Below are positions 1-44,871 of a stretch of DNA of 44,871 nt, piece after piece. Made by a program: the position numbers and the translations under genes. Positions within the stretch are counted from its first letter, which is position 1. Each line of letters begins with the position of its first letter. The stretch comes from a virus, in IMG/VR virus record IMGVR_UViG_3300050020_000405, positions 1-44,871 of that record. One strand, given 5' to 3'. The notes beneath the pieces are model-generated. The model saw only the letters and a program-made list of their open reading frames with translations, was not told the DNA's origin and ran no database searches.

Positions 1-116
1 CGGATTTCCGCCTTGCGCCGGCGCCAGTTGGCCATTTTGCGCAACATTCGTTCTCGCTTGTCCTGTCGGCGGTTATACCGTCTTAAGAACGGCACTCTCT
101 GCACGCACTGCGTCAT
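1..116 (-). CDS. N-terminal part of a 94-residue basic protein (duplicated by the terminal overlap)
   Basis: This is the first part of the gene given in full at 44576-44860; it runs off the left edge because of the circle overlap. The start codon at 116 overlaps the stop of the upstream small membrane gene as ATGA, which supports this start by translational coupling. The visible part is rich in Arg and Lys. Confidence 0.6.
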   Translation of the reverse strand, partial: MTQCVQRVPFLRRYNRRQDKRERMLRKMANWRRRKAEI

Positions 117-127
117 ATTCTATTGTT
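1..127. repeat. Terminal direct repeat, left copy (circle closure)
   Basis: Bases 1-127 are identical to 44745-44871. A 127-base exact overlap is what an assembler using a 127-mer leaves at the ends of a circular contig, so the molecule is probably a closed circle of about 44,744 bp. A true short terminal repeat of a linear virion genome is the alternative. A single reading frame runs through the joint in the right copy, which agrees with either. Confidence 0.9.
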
Positions 128-265
128 AGACCGCTTTTTCTTTTCTTGGCGGTCATACATTTCTTTTTCTTGCGCGGCGCACTCCATAAACCACAAACCG
201 ATTCCTGCCAGCACCACAAGGCATGGGATAACGATGCAGATTATCGTGATCATTTTGTCGCTCAT
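113..265 (-). CDS. Small single-pass membrane protein, 50 residues
   Basis: The protein starts MSDKMI, has one hydrophobic helix at about residues 5-27 and a charged Glu/Lys/Arg-rich tail, so it is probably an inner-membrane protein with a cytoplasmic tail. The ATG at 265 is chosen over an upstream start because an AAGGA ribosome site lies just before it and because the attC-like site 1 ends 20 bp upstream (GTTAGAC at 286-292). Its stop overlaps the next gene as ATGA. The function is not recognised. It is the last gene of the cassette-like block. Confidence 0.6.
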   Translation of the reverse strand: MSDKMITIICIVIPCLVVLAGIGLWFMECAAQEKEMYDRQEKKKRSNNRI

Positions 266-285
266 ATTTTTCCTTTTTTGTCGCG

Positions 286-390
286 GTCTAACCACGCGCT
301 GCTGCCAACGCGGGCTACGGCTTCAGATTCGTTTTGGACTCCGGCGGTTGTTTTCATAAATTCGGCGTGGCAGAGCTTGATTCGTTGTGC
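286..390 (+). repeat. attC-like site 1
   Basis: An imperfect palindrome with ends GTCTAAC (perfect RYYYAAC) and GTTGTGC. The arms are GCTGCTGCCAACGC on the left and the complement of GCTCTGCCACGC on the right; the left arm carries one extra G and one extra A six bases apart, the geometry of the extrahelical bases of integron attC sites. The right part reads GAGCTTGATTCGTT, typical of the attC 3' half. Site polarity is +, while the flanking ORFs read on -. Confidence 0.65.
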
Positions 391-632
391 CGCCTCCATT
401 CCTCGATTTTCTTGAAGACGTTTTCGTTTCGTTCCCAATCATCTTCGACATGATCTTTTTGGAAAAGTGAGGTATAGGCCATCGTTCCGTTTATTCCCCG
501 CAGTGCGATCAGGATGGCATAGAGTGCTTCGAGCAGGGCGGCGTCGGCACAATAAGTCCTTGGAGCGCAATTCTGCGCTGCCTTTTGGTTGGCGGACGTC
601 GCGGGCTTCGATTTTGGATTTTTGGTTTTCAT
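354..632 (-). CDS. Hypothetical cassette protein, 92 residues
   Basis: No family is recognised. The first ~29 residues are encoded by attC-like site 2 and the last ~12 by attC-like site 1. The body (about residues 30-80) has a hydrophobic helix rich in Ala and Leu, then an acidic and charged segment with several Trp and Glu residues. The ATG at 632 is the first in frame, but it lies inside the loop of the recombination-like site, so the natural start may differ. Confidence 0.45.
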   Translation of the reverse strand: MKTKNPKSKPATSANQKAAQNCAPRTYCADAALLEALYAILIALRGINGTMAYTSLFQKDHVEDDWERNENVFKKIEEWRRHNESSSATPNL

Positions 633-680
633 AGATTGGTTTCGTTTTGACGCGCAGAATGGCTCAAGTCCACGTTAGCT
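546..680 (+). repeat. attC-like site 2
   Basis: The left arm GAGCGCAATTCTGCGC (563-578) pairs with GCGCAGAATGGCTC (652-665), leaving one G and one A unpaired in the left arm. The right end is GGCTCAAGTCCACGTTAGC, close to the classical attC right half. The left RYYYAAC box is degenerate (GGCACAAT). The stop codon TAA of the gene at 675-884 lies in the CTAAC of the complementary strand, a typical position for a cassette gene. Confidence 0.6.
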
Positions 681-884
681 GATATAGCGTATGAGGTCAT
701 TGATGCTTCTCACTTTTACCCTGTCGCCATCGTGATACGCCCAGCATGTTCCGTCTCCTTTTACAAGCGTGATGCCGACGCATTTAAGTTGGTGTTTTAT
801 TTGCTCGTGATCCACGCACGCCTCGACAGTCTTTTGAGCGAGGATGAACTCGCGGGCGAAATCTATTCTTTGTTGTGGTGTCAT
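675..884 (-). CDS. Hypothetical cassette protein, 69 residues
   Basis: A small soluble protein beginning MTPQQRIDF. The N-terminal half is helical and charged; the C-terminal half has alternating hydrophobic residues with a WAYHDGDRVKV segment that looks like a small beta structure. No family is recognised. The ATG at 884 follows the GTTAGC end of attC-like site 3 by a few bases and the stop lies in site 2, so this is the cleanest single-gene cassette of the block. An in-frame TTG lies 12 bp upstream. Confidence 0.6.
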   Translation of the reverse strand: MTPQQRIDFAREFILAQKTVEACVDHEQIKHQLKCVGITLVKGDGTCWAYHDGDRVKVRSINDLIRYIS

Positions 885-888
885 ATCA

Positions 889-977
889 GCTAACAAATCG
901 TCGCAGCCAATGCCGGTTGGCGCTCTCAGCCAAGTCCGGGCGTCACTGGCCCGGCATGGCTGGACTCTGCGTTAGCC
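889..977 (+). repeat. attC-like site 3
   Basis: An 89-bp imperfect palindrome. The left end is GCTAACAAATCG and the right end TGCGTTAGCC. The inner arm GCAGCCAATGCCGG pairs with CCGGCATGGCTG with one unpaired A on the left. The right half GGCTGGACTCTGCGTTAG closely resembles the right half of the classical aadA attC site. Together with site 4 this is the best conserved member of the array. Confidence 0.7.
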
Positions 978-1354
978 ATCCTTGCCGTGGCGTGTATGTG
1001 CTTCACGAGTTGGCCGAAGATCACGGTTTCGGTTTCTTCGTCCACCGCTATCAAGTGGCGCACCGAATAGAACAGGTGGTAGGCTTCGTGAGCGATTACT
1101 TCGGCGAGTTCATCGTCTCGCAGGTTGGCATTGATGATGATTTTGTGGATTGCGTCCGGCGTCACACACCCCTCTTGCTCGTAGGTTTTGTGCTGTCCGC
1201 GTCCGTCCATGTCCTCGACGGTGATTGAGAGTTCCAGCCGGAAGCCGAGCGAGTCAGTTACGAGCTTCGACGGATGGCTAACAAATCGCTGCACCCGCAA
1301 TGACTGCTGCGCGGGCGGTTCAGCAAGTTCGTGAGATTTCAGAGCAGCAGTCAT
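926..1354 (-). CDS. HExxH zinc metallopeptidase-like protein, 142 residues
   Basis: The motif HEAYH at residues 89-93 (two His and the catalytic Glu) is followed by DEETET at about 105-110, which could supply a third zinc ligand. This resembles the short ImmA/IrrE-type phage and mobile-element metallopeptidases, but no partner repressor is next to it. Residues ~40-70 form beta-strand-like sequence. The ATG at 1354 overlaps the stop of the preceding gene as ATGA and lies in attC-like site 4, so about 26 N-terminal residues are encoded by that site; the C-terminus runs into site 3. There is no good start just after site 4, so the long form is probably used. Confidence 0.65.
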   Translation of the reverse strand: MTAALKSHELAEPPAQQSLRVQRFVSHPSKLVTDSLGFRLELSITVEDMDGRGQHKTYEQEGCVTPDAIHKIIINANLRDDELAEVIAHEAYHLFYSVRHLIAVDEETETVIFGQLVKHIHATARMANAESSHAGPVTPGLG

Positions 1355-1375
1355 GGGGTGAGCTTAGCGTTCGGC
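1276..1375 (+). repeat. attC-like site 4
   Basis: A 100-bp imperfect palindrome with ends GGCTAACAAATCG and AGCTTAGCGTTCGGC. The left arm GCTGCACCCGCAATGACT pairs with AGTCATGGGGTGAGC; the left arm has an extra G (GCTG against GCT) and an extra base before ATG. The stop of the 109-residue gene and the start of the metallopeptidase gene both lie in it (ATGA at 1351-1354). Confidence 0.7.
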
Positions 1376-1680
1376 GGCACTAGTCCGCGCTCAATTAAAG
1401 AGTCCATGATTTCTTTTGACGCAATCTTCCAGCCGTGGCGCATTAGCACTCCGGCAGCCGCCGTCGTATTCTGGTCGCCTATTTTCTTACGAAGCATTTT
1501 CCCAATTTCATCCACGTCATTTATCCACACGGCTTCCGGCCACGGACATTGTGGCCACCAGTCCAGTGCCGCCGAACCAGCCGGTGCAGCGAGTGAGCTT
1601 TGTCCCGACCACCGAGGAATGGTTGACATTTGCGTGAGCGCAAACGGCGCATCGTGCGTATTTTCTCGTTCATCGCTCAT
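1351..1680 (-). CDS. Hypothetical cassette protein, 109 residues
   Basis: Starts MSDERE at the ATG at 1680, just after an AGAAAGG segment. Residues 1-36 are encoded by attC-like site 5 and residues ~102-109 by site 4. The body between them has several Trp residues followed by a helical charged segment (DVDEIGKMLRKKIGD). No family is recognised. It overlaps the upstream gene by 11 bp. The N-terminal 36 residues parallel those of the next gene upstream (MSD..., then a GQS-x-L-x-A-x-AGSA segment) because both are translations of related sites. Confidence 0.5.
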   Translation of the reverse strand: MSDERENTHDAPFALTQMSTIPRWSGQSSLAAPAGSAALDWWPQCPWPEAVWINDVDEIGKMLRKKIGDQNTTAAAGVLMRHGWKIASKEIMDSLIERGLVPPNAKLTP

Positions 1681-1700
1681 CGCTGACCTTTCTCTTCGGC
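1571..1700 (+). repeat. attC-like site 5 (diverged)
   Basis: The left end is GCCGAAC with arm GGTGCAGCGAGTGAGC; the right end, read on the other strand, is GCCGAAGAGAAAGG with arm GGTCAGCGATGAGC. The left arm has two extra G residues at the usual spacing. The RYYYAAC and GTTRRRY boxes are degenerate (GCCGAAC and CTTCGGC). It is recognised mainly by comparison with site 6, whose left end is almost the same. Confidence 0.5.
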
Positions 1701-1954
1701 GCTTGGCATTGTGCCGTCCACGCTGGCAGTGACCATGACAGCACGGCGTCCACTGCATTGCGGTATTCGTGGTCGGCAGAATATCGCTCTGATTGTAGGG
1801 CGAGCATCGCCAGCCAGTGCGCCGATTCCACGCTCTTTTCCAGCGCCGAACCCGCCGTTGCAGATAATTCGCTCTGCCCCTTCACTTTTGGATGGACTGG
1901 GGTATCAGCGTTCATCCCGCCAAATCCGTGCGCGTATGTCGTTTTGTCGCTCAT
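1670..1954 (-). CDS. Hypothetical cassette protein, 94 residues
   Basis: Starts MSDKTT at an ATG that overlaps the upstream stop as ATGA. Residues 1-36 come from attC-like site 6 and the last ~10 from site 5. The central part (about 37-85) is a predicted helix pair with SAHWLAMLALQSERYSAD and a following AVDAVLSW segment. No known family is recognised. The modular build (site-encoded N-terminus, unique core, site-encoded tail) matches its neighbour. Confidence 0.5.
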   Translation of the reverse strand: MSDKTTYAHGFGGMNADTPVHPKVKGQSELSATAGSALEKSVESAHWLAMLALQSERYSADHEYRNAVDAVLSWSLPAWTAQCQAPKRKVSDER

Positions 1955-1975
1955 ATCTGAACTTTCTCGTTAGCC
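1845..1975 (+). repeat. attC-like site 6
   Basis: Left end GCCGAAC with arm GTTGCAGATAATTCGC; right end ATCTGAACTTTCTCGTTAGCC. Compared with the complement of the right arm (GTTCAGATAT), the left arm has one extra G and one extra A. CTGAACTT before CGTTAG is the usual form of an attC right half. Confidence 0.6.
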
Positions 1976-2253
1976 GTCTTACACATCCGGGCGCGAAGGG
2001 CGTTAAACAACCTTTCAATGTCGGCGCAAGTGAACATGTTTTTGCGATGGTCAATGACAGCCTTGCTTCCGGTGAGCAGCGGATCGAGCCAGTTAGTCGG
2101 CACGTCGTCAATCAGACGGCTAACCAATCGCTGATCCGCGACTCCGGGAGTCCCTACAGGTTTGCCGGTGCGAGGCTGGCAGCGCGCCAGATGCCTTGCG
2201 TCGGTGCTTGACCGTTTTATTTTCTTCGGATTGGTTGTAGATTTTTTCCGCAT
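1951..2253 (-). CDS. Hypothetical cassette protein, up to 100 residues
   Basis: The conserved-looking core is the C-terminal half, TNWLDPLLTG ... DIERLFNALRARM, a short helical domain that I associate with small hypothetical proteins of environmental bacteria. The basic N-terminal ~45 residues are encoded by or next to attC-like site 7, so the true start may be a GTG shortly after the GTTAGCC of that site (near 2100) and not the ATG at 2253. The stop overlaps the next start as ATGA. Confidence 0.5.
   Translation of the reverse strand: MRKKSTTNPKKIKRSSTDARHLARCQPRTGKPVGTPGVADQRLVSRLIDDVPTNWLDPLLTGSKAVIDHRKNMFTCADIERLFNALRARMCKTANEKVQI
2118..2220 (+). repeat. attC-like site 7 (weak)
   Basis: The left end GGCTAACCAATCGCTGATCC is clear. 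The right end GTCGGTGCTTGACCGTT has the expected order of elements, but pairing with the left arm is poor and the last box (GTTTTAT) is off consensus. Local hairpins are inside. Position between two ORFs supports it more than the sequence does. Confidence 0.35.
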
Positions 2254-2254
2254 A

Positions 2255-2833
2255 TTATCGTTTTGGGTTGTCGCCGGCGCGGGATAGTTCCCCGTTCTGC
2301 AATGCTATGATTGGACGAGTTTCGCATTGCGGGCTGTTGAGCCCATGCTCCTCGATGATTTTGGCTCGGGCAAGCGTTATGGTTGATCCCAGGTATCTCT
2401 CCATCGGAGCCATCCAATCGCAGGCAGGACACCACGCACACGTTGCAGAACCAGGAGCTGCACACAATGAGGGCCGCGCTTGGCTTGTGAGTAATTCGGA
2501 TGTCATTTGGGCGGCCCTCATGTGTGAGCTTGATTCGTTAGCCTGCTTGCGCTGTTGTTCTTTTATGGCTTCCTTCATCCATTCCCATCCCGGCCATTCA
2601 CCGTCCAGCTTTGCGGTGGCTGCTCCAAGTTCGTCGCTGTCATTCCAGACCATCATCAGATATTCCTCGAATAGCTTCCGGTCTTTCCCGCGCAGTTTCG
2701 CCATGATGCGCCGATGGAGTGGCGACCATTTCGTGCAGAGGTCACACTTGCATTTCCGACGCAGGCTAACAACGCGCTTCACCGCAACGCCCGTTGGACG
2801 CTGCTGGTTATCCGATAAGGTTTCAGGTTTCAT
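2255..2833 (-). CDS. Composite cassette protein with two Cys clusters, 192 residues
   Basis: The frame seems to be two cassette genes joined through attC-like site 8. Part one (residues ~20-96) has CKCDLC, a short basic segment and helices ending near a Trp-rich EWPGWEW. Residues ~97-129 are the translation of site 8. Part two (~130-192) begins with a second Cys cluster, CAWCPAC, followed by a helix. The Cys clusters suggest small zinc-binding domains, but no family is recognised. Part two could be made separately from the ATG near residue 141. The ATG at 2833 lies in the loop of site 9. Confidence 0.5.
   Translation of the reverse strand: MKPETLSDNQQRPTGVAVKRVVSLRRKCKCDLCTKWSPLHRRIMAKLRGKDRKLFEEYLMMVWNDSDELGAATAKLDGEWPGWEWMKEAIKEQQRKQANESSSHMRAAQMTSELLTSQARPSLCAAPGSATCAWCPACDWMAPMERYLGSTITLARAKIIEEHGLNSPQCETRPIIALQNGELSRAGDNPKR
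2445..2543 (+). repeat. attC-like site 8
   Basis: Arms GCTGCACACAATGAGGGC (left) and the complement of GCTCACACATGAGGGC (right) pair almost perfectly, leaving one G and one A unpaired on the left, six bases apart. The right end GTGAGCTTGATTCGTTAGCC is typical; the left box GCAGAAC is degenerate. The whole site is translated in frame on the minus strand inside the 192-residue ORF. Confidence 0.65.
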
Positions 2834-2874
2834 AAAGTCATTAGTCGGGCGTGGGTGAGCTTGTGCCGTTCGGC
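2764..2874 (+). repeat. attC-like site 9
   Basis: Left end GGCTAACAACGCG, right end GGTGAGCTTGTGCCGTTCGGC, nearly the same right end as site 4. The arm GCTTCACCGCAACGCCCG pairs with CGGGCGTGGGTGAGC. It is the last recognisable site before the terminase side of the block. Confidence 0.6.
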
Positions 2875-3122
2875 GTCACTTCGATCATTTGGCCGTGGTC
2901 ATTTACGGTCATCCTCCCACGCTCGGCGAGGATGCTGTATATCCGAGCCTTCCGGTGGCTTGTATCGCACCAGAAGTCTCCCACGAGCAGGGTCATACAG
3001 GCTCTTTCGAGTTCGCACGGTGACGCCGAAGCTGACGGCGAGTGCGCGTTGATATTCCGTTGTGTTCTTTTGAAAATCGCAGCACTTTCCAATGCAGGCA
3101 TGTGAGGCAAGACGCCATTCAT
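2841..3122 (-). CDS. Hypothetical protein, 93 residues
   Basis: The ATG at 3122 overlaps the stop of the upstream 81-residue gene as ATGA; a second ATG follows at 3101. The core (about residues 40-80) reads as a compact domain with FWCDTSHRKARIYSILAE. The last ~11 residues come from attC-like site 9. The N-terminal 40 residues are Ser/Ala-rich and of low complexity. No family is recognised. Confidence 0.45.
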   Translation of the reverse strand: MNGVLPHMPALESAAIFKRTQRNINAHSPSASASPCELERACMTLLVGDFWCDTSHRKARIYSILAERGRMTVNDHGQMIEVTPNGTSSPTPD

Positions 3123-3364
3123 ACGTTAAATCCCACTACCCGCGCCACGCTGTTCTTAAGATATTTCCGGTAACGCCGCTTGTAGCCTTTGCGCGGCTTG
3201 CACGGCTTATAGGTCTTGATCGTGCCGGCTTTCACCGCCGCGGCCAGATCGGAATCGTTCCAGGCCGTTATCAGTTTGACTTGGTAGGCCCCCAGCAACG
3301 CTGGCAGATGGTCAAACATCTCCTGGGTCACCGGCTCATTCTGCAATTTCAATTGGTCGGGCAT
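3119..3364 (-). CDS. Hypothetical protein downstream of terminase, 81 residues
   Basis: A small protein with a helical N-terminal half (QEMFDHLPALLGAYQVKL) and a very basic C-terminal half (KPRKGYKRRYRKYLK), so it could bind nucleic acid. It begins 14 bp after the terminase stop and is coupled to the following gene by ATGA. The stop region contains ATTTAAC, a perfect RYYYAAC box, but I found no matching partner to call another attC-like site. Confidence 0.5.
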   Translation of the reverse strand: MPDQLKLQNEPVTQEMFDHLPALLGAYQVKLITAWNDSDLAAAVKAGTIKTYKPCKPRKGYKRRYRKYLKNSVARVVGFNV

Positions 3365-3378
3365 TGGTTTGATGTTTC

Positions 3379-5409
3379 TTAGTAGCTGCCGCCGCCGCTC
3401 GTCTTCACTTTGCCACCCGCCTCCACGTAGCGCAGGCCGCGCGTGATGGCATATCTTAGGTCGTCAATCCAATCCTCGCAGGCGTCGTCGCTCGTGGTCG
3501 TGTCCGTGGGCAGGCAGTAATTGTTAGCCGCCCAGATGAAATTCCGGCATTCCCGGTTCGCAAAGAAACGCGGGCTGTTCGTCACCGGTGCCAGCGTCTT
3601 TTCCGCGTCAAAATAAAGCATGCCGTTGATGGCCGAGAGACCGTCCCTTATGTCCAGGCCTGGCGCCGGCACAAACGGCCGCAACACGCCCGGCCGGTCC
3701 CCGCGCATCGCCCGCTGGTTTTGCGCCGCCCACAATTTCGTGATCAAATCCATCCCCTTGCCGTCCGCCGCCGTCTGGTTGCGCGCCGCGCGCGGGTCAA
3801 TCAGGTTTTCAAACACGTCCTCGTAAATCCGGTCCAAGGCGTTCCCGTTCCGGATCGCTTCCCGGATGAGCAGCCGGTGATAATTGTCGCGCGCCTGATT
3901 TTGTAAAATCGCTTCAACCTCGCCATCCAAATCCGGCGGCAAATCTCCGCCGGTAAACAGCGCCAGTTTGTCCACAATTTCTGCCGGCACGCGCACCTTT
4001 TCCAGGTCGTCAAACAGCTTCACGTATTCCTCCGGCCCGTAGCCAATCGTGGGCTGTGCCGGGCCAACCTTGCCGTTCAGCAGTTTCGGGTTGGGACTCG
4101 TCACCGCCCATTCGCCATACGTCGCCCAGTCCGGCCATTCGCGCACCAGATACACGTTGGGCCGCTCCGCGCTCTCGCCCCGGCACACCCGCAGCCAGAT
4201 CGTTGCCCATTTCTTCGCCCCGCCCGGGTCCGTGATCTTATACATCGTGCCCTCCGCCGGGATTTGCTCCAAATCCACCAGGTTCCACTCCCCGAACTTC
4301 GGCAGCGCCCGCCCGCGCACGGATTCACAATATCCGTAGGCGCGCGCCATGGTGTATTCCGCGTTGCCCTTGCCAAGGCACAGTTCCTTGATGCCGCCCG
4401 GCAGCGCGTAGCCGCTGAAGGGGTTGTGCTCCGTGAACCGGTAGAAAATCGCGAGCCGCTTTTTATCGTCCACCTGCACTACCGGCATGTGGCCCGATGG
4501 CAGGCCCGGCACGTTCACCCGGCCGGCTAGGAGTTCCGCCGGCGCGTTCCGCACGGTCCGCACGTTCGCCTTCAGTTCCTTGATGGTCGGCGTGATGCCG
4601 TCTAATGGGCTATACATCCAGTGGATCTTCGCCCCGCGCGTGGCGCACACAATTTGAATATTTTCAAACCAGGGCAGCGTGCAATTTTCGTCCAAGAGCG
4701 CCCCGACGTCCGGAATTTTTGGATTCAGCGGCACGGTCGTTGCCTTGCCCAGTTCCCAGCCAAGAAAATCGCTTACGTCTTGCGTAAAATTCAAGAAATA
4801 GATCTCACACCCGCTTTTTCTGGGGTCCTTCGGGTCCGGCAAAATAAGCAGGCCGTCAAAGCCGTTTTGCGGAGTGTAATGCACCCGGAACTTAGTGCTG
4901 CGCACGTTGTTCAGCGCCTTGATCCAGTCCGGCAGATAATGCCAGAACGTCTGCTGCAAATTCGCCACGCTGGAGAGGGCGTTATCCTGCATGGCCCACC
5001 GCTTGGCCTTGCCGTATTCCAGGCAGCACTCCAGAAAACGCGGCACGCCGTCCTCCGTCTTGCCCGCCCGCCGGCCGCCGCTCTCATAGACAACTTGAAA
5101 TTTAGCCAGCAATTCATCCACCGTGCGGCTCTCCGGCAGGCGCAGCCGATGATACAGCGGGTCCGTCTCCGCCGCGCGCAACAGCGCCGCCCGGCCGTTC
5201 AGAAACTGATTCAGCTCCTGCGCCGTTTTCTGGTCCGCCATGTCCCGCGCCATCTGTTCGTCGCTCGGCAGCGGCAGCAGCGGGTGCGGTTTGAACGCAT
5301 AAAGCTCGTCCACCCGTTCTTCACGCTCTCCGCGTTCCGGCTTTTGCGGAATGGGGAGAGGGCCGGGGAGGGGTGTCCCTGCTTCAGGCGTCTGGACTGT
5401 CTCGCTCAT
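3379..5409 (-). CDS. terL: Terminase large subunit, 676 residues
   Basis: The DNA-packaging motor that drives the genome into the prohead and cuts it. A Walker A-like GGRRAGKT lies at about residues 111-118, after an adenine-motif-like KFQVVYESG, followed by a typical ATPase core; the C-terminal half holds the nuclease-like region (ITDPGGAKKWA and the final DDACEDWIDDLRYA segment). The ATG at 5409 is chosen over an upstream TTG because an AGGA site lies 10 bases before it. Residues ~12-22 (PLPGPLPIP) are the translation of a short dispersed repeat, an unusual N-terminal extension. No small terminase is recognised immediately upstream. Confidence 0.85.
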   Translation of the reverse strand: MSETVQTPEAGTPLPGPLPIPQKPERGEREERVDELYAFKPHPLLPLPSDEQMARDMADQKTAQELNQFLNGRAALLRAAETDPLYHRLRLPESRTVDELLAKFQVVYESGGRRAGKTEDGVPRFLECCLEYGKAKRWAMQDNALSSVANLQQTFWHYLPDWIKALNNVRSTKFRVHYTPQNGFDGLLILPDPKDPRKSGCEIYFLNFTQDVSDFLGWELGKATTVPLNPKIPDVGALLDENCTLPWFENIQIVCATRGAKIHWMYSPLDGITPTIKELKANVRTVRNAPAELLAGRVNVPGLPSGHMPVVQVDDKKRLAIFYRFTEHNPFSGYALPGGIKELCLGKGNAEYTMARAYGYCESVRGRALPKFGEWNLVDLEQIPAEGTMYKITDPGGAKKWATIWLRVCRGESAERPNVYLVREWPDWATYGEWAVTSPNPKLLNGKVGPAQPTIGYGPEEYVKLFDDLEKVRVPAEIVDKLALFTGGDLPPDLDGEVEAILQNQARDNYHRLLIREAIRNGNALDRIYEDVFENLIDPRAARNQTAADGKGMDLITKLWAAQNQRAMRGDRPGVLRPFVPAPGLDIRDGLSAINGMLYFDAEKTLAPVTNSPRFFANRECRNFIWAANNYCLPTDTTTSDDACEDWIDDLRYAITRGLRYVEAGGKVKTSGGGSY
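5351..5375. repeat. Dispersed GGGGAGAGGG repeat inside terL
   Basis: ATGGGGAGAGGGCCGGGGAG belongs to the same family as the copies at 18866-18907, 39460-39507 and 41910-41963. Here it is translated in frame near the N-terminus of the terminase. The family resembles the short palindromic repeats dispersed in many bacterial chromosomes. Confidence 0.6.
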
Positions 5410-5430
5410 GTTAATCAATTCCTGCTGTTA

Positions 5431-5460
5431 TGCCGCTTCGCGCACCCGCGCGAAGCGGCA
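5431..5460. other. Perfect 13-bp hairpin upstream of terL
   Basis: TGCCGCTTCGCGC, loop ACCC, then the exact complement. It sits 22 bp before the terminase start and after the small collagen-like ORF. No T-run follows on either strand, so it is more likely an RNA structure, attenuator or protein site than a simple terminator. Confidence 0.6.
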
Positions 5461-5485
5461 ATGTTGTTCAGAACCTCACGCAGTG

Positions 5486-5599
5486 TTACTCCTGTTCTTG
5501 ATGTCCACCTTGCTTGGCTGGCTCGCCTTGCTTGCCGGGGTTGCCTTGCTTGCCGGGGTTGCCTTGTTCGTGACCTTCGTGTTTTGTTTCATTACTCAT
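5486..5599 (-). CDS. Tiny collagen-like peptide, 37 residues
   Basis: An ORF from ATG at 5599 to TAA, made almost only of Gly, Asn, Gln, Lys, Glu, Pro and His, with two exact copies of GNPGKQG and a third related GEPAKQG. Gly-X-Y spacing is collagen-like. There is no strong ribosome site. The repeats in the DNA make both coding and chance possible. It lies between terminase and the structured spacer upstream. Confidence 0.35.
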   Translation of the reverse strand: MSNETKHEGHEQGNPGKQGNPGKQGEPAKQGGHQEQE

Positions 5600-5609
5600 T
5601 TTTGTTTGT

Positions 5610-5701
5610 GCGACACAACGTCGCGTTTCTGTGAACGGTTATAGACGTTCACATTGTTTTTGTTTATCGCAGTTCGACGACGGCTATAAACGCCGTCGAA
5701 C
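5610..5701. other. Cluster of three hairpins in the spacer upstream of terL
   Basis: Three short perfect stems follow each other: GCGAC/GTCGC at 5610-5624, GTGAACG/CGTTCAC at 5631-5652, and CGACGGC/GCCGTCG at 5678-5698 with extra outer pairing. With the 13-bp hairpin at 5431 they fill most of the 300-bp gap between the 57-residue gene and terminase. The gap could hold an end of the replication-gene transcript, a packaging (pac) recognition region or a structured RNA. Confidence 0.45.
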
Positions 5702-5716
5702 TTGATTCTTAAAATG

Positions 5717-5890
5717 TTATTCCAGTTCCAAATCCCAGCGCCGCCGCGCCACCAGTCCCGTCCCCGTCCGGCGCGTCACAAACACCGTCCCCCGCGGGCT
5801 GATGACGCACGCCCGGCCCTGTTGCCAGCCCCGCAGCAGCATCCGCAAAGGATGCCGCACCGGGCGCCACGTTGGCCCGGTCAATCGCAT
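5717..5890 (-). CDS. Hypothetical basic protein, 57 residues
   Basis: The ATG at 5890 is preceded by a strong GGGGAGGAAC ribosome site and overlaps the end of the upstream gene by 10 bp. The protein is rich in Arg and Thr with a beta-strand-like ACVISPRGTVFVTRRTG segment. No family is recognised. An upstream in-frame start exists but would overlap the neighbour fully. Confidence 0.55.
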   Translation of the reverse strand: MRLTGPTWRPVRHPLRMLLRGWQQGRACVISPRGTVFVTRRTGTGLVARRRWDLELE

Positions 5891-6102
5891 TTTGGCGGTT
5901 CCTCCCCGCGCGCCCGGCGCAGCAGCACCTGGGCGGCCTGCGACGCCGTGTTCAATTTTTGGGCCGTCTTTTCCAGCCACGGCACCGCCTCCGGCTTCAA
6001 CACACAACCCTTCGCCGTCACCTGCTGCAACAGCTCCTCCGCCAGCCGGCAGCCCATGGCCGAGTCATCCACCATGGCCACCAACAATTGTTCATTGCTC
6101 AT
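5881..6102 (-). CDS. Hypothetical helical protein, 73 residues
   Basis: Starts MSNEQL after an AAAGGA ribosome site. It is mostly helical (EELLQQV, EKTAQKLNTASQAAQVLLRRA). It follows the Pol X-like gene by about 20 bp in the replication-side operon. Size and position would allow a small terminase subunit or an accessory replication protein, but no motif proves either. Confidence 0.6.
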   Translation of the reverse strand: MSNEQLLVAMVDDSAMGCRLAEELLQQVTAKGCVLKPEAVPWLEKTAQKLNTASQAAQVLLRRARGEEPPKCD

Positions 6103-6125
6103 TTCTTGTGTCCTTTCTTTGGTTG

Positions 6126-6707
6126 TTATCGTTTATCCGGAGTTAAATAGTTCAGCCCCACGGTCTCAAACACGCCGGCCTCCCCGTTTATAAAAATGCA
6201 AATCGTCTCATCCGGATCGTCCGCCCCGCAAAAGCCGGCGCTGTAAGGTTTCCACTTCAAACCGCGCGCCTGCGCCGCCTTCGCAATGGCCATGTTGCTC
6301 TCGGCTGGTCCCGTCCGGCACACCAGGTAATTCCACCAGTTCTCCATCGTGGCCGTGAAAAAATCCACTGGCACACCGCTGGCCGTGTGCCGAGCGAGCT
6401 TGATGAGTTCGCCCCAGGTCCGTTGGTTCCGCTTGTTTTCTCGCGGCGCAATCGCCTTTAGGATAATCATATCCTCGATGGCCTTGGCCGCCTGGTTTAC
6501 GGGGCCGGCAAACATAAGGCCGGGAATCGGCTCGTTGCGCACCAGCGGCACAAATAAAATTTCAATGTCGCCCACTTCGTCTTTCTTCCGGCGCATGGAT
6601 CCCGCAACCATGCAGCGGCCAGGTTCGCAAAACGGGGCCAGTGCGCTTTGGATTTCGTTGGCCACGCCCGCCGCCAGCGCGTATGGATATTTTTGCTTGG
6701 CGCTCAT
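6126..6707 (-). CDS. Pol X-like nucleotidyltransferase, 193 residues
   Basis: It has the nucleotidyltransferase pattern of DNA polymerase family X: GSMRRKKDEVGDIEI at residues 36-50, with acidic metal ligands in the GDIE element, and a third Asp in GVPVDFF at about 115, followed by the NYLVCRTGPAESNMAIAKAA segment typical of the Pol X palm/thumb end. Length fits a minimal palm-thumb form without the 8-kDa lyase or HhH domains. It probably adds or fills nucleotides in DNA repair or end processing. The ATG at 6707 overlaps the helicase stop as ATGA, which fixes the start. Confidence 0.75.
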   Translation of the reverse strand: MSAKQKYPYALAAGVANEIQSALAPFCEPGRCMVAGSMRRKKDEVGDIEILFVPLVRNEPIPGLMFAGPVNQAAKAIEDMIILKAIAPRENKRNQRTWGELIKLARHTASGVPVDFFTATMENWWNYLVCRTGPAESNMAIAKAAQARGLKWKPYSAGFCGADDPDETICIFINGEAGVFETVGLNYLTPDKR

Positions 6708-8335
6708 GGTTCCCTTCCGGTTTCCACGTCCAGTTCTTCGCCCTTGTATTGCCCCTCGCCGGACGCCGCCGCCTTTAATTTGTTTTCCTTCAGCCAGCCG
6801 TTCCAATCGTGGAACTTGGTCGAGCTGCGTAAAAAGAGCAGTTCAGCCTTGCCCGTGGGGCCTTCCCGGTTCTTGGCCACCAGCCCGTTCACCCGGTGCG
6901 GGTGACCGTCCCACTTCCGCCAGTTCGGCCCGAACTTTTGCTCCATGCACGACTCGTAAAAATCCTTGGCCGTGTCCCCCAGCTTCGGTCGGTAAAGGAA
7001 CATCACCACGTGCGCGTCCTGTTCCACGGCGCCGCAACCCTTCAGGTCGCTCAACTGCGGCGTGCGCGTCGGGTCCCGCTCCCAGTCCCGGTTCATCTGG
7101 CACAGCACCAGAATTGGGCAATCCAGTTCCTTCCCCAGCGTCAGCAGTTCGTGCGAGATGTCCTCCAGCTCCTCCACCTGGCTCTGCTGCCGCCGGCGCG
7201 GTTCCCCGCGCAGCAGTTGAAAATAATCCACCACAAAGAACCGCACCCCGTGCTGCCGGTGCCAGCGCCGCGCACGGGCCTTCAACTGCCCCACTGTGAT
7301 GCCGGGGCTTTCATCAATGTAAATTCCAGCCTTCGCCAGCGTCTCCGCCGCCTTCACCAGAGGGACAAGGTCCGCGTTCGTGGCAAAGCCCGTCCGCCAC
7401 CGTTGCAAATCCGCGTTCGCCTGCTGAAAGAGCATCCGGCGGCCCAGACTCTTCCGGCTCATTTCCAGGCTGAAAATGCCCACCGGCTTGCCTTGGTGCC
7501 GGTCCATCAACGCGCGCGGTTCCCCGGTTTTTTCGTCCGGCTTCGTCAGCACGTTGCCCGCCGCGTCCTTTTTTTCCGTCCACCATACCGCCTCCAGCGC
7601 CACGTGCTGCGCAATCTGGATGGCCAGCGCCGTCTTGCCCGTGCCCGGCCGCCCGGCGCACACCAGGTAATTGCCGTTGTCGCCGCCCATGCCTGATAGC
7701 ATCTTGTCCAGATACGCCAGCCCCGTCGTCAACCCCTCGATCTGCGCCGCGCCCCGGTGGTAATTCTTTTCAATGCCCGGAATGACTTCCTCCAGAATCA
7801 CCGTCGCCAATTCCCGTTCCGTCGCCGTGCGCCCCTGCGCCAGCTCCTCGATGAGCCGGAAATCCGTCATCACCTCGTCCACCAGCGCGTCCACTTCACC
7901 CTCGTAATCGAACACGCGCCCGACGGTGTTCGTCCCGGTCTGGACCATTTTGCGCAGCAGCCATTTGTCCCGCACCTTGTCGAGGTAATAGAAAATATTC
8001 GCGGCGCTGGGCACGGCATCCTGGAGTTGCGCGAGGTAGGCGATGCCGCCGACTTCATCCAGCATGTTCATGTCCTTCAAGCGGCCCTGCAGCGTGATCA
8101 CGTCAATGACCGGCTGGCCGTGTTCGCGCAGCCAGGTGATGGCGTGCCACACCGTCTGGTGCCGCAAATCGTAAAACCAGTCCGCCGTCAGCCCCTTCTC
8201 GTCCGCTTCGTCCATGCATGTGGTGGGAGCCAGCAACACGCAGCCCAGCACCCCCTGCTCCGCCGCCCCGTCATTCGGCGGCAGCCGGTCCAACTTGATG
8301 GACTGTGGACTTTGGACTGTGGACTTTTTATTCAT
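6704..8335 (-). CDS. dnaB: Replicative DNA helicase, DnaB type, 543 residues
   Basis: A hexameric helicase for phage replication. The N-terminal domain occupies residues ~20-165, a linker follows, then the RecA-like core with Walker A GRPGTGKT at 228-235, a conserved IFSLEMSRKSLGRRM segment, Walker B-like VVDYFQLL at about 368-375 and a QMNRDWERDPTRTPQLSDLKG segment. An insertion of about 25 residues after the Walker A helix carries a charged KTGEPRALMDRHQG loop. Its first 16 residues are partly the translation of a TGGACTGTGGACT-type repeat. It overlaps the upstream initiator gene by 8 bp. Confidence 0.88.
   Translation of the reverse strand: MNKKSTVQSPQSIKLDRLPPNDGAAEQGVLGCVLLAPTTCMDEADEKGLTADWFYDLRHQTVWHAITWLREHGQPVIDVITLQGRLKDMNMLDEVGGIAYLAQLQDAVPSAANIFYYLDKVRDKWLLRKMVQTGTNTVGRVFDYEGEVDALVDEVMTDFRLIEELAQGRTATERELATVILEEVIPGIEKNYHRGAAQIEGLTTGLAYLDKMLSGMGGDNGNYLVCAGRPGTGKTALAIQIAQHVALEAVWWTEKKDAAGNVLTKPDEKTGEPRALMDRHQGKPVGIFSLEMSRKSLGRRMLFQQANADLQRWRTGFATNADLVPLVKAAETLAKAGIYIDESPGITVGQLKARARRWHRQHGVRFFVVDYFQLLRGEPRRRQQSQVEELEDISHELLTLGKELDCPILVLCQMNRDWERDPTRTPQLSDLKGCGAVEQDAHVVMFLYRPKLGDTAKDFYESCMEQKFGPNWRKWDGHPHRVNGLVAKNREGPTGKAELLFLRSSTKFHDWNGWLKENKLKAAASGEGQYKGEELDVETGREP
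8299..8326. repeat. TGGACTGTGGACT-type short tandem repeat
   Basis: Tandem GGACTGT/GGACTTT units at the 5' end of the helicase gene, translated in frame as an N-terminal STVQSPQS segment. The same unit occurs at 22149-22183 and 23511-23542, each time at the 5' end of or just before a gene. Confidence 0.7.
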
Positions 8336-9080
8336 GGTTCACCACCGGTGTAAAATCGCCGCGCCCCTGTTTTTTCTGGATGGCTGTCACGAGCGCGCGG
8401 TTTTTTTTCAAATCCAGCGCTTCCTCATCCGTCCGTTCATCCTCCGCAATTCCATCCAACGCTTTTATCCGCGCTTGCGCCCCCGCAAACTGCTGCGTCT
8501 GCGCACGGCGTCCCTCCTCCTTGGAGGCGAATCCCCCATTTCTTCTCTCTCTCTCTGTGTTTGTCTGTCCTTCCTCTCTATCTATCCTTCCTCTTAGCGA
8601 AATCGTCCCGGCAATCTCCCGGCCTTTTCCAAACTTTGGATTTTCCGTGGGGGAATCTCCCGGCAATCTCCCGGCAATCTCCCAGCCTTTTCCAAACTTT
8701 GGATTTTCCGTGGGGGAATGTAAGTTAAATTCACCGTCTTCCAGCCAGGCGATTCCCTTCGTCAGAAAGTGCTTGATGGCCCCTTCCACCGGCTCCTGGG
8801 GAATGGAAATGAGGTAGGCAATTTCCTGCGCCGTCAGTGCCTCGCCGTTGCGGATAAACCAGCCGCGCTGGCCCTGTTCGGACTGGCTGGCCAGGTCCAC
8901 CATCAGGTTCCACACGCCTAAAAATTCCAGGCCGCGCTCGTGCTGCCGCGTCCGGTTGATGCCCAGCCCCACCAGTTTGTTGGGCTTGGCGTAGAAGGTC
9001 AGTTTGCGGATCTTCCGCGTCTCCGCCGTCTCGTATAACGAGTCCCATTGCTTGATGTGGAGTGCCTTGATCATCACCAT
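8328..9080 (-). CDS. Replication initiator-like protein, 250 residues
   Basis: Residues ~5-120 look like a winged-helix replisome-organiser domain (FLGVWNLMVDLA, EALTAQEIAYLISIPQEPVEGAIKHFLTKGIAWLEDG). The middle has two copies of SPTENPKFGKG..EIAG; the C-terminal third is charged and helical. It sits directly upstream of and overlaps the DnaB gene, the place of lambda O-type or DnaD-type initiators that load the helicase. ATG at 9080 has GAGGA 10 bases upstream; an ATG at 9074 touching the previous stop (TGATG) is equally possible. Confidence 0.7.
   Translation of the reverse strand: MVMIKALHIKQWDSLYETAETRKIRKLTFYAKPNKLVGLGINRTRQHERGLEFLGVWNLMVDLASQSEQGQRGWFIRNGEALTAQEIAYLISIPQEPVEGAIKHFLTKGIAWLEDGEFNLHSPTENPKFGKGWEIAGRLPGDSPTENPKFGKGREIAGTISLRGRIDREEGQTNTERERRNGGFASKEEGRRAQTQQFAGAQARIKALDGIAEDERTDEEALDLKKNRALVTAIQKKQGRGDFTPVVNHE
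8540..8735. other. Candidate replication origin inside the initiator gene
   Basis: Two near-identical 46-bp direct repeats (8611-8656 and 8674-8719, one mismatch) contain smaller GCAATCTCCC units, of which three or four are present. Beside them lies a ~55-nt almost pure pyrimidine tract (about 8540-8600, CT repeats). Iterons in the middle of an initiator gene just before the helicase gene recall the lambda ori in gene O. Confidence 0.5.
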
Positions 9081-9631
9081 TGGCCTTTCTTCCTCGGCGT
9101 GGGCCGCGCCAGGTCGTAGAGGTCCGTCATGCCGGCATAAGCCGTCACCTGCCTCGCCGGCAGCTCCATCCCGCGCCGGAAATTCGCCGCGCTCCGCACC
9201 CGCACCCGCAGCAGCGTTCGGGGTCGCTCATGGTCCTCCGCCACCGGGCACGCCGTCAGCATGTGTTTGTTCGCCAGGGTGCAATTCACTACCTTCAACG
9301 CCACGGTTTCCTCGGCCGGACTGGCCGGCTCGGGCGGCGGCGCGTTTTTTCGGGCGGCGGCCGTTTTTTCGGGGCCCACATCGTCCGCAGTCGTCCGCAC
9401 GCGCGTTTTTTCCAGTTTCACGTCCGCCAAGGCCAGCAGGCGGGTCGCCGCGTCCTGGCTCAACCAGACGCGTTTTTTGTAGCGCTCAAAATCCGGACCT
9501 TCCACCAGTCGCTTTTCCCGCAACGAACGCATTTCATCCTTTGTCAGGCCCAGCCGATGCCTCACCGCGTTCTCCTCGAATGGAAAGCCCAGCGGCGCTC
9601 CCGGCGTGGGCGTCAAATCAATCGCGCTCAT
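9074..9631 (-). CDS. Hypothetical early protein, 185 residues
   Basis: The ATG at 9631 has a good AAAGGAG site. The N-terminal ~70 residues contain RLGLTKDEMRSLREKRL and VWLSQDAATRLLALAD, which look like helix-turn-helix or MerR-like recognition helices; a Pro/Ala-rich linker follows and the C-terminal part is beta-rich (LKVVNCTLANKHMLTACPV ... RTLLRVRVRS). No family is recognised. It lies between the small poly-G gene and the replication initiator and probably acts in early replication or regulation. Confidence 0.6.
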   Translation of the reverse strand: MSAIDLTPTPGAPLGFPFEENAVRHRLGLTKDEMRSLREKRLVEGPDFERYKKRVWLSQDAATRLLALADVKLEKTRVRTTADDVGPEKTAAARKNAPPPEPASPAEETVALKVVNCTLANKHMLTACPVAEDHERPRTLLRVRVRSAANFRRGMELPARQVTAYAGMTDLYDLARPTPRKKGQW

Positions 9632-9800
9632 AAAACTCCTTTTGTCCTGAAAATTTCCGGCCTGTTGACCCATCGTCCATCGCTACCCGCCCAGGTCGCG
9701 GCATCCCCCCCCCCCCTGTCCGTTCTGGTAGCTCGCACCCTTTTGAGTCCGGGCAAGCCAGCTTGGTGGCGCACAAAGGAGGGTATGTAGTCAAAGTCAT
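9618..9800 (-). CDS. Small early protein with a poly-G tract, 60 residues
   Basis: The ATG at 9800 overlaps the upstream stop as ATGA and the end overlaps the next start, so the spacing fits an operon gene. The frame crosses 12 consecutive G (C on the + strand, 9705-9716), giving GGGG in the protein. A second frame from ATG at 9810 also stays open for 60 codons and ends with ATGA onto the next start, so one-base changes in the tract would swap C-termini. Which frame is real is uncertain. No family is recognised. Confidence 0.4.
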   Translation of the reverse strand: MTLTTYPPLCATKLACPDSKGCELPERTGGGGMPRPGRVAMDDGSTGRKFSGQKEFYERD

Positions 9801-10369
9801 GGTTTATCATTGGCTTTTGTCGTGGTTACAGTTGACTCAACGTCAATTGCAGGCACTGGCAGTCCGCGCTGCCGCAAGTAATCGAGCACGTGGTGAACCT
9901 CGATCGTGAGGCGAGGCGGAGCTTCGCCGCTGATTGGTCCAGTCCCGTCGAGTATCGCCTTTTTGTCCACTGCAACCCCCACCACAATGGGTAAAACATT
10001 GGCCGACACGCAGCCTGACTCCAGCTTTTCAATGAGCCGTTCGCAGCCAAGCTCAGCAATGAGACCCAAGTTGCGGCTCACCCTTTGTTTAAGGTCGTCC
10101 AACTTTCCGTTTTCCTCGAGCACGCGAAGCACGGCATGCACCGAGTTCGGCGAAATGTGGAAACGCTTGGCTACGGTGAGAACCTGGCCGCATTCCAGGA
10201 ATGCCTGGGCGATGGCAGCCGCTCGTTCCTCGGCCTTGCACGTGATTTTGCCAGAATGGATGAACTTTTTGGCGGCGGCGACGAGCAACACGTCGTTTGG
10301 CAACGCATCCACGGGGAACAAACCCGGCTGACTATCTTCGCTGGGTATTGGGGGGGCTGCGGTCATAGT
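9797..10369 (-). CDS. Helix-turn-helix DNA-binding protein, 190 residues
   Basis: Residues ~45-95 form an HTH: ERAAAIAQAFLECGQVLTV followed by AKRFHISPNSVHAVL, then a long helix. After it comes a conserved-looking VLPIVVGVAVDKKAILDG segment and a C-terminal helix. This plan is seen in phage HTH proteins that act as regulators or as small-terminase-like proteins; which applies is not clear. The ATG at 10369 lies 23 bp after the previous stop; an upstream alternative start would run through the neighbour. Confidence 0.65.
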   Translation of the reverse strand, partial: TMTAAPPIPSEDSQPGLFPVDALPNDVLLVAAAKKFIHSGKITCKAEERAAAIAQAFLECGQVLTVAKRFHISPNSVHAVLRVLEENGKLDDLKQRVSRNLGLIAELGCERLIEKLESGCVSANVLPIVVGVAVDKKAILDGTGPISGEAPPRLTIEVHHVLDYLRQRGLPVPAIDVESTVTTTKANDKP

Positions 10370-10391
10370 CCAAACGTGAAAAGCAAAAAAA

Positions 10392-10700
10392 TCACGCGCG
10401 CTCCTTGGCCAGCTTCCGGCGCAATTCTCCGGTGTTGCGCGCTTTGATACCGACATCATAAAAAAAACGCCGCGCGCCTAGGAACGCGTTCACGGCACTG
10501 GCCGGGATGCGCAGCTCGCCCGCAATCTCCACCGGCTCGCTAACCACGCGGGCCGGTGCGCCCGTGCGCAAGGTCAGTTCGCCTGCTTTGCACTTGTCGC
10601 GCCAGAACTCCGGGGAAAAGCCAAGAAGGTAAAATAGCTCGCGCGGGCTGTAATACTTTTCCACCACGCGCTGGGCACCGTTATGTGTGGGCATCGTCAT
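10392..10700 (-). CDS. Excisionase-like small wHTH protein, 102 residues
   Basis: Residues ~14-75 carry a winged-helix pattern of the MerR/excisionase kind: KYYSPRELFYLLGFSPEFWR, a short turn and a basic strand, then RIPASAVNAFL. The C-terminus is basic. Size and early position fit an Xis/Cox-type directionality factor for the integrase or a small early regulator. The ATG at 10700 is used; a second ATG is 6 bp further on. There is no strong ribosome site. Confidence 0.55.
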   Translation of the reverse strand: MTMPTHNGAQRVVEKYYSPRELFYLLGFSPEFWRDKCKAGELTLRTGAPARVVSEPVEIAGELRIPASAVNAFLGARRFFYDVGIKARNTGELRRKLAKERA

Positions 10701-10812
10701 GTTTGTCGGTCAAAAGGTTTGCGGGCTGCTGGCTGCCGAAGGCCAGTTTCCGAATTGGTGCCCTCGGCAGCGTGTCTTTAGACAGCCGGGCCGTGTGGCC
10801 CAAGCCTGTCAT
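10681..10812 (-). CDS. Small early ORF, 43 residues
   Basis: An open frame from ATG at 10812 to TAA that fills the gap between two operon genes: it begins 10 bp after one stop and overlaps the next gene start by 20 bp. The product is hydrophilic (MTGLGHTARLSKD...). No family is recognised and there is no clear ribosome site, so coding is only supported by the tight fit. Confidence 0.35.
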   Translation of the reverse strand: MTGLGHTARLSKDTLPRAPIRKLAFGSQQPANLLTDKHDDAHT

Positions 10813-10822
10813 TGATTTCGGT

Positions 10823-11122
10823 TTAACTTACGGAACCAGCGAACTCCACGGCGCTATAATCAGGAAAACATTCCGCGCGGCACGCCGGGCAGATCCCATG
10901 AGTCATCCAAAGGTGGCGGCCGCGGCAAAACATAGTCAGCGGCGCCACGTGCATGTAGCGCTGGCACCAGGCACACTGGCGATGGATTGCCAGCCAGGCC
11001 AGCGCGCGCGCCCAGAGCGTTGGGCGCTGGCAATGGCTGGTAGCGGGAGTTGGAATTGACCCAACGACCTCACGGTTATGAGCCGCGCGATCTGCCACTG
11101 ATCTATCCCGCAATGAATTCAC
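10823..11122 (-). CDS. Zinc-ribbon-like ORF overlapping the tRNA gene
   Basis: The C-terminal half has CAWC ... HGICPAC, a two-CxxC pattern like the short zinc ribbon at the end of some signalling proteins of Verrucomicrobiota and related bacteria. The frame starts with GTG overlapping the previous stop (GTGA), but its first ~28 codons run through the tRNA-Met on the same strand. The real protein may start later with a non-standard codon, or the tRNA-like part may be translated from unprocessed transcript. Confidence 0.35.
   Translation of the reverse strand: MNSLRDRSVADRAAHNREVVGSIPTPATSHCQRPTLWARALAWLAIHRQCAWCQRYMHVAPLTMFCRGRHLWMTHGICPACRAECFPDYSAVEFAGSVS
11038..11112 (-). tRNA. tRNA-Met (CAT)
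   Basis: A complete cloverleaf can be drawn: acceptor TGCGGGA/TCCCGCT (six pairs, the first a T-T mismatch), D-stem GATC/GATC, anticodon stem CGCGG/CCGTG with loop CTCATAA, variable AGGTC, T-stem GTTGG/CCAAC with loop GTCAATT, discriminator A and encoded CCA. The anticodon is CAT. The three G-C pairs of an initiator anticodon stem are not all present, so an elongator (or an Ile tRNA with modified C34) is likelier. The mismatch at 1-72 and G at position 54 are unusual. Confidence 0.75.
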
Positions 11123-11319
11123 GCCGCCACCTTCTCTCTCTTGTTTCGAGAAACTACTCCAGGAATCTCGGCTAGTTCTGTTTCACGCTGTTGCAAATCG
11201 CGCTGTAACAGGCGTTCGTAGGGTAGCACCGCTTCCGCCTCGTCGGGCGTCGCGCGCCGGCGGATAATCCGCGCCAGCTCCAGCAGCCGGGTCAATACTT
11301 CTTTCTTCGCGTCGTTCAT
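11119..11319 (-). CDS. First leftward early protein, 66 residues
   Basis: A charged all-helical protein (EVLTRLLELARIIRR, DEAEAVLPYERLLQRDLQQRETELAEI). It takes the cro position, divergent from the repressor, but has no visible helix-turn-helix. The ATG at 11319 is only 9 bp downstream of a good -10-like box, so the transcript could be leaderless. It ends in GTGA overlap with the next ORF. Confidence 0.55.
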   Translation of the reverse strand: MNDAKKEVLTRLLELARIIRRRATPDEAEAVLPYERLLQRDLQQRETELAEIPGVVSRNKREKVAA

Positions 11320-11324
11320 TGCGA

Positions 11325-11359
11325 GTTGACTCTACCACAGATGAACGATTTAGGTCAAC
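11325..11359. promoter_or_regulatory. Candidate operator in the divergent control region
   Basis: GTTGAC (11325-11330) and GTCAAC (11354-11359) are inverted half-sites that cover the -10 and -35 boxes of the leftward promoter and lie just before the rightward one. This is the place for repressor binding; the assignment is inferred from position and symmetry only. Confidence 0.35.
11329..11358 (-). promoter_or_regulatory. Leftward early promoter (candidate)
   Basis: On the minus strand TTGACC (-35), an 18-bp spacer and TAGAGT (-10) lead to a start site only a few bases before the ATG at 11319. It would drive the whole early leftward series. Confidence 0.45.
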
Positions 11360-11366
11360 ATTTATC

Positions 11367-11394
11367 TTTACAAAAGTGCAACTTTCTTTATAGT
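11367..11394 (+). promoter_or_regulatory. Repressor promoter (candidate), leaderless
   Basis: TTTACA (11367-11372), a 16-bp spacer and TATAGT (11389-11394). The repressor ATG follows the -10 box by only 9 bases, so the predicted transcript starts at or one to three bases before the AUG. Lambda cI from PRM is the known model for a leaderless phage repressor mRNA. Confidence 0.5.
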
Positions 11395-11403
11395 GAACAG
11401 GAA

Positions 11404-11835
11404 ATGAGCAATTTTGGGGCAAAGCTGGCTGAAACTCTTGAGCAAAACAAGCTCTCACAGGCCGAATTGTCGCGTTTGACGGACATTAGCGAGGCGTTAA
11501 TTTCCAAATGGATGAATGGCCAGCAGACTTTTGTTAGCACTGAAGACTTGGGAAAACTTTGTGTGCATATCACCAGCAAGCCGAAAGAACGGGCGGAATT
11601 AGTGCGTGCTCATCTATACGACGAGATGCCAGACAAGGGGGCTGAATTACTCAACGTCAGCATCTCCGGCACCATAAGTTATCTTAAAGAAACTGCGCCC
11701 GCGAGAGCACCGCTTCCGTTGAATCTTCAAAGAGCATTCAAAATTCTACAACGCGAAGCTCTGCATGATGCCGACGTGCGTGCGGTCATCCTCGGTCTCA
11801 CAAAAATAGTTGCGCCCGAAACCCGCGAGGAGTAA
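11404..11835 (+). CDS. XRE-family repressor (CI-like), 143 residues
   Basis: The N-terminal ~65 residues form a classical XRE helix-turn-helix: LSQAELSRLTDISEALISKW, then a fourth helix. The C-terminal part is helical, without a LexA-type Ser/Lys protease domain, so inactivation would not follow the RecA-cleavage route. It is divergent from the early operon, which marks it as the lysogeny repressor. The ATG at 11404 is preferred over one at 11326 because the HTH begins right after it and the promoter ends just before it. Confidence 0.75.
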   Translation: MSNFGAKLAETLEQNKLSQAELSRLTDISEALISKWMNGQQTFVSTEDLGKLCVHITSKPKERAELVRAHLYDEMPDKGAELLNVSISGTISYLKETAPARAPLPLNLQRAFKILQREALHDADVRAVILGLTKIVAPETREE

Positions 11836-11844
11836 ACCGATGCC

Positions 11845-12003
11845 ATGTTTATCGTCCAACTTGTTTTATTCGTTGTCGGTCTCACCAGTCTGTGCCTGTT
11901 GGTTGAATGGCTCACAACCGCATCTCCTTGGGTGTTTGCCGGCGTCTGTGTTGTCGCGTGGCTTTCCTTTCAAGCTGGCAAATGTAATCACCCCAACCCA
12001 TGA
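11845..12003 (+). CDS. Small two-helix membrane protein, 52 residues
   Basis: ATG at 11845, preceded by GAGGAG; the product MFIVQLVLFVVGL... has two hydrophobic segments (about residues 1-20 and 27-43) around a polar TTASP turn, and a short polar tail. Its TGA overlaps the integrase ATG as ATGA. Position between repressor and integrase suggests a gene expressed in the lysogen, for example for superinfection exclusion, but no family is recognised. Confidence 0.6.
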   Translation: MFIVQLVLFVVGLTSLCLLVEWLTTASPWVFAGVCVVAWLSFQAGKCNHPNP

Positions 12004-13223
12004 ACCCTCCAAACGTCCAAACTAATTGTTCAGCCTTCAGCCTTCAGCCTTCAAACTTGAAAGCGCAGCGTCTGCACCGTCACGGCCTCACCATCGTCAA
12101 GCGTCCGGGGCCAAACGGCTTTGGCACCCGCAAATTCACCTGCACCGTCAAATTTCGGCGGCAAACCTATTACCTCACGCTCGCGGAGACCGCCGAGCCA
12201 TCGTTCAAAATGGCCGTCATTTTCCGTCGCGGCATTTGCGAAGGCCGTGTGAACGAAATCTTGGCACAAACCCACCTACGCAGTCCGCACCCGGCCGTGT
12301 CCTCCGTCACAGAAATCCTCGCGCGCTACACCGCGCGCGCGCGTGGCGTGACTGCCGTCAAGGAAACCACCGTGCGCGCCACGGCCAACGCCGTCCGCTA
12401 CATCATGGCCGCCGCCGGCAGCCAATGCTTCGATGCCGACGTGCTTGCCTGCTTCAAACAAACCAAGCTCGAGGCCGCTGGCGATGATCAACTCCTCCGG
12501 GCTCGGGCCGCCATCACCATCAACAGCTACATTCGCCAGGCCCGCAGCCTGTTTGCCGCGGATTACCTCGATGCCGACATTTACAAAGGCTTGACGCTTC
12601 CGGATCTCCCGGCGGTGTTCAAAGTCAAGCTCCTGCCCGAGCCACCCAAACGCTTCCAAATGCCCGCGCGCGAACTCATCCAGAAAATCCTCGCAGCCGC
12701 GCCCCTGCTCAAGCTGGCCGACACCAATGCCTACATCATTTTCCTGTTAAGCGTCGGCGGCGGGATGGACAAGCAGGAAATTGCCCATGCACGGCGCGTT
12801 TGGCTTACCAAGAGCGATGTCGGCGCGCAAGTCGAAGTCAAAACCGAGGCCGACTTCACCCCAAAGTATAATCGCTCCCGCAACATCGGCCTGGAGACGT
12901 GGGTTTATGACGAACTGCTCGCCGTCACCATGCCCCACGTCGGCGTCGGGCCGGACTATCTGCTCAACGGCAGCCCCAGCGAACGCACCGATCAAGCCTT
13001 TCGCCGTTTTGGCGCGTGGTTAAAACAGTTGGGTTGGATCCAGCACAAGAAAGCCCACGCCATGCGGAAAATCTGCGGCAGTGTCTTCGCGGAGACCGTC
13101 GGCCTGCGCGCTGCGCAACAAGCCCTCGGACATCGCAATCAAAAGACCACCGAGGCGCATTACGTCGGCAACTTGAACGTGCCGCGCGCCGACGTCTTCG
13201 GCACCCTGCAAAACTACCGGTAG
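12000..13223 (+). CDS. int: Tyrosine recombinase (phage integrase), 407 residues
   Basis: It integrates the phage at a tRNA-Lys gene and, with an excisionase, removes it. The C-terminal catalytic domain shows HAMR (His353, Arg356), GHRN (His378) and the nucleophile in HYVG (Tyr388). The box I position, where an Arg is expected after TG-Leu, reads GGGMDKQEI with Asp257 in place of Arg, an unusual active site. The N-terminal part has an arm-binding-like beta domain (30-65) and a core-binding helical domain (~100-200). Residues ~10-18 come from a short CAGCCTT tandem repeat. The start is coupled to the small membrane gene by ATGA. Confidence 0.85.
   Translation: MNPPNVQTNCSAFSLQPSNLKAQRLHRHGLTIVKRPGPNGFGTRKFTCTVKFRRQTYYLTLAETAEPSFKMAVIFRRGICEGRVNEILAQTHLRSPHPAVSSVTEILARYTARARGVTAVKETTVRATANAVRYIMAAAGSQCFDADVLACFKQTKLEAAGDDQLLRARAAITINSYIRQARSLFAADYLDADIYKGLTLPDLPAVFKVKLLPEPPKRFQMPARELIQKILAAAPLLKLADTNAYIIFLLSVGGGMDKQEIAHARRVWLTKSDVGAQVEVKTEADFTPKYNRSRNIGLETWVYDELLAVTMPHVGVGPDYLLNGSPSERTDQAFRRFGAWLKQLGWIQHKKAHAMRKICGSVFAETVGLRAAQQALGHRNQKTTEAHYVGNLNVPRADVFGTLQNYR
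12031..12053. repeat. CAGCCTT tandem repeat in the 5' end of int
   Basis: Three copies of CAGCCTT in a row, translated in frame as part of the integrase N-terminus. It is one of several short repeat types in this genome found near gene starts. Confidence 0.6.
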
Positions 13224-13322
13224 GCAGAGCGGGTAGCTCACGCATGAACACCGCGCCCAAAACACTCGCTTTAGCCCAAAACCGTGAACGCGGTGGGCAT
13301 TGCGTGCAGCGTTTTGTTAGCA
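13223..13322 (-). repeat. attC-like site 10 (solitary, after int)
   Basis: On the minus strand: GCTAACAAAACGCTGCACGC at one end and GCGTGAGCTACCCGCTCTGCC at the other. The arm GCTGCACGCAATG pairs with CATGCGTGAGC with one G and one A unpaired, as in the main array. The int stop codon touches its left edge. Its polarity is minus while the genes that follow read plus, so the rule seen in the main array (site opposite to ORF) is kept. A 43-codon frame from 13243 inside it is probably not a gene. Confidence 0.6.
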
Positions 13323-13449
13323 CGCCTTTGCAAGTCGTTGAAAATGAAATGAATAAAAATGCTCTTTTCTTTTGACATAACCGCTTATGTGGTTTAAGGT
13401 GTGTGTAGTTCGAGGGGCGAAGAGCCTGACGAACGAGGAAAAAGAAAAA

Positions 13450-13734
13450 ATGAAAATGATTGTTTATCGCAGAAATGTGGACGAAGAAACCGGCGAATGG
13501 GAACTGGCTAAACTCGGTGAAGTGAGCGCCGACGACAAAGAAGGCTGCATAACTTCGGCCATCGAAACTTTCGGAGCAAATCACGGGCCGGGCTGGTTCA
13601 ACAACACGCGAAAAGGAGACTTGCGCCTGTTCTTTACCGAAAGCACTCCTGACCTGACTGGACGGCTGGAAGCCGATGAAGCGCGAGACTACCGACGCCT
13701 CTGGAACCAGGAACAACCAAGCTGGAACCAATGA
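13450..13734 (+). CDS. Hypothetical cassette protein beside attP, 94 residues
   Basis: Starts MKMIVYRRN after a GAGGA site; an upstream in-frame start at 13387 is less likely. The protein is acidic with a beta-rich start (IVYRRNVDEETGEWELAKLG) and a central GWFNNTRKGDLRLFF segment. No family is recognised. It lies between int and attP, the usual place for genes that benefit the lysogen. Its stop overlaps the next gene as ATGA. Confidence 0.6.
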   Translation: MKMIVYRRNVDEETGEWELAKLGEVSADDKEGCITSAIETFGANHGPGWFNNTRKGDLRLFFTESTPDLTGRLEADEARDYRRLWNQEQPSWNQ

Positions 13735-13886
13735 ACCGCGCCGCCTCACAACTCGGAAAGCTCGCCGCCGGGAAGCCTAAAACCTTTTCGGCGGACGAAC
13801 TCGCAAAACGCACAGCGAGACTCCGCGCTGCTCAAAAGAACCGTGCGAAAACCCAACGCGCTCTCAGGCGTGCTAACAGAAAATAA
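13731..13886 (+). CDS. Very basic small protein, 51 residues
   Basis: ATG at 13731 overlaps the preceding stop (ATGA). The product is Arg/Lys/Ala-rich (KRTARLRAAQKNRAKTQRAL), helical, and may bind nucleic acid. The last codons contain GGCGTGCTAAC, the exact inverse of GTTAGCACGCC at 13316-13326, so the two genes lie between matching half-sites like one cassette. A terminator follows. Confidence 0.55.
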   Translation: MNRAASQLGKLAAGKPKTFSADELAKRTARLRAAQKNRAKTQRALRRANRK

Positions 13887-13902
13887 ATACTCAACTGCCC
13901 CG

Positions 13903-13932
13903 CGCCGATCGTGTCTCACGGTCGGCGTTTCT
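13903..13932 (+). terminator. Rho-independent terminator of the rightward operon
   Basis: Stem CGCCGATCGTG, loop TCT, then CACGGTCGGCG (10 of 11 pairs) followed by a T-rich TTTCTGCTTTC run. It ends the repressor-int-cassette transcript before attP. Confidence 0.75.
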
Positions 13933-13966
13933 GCTTTCTGCTTTCTCAATATCCACTTTTGATTTC

Positions 13967-14030
13967 ATACCCTCCTTGCACCTGCTTTTATACCCTACTG
14001 AACCGCACCCGCATAAACCCATAATAACCC
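13967..14030. promoter_or_regulatory. Candidate integrase arm-binding sites
   Basis: Short direct repeats lie in the 180 bp between the terminator and the attP core: ATACCCT at 13967-13973 and 13990-13996, and the related ATAAACCC and ATAACCC at 14013-14030. Repeats on one side of the core are what arm-type integrase sites look like. No gene is seen in 13887-14240. Confidence 0.35.
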
Positions 14031-14115
14031 ATTTCAATCAGAACCAAAGCAGGCATCCAATTGACGTAGTGGCAAGCAGTCGAAAGCAAACACGCGTAAT
14101 TTCGAGCATAGAAGT

Positions 14116-14160
14116 TGGTGCCCCGGCAAGGACTCGAACCTTGGACCAATTGATTAAGAG
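14116..14160 (-). other. attP: attP core: 3' half of a tRNA-Lys gene
   Basis: On the minus strand the sequence is tRNA positions 32-76: loop CTCTTAA (anticodon CTT, Lys), TCAAT, TGGTC, T-arm CAAGG TTCGAGT CCTTG, acceptor CCGGGGC, A and CCA. The 5' half does not follow: the next bases cannot form the anticodon stem. A truncated tRNA 3' end near an integrase gene is the signature of attP; integration would restore a host tRNA-Lys gene. The exact core may extend a few bases beyond either end. Confidence 0.75.
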
Positions 14161-14180
14161 CCTGCTGCGAAATTCACGCT

Positions 14181-14202
14181 AACCTTTACCGGTAAACAGG
14201 TT
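14181..14202. other. Palindrome next to attP
   Basis: TTTACCGGTAAA is a perfect 12-bp palindrome inside AACC...GGTT. It lies between attP and the end of the leftward late series, flanked by two GCGAAAT copies. It could be an excisionase or integrase site, or the end of the late transcript. Confidence 0.35.
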
Positions 14203-14240
14203 GCGAAATGGGCTTGTCCCCTTCCCGTTTGCCTGCCCGC

Positions 14241-17200
14241 TCAATATCCTCGCTTTTCGCTCACGGCGGCGGCGGCTTTCTTGGTGGCGGCAGCTTCGTA
14301 TTGGTCCAATAGTTGCGTTTGAATGAGGCCCCGGGCGGCGGCTTGGACGTTGGCTTTGGCCACCGGATCATCCGTGCTCGCGGCTTGAGCTTGCAAGCGG
14401 TCGCGTGCTTTCTCCACGTTCTCCAGCGCGGAGGCGAACTGCGGTTTGCTCATCATCTCGCGCAACGCCTCGCCGCGCGCCTTGACATAGGTGTAAAACT
14501 CATCATCGGTGAGCGGCACGCCGTTCACGTCCGTGCTGTTGCGGTTCGGGATGCTGGGCCAAATATTGTGGTCCGTCAGGAGCTGGATGAACTTGTCCGG
14601 CGTGCGCGTCTGGGTGAATAGCCCGAACACCGGAGATGCGATTGGATCGCCCAGCGCGTTGAGCAGCGGCCTGCCTCCCTGCCGCACAAAGGGCACCAGG
14701 TTGGCCAGAATGCCCGTCACGTCGCGCTGTTGATAAACCGTGGGATCGTAGAACCGGTCCACCTGGCGCATAATATTCGGCACCGCAAAGCTGCTGACGG
14801 TGCGCGCGACGGTCTTTATGGCGCCACGGCTGGCCAATTCTGGATTCTGCTGGTTGGCGATGTCAGATAGTTGCAGCAGGCTTTGAAGAAACGGCTGCTC
14901 CAGTATCACCTTGCCCGCGCCGATCGTCGCGGCGGCGGCACGCATGGGTAGATTCTCTGCCAGCCGGCGCGCGCCCGGGCGTTGGTAAAGCTCCGCGTCG
15001 CGCTCGCCATCCAGGTAATCGCCCAGCACGGCCATGAACACGTTGGCCGGCGTGTTGGCGTAGCTCACATAACGGTCGCCATACTTGACCGAATAGGGCA
15101 CGCCGCCGGCGGCGCGCCACGCGGCTTTATCCTGCGGGTTGTTCGGGCCCGCGCCGTAAATGGCAAACTGCGGATTGGGCTGGCTCAAACCTTGCGCGGC
15201 CTTGAACGCGATCGCGGTGAACAGCATGGAACCCAGCGCGCTCTTGGCGTAAAGTTCCGCGCGTAAATCGCCCTGCTGTTCCAGGGTGATGTCCGCAAAC
15301 TTCCTGCCGACAAGTTCCGTGCGGGCAAACCTCGCGCGCGCCGCGCCCATGGGCGTGTAGTTCAACCCTTCGTTGAACAAGTTGGCCGCGATGCGCGCGA
15401 ACGGCACAATGGTTCTGGCACCGGCAGAGAGCAGCGCGTTGTCATTCGACTTCATCTTGCTTACCACGCCCGCCAAAGCGCCGGCAAAGCCATACGGCTC
15501 ATTGAGGAACGTCTGCCGCAGCGCATAATCGCGGGCCGTCTCCTTCATGGCCTTGGGCAATTGAGATTGGAGTATCTCGCCCACGCGCATTTTGGAGCGC
15601 GTGCCGGTTAAACCTTCACGCGCCGCCTGCGCCTCCGCGTTGCGCACGGCCTCAGCGCCGTAGCCCAGCATCTGTCGGGCGCGATCGGTGGCGGCTTTGC
15701 CGGTCAAGCCCTCCGTTCGCGCCTGGCGCGAGGCCAGCAGGGCCAGCTTCATCTCCTCCGCCGGCTTGTAATACAGCAAATGCTGGGCGGTGATGAGGCG
15801 GCTGTTGTATTTCCAAAGGTTCAGGATCTTCGCCAGCCGGTTTTCCAGCAAAGGCTTTTGCACATAGCGGCCAATAACATTTGTCGGGTCCACATATTTT
15901 AGAGGCCAAACTGTTTGAGCCTGTTTGAACGTCGTCCCGCCCTTCTCGCCAAACCGTATCTGCTCCAATGCGCCCAGCGGGGTGATGAGCTGGTTCTTGC
16001 TGCCGGTCACGATGCCGCTGCGCATCACGTCCTTTTGCTGCTGCAACGCCTTGCCTCCCGCGCGGGCCAGCGCTTCAAAGATCAAAGGGATGTCATGCAA
16101 CCGGCCGCCAATGAGCGCGCGTTCAAACTCCGCGCTGGTGGCGGCCACGAGCTGGGCGCTGGTGTGGATGGCCACGCGCGCGTGCGTGGTGAGACCGCTC
16201 AAGAGATTGCTAATGTAAAAGCCCAGCCCCAGGTCCAGGTTGCTGATGCCCTTCGCCCGTTCCAGCGTGTTCATGAACGCCGTCTGTTCGCGCTGCAAAT
16301 CTTCCACGCGATCTTCCGGCAGCTTGCCGATGCGGCCGGCAATGGCTTTGAACTGATCGCGCAGCTCGGGCGTCCACTCCGGCAGGTTCAATCGCTCGCG
16401 GATGGCGTTGTGAAACGTGGCGTCGTCAAACGCGCCCAGGTTCGTCAGCTTCACCAGCTTGTCCACCATGCCGGGTTTGGCCAGGCGTTGGACGGGCTTC
16501 AATAACTTTTGCAACGCTTGTTGCTTGGCGGTCGTAACCTTGTCCGCAAAATGAAACTTGACGGCGCTCGCCAGTTTGGCGGCGGCGGGACCGGACAATC
16601 CCGCTTCCTTGACCATTGTATCCGCCAGGTCTTGGCCCATGCGGTGCTGCTTGGTGAAATGTTCGTGGACGATCCGGCCCATTTTCAACTGGAGCGCCGT
16701 GAGTTGTTTGCTGATGGCCGGACCAACTACTTTACCGCCATAGGCAGCCGCCTCCTTCACCCGCCGTTCGGTTTCCGCTTTGGCGGCGCGGTCGGCGGCG
16801 AGCCGCACGGTTTCATACGCAATCTTTTGGGCGCGGGCGGCGGCTTTCACCTGCACATCAGCAGTGGCTTTATCGCGGGCAGACTGCGCCACGCGCGCAT
16901 CCGTCTCGGCCTTGGCCATGCGGGCGGCGGCTTCGCGCACCGTTCGGCTTGCGGCAGCCAGCGCTTGTTGTTCCGCGTTACTCTTGGCCGTGGCCAGATG
17001 AAGCTGCCGGCGTGCTTCCAGGTTGGCCAGCTTGGCGTTGATTTTGCCCTTGGCGTCCTTGACCGCCTGACTCCACTTGGCGTCCATCTGCCGCGCCAGC
17101 GTCTCGGCGTGGGCGTCATCCAGGCCCAGGCGCTGTTTGAACTTGTCCTTGAGCAGCGTGCCGGGTTCCACGCCCTGGAAATGCGCGGCGGCAATGCTGG

Positions 17201-19850
17201 CGGCGCGGGCGGCCACGTCGTCCAACATTTTCTTGAGCTGCATCTGGGCGGTAAAACCCAGCGCCGGCTTGCGGTTCATCAGCTCGTTCACCTTGCTGCG
17301 CACCTGCGCGCGGGCGGCGCTCATGACCTCCTCGCTGCTGGCCCACGGCTCGGCCATTTCCATCACTACGGCCTTGTGCGTCTCGGCAGAGTTGCGCACC
17401 GCTTCATCCGCTGCGGCGTGGGCGGCCGTTTGAACGTCTGGACTGGCGGTAGCGCTTTCGATGCCTTTAGCATTTAGCCTTTGGACTTCCGTCTTGGCGG
17501 CCTCGATGTCTGGCTGCACCGGCGCGAGCGTGTCCCGGCGGGCGTCGCTCAATTTCTTTTGCGCCCAGAAGAGTTTGCCATCGGCAGACAGCGCGGACCA
17601 GCTATTGAGCATGGCCAGGCCTTGGGCGGCGTCCGTGGTGTGCTGGGCAAAGGCGCCATCAAAGAAATCCGAGGCGGCGCGGTAATCTTTCGCGGCATCG
17701 AGGCGCTTGATGATCTGCATGCCCAGCGCCATGCGCACGGATGGCGGCAGGCCGTTGTTGCGGTCTCGAAATTCCGCAATGGCCTGCCCGGGACCGCCGG
17801 CCTGATCCACAATCCGGCCGGCATACGCCTGATCATCCTCCTGCGGCCGGCGCATATACTTCGTGTTGGTCACCGCGCCCTTGAGTTCCGGCGAGATGTC
17901 CGGCGCGTTCTGGAGCTGTTCGGCAAACTGGCGCTGGCCTTTGCCCTGCTGTTCGCCGATGGTTTTACCCAGCCATTGTTGCGCTTCCGTCTCGTTGAAA
18001 TCTTTCAGTCCCAGCGAGCGCAAATGTTCGATGCCGGCGGCGATGGCTTTTGTTAAATCGCGCGTCGTGGTGTAGGCAATCTTCGCCACGCGCAACGCGG
18101 CATTGGCCGCGCCCTTGGTGATCCACACCGGCGCTCCGGTCAAACCTTCATTTACTTTGGTCAGGTCGGGGCGTGTCGCTTGGATGGCGGCGTTAAACCA
18201 GTTCTCAACTGCATCCGGCGTGGCTTTGGCTGCCTGCCGGTTGGTTTCCGCCCAGCCTTTCCTTGCCCCTGCCGCCTCGTGCATGGCCTGGTAAAGCTGG
18301 TCCTCCGTCTCAATGCGCGGCCACTGGCCCTGGTCGTGCATCTCCTTGAGCACGGCATCGCCGCGTTCCCCTTTGATGTTGCTGATGAGATCGCGCGCCG
18401 CGCCCGTGGCCGTCTTCACATATTCGCCATAATCCTCCTGTGATGTGGTGCGCACCCCGCGCCGGTAATTGTCCGCAATCCAATCTAGGATGTCCGGAGG
18501 CCGTTCGCCCAGCGGCAATGCCATGCCGGGTTCCGGACTCTCGGTTTTGGGGCCGGTGGCGGGAGTTGAACCCGATTCCGCCACAGCTTCTGGCGGTGGT
18601 GCCGCCGCCCCACCGGCCTCCTGTTCCTTTTGCTTTTGCAATTCCGCCATGGCCGCCACATTTTCCCGCGCCCAAATCTGTTCCTGCGTCAGCTTCGTTT
18701 CCGGCTCGTGATATACCCACATCGGCCCTTCGCGCACGTAACCTTCCGGCATGGCGTAGGGCGTCTCGGCGGCGGCGTTGTATTGGTCCACCAGGCTGGC
18801 CGGCAACGGCTCGCGCGCGTCAATGTTCTCACCCATCACCTGTGAGAGAATGCGCGAGGGACCGTCTCCCTCTCCCGTGGGCACGGGAGAGGGTTGGGGT
18901 GAGGGCGCGGGGGCTTCGCGCGCCGTTTCGGGGTTTTCCACATTTTGAGCCAGTGGGGGCGCTTCGGTAACGTCACCTTTTGGCGCAGGCGGGGCGTTTT
19001 CGACGCCGGTCTGGATGGATAGTGGGGCTGTTTCGGCAGGTGGCGCTGCCACTTCCGCCGGTTTAAGAGTCTCAAAGTCCGGCGCCGTCACCGGTCTTGG
19101 CAGCGGCAGCGCGTCTCCGGTCGGGCGCGCGGTTTCCGGCGGCAACTCCGCTTTGGGTGTCTCCGGTTTCACCCCGGCCGGGAGCGCGCCCAGGCCCATG
19201 GTCAGGATTCCCGCCGTGGTTTCCTCTCCGCCGCCCGGCTCGCCCTTCACCATTTTCTTGATGCCGCCGGCCGTCTGCGCGCCACCTTGCGTTAGCAGCA
19301 TCCCGGCAAATGCCGGCAACACCGGGCGGCCCATGGCGGCATAAACCAGATTTTCCGGGCTGGCCGCGCCGCCCGCCACGTCCGCCACGCCGCTCTCCAC
19401 GGCGGAAGCCGCCCGCGCGATCGGCTTGGGCAGGAACGGCAACAGCGCCTTGATGTCTTCCGGCGTTAGACGGGCCTTGGCCACCTTGCCGGCCATGATC
19501 TCATCGTCGCTCTTGAGCACGTCAAACGGCAGCCCGGCGCTTTGTGCGTGCTGCTTCAGGCCGGCCATCTCCGAGGACCGGGCGGCGTTCAACTGCGTTT
19601 GCCGGTCCGGGTCCTCCGTGCCCTGGAGCATGTAATTATACTTCCGGTCAATCGCGTCCGCCGTCTGCGCCACGTCCGCCGGAGTCTTGATGGCGGCGGG
19701 GCTGGCAAAGGCGTCGTGTTGAGGCTGCCAAGGTTGAAGCGTGGCGAAGTCCGGCCCGGCGCTCAACTCCTGCAACGTGGCAAAGTCTGGCGTAGCGGCC
19801 GGTGGCGTATTCGTCTCCGGCGTGAGGGTGGCAAAATCGGGCAGCGGCAT
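14241..19850 (-). CDS. Giant internal virion / ejection-type protein, 1869 residues
   Basis: The last late gene, of the size and kind of the large internal proteins that podoviruses eject into the cell with the DNA. The N-terminus has repeated PDFATL motifs (three within the first ~40 residues, a fourth related one further on). Hydrophobic Ala/Gly segments occur at about 150-220, long Ala/Lys/Arg helices and coiled coil at about 700-1100, and further hydrophobic helices near 1220 and 1540. The C-terminal ~400 residues resemble the conserved tail region of polyvalent phage proteins. Residues near 315-330 (PSPQPSPVPTGEG) translate a dispersed repeat. No catalytic motif is certain. Confidence 0.65.
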   Translation of the reverse strand: MPLPDFATLTPETNTPPAATPDFATLQELSAGPDFATLQPWQPQHDAFASPAAIKTPADVAQTADAIDRKYNYMLQGTEDPDRQTQLNAARSSEMAGLKQHAQSAGLPFDVLKSDDEIMAGKVAKARLTPEDIKALLPFLPKPIARAASAVESGVADVAGGAASPENLVYAAMGRPVLPAFAGMLLTQGGAQTAGGIKKMVKGEPGGGEETTAGILTMGLGALPAGVKPETPKAELPPETARPTGDALPLPRPVTAPDFETLKPAEVAAPPAETAPLSIQTGVENAPPAPKGDVTEAPPLAQNVENPETAREAPAPSPQPSPVPTGEGDGPSRILSQVMGENIDAREPLPASLVDQYNAAAETPYAMPEGYVREGPMWVYHEPETKLTQEQIWARENVAAMAELQKQKEQEAGGAAAPPPEAVAESGSTPATGPKTESPEPGMALPLGERPPDILDWIADNYRRGVRTTSQEDYGEYVKTATGAARDLISNIKGERGDAVLKEMHDQGQWPRIETEDQLYQAMHEAAGARKGWAETNRQAAKATPDAVENWFNAAIQATRPDLTKVNEGLTGAPVWITKGAANAALRVAKIAYTTTRDLTKAIAAGIEHLRSLGLKDFNETEAQQWLGKTIGEQQGKGQRQFAEQLQNAPDISPELKGAVTNTKYMRRPQEDDQAYAGRIVDQAGGPGQAIAEFRDRNNGLPPSVRMALGMQIIKRLDAAKDYRAASDFFDGAFAQHTTDAAQGLAMLNSWSALSADGKLFWAQKKLSDARRDTLAPVQPDIEAAKTEVQRLNAKGIESATASPDVQTAAHAAADEAVRNSAETHKAVVMEMAEPWASSEEVMSAARAQVRSKVNELMNRKPALGFTAQMQLKKMLDDVAARAASIAAAHFQGVEPGTLLKDKFKQRLGLDDAHAETLARQMDAKWSQAVKDAKGKINAKLANLEARRQLHLATAKSNAEQQALAAASRTVREAAARMAKAETDARVAQSARDKATADVQVKAAARAQKIAYETVRLAADRAAKAETERRVKEAAAYGGKVVGPAISKQLTALQLKMGRIVHEHFTKQHRMGQDLADTMVKEAGLSGPAAAKLASAVKFHFADKVTTAKQQALQKLLKPVQRLAKPGMVDKLVKLTNLGAFDDATFHNAIRERLNLPEWTPELRDQFKAIAGRIGKLPEDRVEDLQREQTAFMNTLERAKGISNLDLGLGFYISNLLSGLTTHARVAIHTSAQLVAATSAEFERALIGGRLHDIPLIFEALARAGGKALQQQKDVMRSGIVTGSKNQLITPLGALEQIRFGEKGGTTFKQAQTVWPLKYVDPTNVIGRYVQKPLLENRLAKILNLWKYNSRLITAQHLLYYKPAEEMKLALLASRQARTEGLTGKAATDRARQMLGYGAEAVRNAEAQAAREGLTGTRSKMRVGEILQSQLPKAMKETARDYALRQTFLNEPYGFAGALAGVVSKMKSNDNALLSAGARTIVPFARIAANLFNEGLNYTPMGAARARFARTELVGRKFADITLEQQGDLRAELYAKSALGSMLFTAIAFKAAQGLSQPNPQFAIYGAGPNNPQDKAAWRAAGGVPYSVKYGDRYVSYANTPANVFMAVLGDYLDGERDAELYQRPGARRLAENLPMRAAAATIGAGKVILEQPFLQSLLQLSDIANQQNPELASRGAIKTVARTVSSFAVPNIMRQVDRFYDPTVYQQRDVTGILANLVPFVRQGGRPLLNALGDPIASPVFGLFTQTRTPDKFIQLLTDHNIWPSIPNRNSTDVNGVPLTDDEFYTYVKARGEALREMMSKPQFASALENVEKARDRLQAQAASTDDPVAKANVQAAARGLIQTQLLDQYEAAATKKAAAAVSEKRGY
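18866..18907. repeat. Dispersed GGGAGAGGG palindromic repeat inside the giant gene
   Basis: CTCCCTCTCCCGTGGGCACG and the following GGGAGAGGGTTGGGG form a hairpin repeat of the family also found in terL and in two intergenic gaps. It is translated in frame in a Pro-rich linker. Confidence 0.65.
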
Positions 19851-19851
19851 T

Positions 19852-20814
19852 TCATTGCGTGGCGCTCATCGGCACCCAGTTTTGCGGATTGGTGTCCTTG
19901 GTCGGGTTGGCCATGGCGCCCTTGTAATTCCAGCGCGTGCCGGACTTGTCCGTGAATGTGCGCGGGGTGGCCGCCGGGGCTGGCGCGCCTCCTCCCGCGT
20001 TCTGTTTGAGCAGCGCCATGCCCTGCTGAAGACCTTCCGGCGTGTCCGCCTCCACGCTGGTTGCGTAACCGGTGGGGTCCGTCAGGCTGGGAATGGCCTT
20101 GAACTTGATGCCGCTGGGCACGGGCTTGGCGCTGGCCTGCGCCTCCGCCTTGGCCTGGATCGCCTCCGGGCTTTCCACCACCTGGCCGCCGCCCTTGCTC
20201 GTGGGAATGAACTTGCCAACGCCCGGAATGTCCCTCACGCCAGCCGGGTCAAACGCAAAGTCATTCGGGCTTTTGCCCGTCTGCTGCTGCTGCACCCGCT
20301 GCAACGTCTGGGCGATGGTCGCCGCCTTTTCCGGGTCCATGCCGCTGCCAACACCCATGTTGAAAATGTCCATGCCGCCCGGCATCGGTGGCACCGGCGG
20401 CGGCGTGTTGCCGGGAATTCCGCCGCCGGCCCCGGCCGTGGCGTTGTTGTAAATGTCCCGCCCGCCGGCAAACTTGGCCAGCGCCGATTGAAACGCCTTG
20501 CCCGCCTGCGCCTGCTGCGTGTGCTGGGCGATGGTCTGCTGGAGCTGCTGCTTTTGCAGGTCGTTCAGGCCCATGTCGTCCATCGTGTGTTGCACGCCAA
20601 TGGCTTTGAGTCTGCCTTCAAAATCCGCCGGAGTCATCTTGGCCATCTCTTTGGGGTCCCACCCCAGCGCCTTGCCCATGCTTTGATAGCTCCGCAATAA
20701 CTGGTGCTGCTGGCCGGCCTTCTCGATGGCCGCTGCCATCGAATCGCCCGCGCTGGTGATGCCTTGAAACAGATACTTGTCGCCGTCGTAAGAAATTCCT
20801 GGTGCGTATGGCAT
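19852..20814 (-). CDS. Virion protein, Gln/Ala/Gly-rich, 320 residues
   Basis: The N-terminal ~120 residues are helical (SMAAAIEKAGQQHQLLRSYQ, DLQKQQLQQTIAQHTQQAQ); a Gly/Pro-rich linker at about 130-155 and a second helical part follow; the end has TDKSGTRWNYKGA. Start AAGGA-ATTT-ATG. Composition and position between two internal-type proteins suggest a second internal virion or tail protein. No family is recognised. Confidence 0.6.
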   Translation of the reverse strand: MPYAPGISYDGDKYLFQGITSAGDSMAAAIEKAGQQHQLLRSYQSMGKALGWDPKEMAKMTPADFEGRLKAIGVQHTMDDMGLNDLQKQQLQQTIAQHTQQAQAGKAFQSALAKFAGGRDIYNNATAGAGGGIPGNTPPPVPPMPGGMDIFNMGVGSGMDPEKAATIAQTLQRVQQQQTGKSPNDFAFDPAGVRDIPGVGKFIPTSKGGGQVVESPEAIQAKAEAQASAKPVPSGIKFKAIPSLTDPTGYATSVEADTPEGLQQGMALLKQNAGGGAPAPAATPRTFTDKSGTRWNYKGAMANPTKDTNPQNWVPMSATQ

Positions 20815-20826
20815 AAATTTCCTTGG

Positions 20827-21681
20827 TTACAACATCCCCATCCCGCCGCCCAGCAACTTGCCGCCCACGCCGATGAGGGCGCTGGTCACCGCGGTTTTGT
20901 TGTTGGCGCTCGCTATGTTGGACGCCTGCTGCGCGTTGAACTGCGTGTCGTAAATATTTGCGGCATATGAATTTTGGGGGTTGAACATGGGGGTAGCAAA
21001 CTGGTTCTGCGCGTTCAAGCCGCCGCTCGCCATGTTGGTGGCCTGCCCCACGTTGTTGCCGCCGCTTTTGAGCCATTGCAGCAGCCATTGCATTTTCGAT
21101 TGCGAATCGTTCTGGTTCACCCCGGCCACCTGCGTTCCGAACTGCTGCCGCTGGCCCAGCAACTGCTGGCCAAAGTTTTGCTCGCCCATGGTCTCCTGCA
21201 AGGCGTCGCTCGGCCCAAACCCCATGCCACGGCTGGCTTGCGCGCCGCGCATATACTGCTGGAACTGCTCGAGTTGCGCCGGCGTCATCTTGTCTCCGGC
21301 CTGCAACCCGGTGAGCGCGCTCTGGTTGAGCTGGCCCAGCAGCGGTCCTTGATTCGGGTTGGCCGCGGCCATTGTGCCCAGCAAGGCCGGTGCGTTGGCG
21401 CCCAGCCGGGCCGTATCGCCGGCGGCCAGCCGGTCGGCACTGGCATTGGTCATCGTGTCCAACTGTGGCAGCGCGCCGCCAATCAGGCTCAACATGCCGG
21501 GCGCATTGTCACCGCCCTGCAAATAGCTTTGCAGCGTGTTCATGTCCAGCCCCTGGAAGGCGCCCTGAAACTGTTTCTGCAAATCCAGTTCCTGTGGCGC
21601 GGCGGTCTTCATGGCGCCCAGCGTTTCGGTGAACTGCTGGCCCATGGGGGTCATTGTGGCGGCTTGGGGTGATTTACCCAT
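20827..21681 (-). CDS. Internal virion protein-like, 284 residues
   Basis: The ATG at 21681 has an AAAGGAG site nine bases upstream and is preferred to one at 21744. The protein is rich in Gln, Asn and Ala and ends with NIASANNKTAVTSALIGVGG, a pattern common at the end of podovirus internal core proteins of the gp14 kind, which form the channel for DNA entry. It overlaps the upstream gene by 8 bp. Confidence 0.6.
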   Translation of the reverse strand: MGKSPQAATMTPMGQQFTETLGAMKTAAPQELDLQKQFQGAFQGLDMNTLQSYLQGGDNAPGMLSLIGGALPQLDTMTNASADRLAAGDTARLGANAPALLGTMAAANPNQGPLLGQLNQSALTGLQAGDKMTPAQLEQFQQYMRGAQASRGMGFGPSDALQETMGEQNFGQQLLGQRQQFGTQVAGVNQNDSQSKMQWLLQWLKSGGNNVGQATNMASGGLNAQNQFATPMFNPQNSYAANIYDTQFNAQQASNIASANNKTAVTSALIGVGGKLLGGGMGML

Positions 21682-22192
21682 GATGAATGCTCCTTTCGTA
21701 GAGACGTTGCATTCGTGTGGGCGAAAGCGGTTGAGTCCGGCCATGCCGGAAAGCGTATAATTGCAAACGAGACCAATGCGGGAAACGGCGGCTCAAGGTC
21801 AGCATCATTCCTGCCAGCGCCAGCGGTTCGCGCGCCGTGATGTTCCCGATGAAAATACAGTCACCCTCCGGGTTGCTTGGTTTCCAGCGGAACGGATTTT
21901 CGCCGCCGGCCTCCTCTGCCGCCAGCACTTCATCTTTCCAGCATTGCCAGGCGATAGCAACCGCACGGATTTCGGGTGTTATTAATAGCCCTCCGGCAGG
22001 TTGCCGGTGCGCGTAGGCCAGCGTGTTCTGGGCCATGTGAAACTCCAGGTATTCATCCAGCACGTCGGCGCCGAGTTCGCAATAACTGGCCGCCGCGTGC
22101 TCGCGCAGGAAGCGCGCAATGCAACGGCGCAGTCTCGGCGTATCCGCCTGGACTGTGGACTGTGGACTGTGGACTGTGGACTTGGTTTTCAT
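21674..22192 (-). CDS. Hypothetical virion-region protein, 172 residues
   Basis: The first ~18 residues (STVHSPQSTVQ) are the translation of the TGGACTG repeat. The rest has two helical parts and a conserved-looking GDCIFIGNITAREPLALAGM segment; Trp and Arg residues are frequent near the end. No family is recognised. The start is coupled by ATGA to the tail-fibre gene upstream. Confidence 0.55.
   Translation of the reverse strand: MKTKSTVHSPQSTVQADTPRLRRCIARFLREHAAASYCELGADVLDEYLEFHMAQNTLAYAHRQPAGGLLITPEIRAVAIAWQCWKDEVLAAEEAGGENPFRWKPSNPEGDCIFIGNITAREPLALAGMMLTLSRRFPHWSRLQLYAFRHGRTQPLSPTRMQRLYERSIHHG
22149..22183. repeat. TGGACTG tandem repeat
   Basis: Four GGACTGT units at the 5' end of the 172-residue gene, like the copies at 8299 and 23511. 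Translated in frame. Confidence 0.7.
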
Positions 22193-23499
22193 ACCCCTGG
22201 CAAAACCGTCACGTGCGCCTCGGTGGGATTGATGTCCCCGCCGCCGTCCGTGTGGAAGCGCAGCCGCACCTTGCCGGTGCTGCCGCCGTCGCCGTCGCTG
22301 ATCATCCCATAAATGCCCGCGCCGTTATACTTGCAGCACAACTGCACCAGATAATGTGCGTTGTCAAACGCCGTCTGGAAATTCACGATAAACTGGCCGG
22401 TGCTCAGGCTGCCCGCGCTACTCACGGGTATCACGTCCGCGTTGTAGGCGCTGACGGGCACGATATAATCCAGCGTGCTGGTGCCCGTGCCGTTGCCGGT
22501 AAGGGTGATCTTGGCCGTGTCGGCCTGCTCGTTGGTCAGCGTCGGGTAAAGTTGCAGCGTGTTGGCGTCCATCACCCGCGCGTAATAGGGCGTGTTGGCC
22601 GCCAGCGCCGGGCTGGCCGCGGGCAGTCCTCCGCCAGTGTTGCGCAGCGCGCAGCACTGGCCCGTGCTCATGCCGTGGGCCGTCACGGTAATCTGGCTGT
22701 TCACCGTGTTCACCGTATTGCTCACCGTCTTGCTCGTGGTGCTGGCGCCGTTGAACTTGAGCCGTGTGCCCGCCACCGGCACCGTGCTGTCAAACTTCGG
22801 CAGCGTTATGTATCCGTCCGCCATGATCGCCCGGCCGCCCGTGTTCGCCGTCAGAAATCCCGCCGCCACCTGCGCCTGTCCCGTCGCGTCCGCGCTCAAT
22901 GCGCCACCCACCATCTGCCAGTTGGTCCCGTCATAGACCACCGTCACGATCTGGCCGGTCAGGATGTCGTTGGCCTCCAGCGCGTGGCTGCCATACTTGT
23001 AAATGTTTTTGGCGCCCAGGCTGTTCAAGTTCAGCGTGGTGGCGCCGGTGTTGGCGGCGCTGGCCAGAAACCGCACGCGCATGCCCGTGGTGAGTGCGCC
23101 CGGCGCGGTGGCCAGGTTCACATTGTAAGTCCCCGTCACAAACGTGCCGGCGGCGTAGCCTTCCATGCCGTAGCGCGCCGTGGTTTCATCCAGCAACGCG
23201 GCATTGATCACCTTGGCGGCAAAGGGCGCGCGGCCCGGGGCATCCGCCGTAAAGACGCCCGTGGGAAAATGGCTGATGAGCAGGTAGCCCGCGGCCATGA
23301 TGGCGCGGCCGGCGGCATCCGCCGAGAGCGCCCCGGCGGCAATCTTGGCCGTAGTCACACTGGCATCCGTCAGGCTAAAAGTGCCGAGGGTGCCAATAAG
23401 CAGGATGGTGGGTTGTGCGATCGCGCGCAGCTTGGCGGGCGTCAGCCGCTCGTCGTCCTGGAACAGGTATCCCGGCGTCAGTTGAATTGCGAGTGACAT
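22189..23499 (-). CDS. Tail fibre / receptor-binding-type protein, 436 residues
   Basis: Composition is typical of a fibre: Ala, Thr, Gly, Asn rich, beta-repeat-like, with the repeated phrase GRAIMA(A/D)GY near residues 65 and 235, and a segment (FNGASTTSKTVSNTVNTVN, AHGMSTGQ) resembling an E1_FCCH-like repeat. The C-terminal ~90 residues (STGQFIVNFQTAFDNAHYLV) look like a compact end domain. It probably projects from the nozzle and contacts the cell. ATG at 23499; ATGA overlap at its end. Confidence 0.6.
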   Translation of the reverse strand: MSLAIQLTPGYLFQDDERLTPAKLRAIAQPTILLIGTLGTFSLTDASVTTAKIAAGALSADAAGRAIMAAGYLLISHFPTGVFTADAPGRAPFAAKVINAALLDETTARYGMEGYAAGTFVTGTYNVNLATAPGALTTGMRVRFLASAANTGATTLNLNSLGAKNIYKYGSHALEANDILTGQIVTVVYDGTNWQMVGGALSADATGQAQVAAGFLTANTGGRAIMADGYITLPKFDSTVPVAGTRLKFNGASTTSKTVSNTVNTVNSQITVTAHGMSTGQCCALRNTGGGLPAASPALAANTPYYARVMDANTLQLYPTLTNEQADTAKITLTGNGTGTSTLDYIVPVSAYNADVIPVSSAGSLSTGQFIVNFQTAFDNAHYLVQLCCKYNGAGIYGMISDGDGGSTGKVRLRFHTDGGGDINPTEAHVTVLPGV

Positions 23500-23510
23500 A
23501 TATCTTTAGG

Positions 23511-23542
23511 CTGTGGACTGTGGACTGTGGACTGTGGACTTT
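23511..23542. repeat. TGGACTG tandem repeat between fibre and nozzle genes
   Basis: Four to five GGACTGT units in the 43-bp gap before the fibre gene. Same family as 8299-8326 and 22149-22183. Confidence 0.7.
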
Positions 23543-26500
23543 TCATAATTGTTCTCCCCTGCGGTTGCGGCCCGGCACGGCGGTCACGCGCATGCCCAGC
23601 ACGCGCAGCCGGCCCTGGTCATTGATGGTCTCCACCTGAAAACTGCGGCCCTGCCGCCCGCTGATGCGGCACGTGCGCAGCGTCTCCTGGTGCCGGCGCA
23701 ACTCAATGCCGTTCGCGCCCAGGTTCAGGCCCGGGCACGTGAGGCTGGGCGGTGCCGCGGGCGCATAACCGTATTTGGTGTAGGTAAGCAAAAACGTATT
23801 GCCGATGCTCCGGATAGTCTGCGGCGTGCCCGGCGTCAGGGTTGGCTGCTGGCAGGTCACCCAAACCCCATTTACCACCTGGCCGATCTGCAGCACCCAG
23901 TAGATGTCCGTGGTGAGGTTGAGCACGTAGGCGATTCCCGGCTCCACGGTAATGGTCCAGGTATAATTCAAACCATCATTCACCACCGGGTCTGGCATCG
24001 CTCCCAGGCCCGGCAGCCGCACGCTATAATCCTGCCGGTCCACCGTGGCGTGGTCGTCGTTGGCGTTGCCCGGGTCCCAGTCCGCCTTGCCATACGGCCG
24101 GAAATACTTCGTATTGTCCCGCGTCTGGCCGCTCACCAGCGTCCGCGTGGCGAACGCCGGATTAAAAATCAACGCAATGTCATACCTCGGGTCCCACGTC
24201 TCCAGCCCCACGGCCAGTTCCACCGGCTTTTCCAGCCCGTCAAACGAATTCCGGTAGGCCCGTGAGAGGCTCCGCGTGTAAATGGCCTCCTCGCCCAGCC
24301 CGCTCTCGCTGCTGGCATCGCCCGTCTGGTCCGCGCCATCCCATTCCTCCATCAAATTAACCCAGCCGTCCTTGTCGAGAAAGAAAAGCCGCAGTTCGCC
24401 GTTCAGCGTGAGTTTGAACCATTCCACCGGCGTCATCGCGCCGCCGGTGTCCAGCGGCGTCCAGCCCATCGTCCCCTGCCGCGGCATGCCCGAAACCAGG
24501 TTCTGTTGCGTGGGGTCGTTGTTTTTGCTCGCGGCCACAAAGTCAAACACCAGCACCGCGTTGGCCACCGGGCTGTTGTCCAGCGGCACGCCGATGTAAA
24601 CCCGGTTGTTCAGGTTGGACATGCGCATCGCGCCGGCGGCCTGCCAGTTGATGCGCGCCATCGTCTTGACAATCGGCGCGCTCAGGGGCACGTCCGCGCT
24701 GATAAGTTCCCCCTGCTCGCTCGTGCGCACCGTGGCCACGCCGTGGCCCGGCGCCATGAACACCACGTCGCTGCCCGTGCCGCAGCACGCACCCGCCGCC
24801 GCCAGCCCGTATTGCGTGCTCCGCAGGTCAAACCGCACCGCGCTCAAATCGCCGCTCACGTTCCTCAGGTTGCCCCAGCTCTTGCCCTTGAACACAATCA
24901 AACTGTCCGGCCCCGTCTTCCACAAATCCACAATCTCGTCGTCGCTGCCCTCATTGATCCGGAATTCGTCCACAAAATCAAAGTGGATGTTGTCCTGGTA
25001 ATTGGTGGCCACCAGATAATCGGTCTTGAAAAAGCCGCCGCCGTTGAAGGTTTTGTAATTGTCCGCACTGGCGGGCTGGTAGGCCGTGGGCACCAGCAAC
25101 ATGTTGTTGATGAAGAGCGCCGTGCTCGCGTTGGGCAGCACGTTGTAGATGCGCTGCCACGCCGCCGGGTTGGAGTCCGGGCTTTGGCCCGCCAGCACCG
25201 TCTCATGCGTGGCCAGCACCACCCCGCTGCCGTCCGCGCCCGGGTCCGCCGGCAGAATGAAATCAAACGTGTTGGCCGTCACGTTTTGGATCGCAAAGGT
25301 GCCGTTGTAACCCGCCGGCGTCGCGCCGGAAATGATCACGTAATCCCCGTTGCTGTAGCCGTGCGCCGGCGCGGTGGCCGTGGCCGTGGTCCCGCTGTGC
25401 GTGAGGATGAACAGGTCGCTTTCATAGACCGCGCCCATGCTTCCCACGCTCGCGTTCGCGCCCGGATCCGCCGTTAGAATGAAATCGAACGTGTTGGTCG
25501 CCACGTTCAGAATAACGTAAGTGTTGTTGTAGCCCGCCGGGCTGGCCCCTTGGATGCTCACCTGCGCCCCGTTGCTCAAGCCGTGGGTCGCGCTCGTCGC
25601 CGTGCCCGTCAGCACTCCGCTGCTGATCTCCCGGGTGATCGCCGTAAGCACCACAAAGGCCTGCGCCGTGATGCTGCCGCTGGCGTTGGCGGCCGGCGTG
25701 GTGAGCATCGTGTATTGAAACGTGTCGGCCGCCACGCCGCTGATCACAAACGTGCCGTTGTAGGCCCCCGGCGTCGCCCCGGCCATGATCACGCTCTGGC
25801 CGTTTTGCAGGCCGTGGCTGGCGTAAGTGGCCGTGGCCGTCGTCCCGCTGTGCGTAATCGTCACGTTCGTCAGCGTCGGCAGCGGCAGGGTCACCACCAT
25901 GGCGTCCGCGCCCGGGTCCGCGCTCATCACGTATTGGAACGTGTTGGGCATCGCGTTTTGGACCTGGTAGGTCCCGTTGTAGCTGGCCGGCACCGCGTTG
26001 GCAATCACCACGCTCTGGCCGTTGCTAAAACCGTGCCCGGCGCACGTGGCCGTGGCCGTGGTCGTGCTGTGCGTCAGGCTCGTGATGGTGAGCGCCGGCC
26101 CGTTCACGGTGCAGGAGGTCATATTCAGGTTTTGCACCGCCGGCTTGACCGCCAGATAATACAGGTAGACGTAATAGGCGCCTCTCACCCCGCCACCTTC
26201 GACGGTGAAGGTGCCGTTGTAATAGTCCGGGTTGGCCCCCTTCACCACCACCTGCTGTCCGCTGGTCAGCGCCGGCGTGGCCAGTAAAATCAACACCAGC
26301 CAGCCCTTGTCGGCGACGTATCCCGGAACAAAATTGCCAAGGACGGCTGAAAGATCTTGCGCTAGCAGGAGTGCCGGCACCATCGGCGCGGCCAGCGCCG
26401 TGATGGACACGCCCGCGTGCGCGCTGTTCACCATCGCCACCATCAGGTCCGCGTCCACCCCGGGATCCGCCGCCAGCGTATATTGAAAAGTGTTGGTGGC

Positions 26501-27781
26501 CACGTTGCCGATGGCGAACGTGCCATTGTAACCCATCACCGTCGCGCCGGAAATCGTCACGCTTTGCCCGTTCTGGAATTTATGGCCCGCGGCCGTGGCC
26601 ATGGCCGTGGTGCCCACGTGCGTCAGCGCCGTCACCGTCACGCTCACCGCCGCCGTGATGGTGCCGCTGCCCTTCACCGGGTTGCCCGCCGCGTCGTTGC
26701 CCGGGTCCGTCAGCATCGTGTATTGAAACGTGTTGGCCGTCACGCCGCTGATGGTGAACGCTCCGTTGTAGGGCGCCGGCGTGGCGCCGGCAATCACCAC
26801 CGTCTGGCCGTTGCTGAAACCGTGCGCCGGCTTGGTGGCCGTGGCCGTTAAACCGCTGTGCGTCAGGCTCGTCATTTGCGCCTGGCTCCCCAGCGCCCGC
26901 CAATACCGGCTCATGTCGCTGCACGTGATCACGCCCGTCGCCGGCGTGGTGGCGGCCGTAAAGAGCGCAAAGGCAAAGGTCGTCTCGTCCAGCACCGTGA
27001 TGTTCCAGCGCCCGTTATAAGCCGCGGGCGACGCCCCGGCCAGCGTCACGTCCTGCCCGGTGGCGTAGCCGTGCGCCGTGGCCGTCACCACCGTCACCGT
27101 GTTTAATGCCCGCGTCACGCTCGTCACTGCATGGAACGGCCCGTAAGCCATCTCTTCCGCCGTCGTGCCCAGTGCCGTCACCGCCGCCTGGTAGGCCGTT
27201 GCGGCGTCCCAGTGGGCCAGCAGGTCTTCAAAGCCCGTGTCCAGTTCACCCAGCAGCAGCGGCGGCAGATAACGGCCGCGGAACAAATAGACCTGGTTGA
27301 ACGCCTGCACGAAGCGGCACCGCCCGAGGATCTTCACGCCTGGCGGCAGCGGCAGCGTTTGCGCTCCGTTGCCCGGCCGCGTGCAATACACGTAGCCGTT
27401 GGCGGCCACCAGCTCCCATTCCACGCCGTCCGGGTCCCGGAAGGCCCCCGCGCCGTAGGGCGCTCCAAACGCTTGGACGGGCGCGCCGCCCGGTGGCGGG
27501 ACCGGCTGGGCCGGCGCGCTGCCGGGCGGCGTCACCCCGTGCGCCGGCGCCTCGGGTGCCGGCCGGTTGGCCAGCGCGCGGTTGGCCCACCCCGGCTTGG
27601 CCACGCCCTGGCGCGTCTCCGGCAGCCCGTTCAGAAAGCGCAAATTCTCGCCGTCGTTCACCAGCCCCGGCAGCAGCGTGCGCGGGTCCCGCTGGTCGCA
27701 CGCCCACAGGAACGCATCGCCCTCTTCGTTCCGGGGCGCGTTGGCCTTGGGCATCTGCGGCGGTTGGGCGTTGGCGGCCAT
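23543..27781 (-). CDS. Tail nozzle-type protein with E1_FCCH-like repeats, 1412 residues
   Basis: The N-terminal ~200 residues and C-terminal ~550 look like the beta-propeller nozzle (T7 gp12-like stabilisation protein) of short tails, for example DSLIVFKGKSWGNLRNVSGD. Between them (about residues 220-860) stand about eight copies of a ~60-residue repeat of the form HG(F/Y)-SNGQ-V-I-GATP-YNGT-F-I-V-NTFQY, which matches the E1_FCCH-like domain found in phage tail proteins. ATG at 27781 with GGAAGGAT upstream; a longer start at 27916 would overlap the neighbour. Size is roughly twice that of a standard nozzle because of the repeats. Confidence 0.7.
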   Translation of the reverse strand: MAANAQPPQMPKANAPRNEEGDAFLWACDQRDPRTLLPGLVNDGENLRFLNGLPETRQGVAKPGWANRALANRPAPEAPAHGVTPPGSAPAQPVPPPGGAPVQAFGAPYGAGAFRDPDGVEWELVAANGYVYCTRPGNGAQTLPLPPGVKILGRCRFVQAFNQVYLFRGRYLPPLLLGELDTGFEDLLAHWDAATAYQAAVTALGTTAEEMAYGPFHAVTSVTRALNTVTVVTATAHGYATGQDVTLAGASPAAYNGRWNITVLDETTFAFALFTAATTPATGVITCSDMSRYWRALGSQAQMTSLTHSGLTATATKPAHGFSNGQTVVIAGATPAPYNGAFTISGVTANTFQYTMLTDPGNDAAGNPVKGSGTITAAVSVTVTALTHVGTTAMATAAGHKFQNGQSVTISGATVMGYNGTFAIGNVATNTFQYTLAADPGVDADLMVAMVNSAHAGVSITALAAPMVPALLLAQDLSAVLGNFVPGYVADKGWLVLILLATPALTSGQQVVVKGANPDYYNGTFTVEGGGVRGAYYVYLYYLAVKPAVQNLNMTSCTVNGPALTITSLTHSTTTATATCAGHGFSNGQSVVIANAVPASYNGTYQVQNAMPNTFQYVMSADPGADAMVVTLPLPTLTNVTITHSGTTATATYASHGLQNGQSVIMAGATPGAYNGTFVISGVAADTFQYTMLTTPAANASGSITAQAFVVLTAITREISSGVLTGTATSATHGLSNGAQVSIQGASPAGYNNTYVILNVATNTFDFILTADPGANASVGSMGAVYESDLFILTHSGTTATATAPAHGYSNGDYVIISGATPAGYNGTFAIQNVTANTFDFILPADPGADGSGVVLATHETVLAGQSPDSNPAAWQRIYNVLPNASTALFINNMLLVPTAYQPASADNYKTFNGGGFFKTDYLVATNYQDNIHFDFVDEFRINEGSDDEIVDLWKTGPDSLIVFKGKSWGNLRNVSGDLSAVRFDLRSTQYGLAAAGACCGTGSDVVFMAPGHGVATVRTSEQGELISADVPLSAPIVKTMARINWQAAGAMRMSNLNNRVYIGVPLDNSPVANAVLVFDFVAASKNNDPTQQNLVSGMPRQGTMGWTPLDTGGAMTPVEWFKLTLNGELRLFFLDKDGWVNLMEEWDGADQTGDASSESGLGEEAIYTRSLSRAYRNSFDGLEKPVELAVGLETWDPRYDIALIFNPAFATRTLVSGQTRDNTKYFRPYGKADWDPGNANDDHATVDRQDYSVRLPGLGAMPDPVVNDGLNYTWTITVEPGIAYVLNLTTDIYWVLQIGQVVNGVWVTCQQPTLTPGTPQTIRSIGNTFLLTYTKYGYAPAAPPSLTCPGLNLGANGIELRRHQETLRTCRISGRQGRSFQVETINDQGRLRVLGMRVTAVPGRNRRGEQL

Positions 27782-27786
27782 AAGGT

Positions 27787-28254
27787 TTATCCTTCCAACG
27801 GCCCCACCAGCCGGGGCGAGATCAGCAGGTCCCGCGGGGTGATAAAGTCCCGCGCGCAGCGCACCAGCGGCGGCAGGCCGATCATCTTCAAATGCCAGAA
27901 CACGTATTGGCTGCACACCAGCCAGCCACCCGGCGGCGGCGGCAGGTTAAATTTGATGCGGAACAATTCCTCAATGGAATAATGAATCGCATCGCTGGCC
28001 AGCACGTCATCAAAATGGCGTTCCAGTTTTGCGCTCAAGTCATCCGTCAGCCCCTCGATGTCGAACGTCATCAGATATGGCCATTCCGCGTGCACGATGT
28101 TGCGGTCGCGCGGCGACGGCAGATAGAGTTCGTGGATGAGCCCGTTGCCGCGGATGAATCCCGCGTGCTGGGCGGGGCCATGCGTCTCAAACGTGATCGC
28201 CTCTCCCAGCAGATCGCCCGGGTGAATGCTCCAGATGGCGGCTTTGACGTTCAT
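27787..28254 (-). CDS. Permuted papain-like (YiiX/NlpC-P60 type) hydrolase, 155 residues
   Basis: PGDLLGEAITF at the start, the His in GPAQHAGFIRG (His30) before the Cys in WLVCSQYVFWHL (Cys114) give the His-then-Cys order of permuted papain-like amidases. Such enzymes cut peptide or amide bonds in cell-wall peptides or lipoprotein-like substrates. Between virion and membrane-protein genes it could be a tail-associated wall hydrolase or the endolysin; no other lysin is recognised in the genome. Its end is separated from the nozzle gene by 5 bp. Confidence 0.6.
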   Translation of the reverse strand: MNVKAAIWSIHPGDLLGEAITFETHGPAQHAGFIRGNGLIHELYLPSPRDRNIVHAEWPYLMTFDIEGLTDDLSAKLERHFDDVLASDAIHYSIEELFRIKFNLPPPPGGWLVCSQYVFWHLKMIGLPPLVRCARDFITPRDLLISPRLVGPLEG

Positions 28255-28308
28255 GGTTTGGATTGGCCGGGCGTCGGGGGAACGAGCGTCCGGCCGTTTT
28301 TGGTGAAA

Positions 28309-28929
28309 TCAGAATCCCTTTTGCCAACTGACCGCCGCGTGATACCGCGCCACGTCATACGGGCCGGCGCCCTGCCACTTGCCGTAAGTGCCTTCAACGC
28401 CGAATTGCCCACCCCACAAATGGCCGAATTTGATTTGCAATCCAACGTCCTCAATGGTCGAGATTCCGCCGTTGGCCGTGCCCGCGCCGCTGAATGGAGT
28501 TCCTATGCCGCCAATGACAAACGGAGTCGCTTCGATTGTCGCCCAATTACCGCCGAGAGCGGATAGTGGATGCGTTGGAAGCTTTAGTTGGATATCGCCC
28601 GATACAAGGTTGAACCCGCCGAGCCAATCAAGCCCAGCGCCACCGCCAAAATACTGGCTGACATTGTAAATAGCCAGCACACCGCCGCCCCACTTCGTCG
28701 GCGCTTTTGGCGCGTAAGTGGCGTAAGGTGCCACGGCATAATTCGTCGCGGATTTCACGTTTGCCCACAAAGCGGAAGCCGCCCGTGACAGTGCGCTGCC
28801 GTTCGTGGAAGGCGAAGCGACTGGCGCATAGACGATGCCGTTGTTGGTGAGAAATTGAGCCTGAGCGGAGAATACCGCCATCCCCGCTACAAGCGCGAGG
28901 CCGATGACTAATTTCAGTTTGTTTTTCAT
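28309..28929 (-). CDS. Secreted outer-membrane beta-barrel-like protein, 206 residues
   Basis: A clear signal peptide (MKNKLKLVIGLALVAGMAVF, cleavage after AQA at about 24) is followed by amphipathic strands rich in Gly, Tyr and Trp, and the chain ends in YHAAVSWQKGF, with a terminal Phe and alternating hydrophobic residues as in the beta-signal read by the BAM complex. Phage-coded outer-membrane proteins such as lambda Lom act in the lysogen, on adhesion or on superinfection. The exact family is not recognised. Low-similarity spacers of ~50 bp flank it. Confidence 0.6.
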   Translation of the reverse strand: MKNKLKLVIGLALVAGMAVFSAQAQFLTNNGIVYAPVASPSTNGSALSRAASALWANVKSATNYAVAPYATYAPKAPTKWGGGVLAIYNVSQYFGGGAGLDWLGGFNLVSGDIQLKLPTHPLSALGGNWATIEATPFVIGGIGTPFSGAGTANGGISTIEDVGLQIKFGHLWGGQFGVEGTYGKWQGAGPYDVARYHAAVSWQKGF

Positions 28930-28961
28930 AATTGTGTTTTTCTTTTACCAGCGCGTTCTTG

Positions 28962-29198
28962 TTACCAATGGATGAATCCATGGCCGTTAAAGCTCATTAC
29001 GATATTGATCAGCACGAGAAGGCAAAAAAGAGCAATGACCAGCCATGCCCACTTTTGCATCGGCTCTGAAATATAGTTTTTCACCACCCAACAGAGGAAG
29101 GCAAGCACGAGGATGGCCACCACCAGCCAACACAAGGCTTGGCCGAGGCCGCCAGAATTGCTCATGGTTAAATCTGCGAGTATTGGAATAATGTTCAT
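28962..29198 (-). CDS. Holin-type membrane protein, 78 residues
   Basis: Two hydrophobic helices (about residues 19-38 and 50-68) joined by a short charged KNYISEPMQK turn, with short tails. Size and topology fit a class II holin; the position next to the hydrolase and two more small membrane genes supports a lysis role. AAAGG lies before the ATG at 29198. Confidence 0.5.
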   Translation of the reverse strand: MNIIPILADLTMSNSGGLGQALCWLVVAILVLAFLCWVVKNYISEPMQKWAWLVIALFCLLVLINIVMSFNGHGFIHW

Positions 29199-29211
29199 GT
29201 AATTTTACCTT

Positions 29212-29511
29212 TCAGTTTGTTGTTTTGTTGTCCGTAGGATTGACTGTCGCAAGGACCGGCGGGTCGCTCTGCTTTTTGGTTTCGGTAATCACCGTTGAAT
29301 CTGGTGTCGCATCCGCCTTGATTTGAGCAAACGTAGTCGAGCGATACATCTTCACCGCCAAAGCGCCAGCGCCAAGTGAACCGATAATTGCCTTCCCCCA
29401 GAAAAGCGTTGGCCCAGCAAACAGGTTGAATGCCTCGTCAGTTGACAGAGAAGCCGCGATTGATCCACTGACCGCTATCGTCGCGTAAAGGTATCCGTCA
29501 AAGTGTTTCAT
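29212..29511 (-). CDS. Small membrane protein, 99 residues
   Basis: Two hydrophobic stretches at about residues 7-22 and 36-56 and a polar Thr/Asp/Lys tail. This layout is found in holins and antiholins; it is one of three membrane genes in a row. No family is recognised. Confidence 0.5.
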   Translation of the reverse strand: MKHFDGYLYATIAVSGSIAASLSTDEAFNLFAGPTLFWGKAIIGSLGAGALAVKMYRSTTFAQIKADATPDSTVITETKKQSDPPVLATVNPTDNKTTN

Positions 29512-29513
29512 GG

Positions 29514-29756
29514 TTAATTACCTACAGATGTTCTATCCGCTTTAGGTTTATTTATCGGTGCTGCGGGATTGTTCACACTTATTGAAGATACTACTCCTTC
29601 CATTCTTGCTTGTCCCACTGCAATGTCTGAAACTTTGCTGTCTAAAATTCCAAGATGATTGAATATCAAATAAAGAAGCAGCATTACCATTGTCTGTGAA
29701 AACGCTGCAAACGCATAAGCTACAGGTTTCCATATATTTCCATTATCTGTTGACAT
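29514..29756 (-). CDS. Small single-pass membrane protein, 80 residues
   Basis: One hydrophobic helix at about residues 12-36 (YAFAAFSQTMVMLLLYLIFN), then a soluble tail with a possible short coiled coil (SKVSDIAVGQARMEGVVSSI) and a Pro/Lys end. It could be an antiholin or a spanin-like protein; no lipobox is seen. AAAGGG precedes the ATG. Confidence 0.5.
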   Translation of the reverse strand: MSTDNGNIWKPVAYAFAAFSQTMVMLLLYLIFNHLGILDSKVSDIAVGQARMEGVVSSISVNNPAAPINKPKADRTSVGN

Positions 29757-29775
29757 ATTAGTTGCCCTTTCGTCC

Positions 29776-30378
29776 TCAACTCATTGGTTTGGTTTCTTTG
29801 CAAAATTCTTTTGCATCGTGTATAATAGCCTTGTTGACTTCATTCAACGGCAAACCTTCTGTGCGCCAAACTCGAAACCAGCCCTTCGTGTTTCCTTTGT
29901 GGCCGTTGACCGGTTGAATAAAAACCTGCATATCCAGCTTGTCCGCCGCCCAGCGGATGCCCATGTCGCTCGCGTGAATTGTCCGTGATGCCCCCACGCG
30001 GTCTAAAGCCTTAACCTGACCCATCAGGAGGGAAGATTTTCTGCTGCGGTCACAGGGGACATTGTATTCAACCGGTCCCGCATCAACCGGCGGTCGCGTC
30101 TTTCCCTGTTTATTGAGGCACTCCCAACACTGGGAATCCTTCGTGCTTTTCTTTTTGCCGCAAGCACACCAGCGTTGATTGTAACTCTTTACTGCGTTCC
30201 ATGCTGCTGAGAGTTCCTTGGCCAAGTCGTCGTCATTGGCTTCACGCGCCGACACCATCTTTGACTTCCAAACCTGATGCGCATCCTCCTTCGCATCCGG
30301 GTCTGTCAAGTCGAAGTCGAGCGGCATTCCAAAGACCGCCAAGGCCCGCTTCATGTTTCTAAAATATGTAGAGCGCAT
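29776..30378 (-). CDS. Hypothetical protein with a Cys motif, 200 residues
   Basis: The N-terminal ~70 residues are helical and acidic; CACGKKKSTKDSQCWEC at about residues 72-88 may bind zinc; the second half is mixed, with MGIRWAADKLDMQVFIQPV. No family is recognised. It starts one base after the preceding FN3 gene stops, so it is translated in the same series. Position between fibre accessory genes and the membrane genes does not settle a role. Confidence 0.55.
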   Translation of the reverse strand: MRSTYFRNMKRALAVFGMPLDFDLTDPDAKEDAHQVWKSKMVSAREANDDDLAKELSAAWNAVKSYNQRWCACGKKKSTKDSQCWECLNKQGKTRPPVDAGPVEYNVPCDRSRKSSLLMGQVKALDRVGASRTIHASDMGIRWAADKLDMQVFIQPVNGHKGNTKGWFRVWRTEGLPLNEVNKAIIHDAKEFCKETKPMS

Positions 30379-30379
30379 T

Positions 30380-30733
30380 TTATCTGTGATCCATCTTCAA
30401 AAATAAAAATCCGGGGGGTGATAACTGTGTTAAAGGCCATTGCGTCTCATTGGAGAATGCGCTTTCCACAACCGAGTTAGTCGAAAGGGTGTCGGGCGCA
30501 TACGCCGTCGCGGCAAAATAATAAGTGGTGGAGTCGTCCAGGTTGTTTACGCTGCAATTCGTCACATTTCCCACGTCAATGGTATTGGTATAAATACCGC
30601 TAGTGACGCCATAATATATTTTGTAGCCAGTGACGTTGGTGGAAATACTTGGAATCCAACACAAGCCCAAACCCAGCGCCGAACAAATGTCCAGCGAGAC
30701 AAGCAATAGAAATAAGGCGCTCAGTTTTTTCAT
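30380..30733 (-). CDS. Secreted FN3-domain protein, 117 residues
   Basis: Signal peptide-like MKKLSALFLLLVSLDICSA, then one fibronectin type III domain: LCWIPSISTNVTGYKIYYG ... TTYYFAATAYA ... SAFSNE. ATG at 30733 overlaps the upstream stop as ATGA; a longer start is rejected. FN3 modules on phages usually bind carbohydrate or serve as spacers on tails, but the signal peptide implies export. Confidence 0.65.
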   Translation of the reverse strand: MKKLSALFLLLVSLDICSALGLGLCWIPSISTNVTGYKIYYGVTSGIYTNTIDVGNVTNCSVNNLDDSTTYYFAATAYAPDTLSTNSVVESAFSNETQWPLTQLSPPGFLFLKMDHR

Positions 30734-31125
30734 GGAGGTTTGATTTCCACATTGAAAAATGCCGCCGGATTGGTAATGGCATTCGGCGCAAGACCGACGT
30801 TCAAAATAACCATGTAAAGATTTGTCGGCGCGGACGGAATCGCCCACGTCGCTTCATTACTGAAAGGCGATTCCGCGCCATTGGTGTTCTGACAGGTGGC
30901 GGCAAACCAGTAATGCGCCGGAAGCATATTGGAAAGCGTCGCCGCCAAGTTTGTTCCAACCGGGATGACGGCCTGATAAACCCCGCTTCCATTCGTGCCC
31001 CAGTAGAGGTTGTAGTTGGTGACATCAGACGATAGTGATGGAGTCCACACCAACTTGACGGACTGACCCCATGCCGCCAAGACCGGCAGCGTCAGCAAGC
31101 AAAAGATGGTGAGAATGCGGGTCAT
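30730..31125 (-). CDS. Secreted FN3-domain protein, 131 residues
   Basis: Signal peptide-like MTRILTIFCLLTLPVLAAWG, then an FN3 domain (VWTPSLSSDVTNYNLYWG ... HYWFAATCQNTNGAESPFSNE) and an extra C-terminal strand region. It is a close structural relative of the next gene, probably a duplication. Both ends are coupled by ATGA overlaps. Confidence 0.65.
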   Translation of the reverse strand: MTRILTIFCLLTLPVLAAWGQSVKLVWTPSLSSDVTNYNLYWGTNGSGVYQAVIPVGTNLAATLSNMLPAHYWFAATCQNTNGAESPFSNEATWAIPSAPTNLYMVILNVGLAPNAITNPAAFFNVEIKPP

Positions 31126-32939
31126 GGTGGTAATACCCTATAAGGAATCGCCAACTGAACTTCTTTCGCAATAGTCCAGTTGTTTCCATTCCAGTAAAAA
31201 GTTCCGGCTCCTGATGCTGGAATAAAAAACTTCTGGCCGAGACAAACAAAGAGCGTGTATCCCTGGGACCCGCTGTCATTGTAAAATTTATACTGCGCTC
31301 CAGCCATAAGTTTTCCGGCGGGAGGATTTGGAAGATAAAACCCCCAAGGCTGTCCGACTGTTCCGATGCTCCCAGGTTGTCCAACTTGATAATTAGCAGG
31401 GGATGGATTGGTTGCCGTTGTTGATAATCCCCAAGCCAGAGACCACACATTCCCCCCCATATCTGCTGCCCATTGTCCAGTCATCAACGAATTGTTTAGA
31501 TATGTCCCGTAATTTCCAGACACCACCAAATTGCTGCACCAGCCATAACCATAAATAAACGGCGAACTGACTCCATTTACTTCATTGGTCATTGTGTTGC
31601 CTGTGACCGAAACGGATTCTACCTGGTTGGTGTTTGAGGGGTCGCCACAAATATAAACTGCGGTTCCAGTAAGATTGAAAAGATTTCCATGAATTACAAT
31701 GTTTGAGTTGTCGCAGGCACCAAGAAAAGAGGGTTGATAACCACCCGTTCCAAGCATAATTGCATTTCCAAATCCAAGGAATTTATTGCTTATGATGAAC
31801 AAGTTGTCAGCCGGACAGGTTTCAATTCCGGGGGTGTTTGTCAGGTAAAACGTGCAGTTGGTGACAAGCGTGGGTGGCTGTGTTAAATATCCCCCATTAA
31901 AAGCAAGGGCCGCTGTGCAGTTGCTAAATATCACACCGCTAATCAGATTAAAGTTTGTCCCGTAGCTGGCGTAATACTCCATCCCAAGATAGGTGTCCAT
32001 CACCGTGTCATTCCCCAAGTCCATTGAGAAACTGCTTACATTGAAAGCACTCGCATTGTTATGGATAAAAATAGTTGATGAAACCTTTATGTTTCCGTTG
32101 AAGGAATAGTCACCCCCATATAACGCTTCCCCACGCCAGTTTTGAATTGTGACATTGGCAAAGGTTATATGAGTCAGGGTCTGTCCCGAGCCTTGGACAG
32201 ACAAGACCCGATGAGAACCGTCCCAACCAGAACCGTCAGTCAGGTTGATTGGAAAACCGTGGTTGTCTGTATTACCAACCTGAACCCCGCCATCAAGCGT
32301 AAAATTGGTAATTACAACTGGATACTGATTATTGGTCAGCATGGCATCAGAAACCAGAAAAAGCCATCCCCGAACACCATTGCCGTTGGTCAGATTCCAA
32401 GCGCCTTGCCCGGTCAAAACAGAAGGCCCGTTGAAAGTTATTCCGCCATAGCCGATCTGCAAAGAGAATGGACTGGAATAAATATCAGGTTTCAAATATG
32501 CCATGCAAAGGTAGTTGGAGTCGGGGAAGTTGATGATGGTATTCGTGTTGAGACGCGCCGAGTTGATTGCCGATTGAATGGCCGCTGAATTGTCCGTGCC
32601 GATGGTTGCCAGAGTGTTCGTCCACGCTTTACCCGCCACCGACGAAATGCCAATGTTTGTTCCGCCGTCAACGCCGGTTATCTTTCCGATGAAATCCTGG
32701 TTGTTCGTAGAAGACGTTGGCGTGCCAGCCTTGAATATCTCAATCGTCTTGCCAATGTCCGCCGGTGAAAACGTGTTTGAATTGGCAAATATGATGGCGG
32801 AATTGCTGGCCGTGTTGACCGAAATCAAAGGCAGGCAGTCCCCCTTCGCTCCAAAATCATTCACATTGATGTTGGTCGCCGCCATAGCCGACAAGGCTGG
32901 CAGCGTCAGCAGGCAAAGGATGGTGAGGATGTAGGTCAT
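31122..32939 (-). CDS. Beta-helix tailspike/depolymerase-type protein with signal peptide, 605 residues
   Basis: After a signal peptide-like MTYILTILCLLTLPALSAMA comes INVNDFGAKGD, the usual start of the pectate lyase superfamily fold (Pectate_lyase_3), and then many short Asn/Gly/Ile/Thr-rich rungs as in right-handed parallel beta-helices. Such proteins cut or bind surface polysaccharide. Base composition is AT-richer than the replication genes. A signal peptide on a tailspike-type protein is unusual. ATGA overlaps at both ends. Confidence 0.7.
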   Translation of the reverse strand: MTYILTILCLLTLPALSAMAATNINVNDFGAKGDCLPLISVNTASNSAIIFANSNTFSPADIGKTIEIFKAGTPTSSTNNQDFIGKITGVDGGTNIGISSVAGKAWTNTLATIGTDNSAAIQSAINSARLNTNTIINFPDSNYLCMAYLKPDIYSSPFSLQIGYGGITFNGPSVLTGQGAWNLTNGNGVRGWLFLVSDAMLTNNQYPVVITNFTLDGGVQVGNTDNHGFPINLTDGSGWDGSHRVLSVQGSGQTLTHITFANVTIQNWRGEALYGGDYSFNGNIKVSSTIFIHNNASAFNVSSFSMDLGNDTVMDTYLGMEYYASYGTNFNLISGVIFSNCTAALAFNGGYLTQPPTLVTNCTFYLTNTPGIETCPADNLFIISNKFLGFGNAIMLGTGGYQPSFLGACDNSNIVIHGNLFNLTGTAVYICGDPSNTNQVESVSVTGNTMTNEVNGVSSPFIYGYGWCSNLVVSGNYGTYLNNSLMTGQWAADMGGNVWSLAWGLSTTATNPSPANYQVGQPGSIGTVGQPWGFYLPNPPAGKLMAGAQYKFYNDSGSQGYTLFVCLGQKFFIPASGAGTFYWNGNNWTIAKEVQLAIPYRVLPP

Positions 32940-33718
32940 TTCGTGAAATTGTAAAGGTCTAGAAGTTCAGCCGCGGACAAATTGCGATTGTAAATGCGCA
33001 CGTCATCTATGGTCGCGGTTGAATAAGTAGGGTCGTAGGAGGCTCCAATCCACGCAAGAATCGCGTCTGAGGGTTGACCAACATAAGTCGTGATGGTGGA
33101 ATTAACCTGGCTGCCGTCAACATATAAGCACTGCGTTGTTCCATCGTCCGTCGCCGCTACGAGATGCCAAGCTCCGGCCAGATTCACGGCCCCCGCCGTG
33201 TTCACGTCGCCCAAGAGAGAAATACTAACGGAATAGACATTTGCAAATCCGCTTGCATCCAAATATAAAACAAATCCAGCATGATTCGCCAAGGTGGTGT
33301 TGGATATTCGATTGTCCAATATCACCTGCGCGGCCCCTGCCGCGGATACGAAAATCCAAGCGGACACGGTATAAACAGCCGTCTGGTTGGAATTGTTTAT
33401 GGCGACATGCTGTGTATTACCGGAAACAAAAGAAATGGCATAGGGGCCGACCTTCCCGGTCACATAACTTGGCGTGGAACTACCGGACAAAGTGCCAGTG
33501 TTTCCGCTCGATGATGAATCTGTGGCAGTCGTGCCACTCCCTTCATCAAACTTCCACCATCCGACCAGTCCATTGACGATGTTGGTGTAACCCTCCGACG
33601 GCACGGTCGTCAACTGCTGGCCGTTGGTGATGGCCATTCCGGTGAAGCGATTCGTTTGGTTCTGCGCGAATAGCGGAAGACAGACGATCAAAAACAGAAT
33701 TGTCAAACTTCTTTTCAC
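32936..33718 (-). CDS. Secreted LamG/concanavalin-like lectin protein, 260 residues
   Basis: Signal peptide-like MKRSLTILFLIVCLPLFAQ. Residues ~50-255 match the LamG/ConA-like fold used by many surface proteins: GLVGWWKFDEGSGTTATDSS, SAWIFVSA, GAWHLVAATDDGTTQCLYVD and ATIDDVRIYNRNLSAAEL at the end. It probably binds carbohydrate. Coupled to both neighbours by ATGA. Confidence 0.7.
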   Translation of the reverse strand: MKRSLTILFLIVCLPLFAQNQTNRFTGMAITNGQQLTTVPSEGYTNIVNGLVGWWKFDEGSGTTATDSSSSGNTGTLSGSSTPSYVTGKVGPYAISFVSGNTQHVAINNSNQTAVYTVSAWIFVSAAGAAQVILDNRISNTTLANHAGFVLYLDASGFANVYSVSISLLGDVNTAGAVNLAGAWHLVAATDDGTTQCLYVDGSQVNSTITTYVGQPSDAILAWIGASYDPTYSTATIDDVRIYNRNLSAAELLDLYNFTK

Positions 33719-35574
33719 GGCAGGTTCGTGCCCCCCAACACATAAATAGTCACACCGGCATTGGTGAACTTCAAGTAACCGGTGATGATGTTCGTGAAAT
33801 TGCCGGTCACATACCCGGCAAAACTTAAATTCGCAAATGGCACGTTCGTCAACCCGCCACCGTTGACCGGGGTGGTTCCATTGAACACGTTGGTAAGTGA
33901 TGCCAAAGGAACATTGAAACCGGACAGATTATTTGACAGCCAGTTCGTATCCCCACCAAATGTTGAAATCTCAATCGGGTTTGAGTTGGTGTTCACTACC
34001 CAGAATTGGCCATTGGTAGATAGATACATCAGGGATGGAAGGGGCAAGTTCTTCAACCCGCTGGCATCATTTGTGTAAAACGTCACACTCTGGCCATCCT
34101 CATTTGTTCGAATGAAAGCCAGTAATTGACCGACAAGAACGGGCGGTTGTGCGCCAATCGTCACGATGGAGCCGGCGGCAGAGACGAGATCGTTTGTGTT
34201 CGGCACTTTCGCGCCTCTTAGGAAGAGATTTGTCCCGATCTGGTAGATTCCCGTGGCGTTTGGAATCGTGACGGGCGGTTGAAATACAACCGCTTTAGCC
34301 AGCACCATCCCCGCCGGAAAGTTTGGGTCATTCCCGGAAAGATTGTTCCAAACCGAACAGTCCAAGGTGAATGGTTGAGAATCCGAAAACTCGGTTGCAA
34401 TCCCGTTGAAATTTACGGTCGGAGAACTGACAATGGAATTTGAAGTCAGAAAATATCCATCCCCGTCCTGGTCGCTCATCAAAACACTGCCAGTGGCAAA
34501 CAGTTTCAAAGTTAAAAGATTGTTCGCGTCCGTAATGGTCGCGGTGTCACAAAATACATTGAACACCGCTCCACCATCACCACAGCACCAGCCCGTAAAA
34601 GTTTTGGCGTGGACGGTCACGAGCACATTAGACTGGTGGGCACAGACAGAATCCGAGTTCCAACTGACGCTATTAACATCAAAAGCCGCCGAATAATTGG
34701 TGACTGCGACCGAAAGGGTTGCCACGTCGCCCAAACCGGAAACCTTGTTCGTCCCGGTCTGCGGCTGAATTGTCAGGAAGGCTCCCGCCTGGAGATAATA
34801 ATTGATTCCACAATTAGTCACGCCGTAACTTCCGGGAGCAAGGGCCAGAGTCCACCCCGCCGGAGTGTGAGTTTGGGCATAATTGTCCGTCAGCCAGGGC
34901 TTGTCGGCGCTGCCGTCGTTGGAGTCACTCCCGTTGACCGCATCGGCGTATTTTGTCTTTAGGGTGTTGAAATTCGTTTTGTTCAGGAGGCCGTTTATGC
35001 CGGAACCTCCTCCGGCCAAAAGTAGAGCCTCCGTGGCTGCGTCCAGCGCGTTGCTGCTGACCGTGCCGGGTTTCAAGCTTGATCCGCTTATGGTTCCGTT
35101 CACGAAATTAAAAGCGCCGCCCGGCGGAACGAAAAAATTTATATTGCTATGCAAATCCATCGTCATCGAAACAAAACGTCCGTTGGTATAAATCTCGCCG
35201 GTGTCCACCCCAAACTTGTCCAGCGTGTAATAAGCATTCAAAACCGAGTTGCTGTTGCGCAGTTCAAAAACGTTGTTGCTGCTCGATTCGATGAAAGTGC
35301 CGTTGGCTCCCAGAATCCTGAAGACGTCGTTGCCGTATGCCCCGGTTCCTCCGAGTTGAAAGTAAGCATAATTGTTGCTGACGCTTAAAGAGTTCAATGC
35401 CATGACCGCGCTGGTCGCGTTGGCCACGGTTGCGTTGGTCAAGCCGCCGACCCCACTGACATCTACCACGGGGGCGAGATTTCCAATGTTCGTTATTGTC
35501 CCTGAAATTGGAATGTCTGCTATTGCTGCAAAGCAAACGAGGAACGAAGCCAGAAAAATAAGAAAAGTTTTCAT
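33715..35574 (-). CDS. Secreted fibre-type protein with beta-helix start motif, 619 residues
   Basis: Signal peptide-like MKTFLIFLASFLVCFAAIA. The N-terminal third is Asn/Ala/Val-rich fibre sequence; at about residues 210-225 ADAVNGSDSNDGSADKPWLT recalls the entry of DUF1565-type beta-helices; the C-terminal part has further short repeats with LTNV and NLSGFNVPLASL. It is probably a trimeric fibre or spike. One base separates it from the preceding gene. Confidence 0.6.
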   Translation of the reverse strand: MKTFLIFLASFLVCFAAIADIPISGTITNIGNLAPVVDVSGVGGLTNATVANATSAVMALNSLSVSNNYAYFQLGGTGAYGNDVFRILGANGTFIESSSNNVFELRNSNSVLNAYYTLDKFGVDTGEIYTNGRFVSMTMDLHSNINFFVPPGGAFNFVNGTISGSSLKPGTVSSNALDAATEALLLAGGGSGINGLLNKTNFNTLKTKYADAVNGSDSNDGSADKPWLTDNYAQTHTPAGWTLALAPGSYGVTNCGINYYLQAGAFLTIQPQTGTNKVSGLGDVATLSVAVTNYSAAFDVNSVSWNSDSVCAHQSNVLVTVHAKTFTGWCCGDGGAVFNVFCDTATITDANNLLTLKLFATGSVLMSDQDGDGYFLTSNSIVSSPTVNFNGIATEFSDSQPFTLDCSVWNNLSGNDPNFPAGMVLAKAVVFQPPVTIPNATGIYQIGTNLFLRGAKVPNTNDLVSAAGSIVTIGAQPPVLVGQLLAFIRTNEDGQSVTFYTNDASGLKNLPLPSLMYLSTNGQFWVVNTNSNPIEISTFGGDTNWLSNNLSGFNVPLASLTNVFNGTTPVNGGGLTNVPFANLSFAGYVTGNFTNIITGYLKFTNAGVTIYVLGGTNLP

Positions 35575-35575
35575 G

Positions 35576-36682
35576 TTATTTAACCTCCACAGAATAATCC
35601 CCGATGTTGGCTGGCCAATGTTGGTAGATGTTGTAGCTCACCACGCCGCCAGATGCGTTGGTAAAGTTTCGAGTCGTCAGGTTCCAGCCTGTGTCATCAA
35701 AACCTCCCACTTTGAACGTCGCCGCGCCCCATGCCGCCGGATAGCAGACGAACATATAATTGTTCGCCGAGGTGATCGTTTGAGTCATTGTCCGCGTCGT
35801 AGCGTAAGCCGAACCGCCGCTCAAGGCGATTATCTGCCCATCCGTTATGGTCGAAGCCGTCTGTGCCGACGCCCCCCAGTAAATCCGCGAGTAAAAATTA
35901 ACCGTCGTCGAGGCCGTCGCCGCAGTGGTTCCATCGCTGGCCGTCAGGGTGTAAGTTCTGGCCGTGGTGTAGCTGGATGTGTGCACGTAGCTCGTCAGGT
36001 TGGTGGCCAGGCTGCCGATGGAATTGTCCAGCGAAAGCGAAGTAACCGGGCCGCCCGCTCTTGTCCACGTCAGTATCGTGCTCGTGACGGTTGCACCAAT
36101 CTCCTGCGGATTCTGATTGTTGGCGAACGCCGTGATGGTCGGCGCCGAATACAGCGAGAGAGTAACCACGCCGTTGTTGGTCACGGCGAGAATACCCCCG
36201 GTCGCTGTCACCTGCGCGGTGGTGGAGAGTGTTAATGCCCCATAAATTATTGTTTGCGCTGCCACCGCGCCATTGGCCGAGTAATATCCCGTGACGTAGC
36301 CGCTTTGGTTGGTGGCCCAATTCGGTGAGGCCGCGGTGCTGTATTTCCAGAGGCTATTGGCACCGTCCTGGGAGACGGTCACGAGCGTTGGCCCGGAACC
36401 GGTCGTATAATTGGTTCCAACCCGTGTCAGCGTCGTGGAGGTGGTCAGGTCAATCAGGATATTCGTGTCGGCCAGGGTATTGGCCACGGTGGCACTAAGC
36501 GTCTGTGCCACCTGGCCGGTGGTGCCATAACTTTGAATCTGTCCATACACCTGCGTGGCCGTCTGGCCGTTGGTCGGGCCGCCGCCGCCAACCCCGCCGC
36601 TTCCCGGCCGTTCCTGTCCAAACGTCTGAAGCGCCAGCAGCAGGCTCGCCAGCCCCATCGGCAATCGTAAATAATAAATCAT
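35576..36682 (-). CDS. Fibre-type protein with signal peptide-like start, 368 residues
   Basis: MIYYLRLPMGLASLLLALQTF resembles a signal peptide; a Gly-rich linker follows. The C-terminal ~150 residues (YWGASAQTASTITDGQI ... MFVCYPAAWGAATFKVGGFD) match a domain I know from the ends of phage tail-fibre proteins. It opens the series of secreted-like fibre genes. ATG at 36682 has AAGGA upstream. Confidence 0.6.
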   Translation of the reverse strand: MIYYLRLPMGLASLLLALQTFGQERPGSGGVGGGGPTNGQTATQVYGQIQSYGTTGQVAQTLSATVANTLADTNILIDLTTSTTLTRVGTNYTTGSGPTLVTVSQDGANSLWKYSTAASPNWATNQSGYVTGYYSANGAVAAQTIIYGALTLSTTAQVTATGGILAVTNNGVVTLSLYSAPTITAFANNQNPQEIGATVTSTILTWTRAGGPVTSLSLDNSIGSLATNLTSYVHTSSYTTARTYTLTASDGTTAATASTTVNFYSRIYWGASAQTASTITDGQIIALSGGSAYATTRTMTQTITSANNYMFVCYPAAWGAATFKVGGFDDTGWNLTTRNFTNASGGVVSYNIYQHWPANIGDYSVEVK

Positions 36683-36691
36683 AAATGTTCC

Positions 36692-37309
36692 TTAGCCCCA
36701 CAGAGTGTAAAATACCCCGTCCCCGGCGGTGCCCTTCACAAACACGTTGCTCAAGCGCATCTTCTGTCCCAGCGGCAGTTCGTATTTCAGCGGCATGCCC
36801 GGCAGGCCCGTCGCCGGGTCCGTGGCCGGCAGCCAGTCCGGCAGCACCACCAGCAGCGTCTGCCATTCCGCCGTGATGGTGCCGCTCACCGCCGTTTTGT
36901 CCGGCGGGTGCGGCAGGGTGAACGAGAGCGTGTTCGCATCCAGCACGTTCATCTGCCATTTCCCGTTGAACTCCGTTGGCGTGGCTCCGCTCAACGACAT
37001 CGGCCTGGTCGTGCCAACGCTCAGGCCGTGGCCCGTCGCCGTCACCGTCACCGTCAACCCGCTCACCGCCAGCGTCACCGCGGCCAGGTTTACTTGCCAG
37101 CCTGCCAGGCCGACGTAAACCGTGCCGGCATTGGCCGCCAACAGGTTGGCGCCGCTCGCCACGCCGGGATAAATCCAGAGCTTTTGGAAAAATAGGTCGA
37201 GGTATGGCAGAAATTTGATGTTTGAATCGGCCAGGACCAGAAAGCCATGCACCGGCGGTTTTTCCACCGCGTATTTCCCGCTGTTCGCAATTTCTTTAAC
37301 TGTCGTCAT
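36692..37309 (-). CDS. Tail-associated structural protein with one E1_FCCH-like repeat, 205 residues
   Basis: The N-terminal ~70 residues and the C-terminal ~60 look like a compact virion protein; in between stands TATGHGLSVGTTRPMSLSGA, TEFNGKWQMNVLDANTLSFT, one copy of the repeat that is multiplied in the nozzle-type protein. It lies between the tail-adaptor-like gene and the fibres. Confidence 0.55.
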   Translation of the reverse strand: MTTVKEIANSGKYAVEKPPVHGFLVLADSNIKFLPYLDLFFQKLWIYPGVASGANLLAANAGTVYVGLAGWQVNLAAVTLAVSGLTVTVTATGHGLSVGTTRPMSLSGATPTEFNGKWQMNVLDANTLSFTLPHPPDKTAVSGTITAEWQTLLVVLPDWLPATDPATGLPGMPLKYELPLGQKMRLSNVFVKGTAGDGVFYTLWG

Positions 37310-37320
37310 ATTTTTGTTTT

Positions 37321-37345
37321 GGTAGGGCGGTGCTGCTGCGCCGCC
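37321..37345. repeat. GGTAGGGCGG...GCGCCGCC palindromic repeat, copy 1
   Basis: A short GC-rich hairpin with a CTGCTGC middle, repeated with one change at 38806-38830. It sits in the 51-bp gap between two tail genes. Confidence 0.65.
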
Positions 37346-37360
37346 GCGCTTGTTTCAGTT

Positions 37361-38473
37361 TTAATAGAACCATCCGCCGCCCCGGTGCCGGCCGCTCACC
37401 ACGTTCAACTGCCGCACCTGTCCCTGCTGCCGTTCCACCTTGTCCAGCTCCGCCGCCAGCAGCGGCCAGCCGGCCCCGTCTTCCACCGCAAAGTTCTCCG
37501 GTTGTTCCTGTTCCCGGTCGGTCAGCGCCGCGTAGGCGCTTTGCGCCGCGTATTCGGCCAGAAAATACGGGAACTCAACCCGGCCCCATTTCGCTGGCGT
37601 GCTCGCCGGGCTTTCACCGGCATTCACCGTCTGGTTGGCCATCCAGAAATCGCCCGTCGCCACGTCAAACACTTCCTGCCCGTCGGCGTAGGCCGCGCTG
37701 TCGCTGCGGATCGGGCCGGCGTAAATGCGCGGGCGCAGGCGGAATTCCACCCATACCACGTTGGCCAGTCCCAGCACTTGCACGTGGTCGCTCCGCAGCC
37801 GCTTGCGCAAATCTTTGGCCGTGCGCCCGTCCGTCTCCGGGTTGCGGTCCCAGATAAACCGCACCTCGCCCAGTGGCGTCTCCCCGGCCTGCTCATAATC
37901 CAGGCTGCGGATGAACGGCGTAAGTATGCCCCACTTGGTGGCGTCAAAACTGCCGCCGCTCGTATGCGCCGCCAAGCACTGGTAATAGCGGCCGTCGGCG
38001 GGGTTCAACACCTGATACGGCAGCCCGCTGCCGTCATTGTTCACGCCGTAGGCCGCCCCGGCCTGCCAGGCGTCCGCGCTGTGGCAGCTTTCGCTGCGCG
38101 CCCAATACGCGCCGTTCTCCACGTAAGCGCCGCTCACCAACGTGGCCGGCACTTGCCCCGTGCTCGCCTGGAGCGCCTGGTAATATTCCCCGTTGTCATT
38201 TTGAAACGGCCCCACGCCCACCGTGGGAAAGAACACTTCCACCGGCTCGGTCGCCGTCGGTGCGTTGTAGGCCGTGCCGCTGTTCCAGCCCGGGCGGAAC
38301 GTCCGTCGCTCGATGGCCATCAACTCCGGCCACCAGTAATATTCCCAGCCCAGCCGAACGAACAACGCCAGCTTCACCTGCGCCAGCGCCGCGTCGTCCG
38401 TGTCCAGGCCCGCGCTCTCGCCCAGGTAGCTGGCAATGCGGTCCAAAATAGATTGATAGGTTACGGTGCGCAT
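37361..38473 (-). CDS. Tail adaptor-like protein (tubular A type), 370 residues
   Basis: The first ~60 residues (SILDRIASYLGESAGLDTDD, LGWEYYWWPELM) and the last ~70 (FPYFLAEYAAQSAYAALTDR) fit the helical adaptor that joins portal and nozzle in podoviruses. In the middle AWQAGAAYGVN ... YYQCLAAHTSGGSFDATKWG repeats the pattern of CBM5/12-like carbohydrate-binding modules. ATG at 38473 is preferred to a longer start that would overlap the neighbour. Confidence 0.6.
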   Translation of the reverse strand: MRTVTYQSILDRIASYLGESAGLDTDDAALAQVKLALFVRLGWEYYWWPELMAIERRTFRPGWNSGTAYNAPTATEPVEVFFPTVGVGPFQNDNGEYYQALQASTGQVPATLVSGAYVENGAYWARSESCHSADAWQAGAAYGVNNDGSGLPYQVLNPADGRYYQCLAAHTSGGSFDATKWGILTPFIRSLDYEQAGETPLGEVRFIWDRNPETDGRTAKDLRKRLRSDHVQVLGLANVVWVEFRLRPRIYAGPIRSDSAAYADGQEVFDVATGDFWMANQTVNAGESPASTPAKWGRVEFPYFLAEYAAQSAYAALTDREQEQPENFAVEDGAGWPLLAAELDKVERQQGQVRQLNVVSGRHRGGGWFY

Positions 38474-38484
38474 GGTTGTTTCCG

Positions 38485-38754
38485 TCACAAATAAACACAC
38501 ACGTCCGGATTGTCCCGTTTCAGGCTCTTGAGATTCTTGTCGTCGGCAAAGAAATCCGGGTCCTCCGCCTTCCACCGCTGGTAAAGCCGGCCGGGCACGG
38601 TGGCCACCCTCCGGAAATCACTTTTATTGTTCTGTTGAAAACCGTGCATGGCCCGCGCCACGGTGCGGATGCGCCGTTGCATCGTCCGCTTTTCTATGTT
38701 TAGGTAGGCCTTCAGCCGCCCGCCATCCTTCAGTTCCCGCACCATCCAGTCCAT
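38485..38754 (-). CDS. Hypothetical virion-region protein, 89 residues
   Basis: The ATG at 38754 has GGGAG seven bases upstream. The product is charged and helical (MDWMVRELKDGG, RTMQRRIRTVARAMHGFQQN). An open frame continues upstream to a GTG at 38967, but that part only translates two hairpin repeats, so the short form is chosen. Position between capsid and adaptor genes suggests a head-completion or assembly role. Confidence 0.55.
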   Translation of the reverse strand: MDWMVRELKDGGRLKAYLNIEKRTMQRRIRTVARAMHGFQQNNKSDFRRVATVPGRLYQRWKAEDPDFFADDKNLKSLKRDNPDVCVYL

Positions 38755-38970
38755 GAAACTCTCCCGCCGCCGTCCGCCAAATTTGGGCGCAAAAACGCTA
38801 TGTTCGGTAGGGCGGCGCTGCTGCGCCGCCGGCTTCCGGTCTGGCAGTTCGCTGTATTTGCTGGCGCTCACAATCATTTTGGTCTGGTTAAGCCCGGCCG
38901 TTCCCACAAACGGCCGGGCTGGAACCCGTCCACTAAACGCCGTGCGCCTATGAATTCGCACGGACACTTT
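38755..38970. other. Intergenic gap holding two hairpin repeats
   Basis: Contains GGTAGGGCGG...GCGCCGCC (38806-38830, second copy of the repeat at 37321) and a perfect 12-bp stem AGCCCGGCCGTT/AACGGCCGGGCT (38891-38920). It separates the head genes from the tail genes, where a partial stop of late transcription would be useful. No promoter is clear. Confidence 0.55.
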
Positions 38971-39438
38971 TCAGGCGTCGGTCAGCAGCCGGCCCGCCCG
39001 GCTGATCCTGGCCCACACCCAGATTTCTCCGCCGGTCGCCACCGCGCCGTCGCCGCCGCCCGCCGCCAGGGCCAATTGCAAGTATTCTGCCGCCGTGCTG
39101 ATGGTCTTGCCCACCACCGTGTTGTCCGTCACGCTGCCCGGCGCCGTCTTGATCGCGCACGTCGGGGTGATGGCCACCGCGCCCGTGCCCGTCTTCACCT
39201 GCGCCGTCGGCGCGACGGTCGGGCCGGTGACTGCCGTTTTCACGTCAATCAACGCCCCCAGCACCGCGTCCCCGGCCGCCAGCGCCGTCAGGTTGATGGT
39301 TTGCGCGCCGAATCCGGCCGCAAAGTCGTTCACCGCCGCGCCGCCCGAGGTCAAAGGCGTGTTTGCCGTGTTCAGGATGAAGAGGTCGGTAAACCCCTCC
39401 TTGGTGAACTCCAAAGTTTTCGCATTGTAATGTCTCAT
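38971..39438 (-). CDS. Capsid decoration / head-fibre-type protein, 155 residues
   Basis: Directly after the capsid gene. Ala, Thr, Val and Gly rich beta protein with an N-terminal MRHYNAKTLEFTKEGFTDLF and a regular middle (TAVTGPTVAPTAQVKTGTG). This composition and place fit a capsid-stabilising or decoration protein. No family is certain. Confidence 0.55.
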   Translation of the reverse strand: MRHYNAKTLEFTKEGFTDLFILNTANTPLTSGGAAVNDFAAGFGAQTINLTALAAGDAVLGALIDVKTAVTGPTVAPTAQVKTGTGAVAITPTCAIKTAPGSVTDNTVVGKTISTAAEYLQLALAAGGGDGAVATGGEIWVWARISRAGRLLTDA

Positions 39439-39459
39439 AATTTTGTTTGGTTTTGTTTT

Positions 39460-39507
39460 CCCTCCTCCCTCTCCGCATCAGATGGGGAGAGGGTTGGGGA
39501 GAGGTGT
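39460..39507. repeat. Dispersed GGGGAGAGGG palindromic repeat (intergenic)
   Basis: CTCCCTCTCCGCATCAGATG followed by GGGAGAGGGTTGGGG; fills the gap after the capsid gene. It is closely related to 41910-41963. Confidence 0.65.
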
Positions 39508-40512
39508 TTACGAGTTGTAAATCTTGCCTTGCCCTCTGGGGCTGTCGCACAGCAAAGCCCACATCACCTTGGCGTAACCGATGGGGCCGCCACCGAGGTC
39601 CGGCAGATCCATTGCATGGAGTGCGTCAAACAGATCCATGTGAAACAAGTCCATGTTCAGCACCAGCAACATTTCCAAATCCGGGTTGCCGTTGGCGTCA
39701 ATGCCAATGAAGTCGTCGCTCTGCATCTCGACTCGTCCAAACGAGCTTTCAAACACGTCCACCATCAGGGTGATCTCGTGCTCGTCCGCGTCCTCATACA
39801 CGCGGTAGCGGGCGTTGTTGCCCACATCTACTCGCGTGAAATGGTCAATGGTGTCCACCGCGTTGTTGCCGCCGAAGGCCTGATACGTGCGCTTGCCGCC
39901 ATAGACGCTCTTGAGCGCCTTCAGCATCCCGTTCAGGTCGTCCTCCGTGAACGCCCCGCCGCCCAAACTCTTGCCGCTCACAATCGCCGTGGAGAGGCTG
40001 CGGAACGCCGCCGGCACCGGGTTGTTGCCCTGGGCCGCGTTTTGCACCCAGCAGCACGCGCCGCGCGTCTGCATGGCCGTGTCATCGCCGCCCTGGCCGT
40101 CCTGCTTGCCGAGGTTGGTCGCCTCGATGTCGCGCTTCATTTCCCGCAAGGTCTTGGCCTTGGAAAAACCGTATTCGTCGTCCACGGCCGCCTGCCCGCC
40201 GCGTTCGCTGATGATCTCCTGCACGTCCGACACGCCGAATTCCTCCATCAGCCGGTGGATATAGGTGCCGAACCGCTGGCGGTTCACCGCCTTGTTGCCG
40301 CCCTTCTTGGCGTCCGTGCCCTCCTTGGTGCCCGTGTTCTTCGCCTTGCGCAGCGTGTCACCGAGCGTCTCGATGAACGTGCTTTTGGGCGCCGGTCCCT
40401 TGCGGACCATGGATGTGAATGGAGTCTCTTCCGGCTCCAATATGGTGAGGACATTGCGCAGGTCCTCCCGTCTGCCCCCGGCCACGCCGGGGTTATATGC
40501 CGTTGCATTCAT
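39508..40512 (-). CDS. Major capsid protein, DUF5309-like HK97 fold, 334 residues
   Basis: NVLTILEPEETPFTSMVRKG at residues ~20-40 is the hallmark start of this capsid family, followed by the N-terminal arm and E-loop region and a conserved-looking KALKSVYGGKRTYQAFGG segment; length fits. It forms the icosahedral head. It follows the scaffold gene as usual. Confidence 0.8.
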   Translation of the reverse strand: MNATAYNPGVAGGRREDLRNVLTILEPEETPFTSMVRKGPAPKSTFIETLGDTLRKAKNTGTKEGTDAKKGGNKAVNRQRFGTYIHRLMEEFGVSDVQEIISERGGQAAVDDEYGFSKAKTLREMKRDIEATNLGKQDGQGGDDTAMQTRGACCWVQNAAQGNNPVPAAFRSLSTAIVSGKSLGGGAFTEDDLNGMLKALKSVYGGKRTYQAFGGNNAVDTIDHFTRVDVGNNARYRVYEDADEHEITLMVDVFESSFGRVEMQSDDFIGIDANGNPDLEMLLVLNMDLFHMDLFDALHAMDLPDLGGGPIGYAKVMWALLCDSPRGQGKIYNS

Positions 40513-40535
40513 GAAAACAGTCTTTCTCTTGGAGC

Positions 40536-40552
40536 GCGGAGCATTGCTCCGC
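40536..40552. other. Hairpin between scaffold and capsid genes
   Basis: GCGGAGCATTGCTCCGC is a near-perfect palindrome in the 47-bp gap upstream of the capsid start. It could protect or set apart the capsid mRNA. Confidence 0.45.
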
Positions 40553-40559
40553 CTCTCCG

Positions 40560-41762
40560 TTATTTTTTGACGCGATTCGCCCGCGCCCGGGCCGAGAAAC
40601 TTTTTGCCAGGTCCGCTGTCCGTCCCGATTTCTGAAACTTAGACTCCGTCTCCTGGATCGCCTTCGCCGCCGGCTTGGCCTCCTCCGCGCCCGTCGCTGC
40701 CGGGGCAATCGCCACCCTGGCCGGCTCGCGCCGGGCTGGTTGGCCGTTGATCTTGCCCGCCGCCCGCGCCTTTTCATCCGCCATCCGGGCCTGTTCGCCG
40801 CGGAAGTAATCGCCCACCACCAGCTCGTAATCCGGGAACTGTTTGAGGCCCGGCATCTGCTTCAGCAGCGCCTGCATCCGCACGTGTTCCGCCGCTTCCG
40901 GTTTGGCCACCCACGGATACCGCACCACCGCCGCCGCATGCACCTGCCGGTAGGTGTCGGTAAAGGCCTGCTTCACGGCGCTCTGGGTCTGCACCTTGCG
41001 CGCCACCAGCTCGCTGCGCTGGTTGGTCAGGTCGTCATAGATCTGTCCCACATTCGCGGCGTTCAGTTTCACGCTGCCGCCCTTGCCGTCCGGCACTTCG
41101 CCGCCCTCGGCATGTTGCTTGCACCAGCCCAGCCAGTGGTCCACATTGGTGAGTTCCCCCACCAGCTCGGCCACCGCCGGATGCACCCCGCTCGAGGCCG
41201 TCACCGTCGCCGCTTCGGGATTCTTTCCCGCCGCTTCCAATTGCCCGGCCAGTTTACGGTTGGTTTCCTCCGCAGCCAGCCGCGCATTCCGTTCCGTGTC
41301 CCGCTGGTCCACGAGCTTATAGACCCGCTTCAGCAAATCCGCCTTGCCCTTCCCGCCGTCCTGCGCCTTGGCAATCTCCATGGCCTCGACGATTTCGGCT
41401 GGGAGCGCCGGTGCCTCACCGGAAGGTGCGTCCGCGTGTTCCACTGGTATTTCTTCCGGTGGCGTTTCCGCAGCCGGGGTTTGTTCCGCCGCCGTTTCGA
41501 CCGGCGGAGTTTCCACCGGGGCCGTCTCCGCCGGTGGCGTTTCAATTTCAGATTCGGGCGCCGGCTTTTGCTCCTCCTCACCCTTCGGGGTGGCGGCCGT
41601 TTCTCGGGCGGCCGCGTCGGGAGCTTTGCCGGCTTCCGGTGTGTTCATCTGCGTTGCTTGGCCCGGCGCGGGGGCAGTCTTCGTCAGCGTCGCCGCCAGT
41701 TGCCGCGTGCTCATGTTCCCTGGCGGGGACACGGCCGCAGCGGTTTCAGTATTTGTTTTCAT
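40560..41762 (-). CDS. Scaffolding protein, 400 residues
   Basis: A low-complexity Pro/Glu/Ala/Thr region of about 100 residues (ETPPAETAPVETPP) is followed by a long helical and coiled-coil part (KADLLKRVYKLVDQRDTERN), ending in a basic Ala/Lys/Arg tail. This layout, between portal and capsid, is typical of podovirus scaffolds, which guide head assembly and then leave. ATG at 41762 is preferred to an upstream TTG. Confidence 0.7.
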   Translation of the reverse strand: MKTNTETAAAVSPPGNMSTRQLAATLTKTAPAPGQATQMNTPEAGKAPDAAARETAATPKGEEEQKPAPESEIETPPAETAPVETPPVETAAEQTPAAETPPEEIPVEHADAPSGEAPALPAEIVEAMEIAKAQDGGKGKADLLKRVYKLVDQRDTERNARLAAEETNRKLAGQLEAAGKNPEAATVTASSGVHPAVAELVGELTNVDHWLGWCKQHAEGGEVPDGKGGSVKLNAANVGQIYDDLTNQRSELVARKVQTQSAVKQAFTDTYRQVHAAAVVRYPWVAKPEAAEHVRMQALLKQMPGLKQFPDYELVVGDYFRGEQARMADEKARAAGKINGQPARREPARVAIAPAATGAEEAKPAAKAIQETESKFQKSGRTADLAKSFSARARANRVKK

Positions 41763-41854
41763 GCGTTTTAATGCCCGCAAGGGGCGCAGGGCGGTTTTGT
41801 GCCCAGTGCTGGGAAATTAACACACCGGCGGGAACTTTGTCTAGGGGGTGCTGT

Positions 41855-41883
41855 GGAACTTGACGGAACTTGAAGGAACTTGG
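41855..41883. repeat. GGAACTTGA tandem repeat
   Basis: Three GGAACTTG units in tandem in the gap upstream of the scaffold gene. Function unknown; could bind a protein or be a chromosome-derived repeat. Confidence 0.5.
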
Positions 41884-41909
41884 GGCAAATTAGTCTCGAT
41901 CGTGATTTT

Positions 41910-41963
41910 CTCCCTCTCCGCATTTGCGGAGCAAATGGGGAGAGGGCCGGGGAGAGGTGCTTT
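41910..41963. repeat. Dispersed GGGGAGAGGG palindromic repeat with perfect inner stem
   Basis: CTCCGCATTTGCGGAG and the CTCCCTCTCC/GGGGAGAGGG arms form a long hairpin between the 94-residue gene and the scaffold gene. Fourth copy of the family. Confidence 0.65.
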
Positions 41964-42247
41964 TACTTTGGCGCTTGAGCCCCGGTCTTCCGCGGCGGTT
42001 CCGCCGCCTGGCGGATGGCGTTTTCCAGTTCGCGCAGCCCGTAGCGCACCCCGGCCGCGTGGGCCAGCGCGCCATGACTGCCGGCAAACTTCAGGTCGCA
42101 GGAATAATCGCTCGCCAGCGTCTTCTGGTCCGCAATCAGCCGCACCAGCGCCGCAAACCGCGTGTCGGTGGTAAGGCCCTTGAGGCAGTCCGTTACTTCC
42201 TCCGCGCCCATCCCCCGCGCCAGTTGCTCCAGCTTGGAATATTTCAT
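41963..42247 (-). CDS. Hypothetical protein after portal, 94 residues
   Basis: Starts MKYSKLEQLARGMGAEE at the ATG at 42247, just after a tandem repeat; a longer frame is only the translated repeat. Helical, with LRELENAIRQAAEPP near the end. It lies between portal and scaffold genes; a small head-assembly role is possible. Confidence 0.6.
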   Translation of the reverse strand: MKYSKLEQLARGMGAEEVTDCLKGLTTDTRFAALVRLIADQKTLASDYSCDLKFAGSHGALAHAAGVRYGLRELENAIRQAAEPPRKTGAQAPK

Positions 42248-42284
42248 TCGATGTTCAGCGTTTGATGTTGGATGTTCGATGTTT
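42248..42284. repeat. GATGTTCGATGTTGG-type tandem repeat
   Basis: Units of GATGTT(C/G)(A/G)G in tandem fill the gap between the portal stop and the next ATG. The translated form (NIEHPTSNAEHR) is a common artefact at protein starts in several environmental bacteria, which suggests origin from a host chromosome. Confidence 0.55.
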
Positions 42285-44504
42285 TCATTTCCCCGCCATT
42301 TGCGGCATCTGTGGTTGCGGCGGCGGCACGCTCCCCAGCGTCTTGGGCGCAAAGTCCGGCCCGCCCCGGCCCGTCACCGCGTTTTGTTGCTGCTGCAATT
42401 GCAAGTTCAGGTCCTTCAAATGCTGATCAATGGCGTCCTTCACCTGCGGATTGTTCTGGTAAAGCTGTTGCGCCGTCTGGTTGCTTTGCAGGAATTGCTG
42501 CAACACCTGCATGCGCATCTGGTAGGCTTGGCCGGGCTTCACCGGAATCTTCATACCCACCAGCAACTTCACAATCGTGTTCAGCTCGTCTTCCACCTCC
42601 TGTTGGCTCGCGGCCTCGGCGGGTTTGAGCAGCCGTTCGCCCAGGTTCGGGTCCATCATTTCAAACGCCACCGCCAGCGCTTCGTTGCGGTCAATGATCC
42701 CGTTCACGTCCATCTGCAACGCCTGCTGGATAAGGCCCAGCTTGGCCGCCTTCTTTTCCGAGTCCAGATCGTCCGTGTCAAACCCCACCTGCAAATCAAA
42801 CTCGCCCTGGATGTCCTGGCGCGTGGCATGGATCGGCTTGCCCTGCGCGCTGCCCACCACGCGAAAGTAAAAGTCTTCCGGCATGAACTGCTGGCAAAGC
42901 TGCAGCATCTGCGTGTCCGCCTGCCGCTCGCCCTCCATGAAATCTTCCGCCAATTTCTGTTTGAGCATCTGCGCGTCCATGTTTTTGGCCGGGTCATCGC
43001 TGCCCTGGCCAAAATACTCGTCCGCGTAGGACCGCACGCTGGCTTCCACCTGCTCGCTCGTGCGCGTGTTGCCGCCTGGGCCTTCAAAGAAGCCATACCG
43101 TTCCGGGTCGTTGGTGGGCACCTGCACGCCGGGACCCCATTTGTCCGGCTGCTGGCCGGGCGGATAATGGCTGGGCGGCAGCGTCTCGATGCTCGACCGG
43201 TCCACCCGGTTGTCCCACTCCGCCTTGATCTGCCCCTGCCAGGTATTGGCCACCTCGCCGTAACCCCGGCTGTCGTCCGGCTTGCGCGAGCGATGCTCCG
43301 TTTGATATAGAACGAACGGCATCTTGCCGTGATCATAATTCAGCAGCTCATGCTTCGCCACGCTCTCCGTCAGGTGCGGATTAAACACCGTGTAGAAAAT
43401 GCCCGGCACCCCGTTGGCATCCGCCAGCCGGCGATAGGCATGCACGACGAGAAATAATTTGCGCGCATCCAGGTCGCCCCGGCGCGGCAGCAGCGTGCTC
43501 GTGCCCAGATAAATCCGCTGGTTGAACTGCAAGCTGCCAAACTCCACGTTACCCCGCTGGCTTTCAATCATCTCCGCCACCCAGCCTTTGTCCCACTCGA
43601 AATCCTTCGCATACGCCCGGAACTTGGCCTCTCTCATGACCTCCACGCGGAAGCCGTGCGCGTTTTCCAAATCCGTCGCGTCCGGCGAGATAAAGAAATC
43701 GTCATTCGGCGAGAGTGCCACCATGCGGGGCCGGTTCACCACCAGTTGCGGCCGGGGAAACCGCGCCAGGCCCGTCGCCCGCAAATCCGCGCACGCCTGC
43801 TCCAACTGTCTGGACTGCGTGTCCGGGTAAAGTTCCTTCAGTAGAGGCACCGCCTCCGCGTCATGTCCCGGAGTCATCACCATTTCAAAGAGATCGAGCC
43901 ATTTGGAGTCATTGCTGGACAGCGCGCGTTGATAGCACTGGTTGGCCAGGCTTTCCGGCTCCAGTTCCTCATAACCCAGTTGCGTGCGCTTGTCCCAAAA
44001 CAGCCCCTTCACCGCCGTGCCGCGTTCCAGCAGATAGTTCACGAGCAAATCCGTTTCCGCCCGGCTCTCGTTCATCTGCGTGTATTTCATCCAGCGCAGA
44101 AACCACGTCAGCCGCAGTGCCCAGGCCGCGTCGTTGCTGGTGGTCGCGTTCACGCGCGTGCGCATCTTGGTCCAGAGCGTCAATAAGAAGGCGTTATGCT
44201 TCTTGCAATATAAATCAACAAGGTTCACGCGTGCATCAGATGCCCCGGCCCATGGAAAAATTTCATCTTCGCCGTCGCGCGGGTTCCACTTGCGCCCGTC
44301 CTCCGTCTGGCCCGGCCACACACAATAGCGGCTCTCATGGTTCAATCGCGCTCGGGCAAACACGTTGCTGTTGCGCTCGTTCAGGGTGTAGGCAAACTCC
44401 TCCTTGAGCTGCGGCAGATTGGGGTCATTGATGCCGGCGGTTTCCTTGATGGCGTCATTGCCCGGTTTGGGTTGGGCACCCGTCCCACGTTTCGCAATTC
44501 TCAT
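42285..44504 (-). CDS. Portal protein, 739 residues
   Basis: The head-tail connector and DNA channel. EDEIFPWAGASDARVNLVD near residue 80 is typical of the large podovirus portals, then helical core with MNESRAETDLLVNYLLERGT, and a C-terminal Gln-rich helical part (LQQQQNAVTGRGG). Length fits. It follows the cassette block and the basic 94-residue gene across the circle joint and precedes scaffold and capsid. Confidence 0.8.
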   Translation of the reverse strand: MRIAKRGTGAQPKPGNDAIKETAGINDPNLPQLKEEFAYTLNERNSNVFARARLNHESRYCVWPGQTEDGRKWNPRDGEDEIFPWAGASDARVNLVDLYCKKHNAFLLTLWTKMRTRVNATTSNDAAWALRLTWFLRWMKYTQMNESRAETDLLVNYLLERGTAVKGLFWDKRTQLGYEELEPESLANQCYQRALSSNDSKWLDLFEMVMTPGHDAEAVPLLKELYPDTQSRQLEQACADLRATGLARFPRPQLVVNRPRMVALSPNDDFFISPDATDLENAHGFRVEVMREAKFRAYAKDFEWDKGWVAEMIESQRGNVEFGSLQFNQRIYLGTSTLLPRRGDLDARKLFLVVHAYRRLADANGVPGIFYTVFNPHLTESVAKHELLNYDHGKMPFVLYQTEHRSRKPDDSRGYGEVANTWQGQIKAEWDNRVDRSSIETLPPSHYPPGQQPDKWGPGVQVPTNDPERYGFFEGPGGNTRTSEQVEASVRSYADEYFGQGSDDPAKNMDAQMLKQKLAEDFMEGERQADTQMLQLCQQFMPEDFYFRVVGSAQGKPIHATRQDIQGEFDLQVGFDTDDLDSEKKAAKLGLIQQALQMDVNGIIDRNEALAVAFEMMDPNLGERLLKPAEAASQQEVEDELNTIVKLLVGMKIPVKPGQAYQMRMQVLQQFLQSNQTAQQLYQNNPQVKDAIDQHLKDLNLQLQQQQNAVTGRGGPDFAPKTLGSVPPPQPQMPQMAGK

Positions 44505-44575
44505 AAATGGCCTTTCACGCGCCGTTGTGGGACGGTGCTGTTTGTTTTCTTACGCCTTTTCATTCCGCATTGCAA

Positions 44576-44860
44576 CTAAAAATATTTTAATATCAAACCC
44601 AGCGCCTTCGCCGCACGGCGGCCCGATTTCAGGTCCGTGAAATGCGTTTCCCCCGTGGCCTTGACGCGCACGCCAAATTCCAGCGGATAATACCGCTCCA
44701 TTTTCGGCTCGCGCTCCAGCAGACCGGCGGCGATGCGTTCCCGGCGGATTTCCGCCTTGCGCCGGCGCCAGTTGGCCATTTTGCGCAACATTCGTTCTCG
44801 CTTGTCCTGTCGGCGGTTATACCGTCTTAAGAACGGCACTCTCTGCACGCACTGCGTCAT
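44576..44860 (-). CDS. Basic protein upstream of portal, 94 residues
   Basis: The first ~65 residues are a very basic helix (RRYNRRQDKRERMLRKMANW), the rest is mixed with RVKATGETHFTDLKSGRRAA. It bridges the circle joint: its start codon lies in the terminal repeat (116 in the left copy) where it overlaps the stop of the small membrane gene as ATGA. Could bind DNA near the packaging machinery; no family is recognised. Confidence 0.6.
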   Translation of the reverse strand: MTQCVQRVPFLRRYNRRQDKRERMLRKMANWRRRKAEIRRERIAAGLLEREPKMERYYPLEFGVRVKATGETHFTDLKSGRRAAKALGLILKYF

Positions 44861-44871
44861 ATTCTATTGTT
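44745..44871. repeat. Terminal direct repeat, right copy
   Basis: Identical to 1-127; see the left copy. Joining the two removes 127 bp and keeps the 94-residue frame intact. Confidence 0.9.

Follow-up and report, generated by a model that had tools for sequence, protein, structure and literature searches.

Integrons are gene-capture platforms of bacteria and, to our knowledge, the examples found in phages have hitherto been read as captured bacterial pieces. The locus considered here lies in a stretch of phage DNA of 44,871 nucleotides (the window), and its closest known counterparts are the phage CALINs, which are likewise attC clusters without an integrase in a phage. Seventeen of these, with methyltransferase cargo common among them, are described in the accessible text of Qi et al. 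2023 (PMC9892861), where attC sites from isolated phages were recombined by IntI1. The cassettes of TJE1 and PH101 are described in that text as running in one direction, with the typical bacterial structure. When the arrays of Qi et al. were rescored with the covariance model used below, MW202573 was antisense and TJE1 sense. An attI-like edge and start or stop codons inside attC are features of the window, and the accessible text reports neither for phage CALINs.

Sedentary chromosomal integrons, for example that of Vibrio cholerae (PMC11023631), resemble the window in having many similar attC sites, unrelated cores and attI at the edge. However, they possess IntI and their cassettes are expressed from Pc in the sense of attC, while the window encodes no IntI and its cassettes are antisense. 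The attC sites of class 1 mobile integrons (aadA, cmlA and others) show the same R''/R' boxes, L arms and two bulges, and site S4 resembles the cmlA attC (AAATCGCTGCA ... GAGCT). Unlike class 1 mobile integrons, the window has no resistance cargo and its attC sites carry start codons; judged by sequence comparison, these sites are closer to other phage attC than to resistance-integron attC. Fused cassettes with shared transcription (PMC4670013) are also comparable, as partial loss of attC joins neighbouring ORFs in both. In the accessible part of that report, however, fusion is a rare accident in sense arrays, while here it is common and the arrays are antisense.

The attC array and its place in the phage genome

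The record is circular, with a 127-bp terminal repeat and a length of 44,744 bp. Its gene content is that of a phage, including an SU10-type major capsid protein (Pfam) and terminase and portal homologues common to records L004, G005, L042 and L023. A nucleotide search of window positions 1-8000 against phage records and an alignment of the terminase against genome contigs gave no matches. The features of the locus are listed in Table 1.

According to the earlier note, attC sites cluster between terminase and portal and no integrase gene accompanies them; on this point the covariance model and the TIGR02249 search agree. The model (R1) was trained on 23 bacterial attC sites, none of them from the window, aligned with padded loops, and the genome was searched with filters off. 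Nine of the ten top matches fall in 286-2874, all on the + strand, with scores from 49.3 to 14.2 bits, above the best background match that is not a site (11.7 bits); scores at background for all sites would, by the earlier note, have refuted its claim. Clustering of nine of ten top matches within about 2.6 of 44.7 kb has a binomial p of ~7e-11. A CALIN is recognized by at least two clustered attC sites; here there are nine, four individually strong (E<1e-4) and five degenerate. The intI gene of a complete integron was absent from the window's circular genome in the TIGR02249 search. A search for hairpins across the genome and a home-made scan for stems and boxes were dropped because their matches were spread over the whole sequence.

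Table 1. Coordinates of the array, its cassettes and the adjoining phage genes
Feature	Position	Strand	Remarks
attI-like site GCACTGCGTCATATTCTATTG^TTAGAC, array edge (candidate)	105..131	+	overlaps ATG (position 116) of ORF 44576-44860
attC S1	286..390	+	28.8 bits, E 8.3e-5; R' box degenerate; two bulges in bottom-strand 3' arm
attC S2	547..679	+	14.2 bits; R'' degenerate, R' GTTAGCT intact; holds ATG of ORF 354-632
attC S3	888..977	+	49.3 bits, E 1.3e-9
attC S4	1276..1375	+	43.2 bits, E 3.4e-8; holds ATGA overlap (1351-1354) of ORFs 1351-1758 / 926-1354
attC S5	1571..1700	+	21.2 bits; R'' = GAAC, R' without its G
attC S6	1845..1975	+	14.9 bits; R'' = GAAC; ATGA overlap at 1951-1954 inside
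attC S7	2118..2300	+	17.4 bits; good left end, right end doubtful
attC S8	2448..2543	+	15.2 bits; R'' degenerate, R' GTTAGCC intact; strong hairpin
attC S9	2764..2874	+	33.3 bits, E 7.2e-6; encodes N-terminal leader MKPETLSDNQQRPTGVAVKRVVS of ORF 2255-2833
Cassette ORF 1, 50 aa, membrane-like	113..265	-	stop TGA overlaps ATG of 44576-44860 ORF within attI-like site
Cassette ORF 2, 92 aa	354..632	-	
Cassette ORF 3, 69 aa	675..884	-	stop TAA in R' box of S2
Cassette ORF 4, 142 aa, HExxH metalloprotease-like	926..1354	-	phrog_87 metallo-protease, E 1.1e-5
Cassette ORF 5	1351..1758	-	in-frame ATG at 1680 inside S5
Cassette ORF 6, 94 aa	1670..1954	-	
Cassette ORF 7, 100 aa	1951..2253	-	
Cassette ORF 8, 192 aa, Cys-rich N half	2255..2833	-	phrog_11280, E 3.1e-5
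ORF between 81-aa gene and array	2841..3122	-	ends inside S9
Conserved 81-aa phage gene, far array edge	3119..3364	-	55% identical homologue in L004
Terminase large subunit	3379..5418	-	homology and position
Phage tyrosine recombinase gene	12000-13223	+	abutted by solitary attC-like site
Solitary attC-like site	13224..13322	-	17.2 bits; abuts recombinase gene
Portal protein	42285..44504	-	homology and position
94-aa ORF adjoining attI-like site	44576..44860	-	crosses origin, 44860 = position 116; 60-77% identical beside same motif in G005, G433, L228

Two structural claims of the earlier note hold for part of the sites. The left end GCTAACAA(A)TCG, thought to be shared, is preserved fully or almost fully in S1, S3, S4, S7 and S9, while the TAAC of R'' is lost in S2, S5, S6 and S8; the GTT of R' is kept in S2, S3, S4, S6, S8 and S9. 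Two unpaired bases about six apart in one arm were likewise expected throughout. In S1, S3, S4, S8 and S9 the two bottom-strand arms pair over a long stretch when folded, and the 3' arm has two bulges of one base each at this spacing, which is the arrangement of the attC extrahelical bases. The folds of whole sites are better than shuffles solely for S3 (z -3.7), S4 (-2.3), S5 (-3.1) and S8 (-3.4). Boxes, arms and bulges are all intact in S3, S4 and S9. Recombination by IntI on the bottom strand is the predicted function of the window sites.

Orientation of the cassettes and codons inside attC

The earlier note had overlooked the antisense position of the ORFs relative to attC, the start and stop codons in attC and the attI-like edge at 105-131. 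Every cassette ORF of the window is antisense to attC and has the direction of the late phage genes; a complete integron has its ORFs in the sense of attC, expressed from Pc. Among the intervals of other virus arrays, 90 of 121 have an antisense ORF as their longest, versus 9 of 41 bacterial or plasmid intervals and 4 of 26 from Verrucomicrobiota, the virus records being a biased set picked by a window-derived sequence pattern. The codon-usage test of the coding strand is weak (cassette ORFs near zero, phage genes about 0.4), and the strand was therefore settled by family searches, in which the antisense ORFs of virus arrays matched 54 PHROG and 17 Pfam families and the sense ORFs none of either.

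In 90 of 149 virus cases, versus 9 of 69 in the comparison set, attC contains the ATG at which the next ORF starts. The stop-start overlap ATGA is present in attC in 40 of 154 virus cases (about one unsound, the others not checked by hand) versus 1 of 105. Within the window such overlaps occur on the - strand in S4 and S6. A coupled ATGA at S5 was discounted, since its reading frame is one of 50 aa; the true overlap at that site measures 11 nt. Loss of R'' in S5, S6 and S8 eliminates an in-frame TAG. The protein-level selection test found no excess of third-position change in the leader codons, and selection thus seems not to act on the leader peptides themselves.

Some modules of the array are shared. 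The core of ORF 8 (2525-2755) is common to an array in G028 (81.9% identity in DNA, 69% in amino acids), and this similarity is confined to the stretch between attC sites. Records G025 and G028 have an attC-core-attC block in common, 98% identical, one end of which is at R'' and not where canonical cleavage at R' would put it. Site S9 has an 88% identical attC in G037, located there ahead of a different protein. The metalloprotease cassette (ORF 4) has no close relative in IMG/VR.

The conserved edge and the phage relatives

The edge at 105-131, conserved and ending in G^TTAG, is a candidate attI. Its 25 nucleotides are identical in G005, G433 and L220, near-identical in L233 and variant in L223 and L228, and the motif occurs once in the window when up to 3 mismatches are allowed. 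Pairwise homology among seven edge records ends at +0 to +6 of the motif end, and different DNA then follows. Genes for IntI over the TIGR02249 cut-off are found in virus records G008, G022, G024 and G037, beside their arrays; in these four a ..T/GTTA box is also present between intI and the first attC. A search of 388 Verrucomicrobiota genomes gave no clear match to the motif (none at <=1 mismatch; two-mismatch matches look like chance). It also overlaps a start codon, and its conservation could therefore serve gene expression.

An array is absent from L004, the relative closest by portal. In the circular relatives G005 (TerL 30%) and G433, both without intI by TIGR02249, the arrays adjoin the 94-aa ORF and carry different cassettes. 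These relatives speak against an old colinear operon, the other outcome by which the earlier note would have been refuted. Near-identical phage pairs with different full-length arrays were not found; L223 and L228 have only about 120 bp in common, and the sequence of L228 past the motif is just 109 bp. Among the 388 Verrucomicrobiota genomes, IntI over cut-off is present in 108 and portal relatives in 12.

Proposed explanation and alternatives

The comparison allows us to propose, with a probability of about 0.6, that the block is a phage-adapted integron array with the integrase fed in trans and with antisense cassettes that are often translation-coupled. The nine attC sites, four good and five decaying, all read away from the attI-like edge. 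New cassettes would enter at its G^TTAG, while recombination of attC with attC would lose or reshuffle them. Because the phage encodes no IntI, the enzyme would have to act in trans, from the host or a co-infecting element. The cassette genes are antisense to attC and would therefore be transcribed by the late phage operon, running from terminase through the cassettes and the 94-aa ORF to portal, without an integron promoter. A stop-start overlap and an N-terminal leader are present in several attC sites, and translation of an ORF may thereby be coupled to that of its neighbours. Where the leader frame would meet the TAG of R'', this box is mutated, which would fix those cassettes.

It is also necessary to consider an ordinary CALIN, that is, bacterial cassettes taken up by the phage and carried passively. 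Phage CALINs are known, attI1 served as recombination partner for five of the six phage attC tested according to the accessible text of Qi et al. 2023 (PMC9892861), and attC of the same class are present on Verrucomicrobiota chromosomes. However, bacterial arrays are in the sense of attC while the phage arrays are reversed and have coupled ATGA, their antisense cargo matches phage families, and several phages have arrays bounded by one and the same edge motif. The window attC also give 64 matches to virus attC versus 1 to bacterial attC, the virus set having been picked by a window-derived pattern. Passive carriage thus appears unlikely.

The intact boxes, arms and bulges of S3, S4 and S9, the different cassettes behind the same edge in relatives and the cassette cores common to unrelated contexts make it more unlikely still that these are former attC sites, no longer recombining, whose present role is that of coding joints or RNA hairpins within a late operon that has become fixed. 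Such a state would agree with the degeneration of five of the nine sites, the overlapping stop and start codons within them and the disappearance of an in-frame TAG with R'' in S5, S6 and S8. We regard as least probable, and quite improbable, that real modules are swapped by the phage tyrosine recombinase or by homologous recombination of similar attC, and not by IntI. The recombinase gene does abut a solitary attC-like site, two sites are located near the recombinase of G005, and one boundary of the 98% block is at R''. But the phage recombinase is not IntI-like, and was ruled out as IntI; in seven records the homology breaks off at GTTAG or no more than 6 bases from it, which is unexpected under homologous recombination.

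Besides the phage-adapted array served in trans, the reversed cassettes, the codons in attC and the 25-base mark with different genes behind it suggest that a type of integron peculiar to some phages may exist. Tentatively, and at somewhat less than even odds, this would be a separate class, with or without its own IntI, in which the cassettes point toward attI/intI, antisense, and attC is both single-strand recombination hairpin and translational-coupling joint. Its cassettes would form a pool kept by phages, distinct from the cassettes of bacterial integrons; the bottom strand would be at once recombinogenic and coding, and late transcription would expose it. If this is true, site-specific recombination is a means by which phages shuffle accessory genes, which in these arrays encode DNA methyltransferases and other small proteins, and the system would allow coding constraints on attC to be told apart from those of recombination. 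It would then be possible to test why most integron cassettes are in the sense of attC, and how orientation versus transcription affects attC activity.

The attC array of the window

The direct terminal repeat of 127 bp at the ends of the record indicates a circular genome of 44,744 bp. The capsid protein belongs to the SU10 type, and the arrangement of the late genes around the origin is presented in the table. A tRNA gene at 11041-11112 (minus strand), with the replication genes on one side and the recombinase on the other, is a possible mark of integration.

Positions of the late genes of the window and of a block shared by two virus records
Feature	Sequence	Position	Strand	Remark
Terminase	window	3379-5418	-	late gene
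81-aa gene	window	3119-3364	-	late gene
Small ORFs	window	stretch of 3 kb following the 81-aa gene, before the origin	-	late-gene strand
94-aa ORF	window	44576-44860	-	reached across the origin from the small ORFs
Portal	window	42285-44504	-	late gene
98% identical attC-core-attC block	L133	2082-2958		ends: R'' on one side, R' on the other
98% identical attC-core-attC block	L135	8935-9813		ends: R'' on one side, R' on the other

The attC covariance model R1 consists of 12 resistance-cassette and 11 chromosomal attC sites, none from the window. With filters off over the whole window, its ten best matches were nine sites within 286-2874, all on the plus strand, and one at 13224-13322 on the minus strand; the best remaining score was 11.7 bits. 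The cluster claimed in the earlier note is thus confirmed by the covariance search, and the nine sites, S1-S9, are assigned as attC from their sequence. Four are strong and five have damaged boxes. The paired arms with two unpaired bases in one arm, described earlier for the whole array, were recovered for S1, S3, S4, S8 and S9 only, where the 3' arm of the bottom strand has two single-base bulges. The solitary attC-like site at 13224-13322 adjoins the phage tyrosine recombinase gene (plus strand) and is antisense to the local genes, as are two solitary sites of virus record G005 (10522-10625 and 11612-11701, minus strand), also close to a phage tyrosine recombinase gene.

Variation among relatives and the attI-like edge

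The alternative of an old colinear operon was considered by comparison with related phages. In contig L004, with a portal 63% identical, the portal lies within about 320 bp of the 81-aa gene with no array between, and the R1 search of L003 and L004 gave zero attC. The circular record G005 (99-bp repeat; identities of 30% for TerL, 28% for portal and 42% for DnaB) has more than 12 attC, opposite in strand to the genes and with unrelated cores, in the interval from the terminase to the 94-aa ORF. In G433, also circular (127-bp repeat), the array is located between the portal and the 94-aa ORF. The array block is variable, then, and the 94-aa ORF is its constant neighbor, which argues against the operon.

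The 25 bases GCACTGCGTCATATTCTATTGTTAG are identical in the window, G005 and G433, with no shared sequence after them. In a scan of IMG/VR with the inner 16-mer, the motif and its preceding context recurred in L220, L233, L223 and L228; the remaining records had other contexts and zero attC matches. An attC lies directly beyond the motif in L223, L233 and L220, a 5.6-kb contig that has nothing but these 25 bases in common with the others. The stretch of L228 that was covered ends 109 bp past the motif, too short to show an array. Pairwise homology ends 0 to 6 bases past the motif; L223 and L228, for example, are 94% identical over about 120 bp and diverge from 2 bases beyond the motif onward. 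This anatomy is that of attI, in which changing cassettes follow a constant left side that ends in G^TTRRRY, and the motif is a candidate attI-like site on sequence grounds. On the gene strand it reads CTAACAATAGAATATGAC, so that an incoming ORF can end in ..NNRI-stop with a TGA that overlaps the start codon (ATG) of the 94-aa ORF. This ending is found in the window, G005, L223, L228 and G433.

Orientation of the cassette ORFs and codons within attC

The ORFs of the window, like those of most other virus arrays, run antisense to attC. Of the 121 intervals that separate adjacent virus attC, 90 have their longer ORF antisense, compared with 9/41 in bacterial and plasmid arrays and 4/26 in Verrucomicrobiota chromosomes; the virus records were chosen by a left-end pattern, several are fragments, the counts hold for that set, and ORF and ATGA calls are mechanical. 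Phage nature is established by terminase or portal for the window, G005, G433, G011, G031, G017 and L202, not for every record; G013 has Mu-type genes. For the family searches, each interval contributed one ORF in either orientation where length allowed; the 107 antisense ORFs matched 54 PHROG and 17 Pfam families, including Dam, N6_N4 and C5 DNA methylases, radical SAM, PAPS reductase and HTH, and the 78 sense ORFs matched none. Within a single genome the attC strand follows the local genes: the window has its main array on plus amid minus genes and the site by the plus recombinase gene on minus, and in G005 attC are likewise opposite to the local genes. Record G033 and the published phage TJE1 are exceptions, in sense with attC. 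The published phage CALIN MW202573 has genes antisense to attC (L150, 2069-3738), on which the passages of its publication covered here do not remark. The literature covered was open-access papers, and earlier reports are possible outside it.

A bottom-strand ATG opens a frame out through R'' for at least 40 codons in 90/149 virus sites versus 9/69 bacterial ones (p 1.5e-11). The offset from the upstream stop has a single sharp peak, the 4-base overlap ATGA (30/87). Coupled ATGA occurs within virus sites in 40/154 antisense and 1/154 sense, and in 1/71 bacterial and 0/34 Verrucomicrobiota sites; the window has clear cases at 1351-1354 (S4) and 1951-1954 (S6). A shared attC with a shared leader peptide precedes different proteins in S9 and G037 (MKPE..DN.QRPTGVAV.RVVS) and in G005 and G028 (MTELNLT.AKRNCDGQPSLAPAT). 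TAAC is lost in 20/22 leader frames due to meet the TAG of R'', against 12/70 other frames; the leader set is itself defined by an open frame, so that the figure describes how R'' was sacrificed and not how often. Leader codons have no third-position excess. The leader keeps its frame and not its sequence.

Integrases, exchange and a possible mechanism

No IntI was found in the window, G005 or G433, in agreement with the earlier claim of an array lacking one; the phage recombinase of the window was considered and rejected, as it is not of the IntI family. IntI above the curated cut-off lies beside antisense attC arrays in G008, G022, G024 and G037, divergent from attC as in integrons. In these four records a box lies between intI and the first attC, for example TAATCATT before GTTAG in G008 and TAATCACT before GTTAG in G037, and is not unlike CATATTCTATT before GTTAG. 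In the tree, the IntI of G008 and G037 pair on long branches. In G024, the last array ORF appears to overlap the intI start as ATGA. G008, G022 and G037 have DnaB relatives of the window. As the parts covered showed no structural genes, each may be a phage or a phage-like plasmid. In L052 (G038, 4082-6442) a DnaB homologue close to attC is split into two pieces about 1 kb apart; an intein, an intron or an inserted cassette may separate them. Verrucomicrobiota, with IntI in 108/388 genomes and portal relatives in 12/388, is a lead only to the host, as it was the sole phylum sampled.

The core that separates S8 from S9 (2525-2755) has a counterpart in G028, also enclosed by two attC, at 81.9% identity; the attC and flanks themselves differ. 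The block of the table is common to G025 and G028, whose flanks are unrelated. Among similar attC pairs, the R''-side core is shared in 3/79 and the R'-side core in 1/188. Some cassettes occur twice in a single array and have 99 identical bases of attC (L127, 10598 and 12749; L131, 17999 and 18519), a sign of recent duplication.

In Vibrio cholerae, the activity of bottom-strand attC is higher when they lie on the lagging-strand template (PMC11023631). In the present array the bottom strand is the coding one, and late transcription would expose it. Since orientation tracks the local genes, transcription or plain selection for expression would fit better than genome-wide fork direction. We propose that an integrase acting in trans may load the array at the attI-like edge, and that the late operon would read the cassettes.
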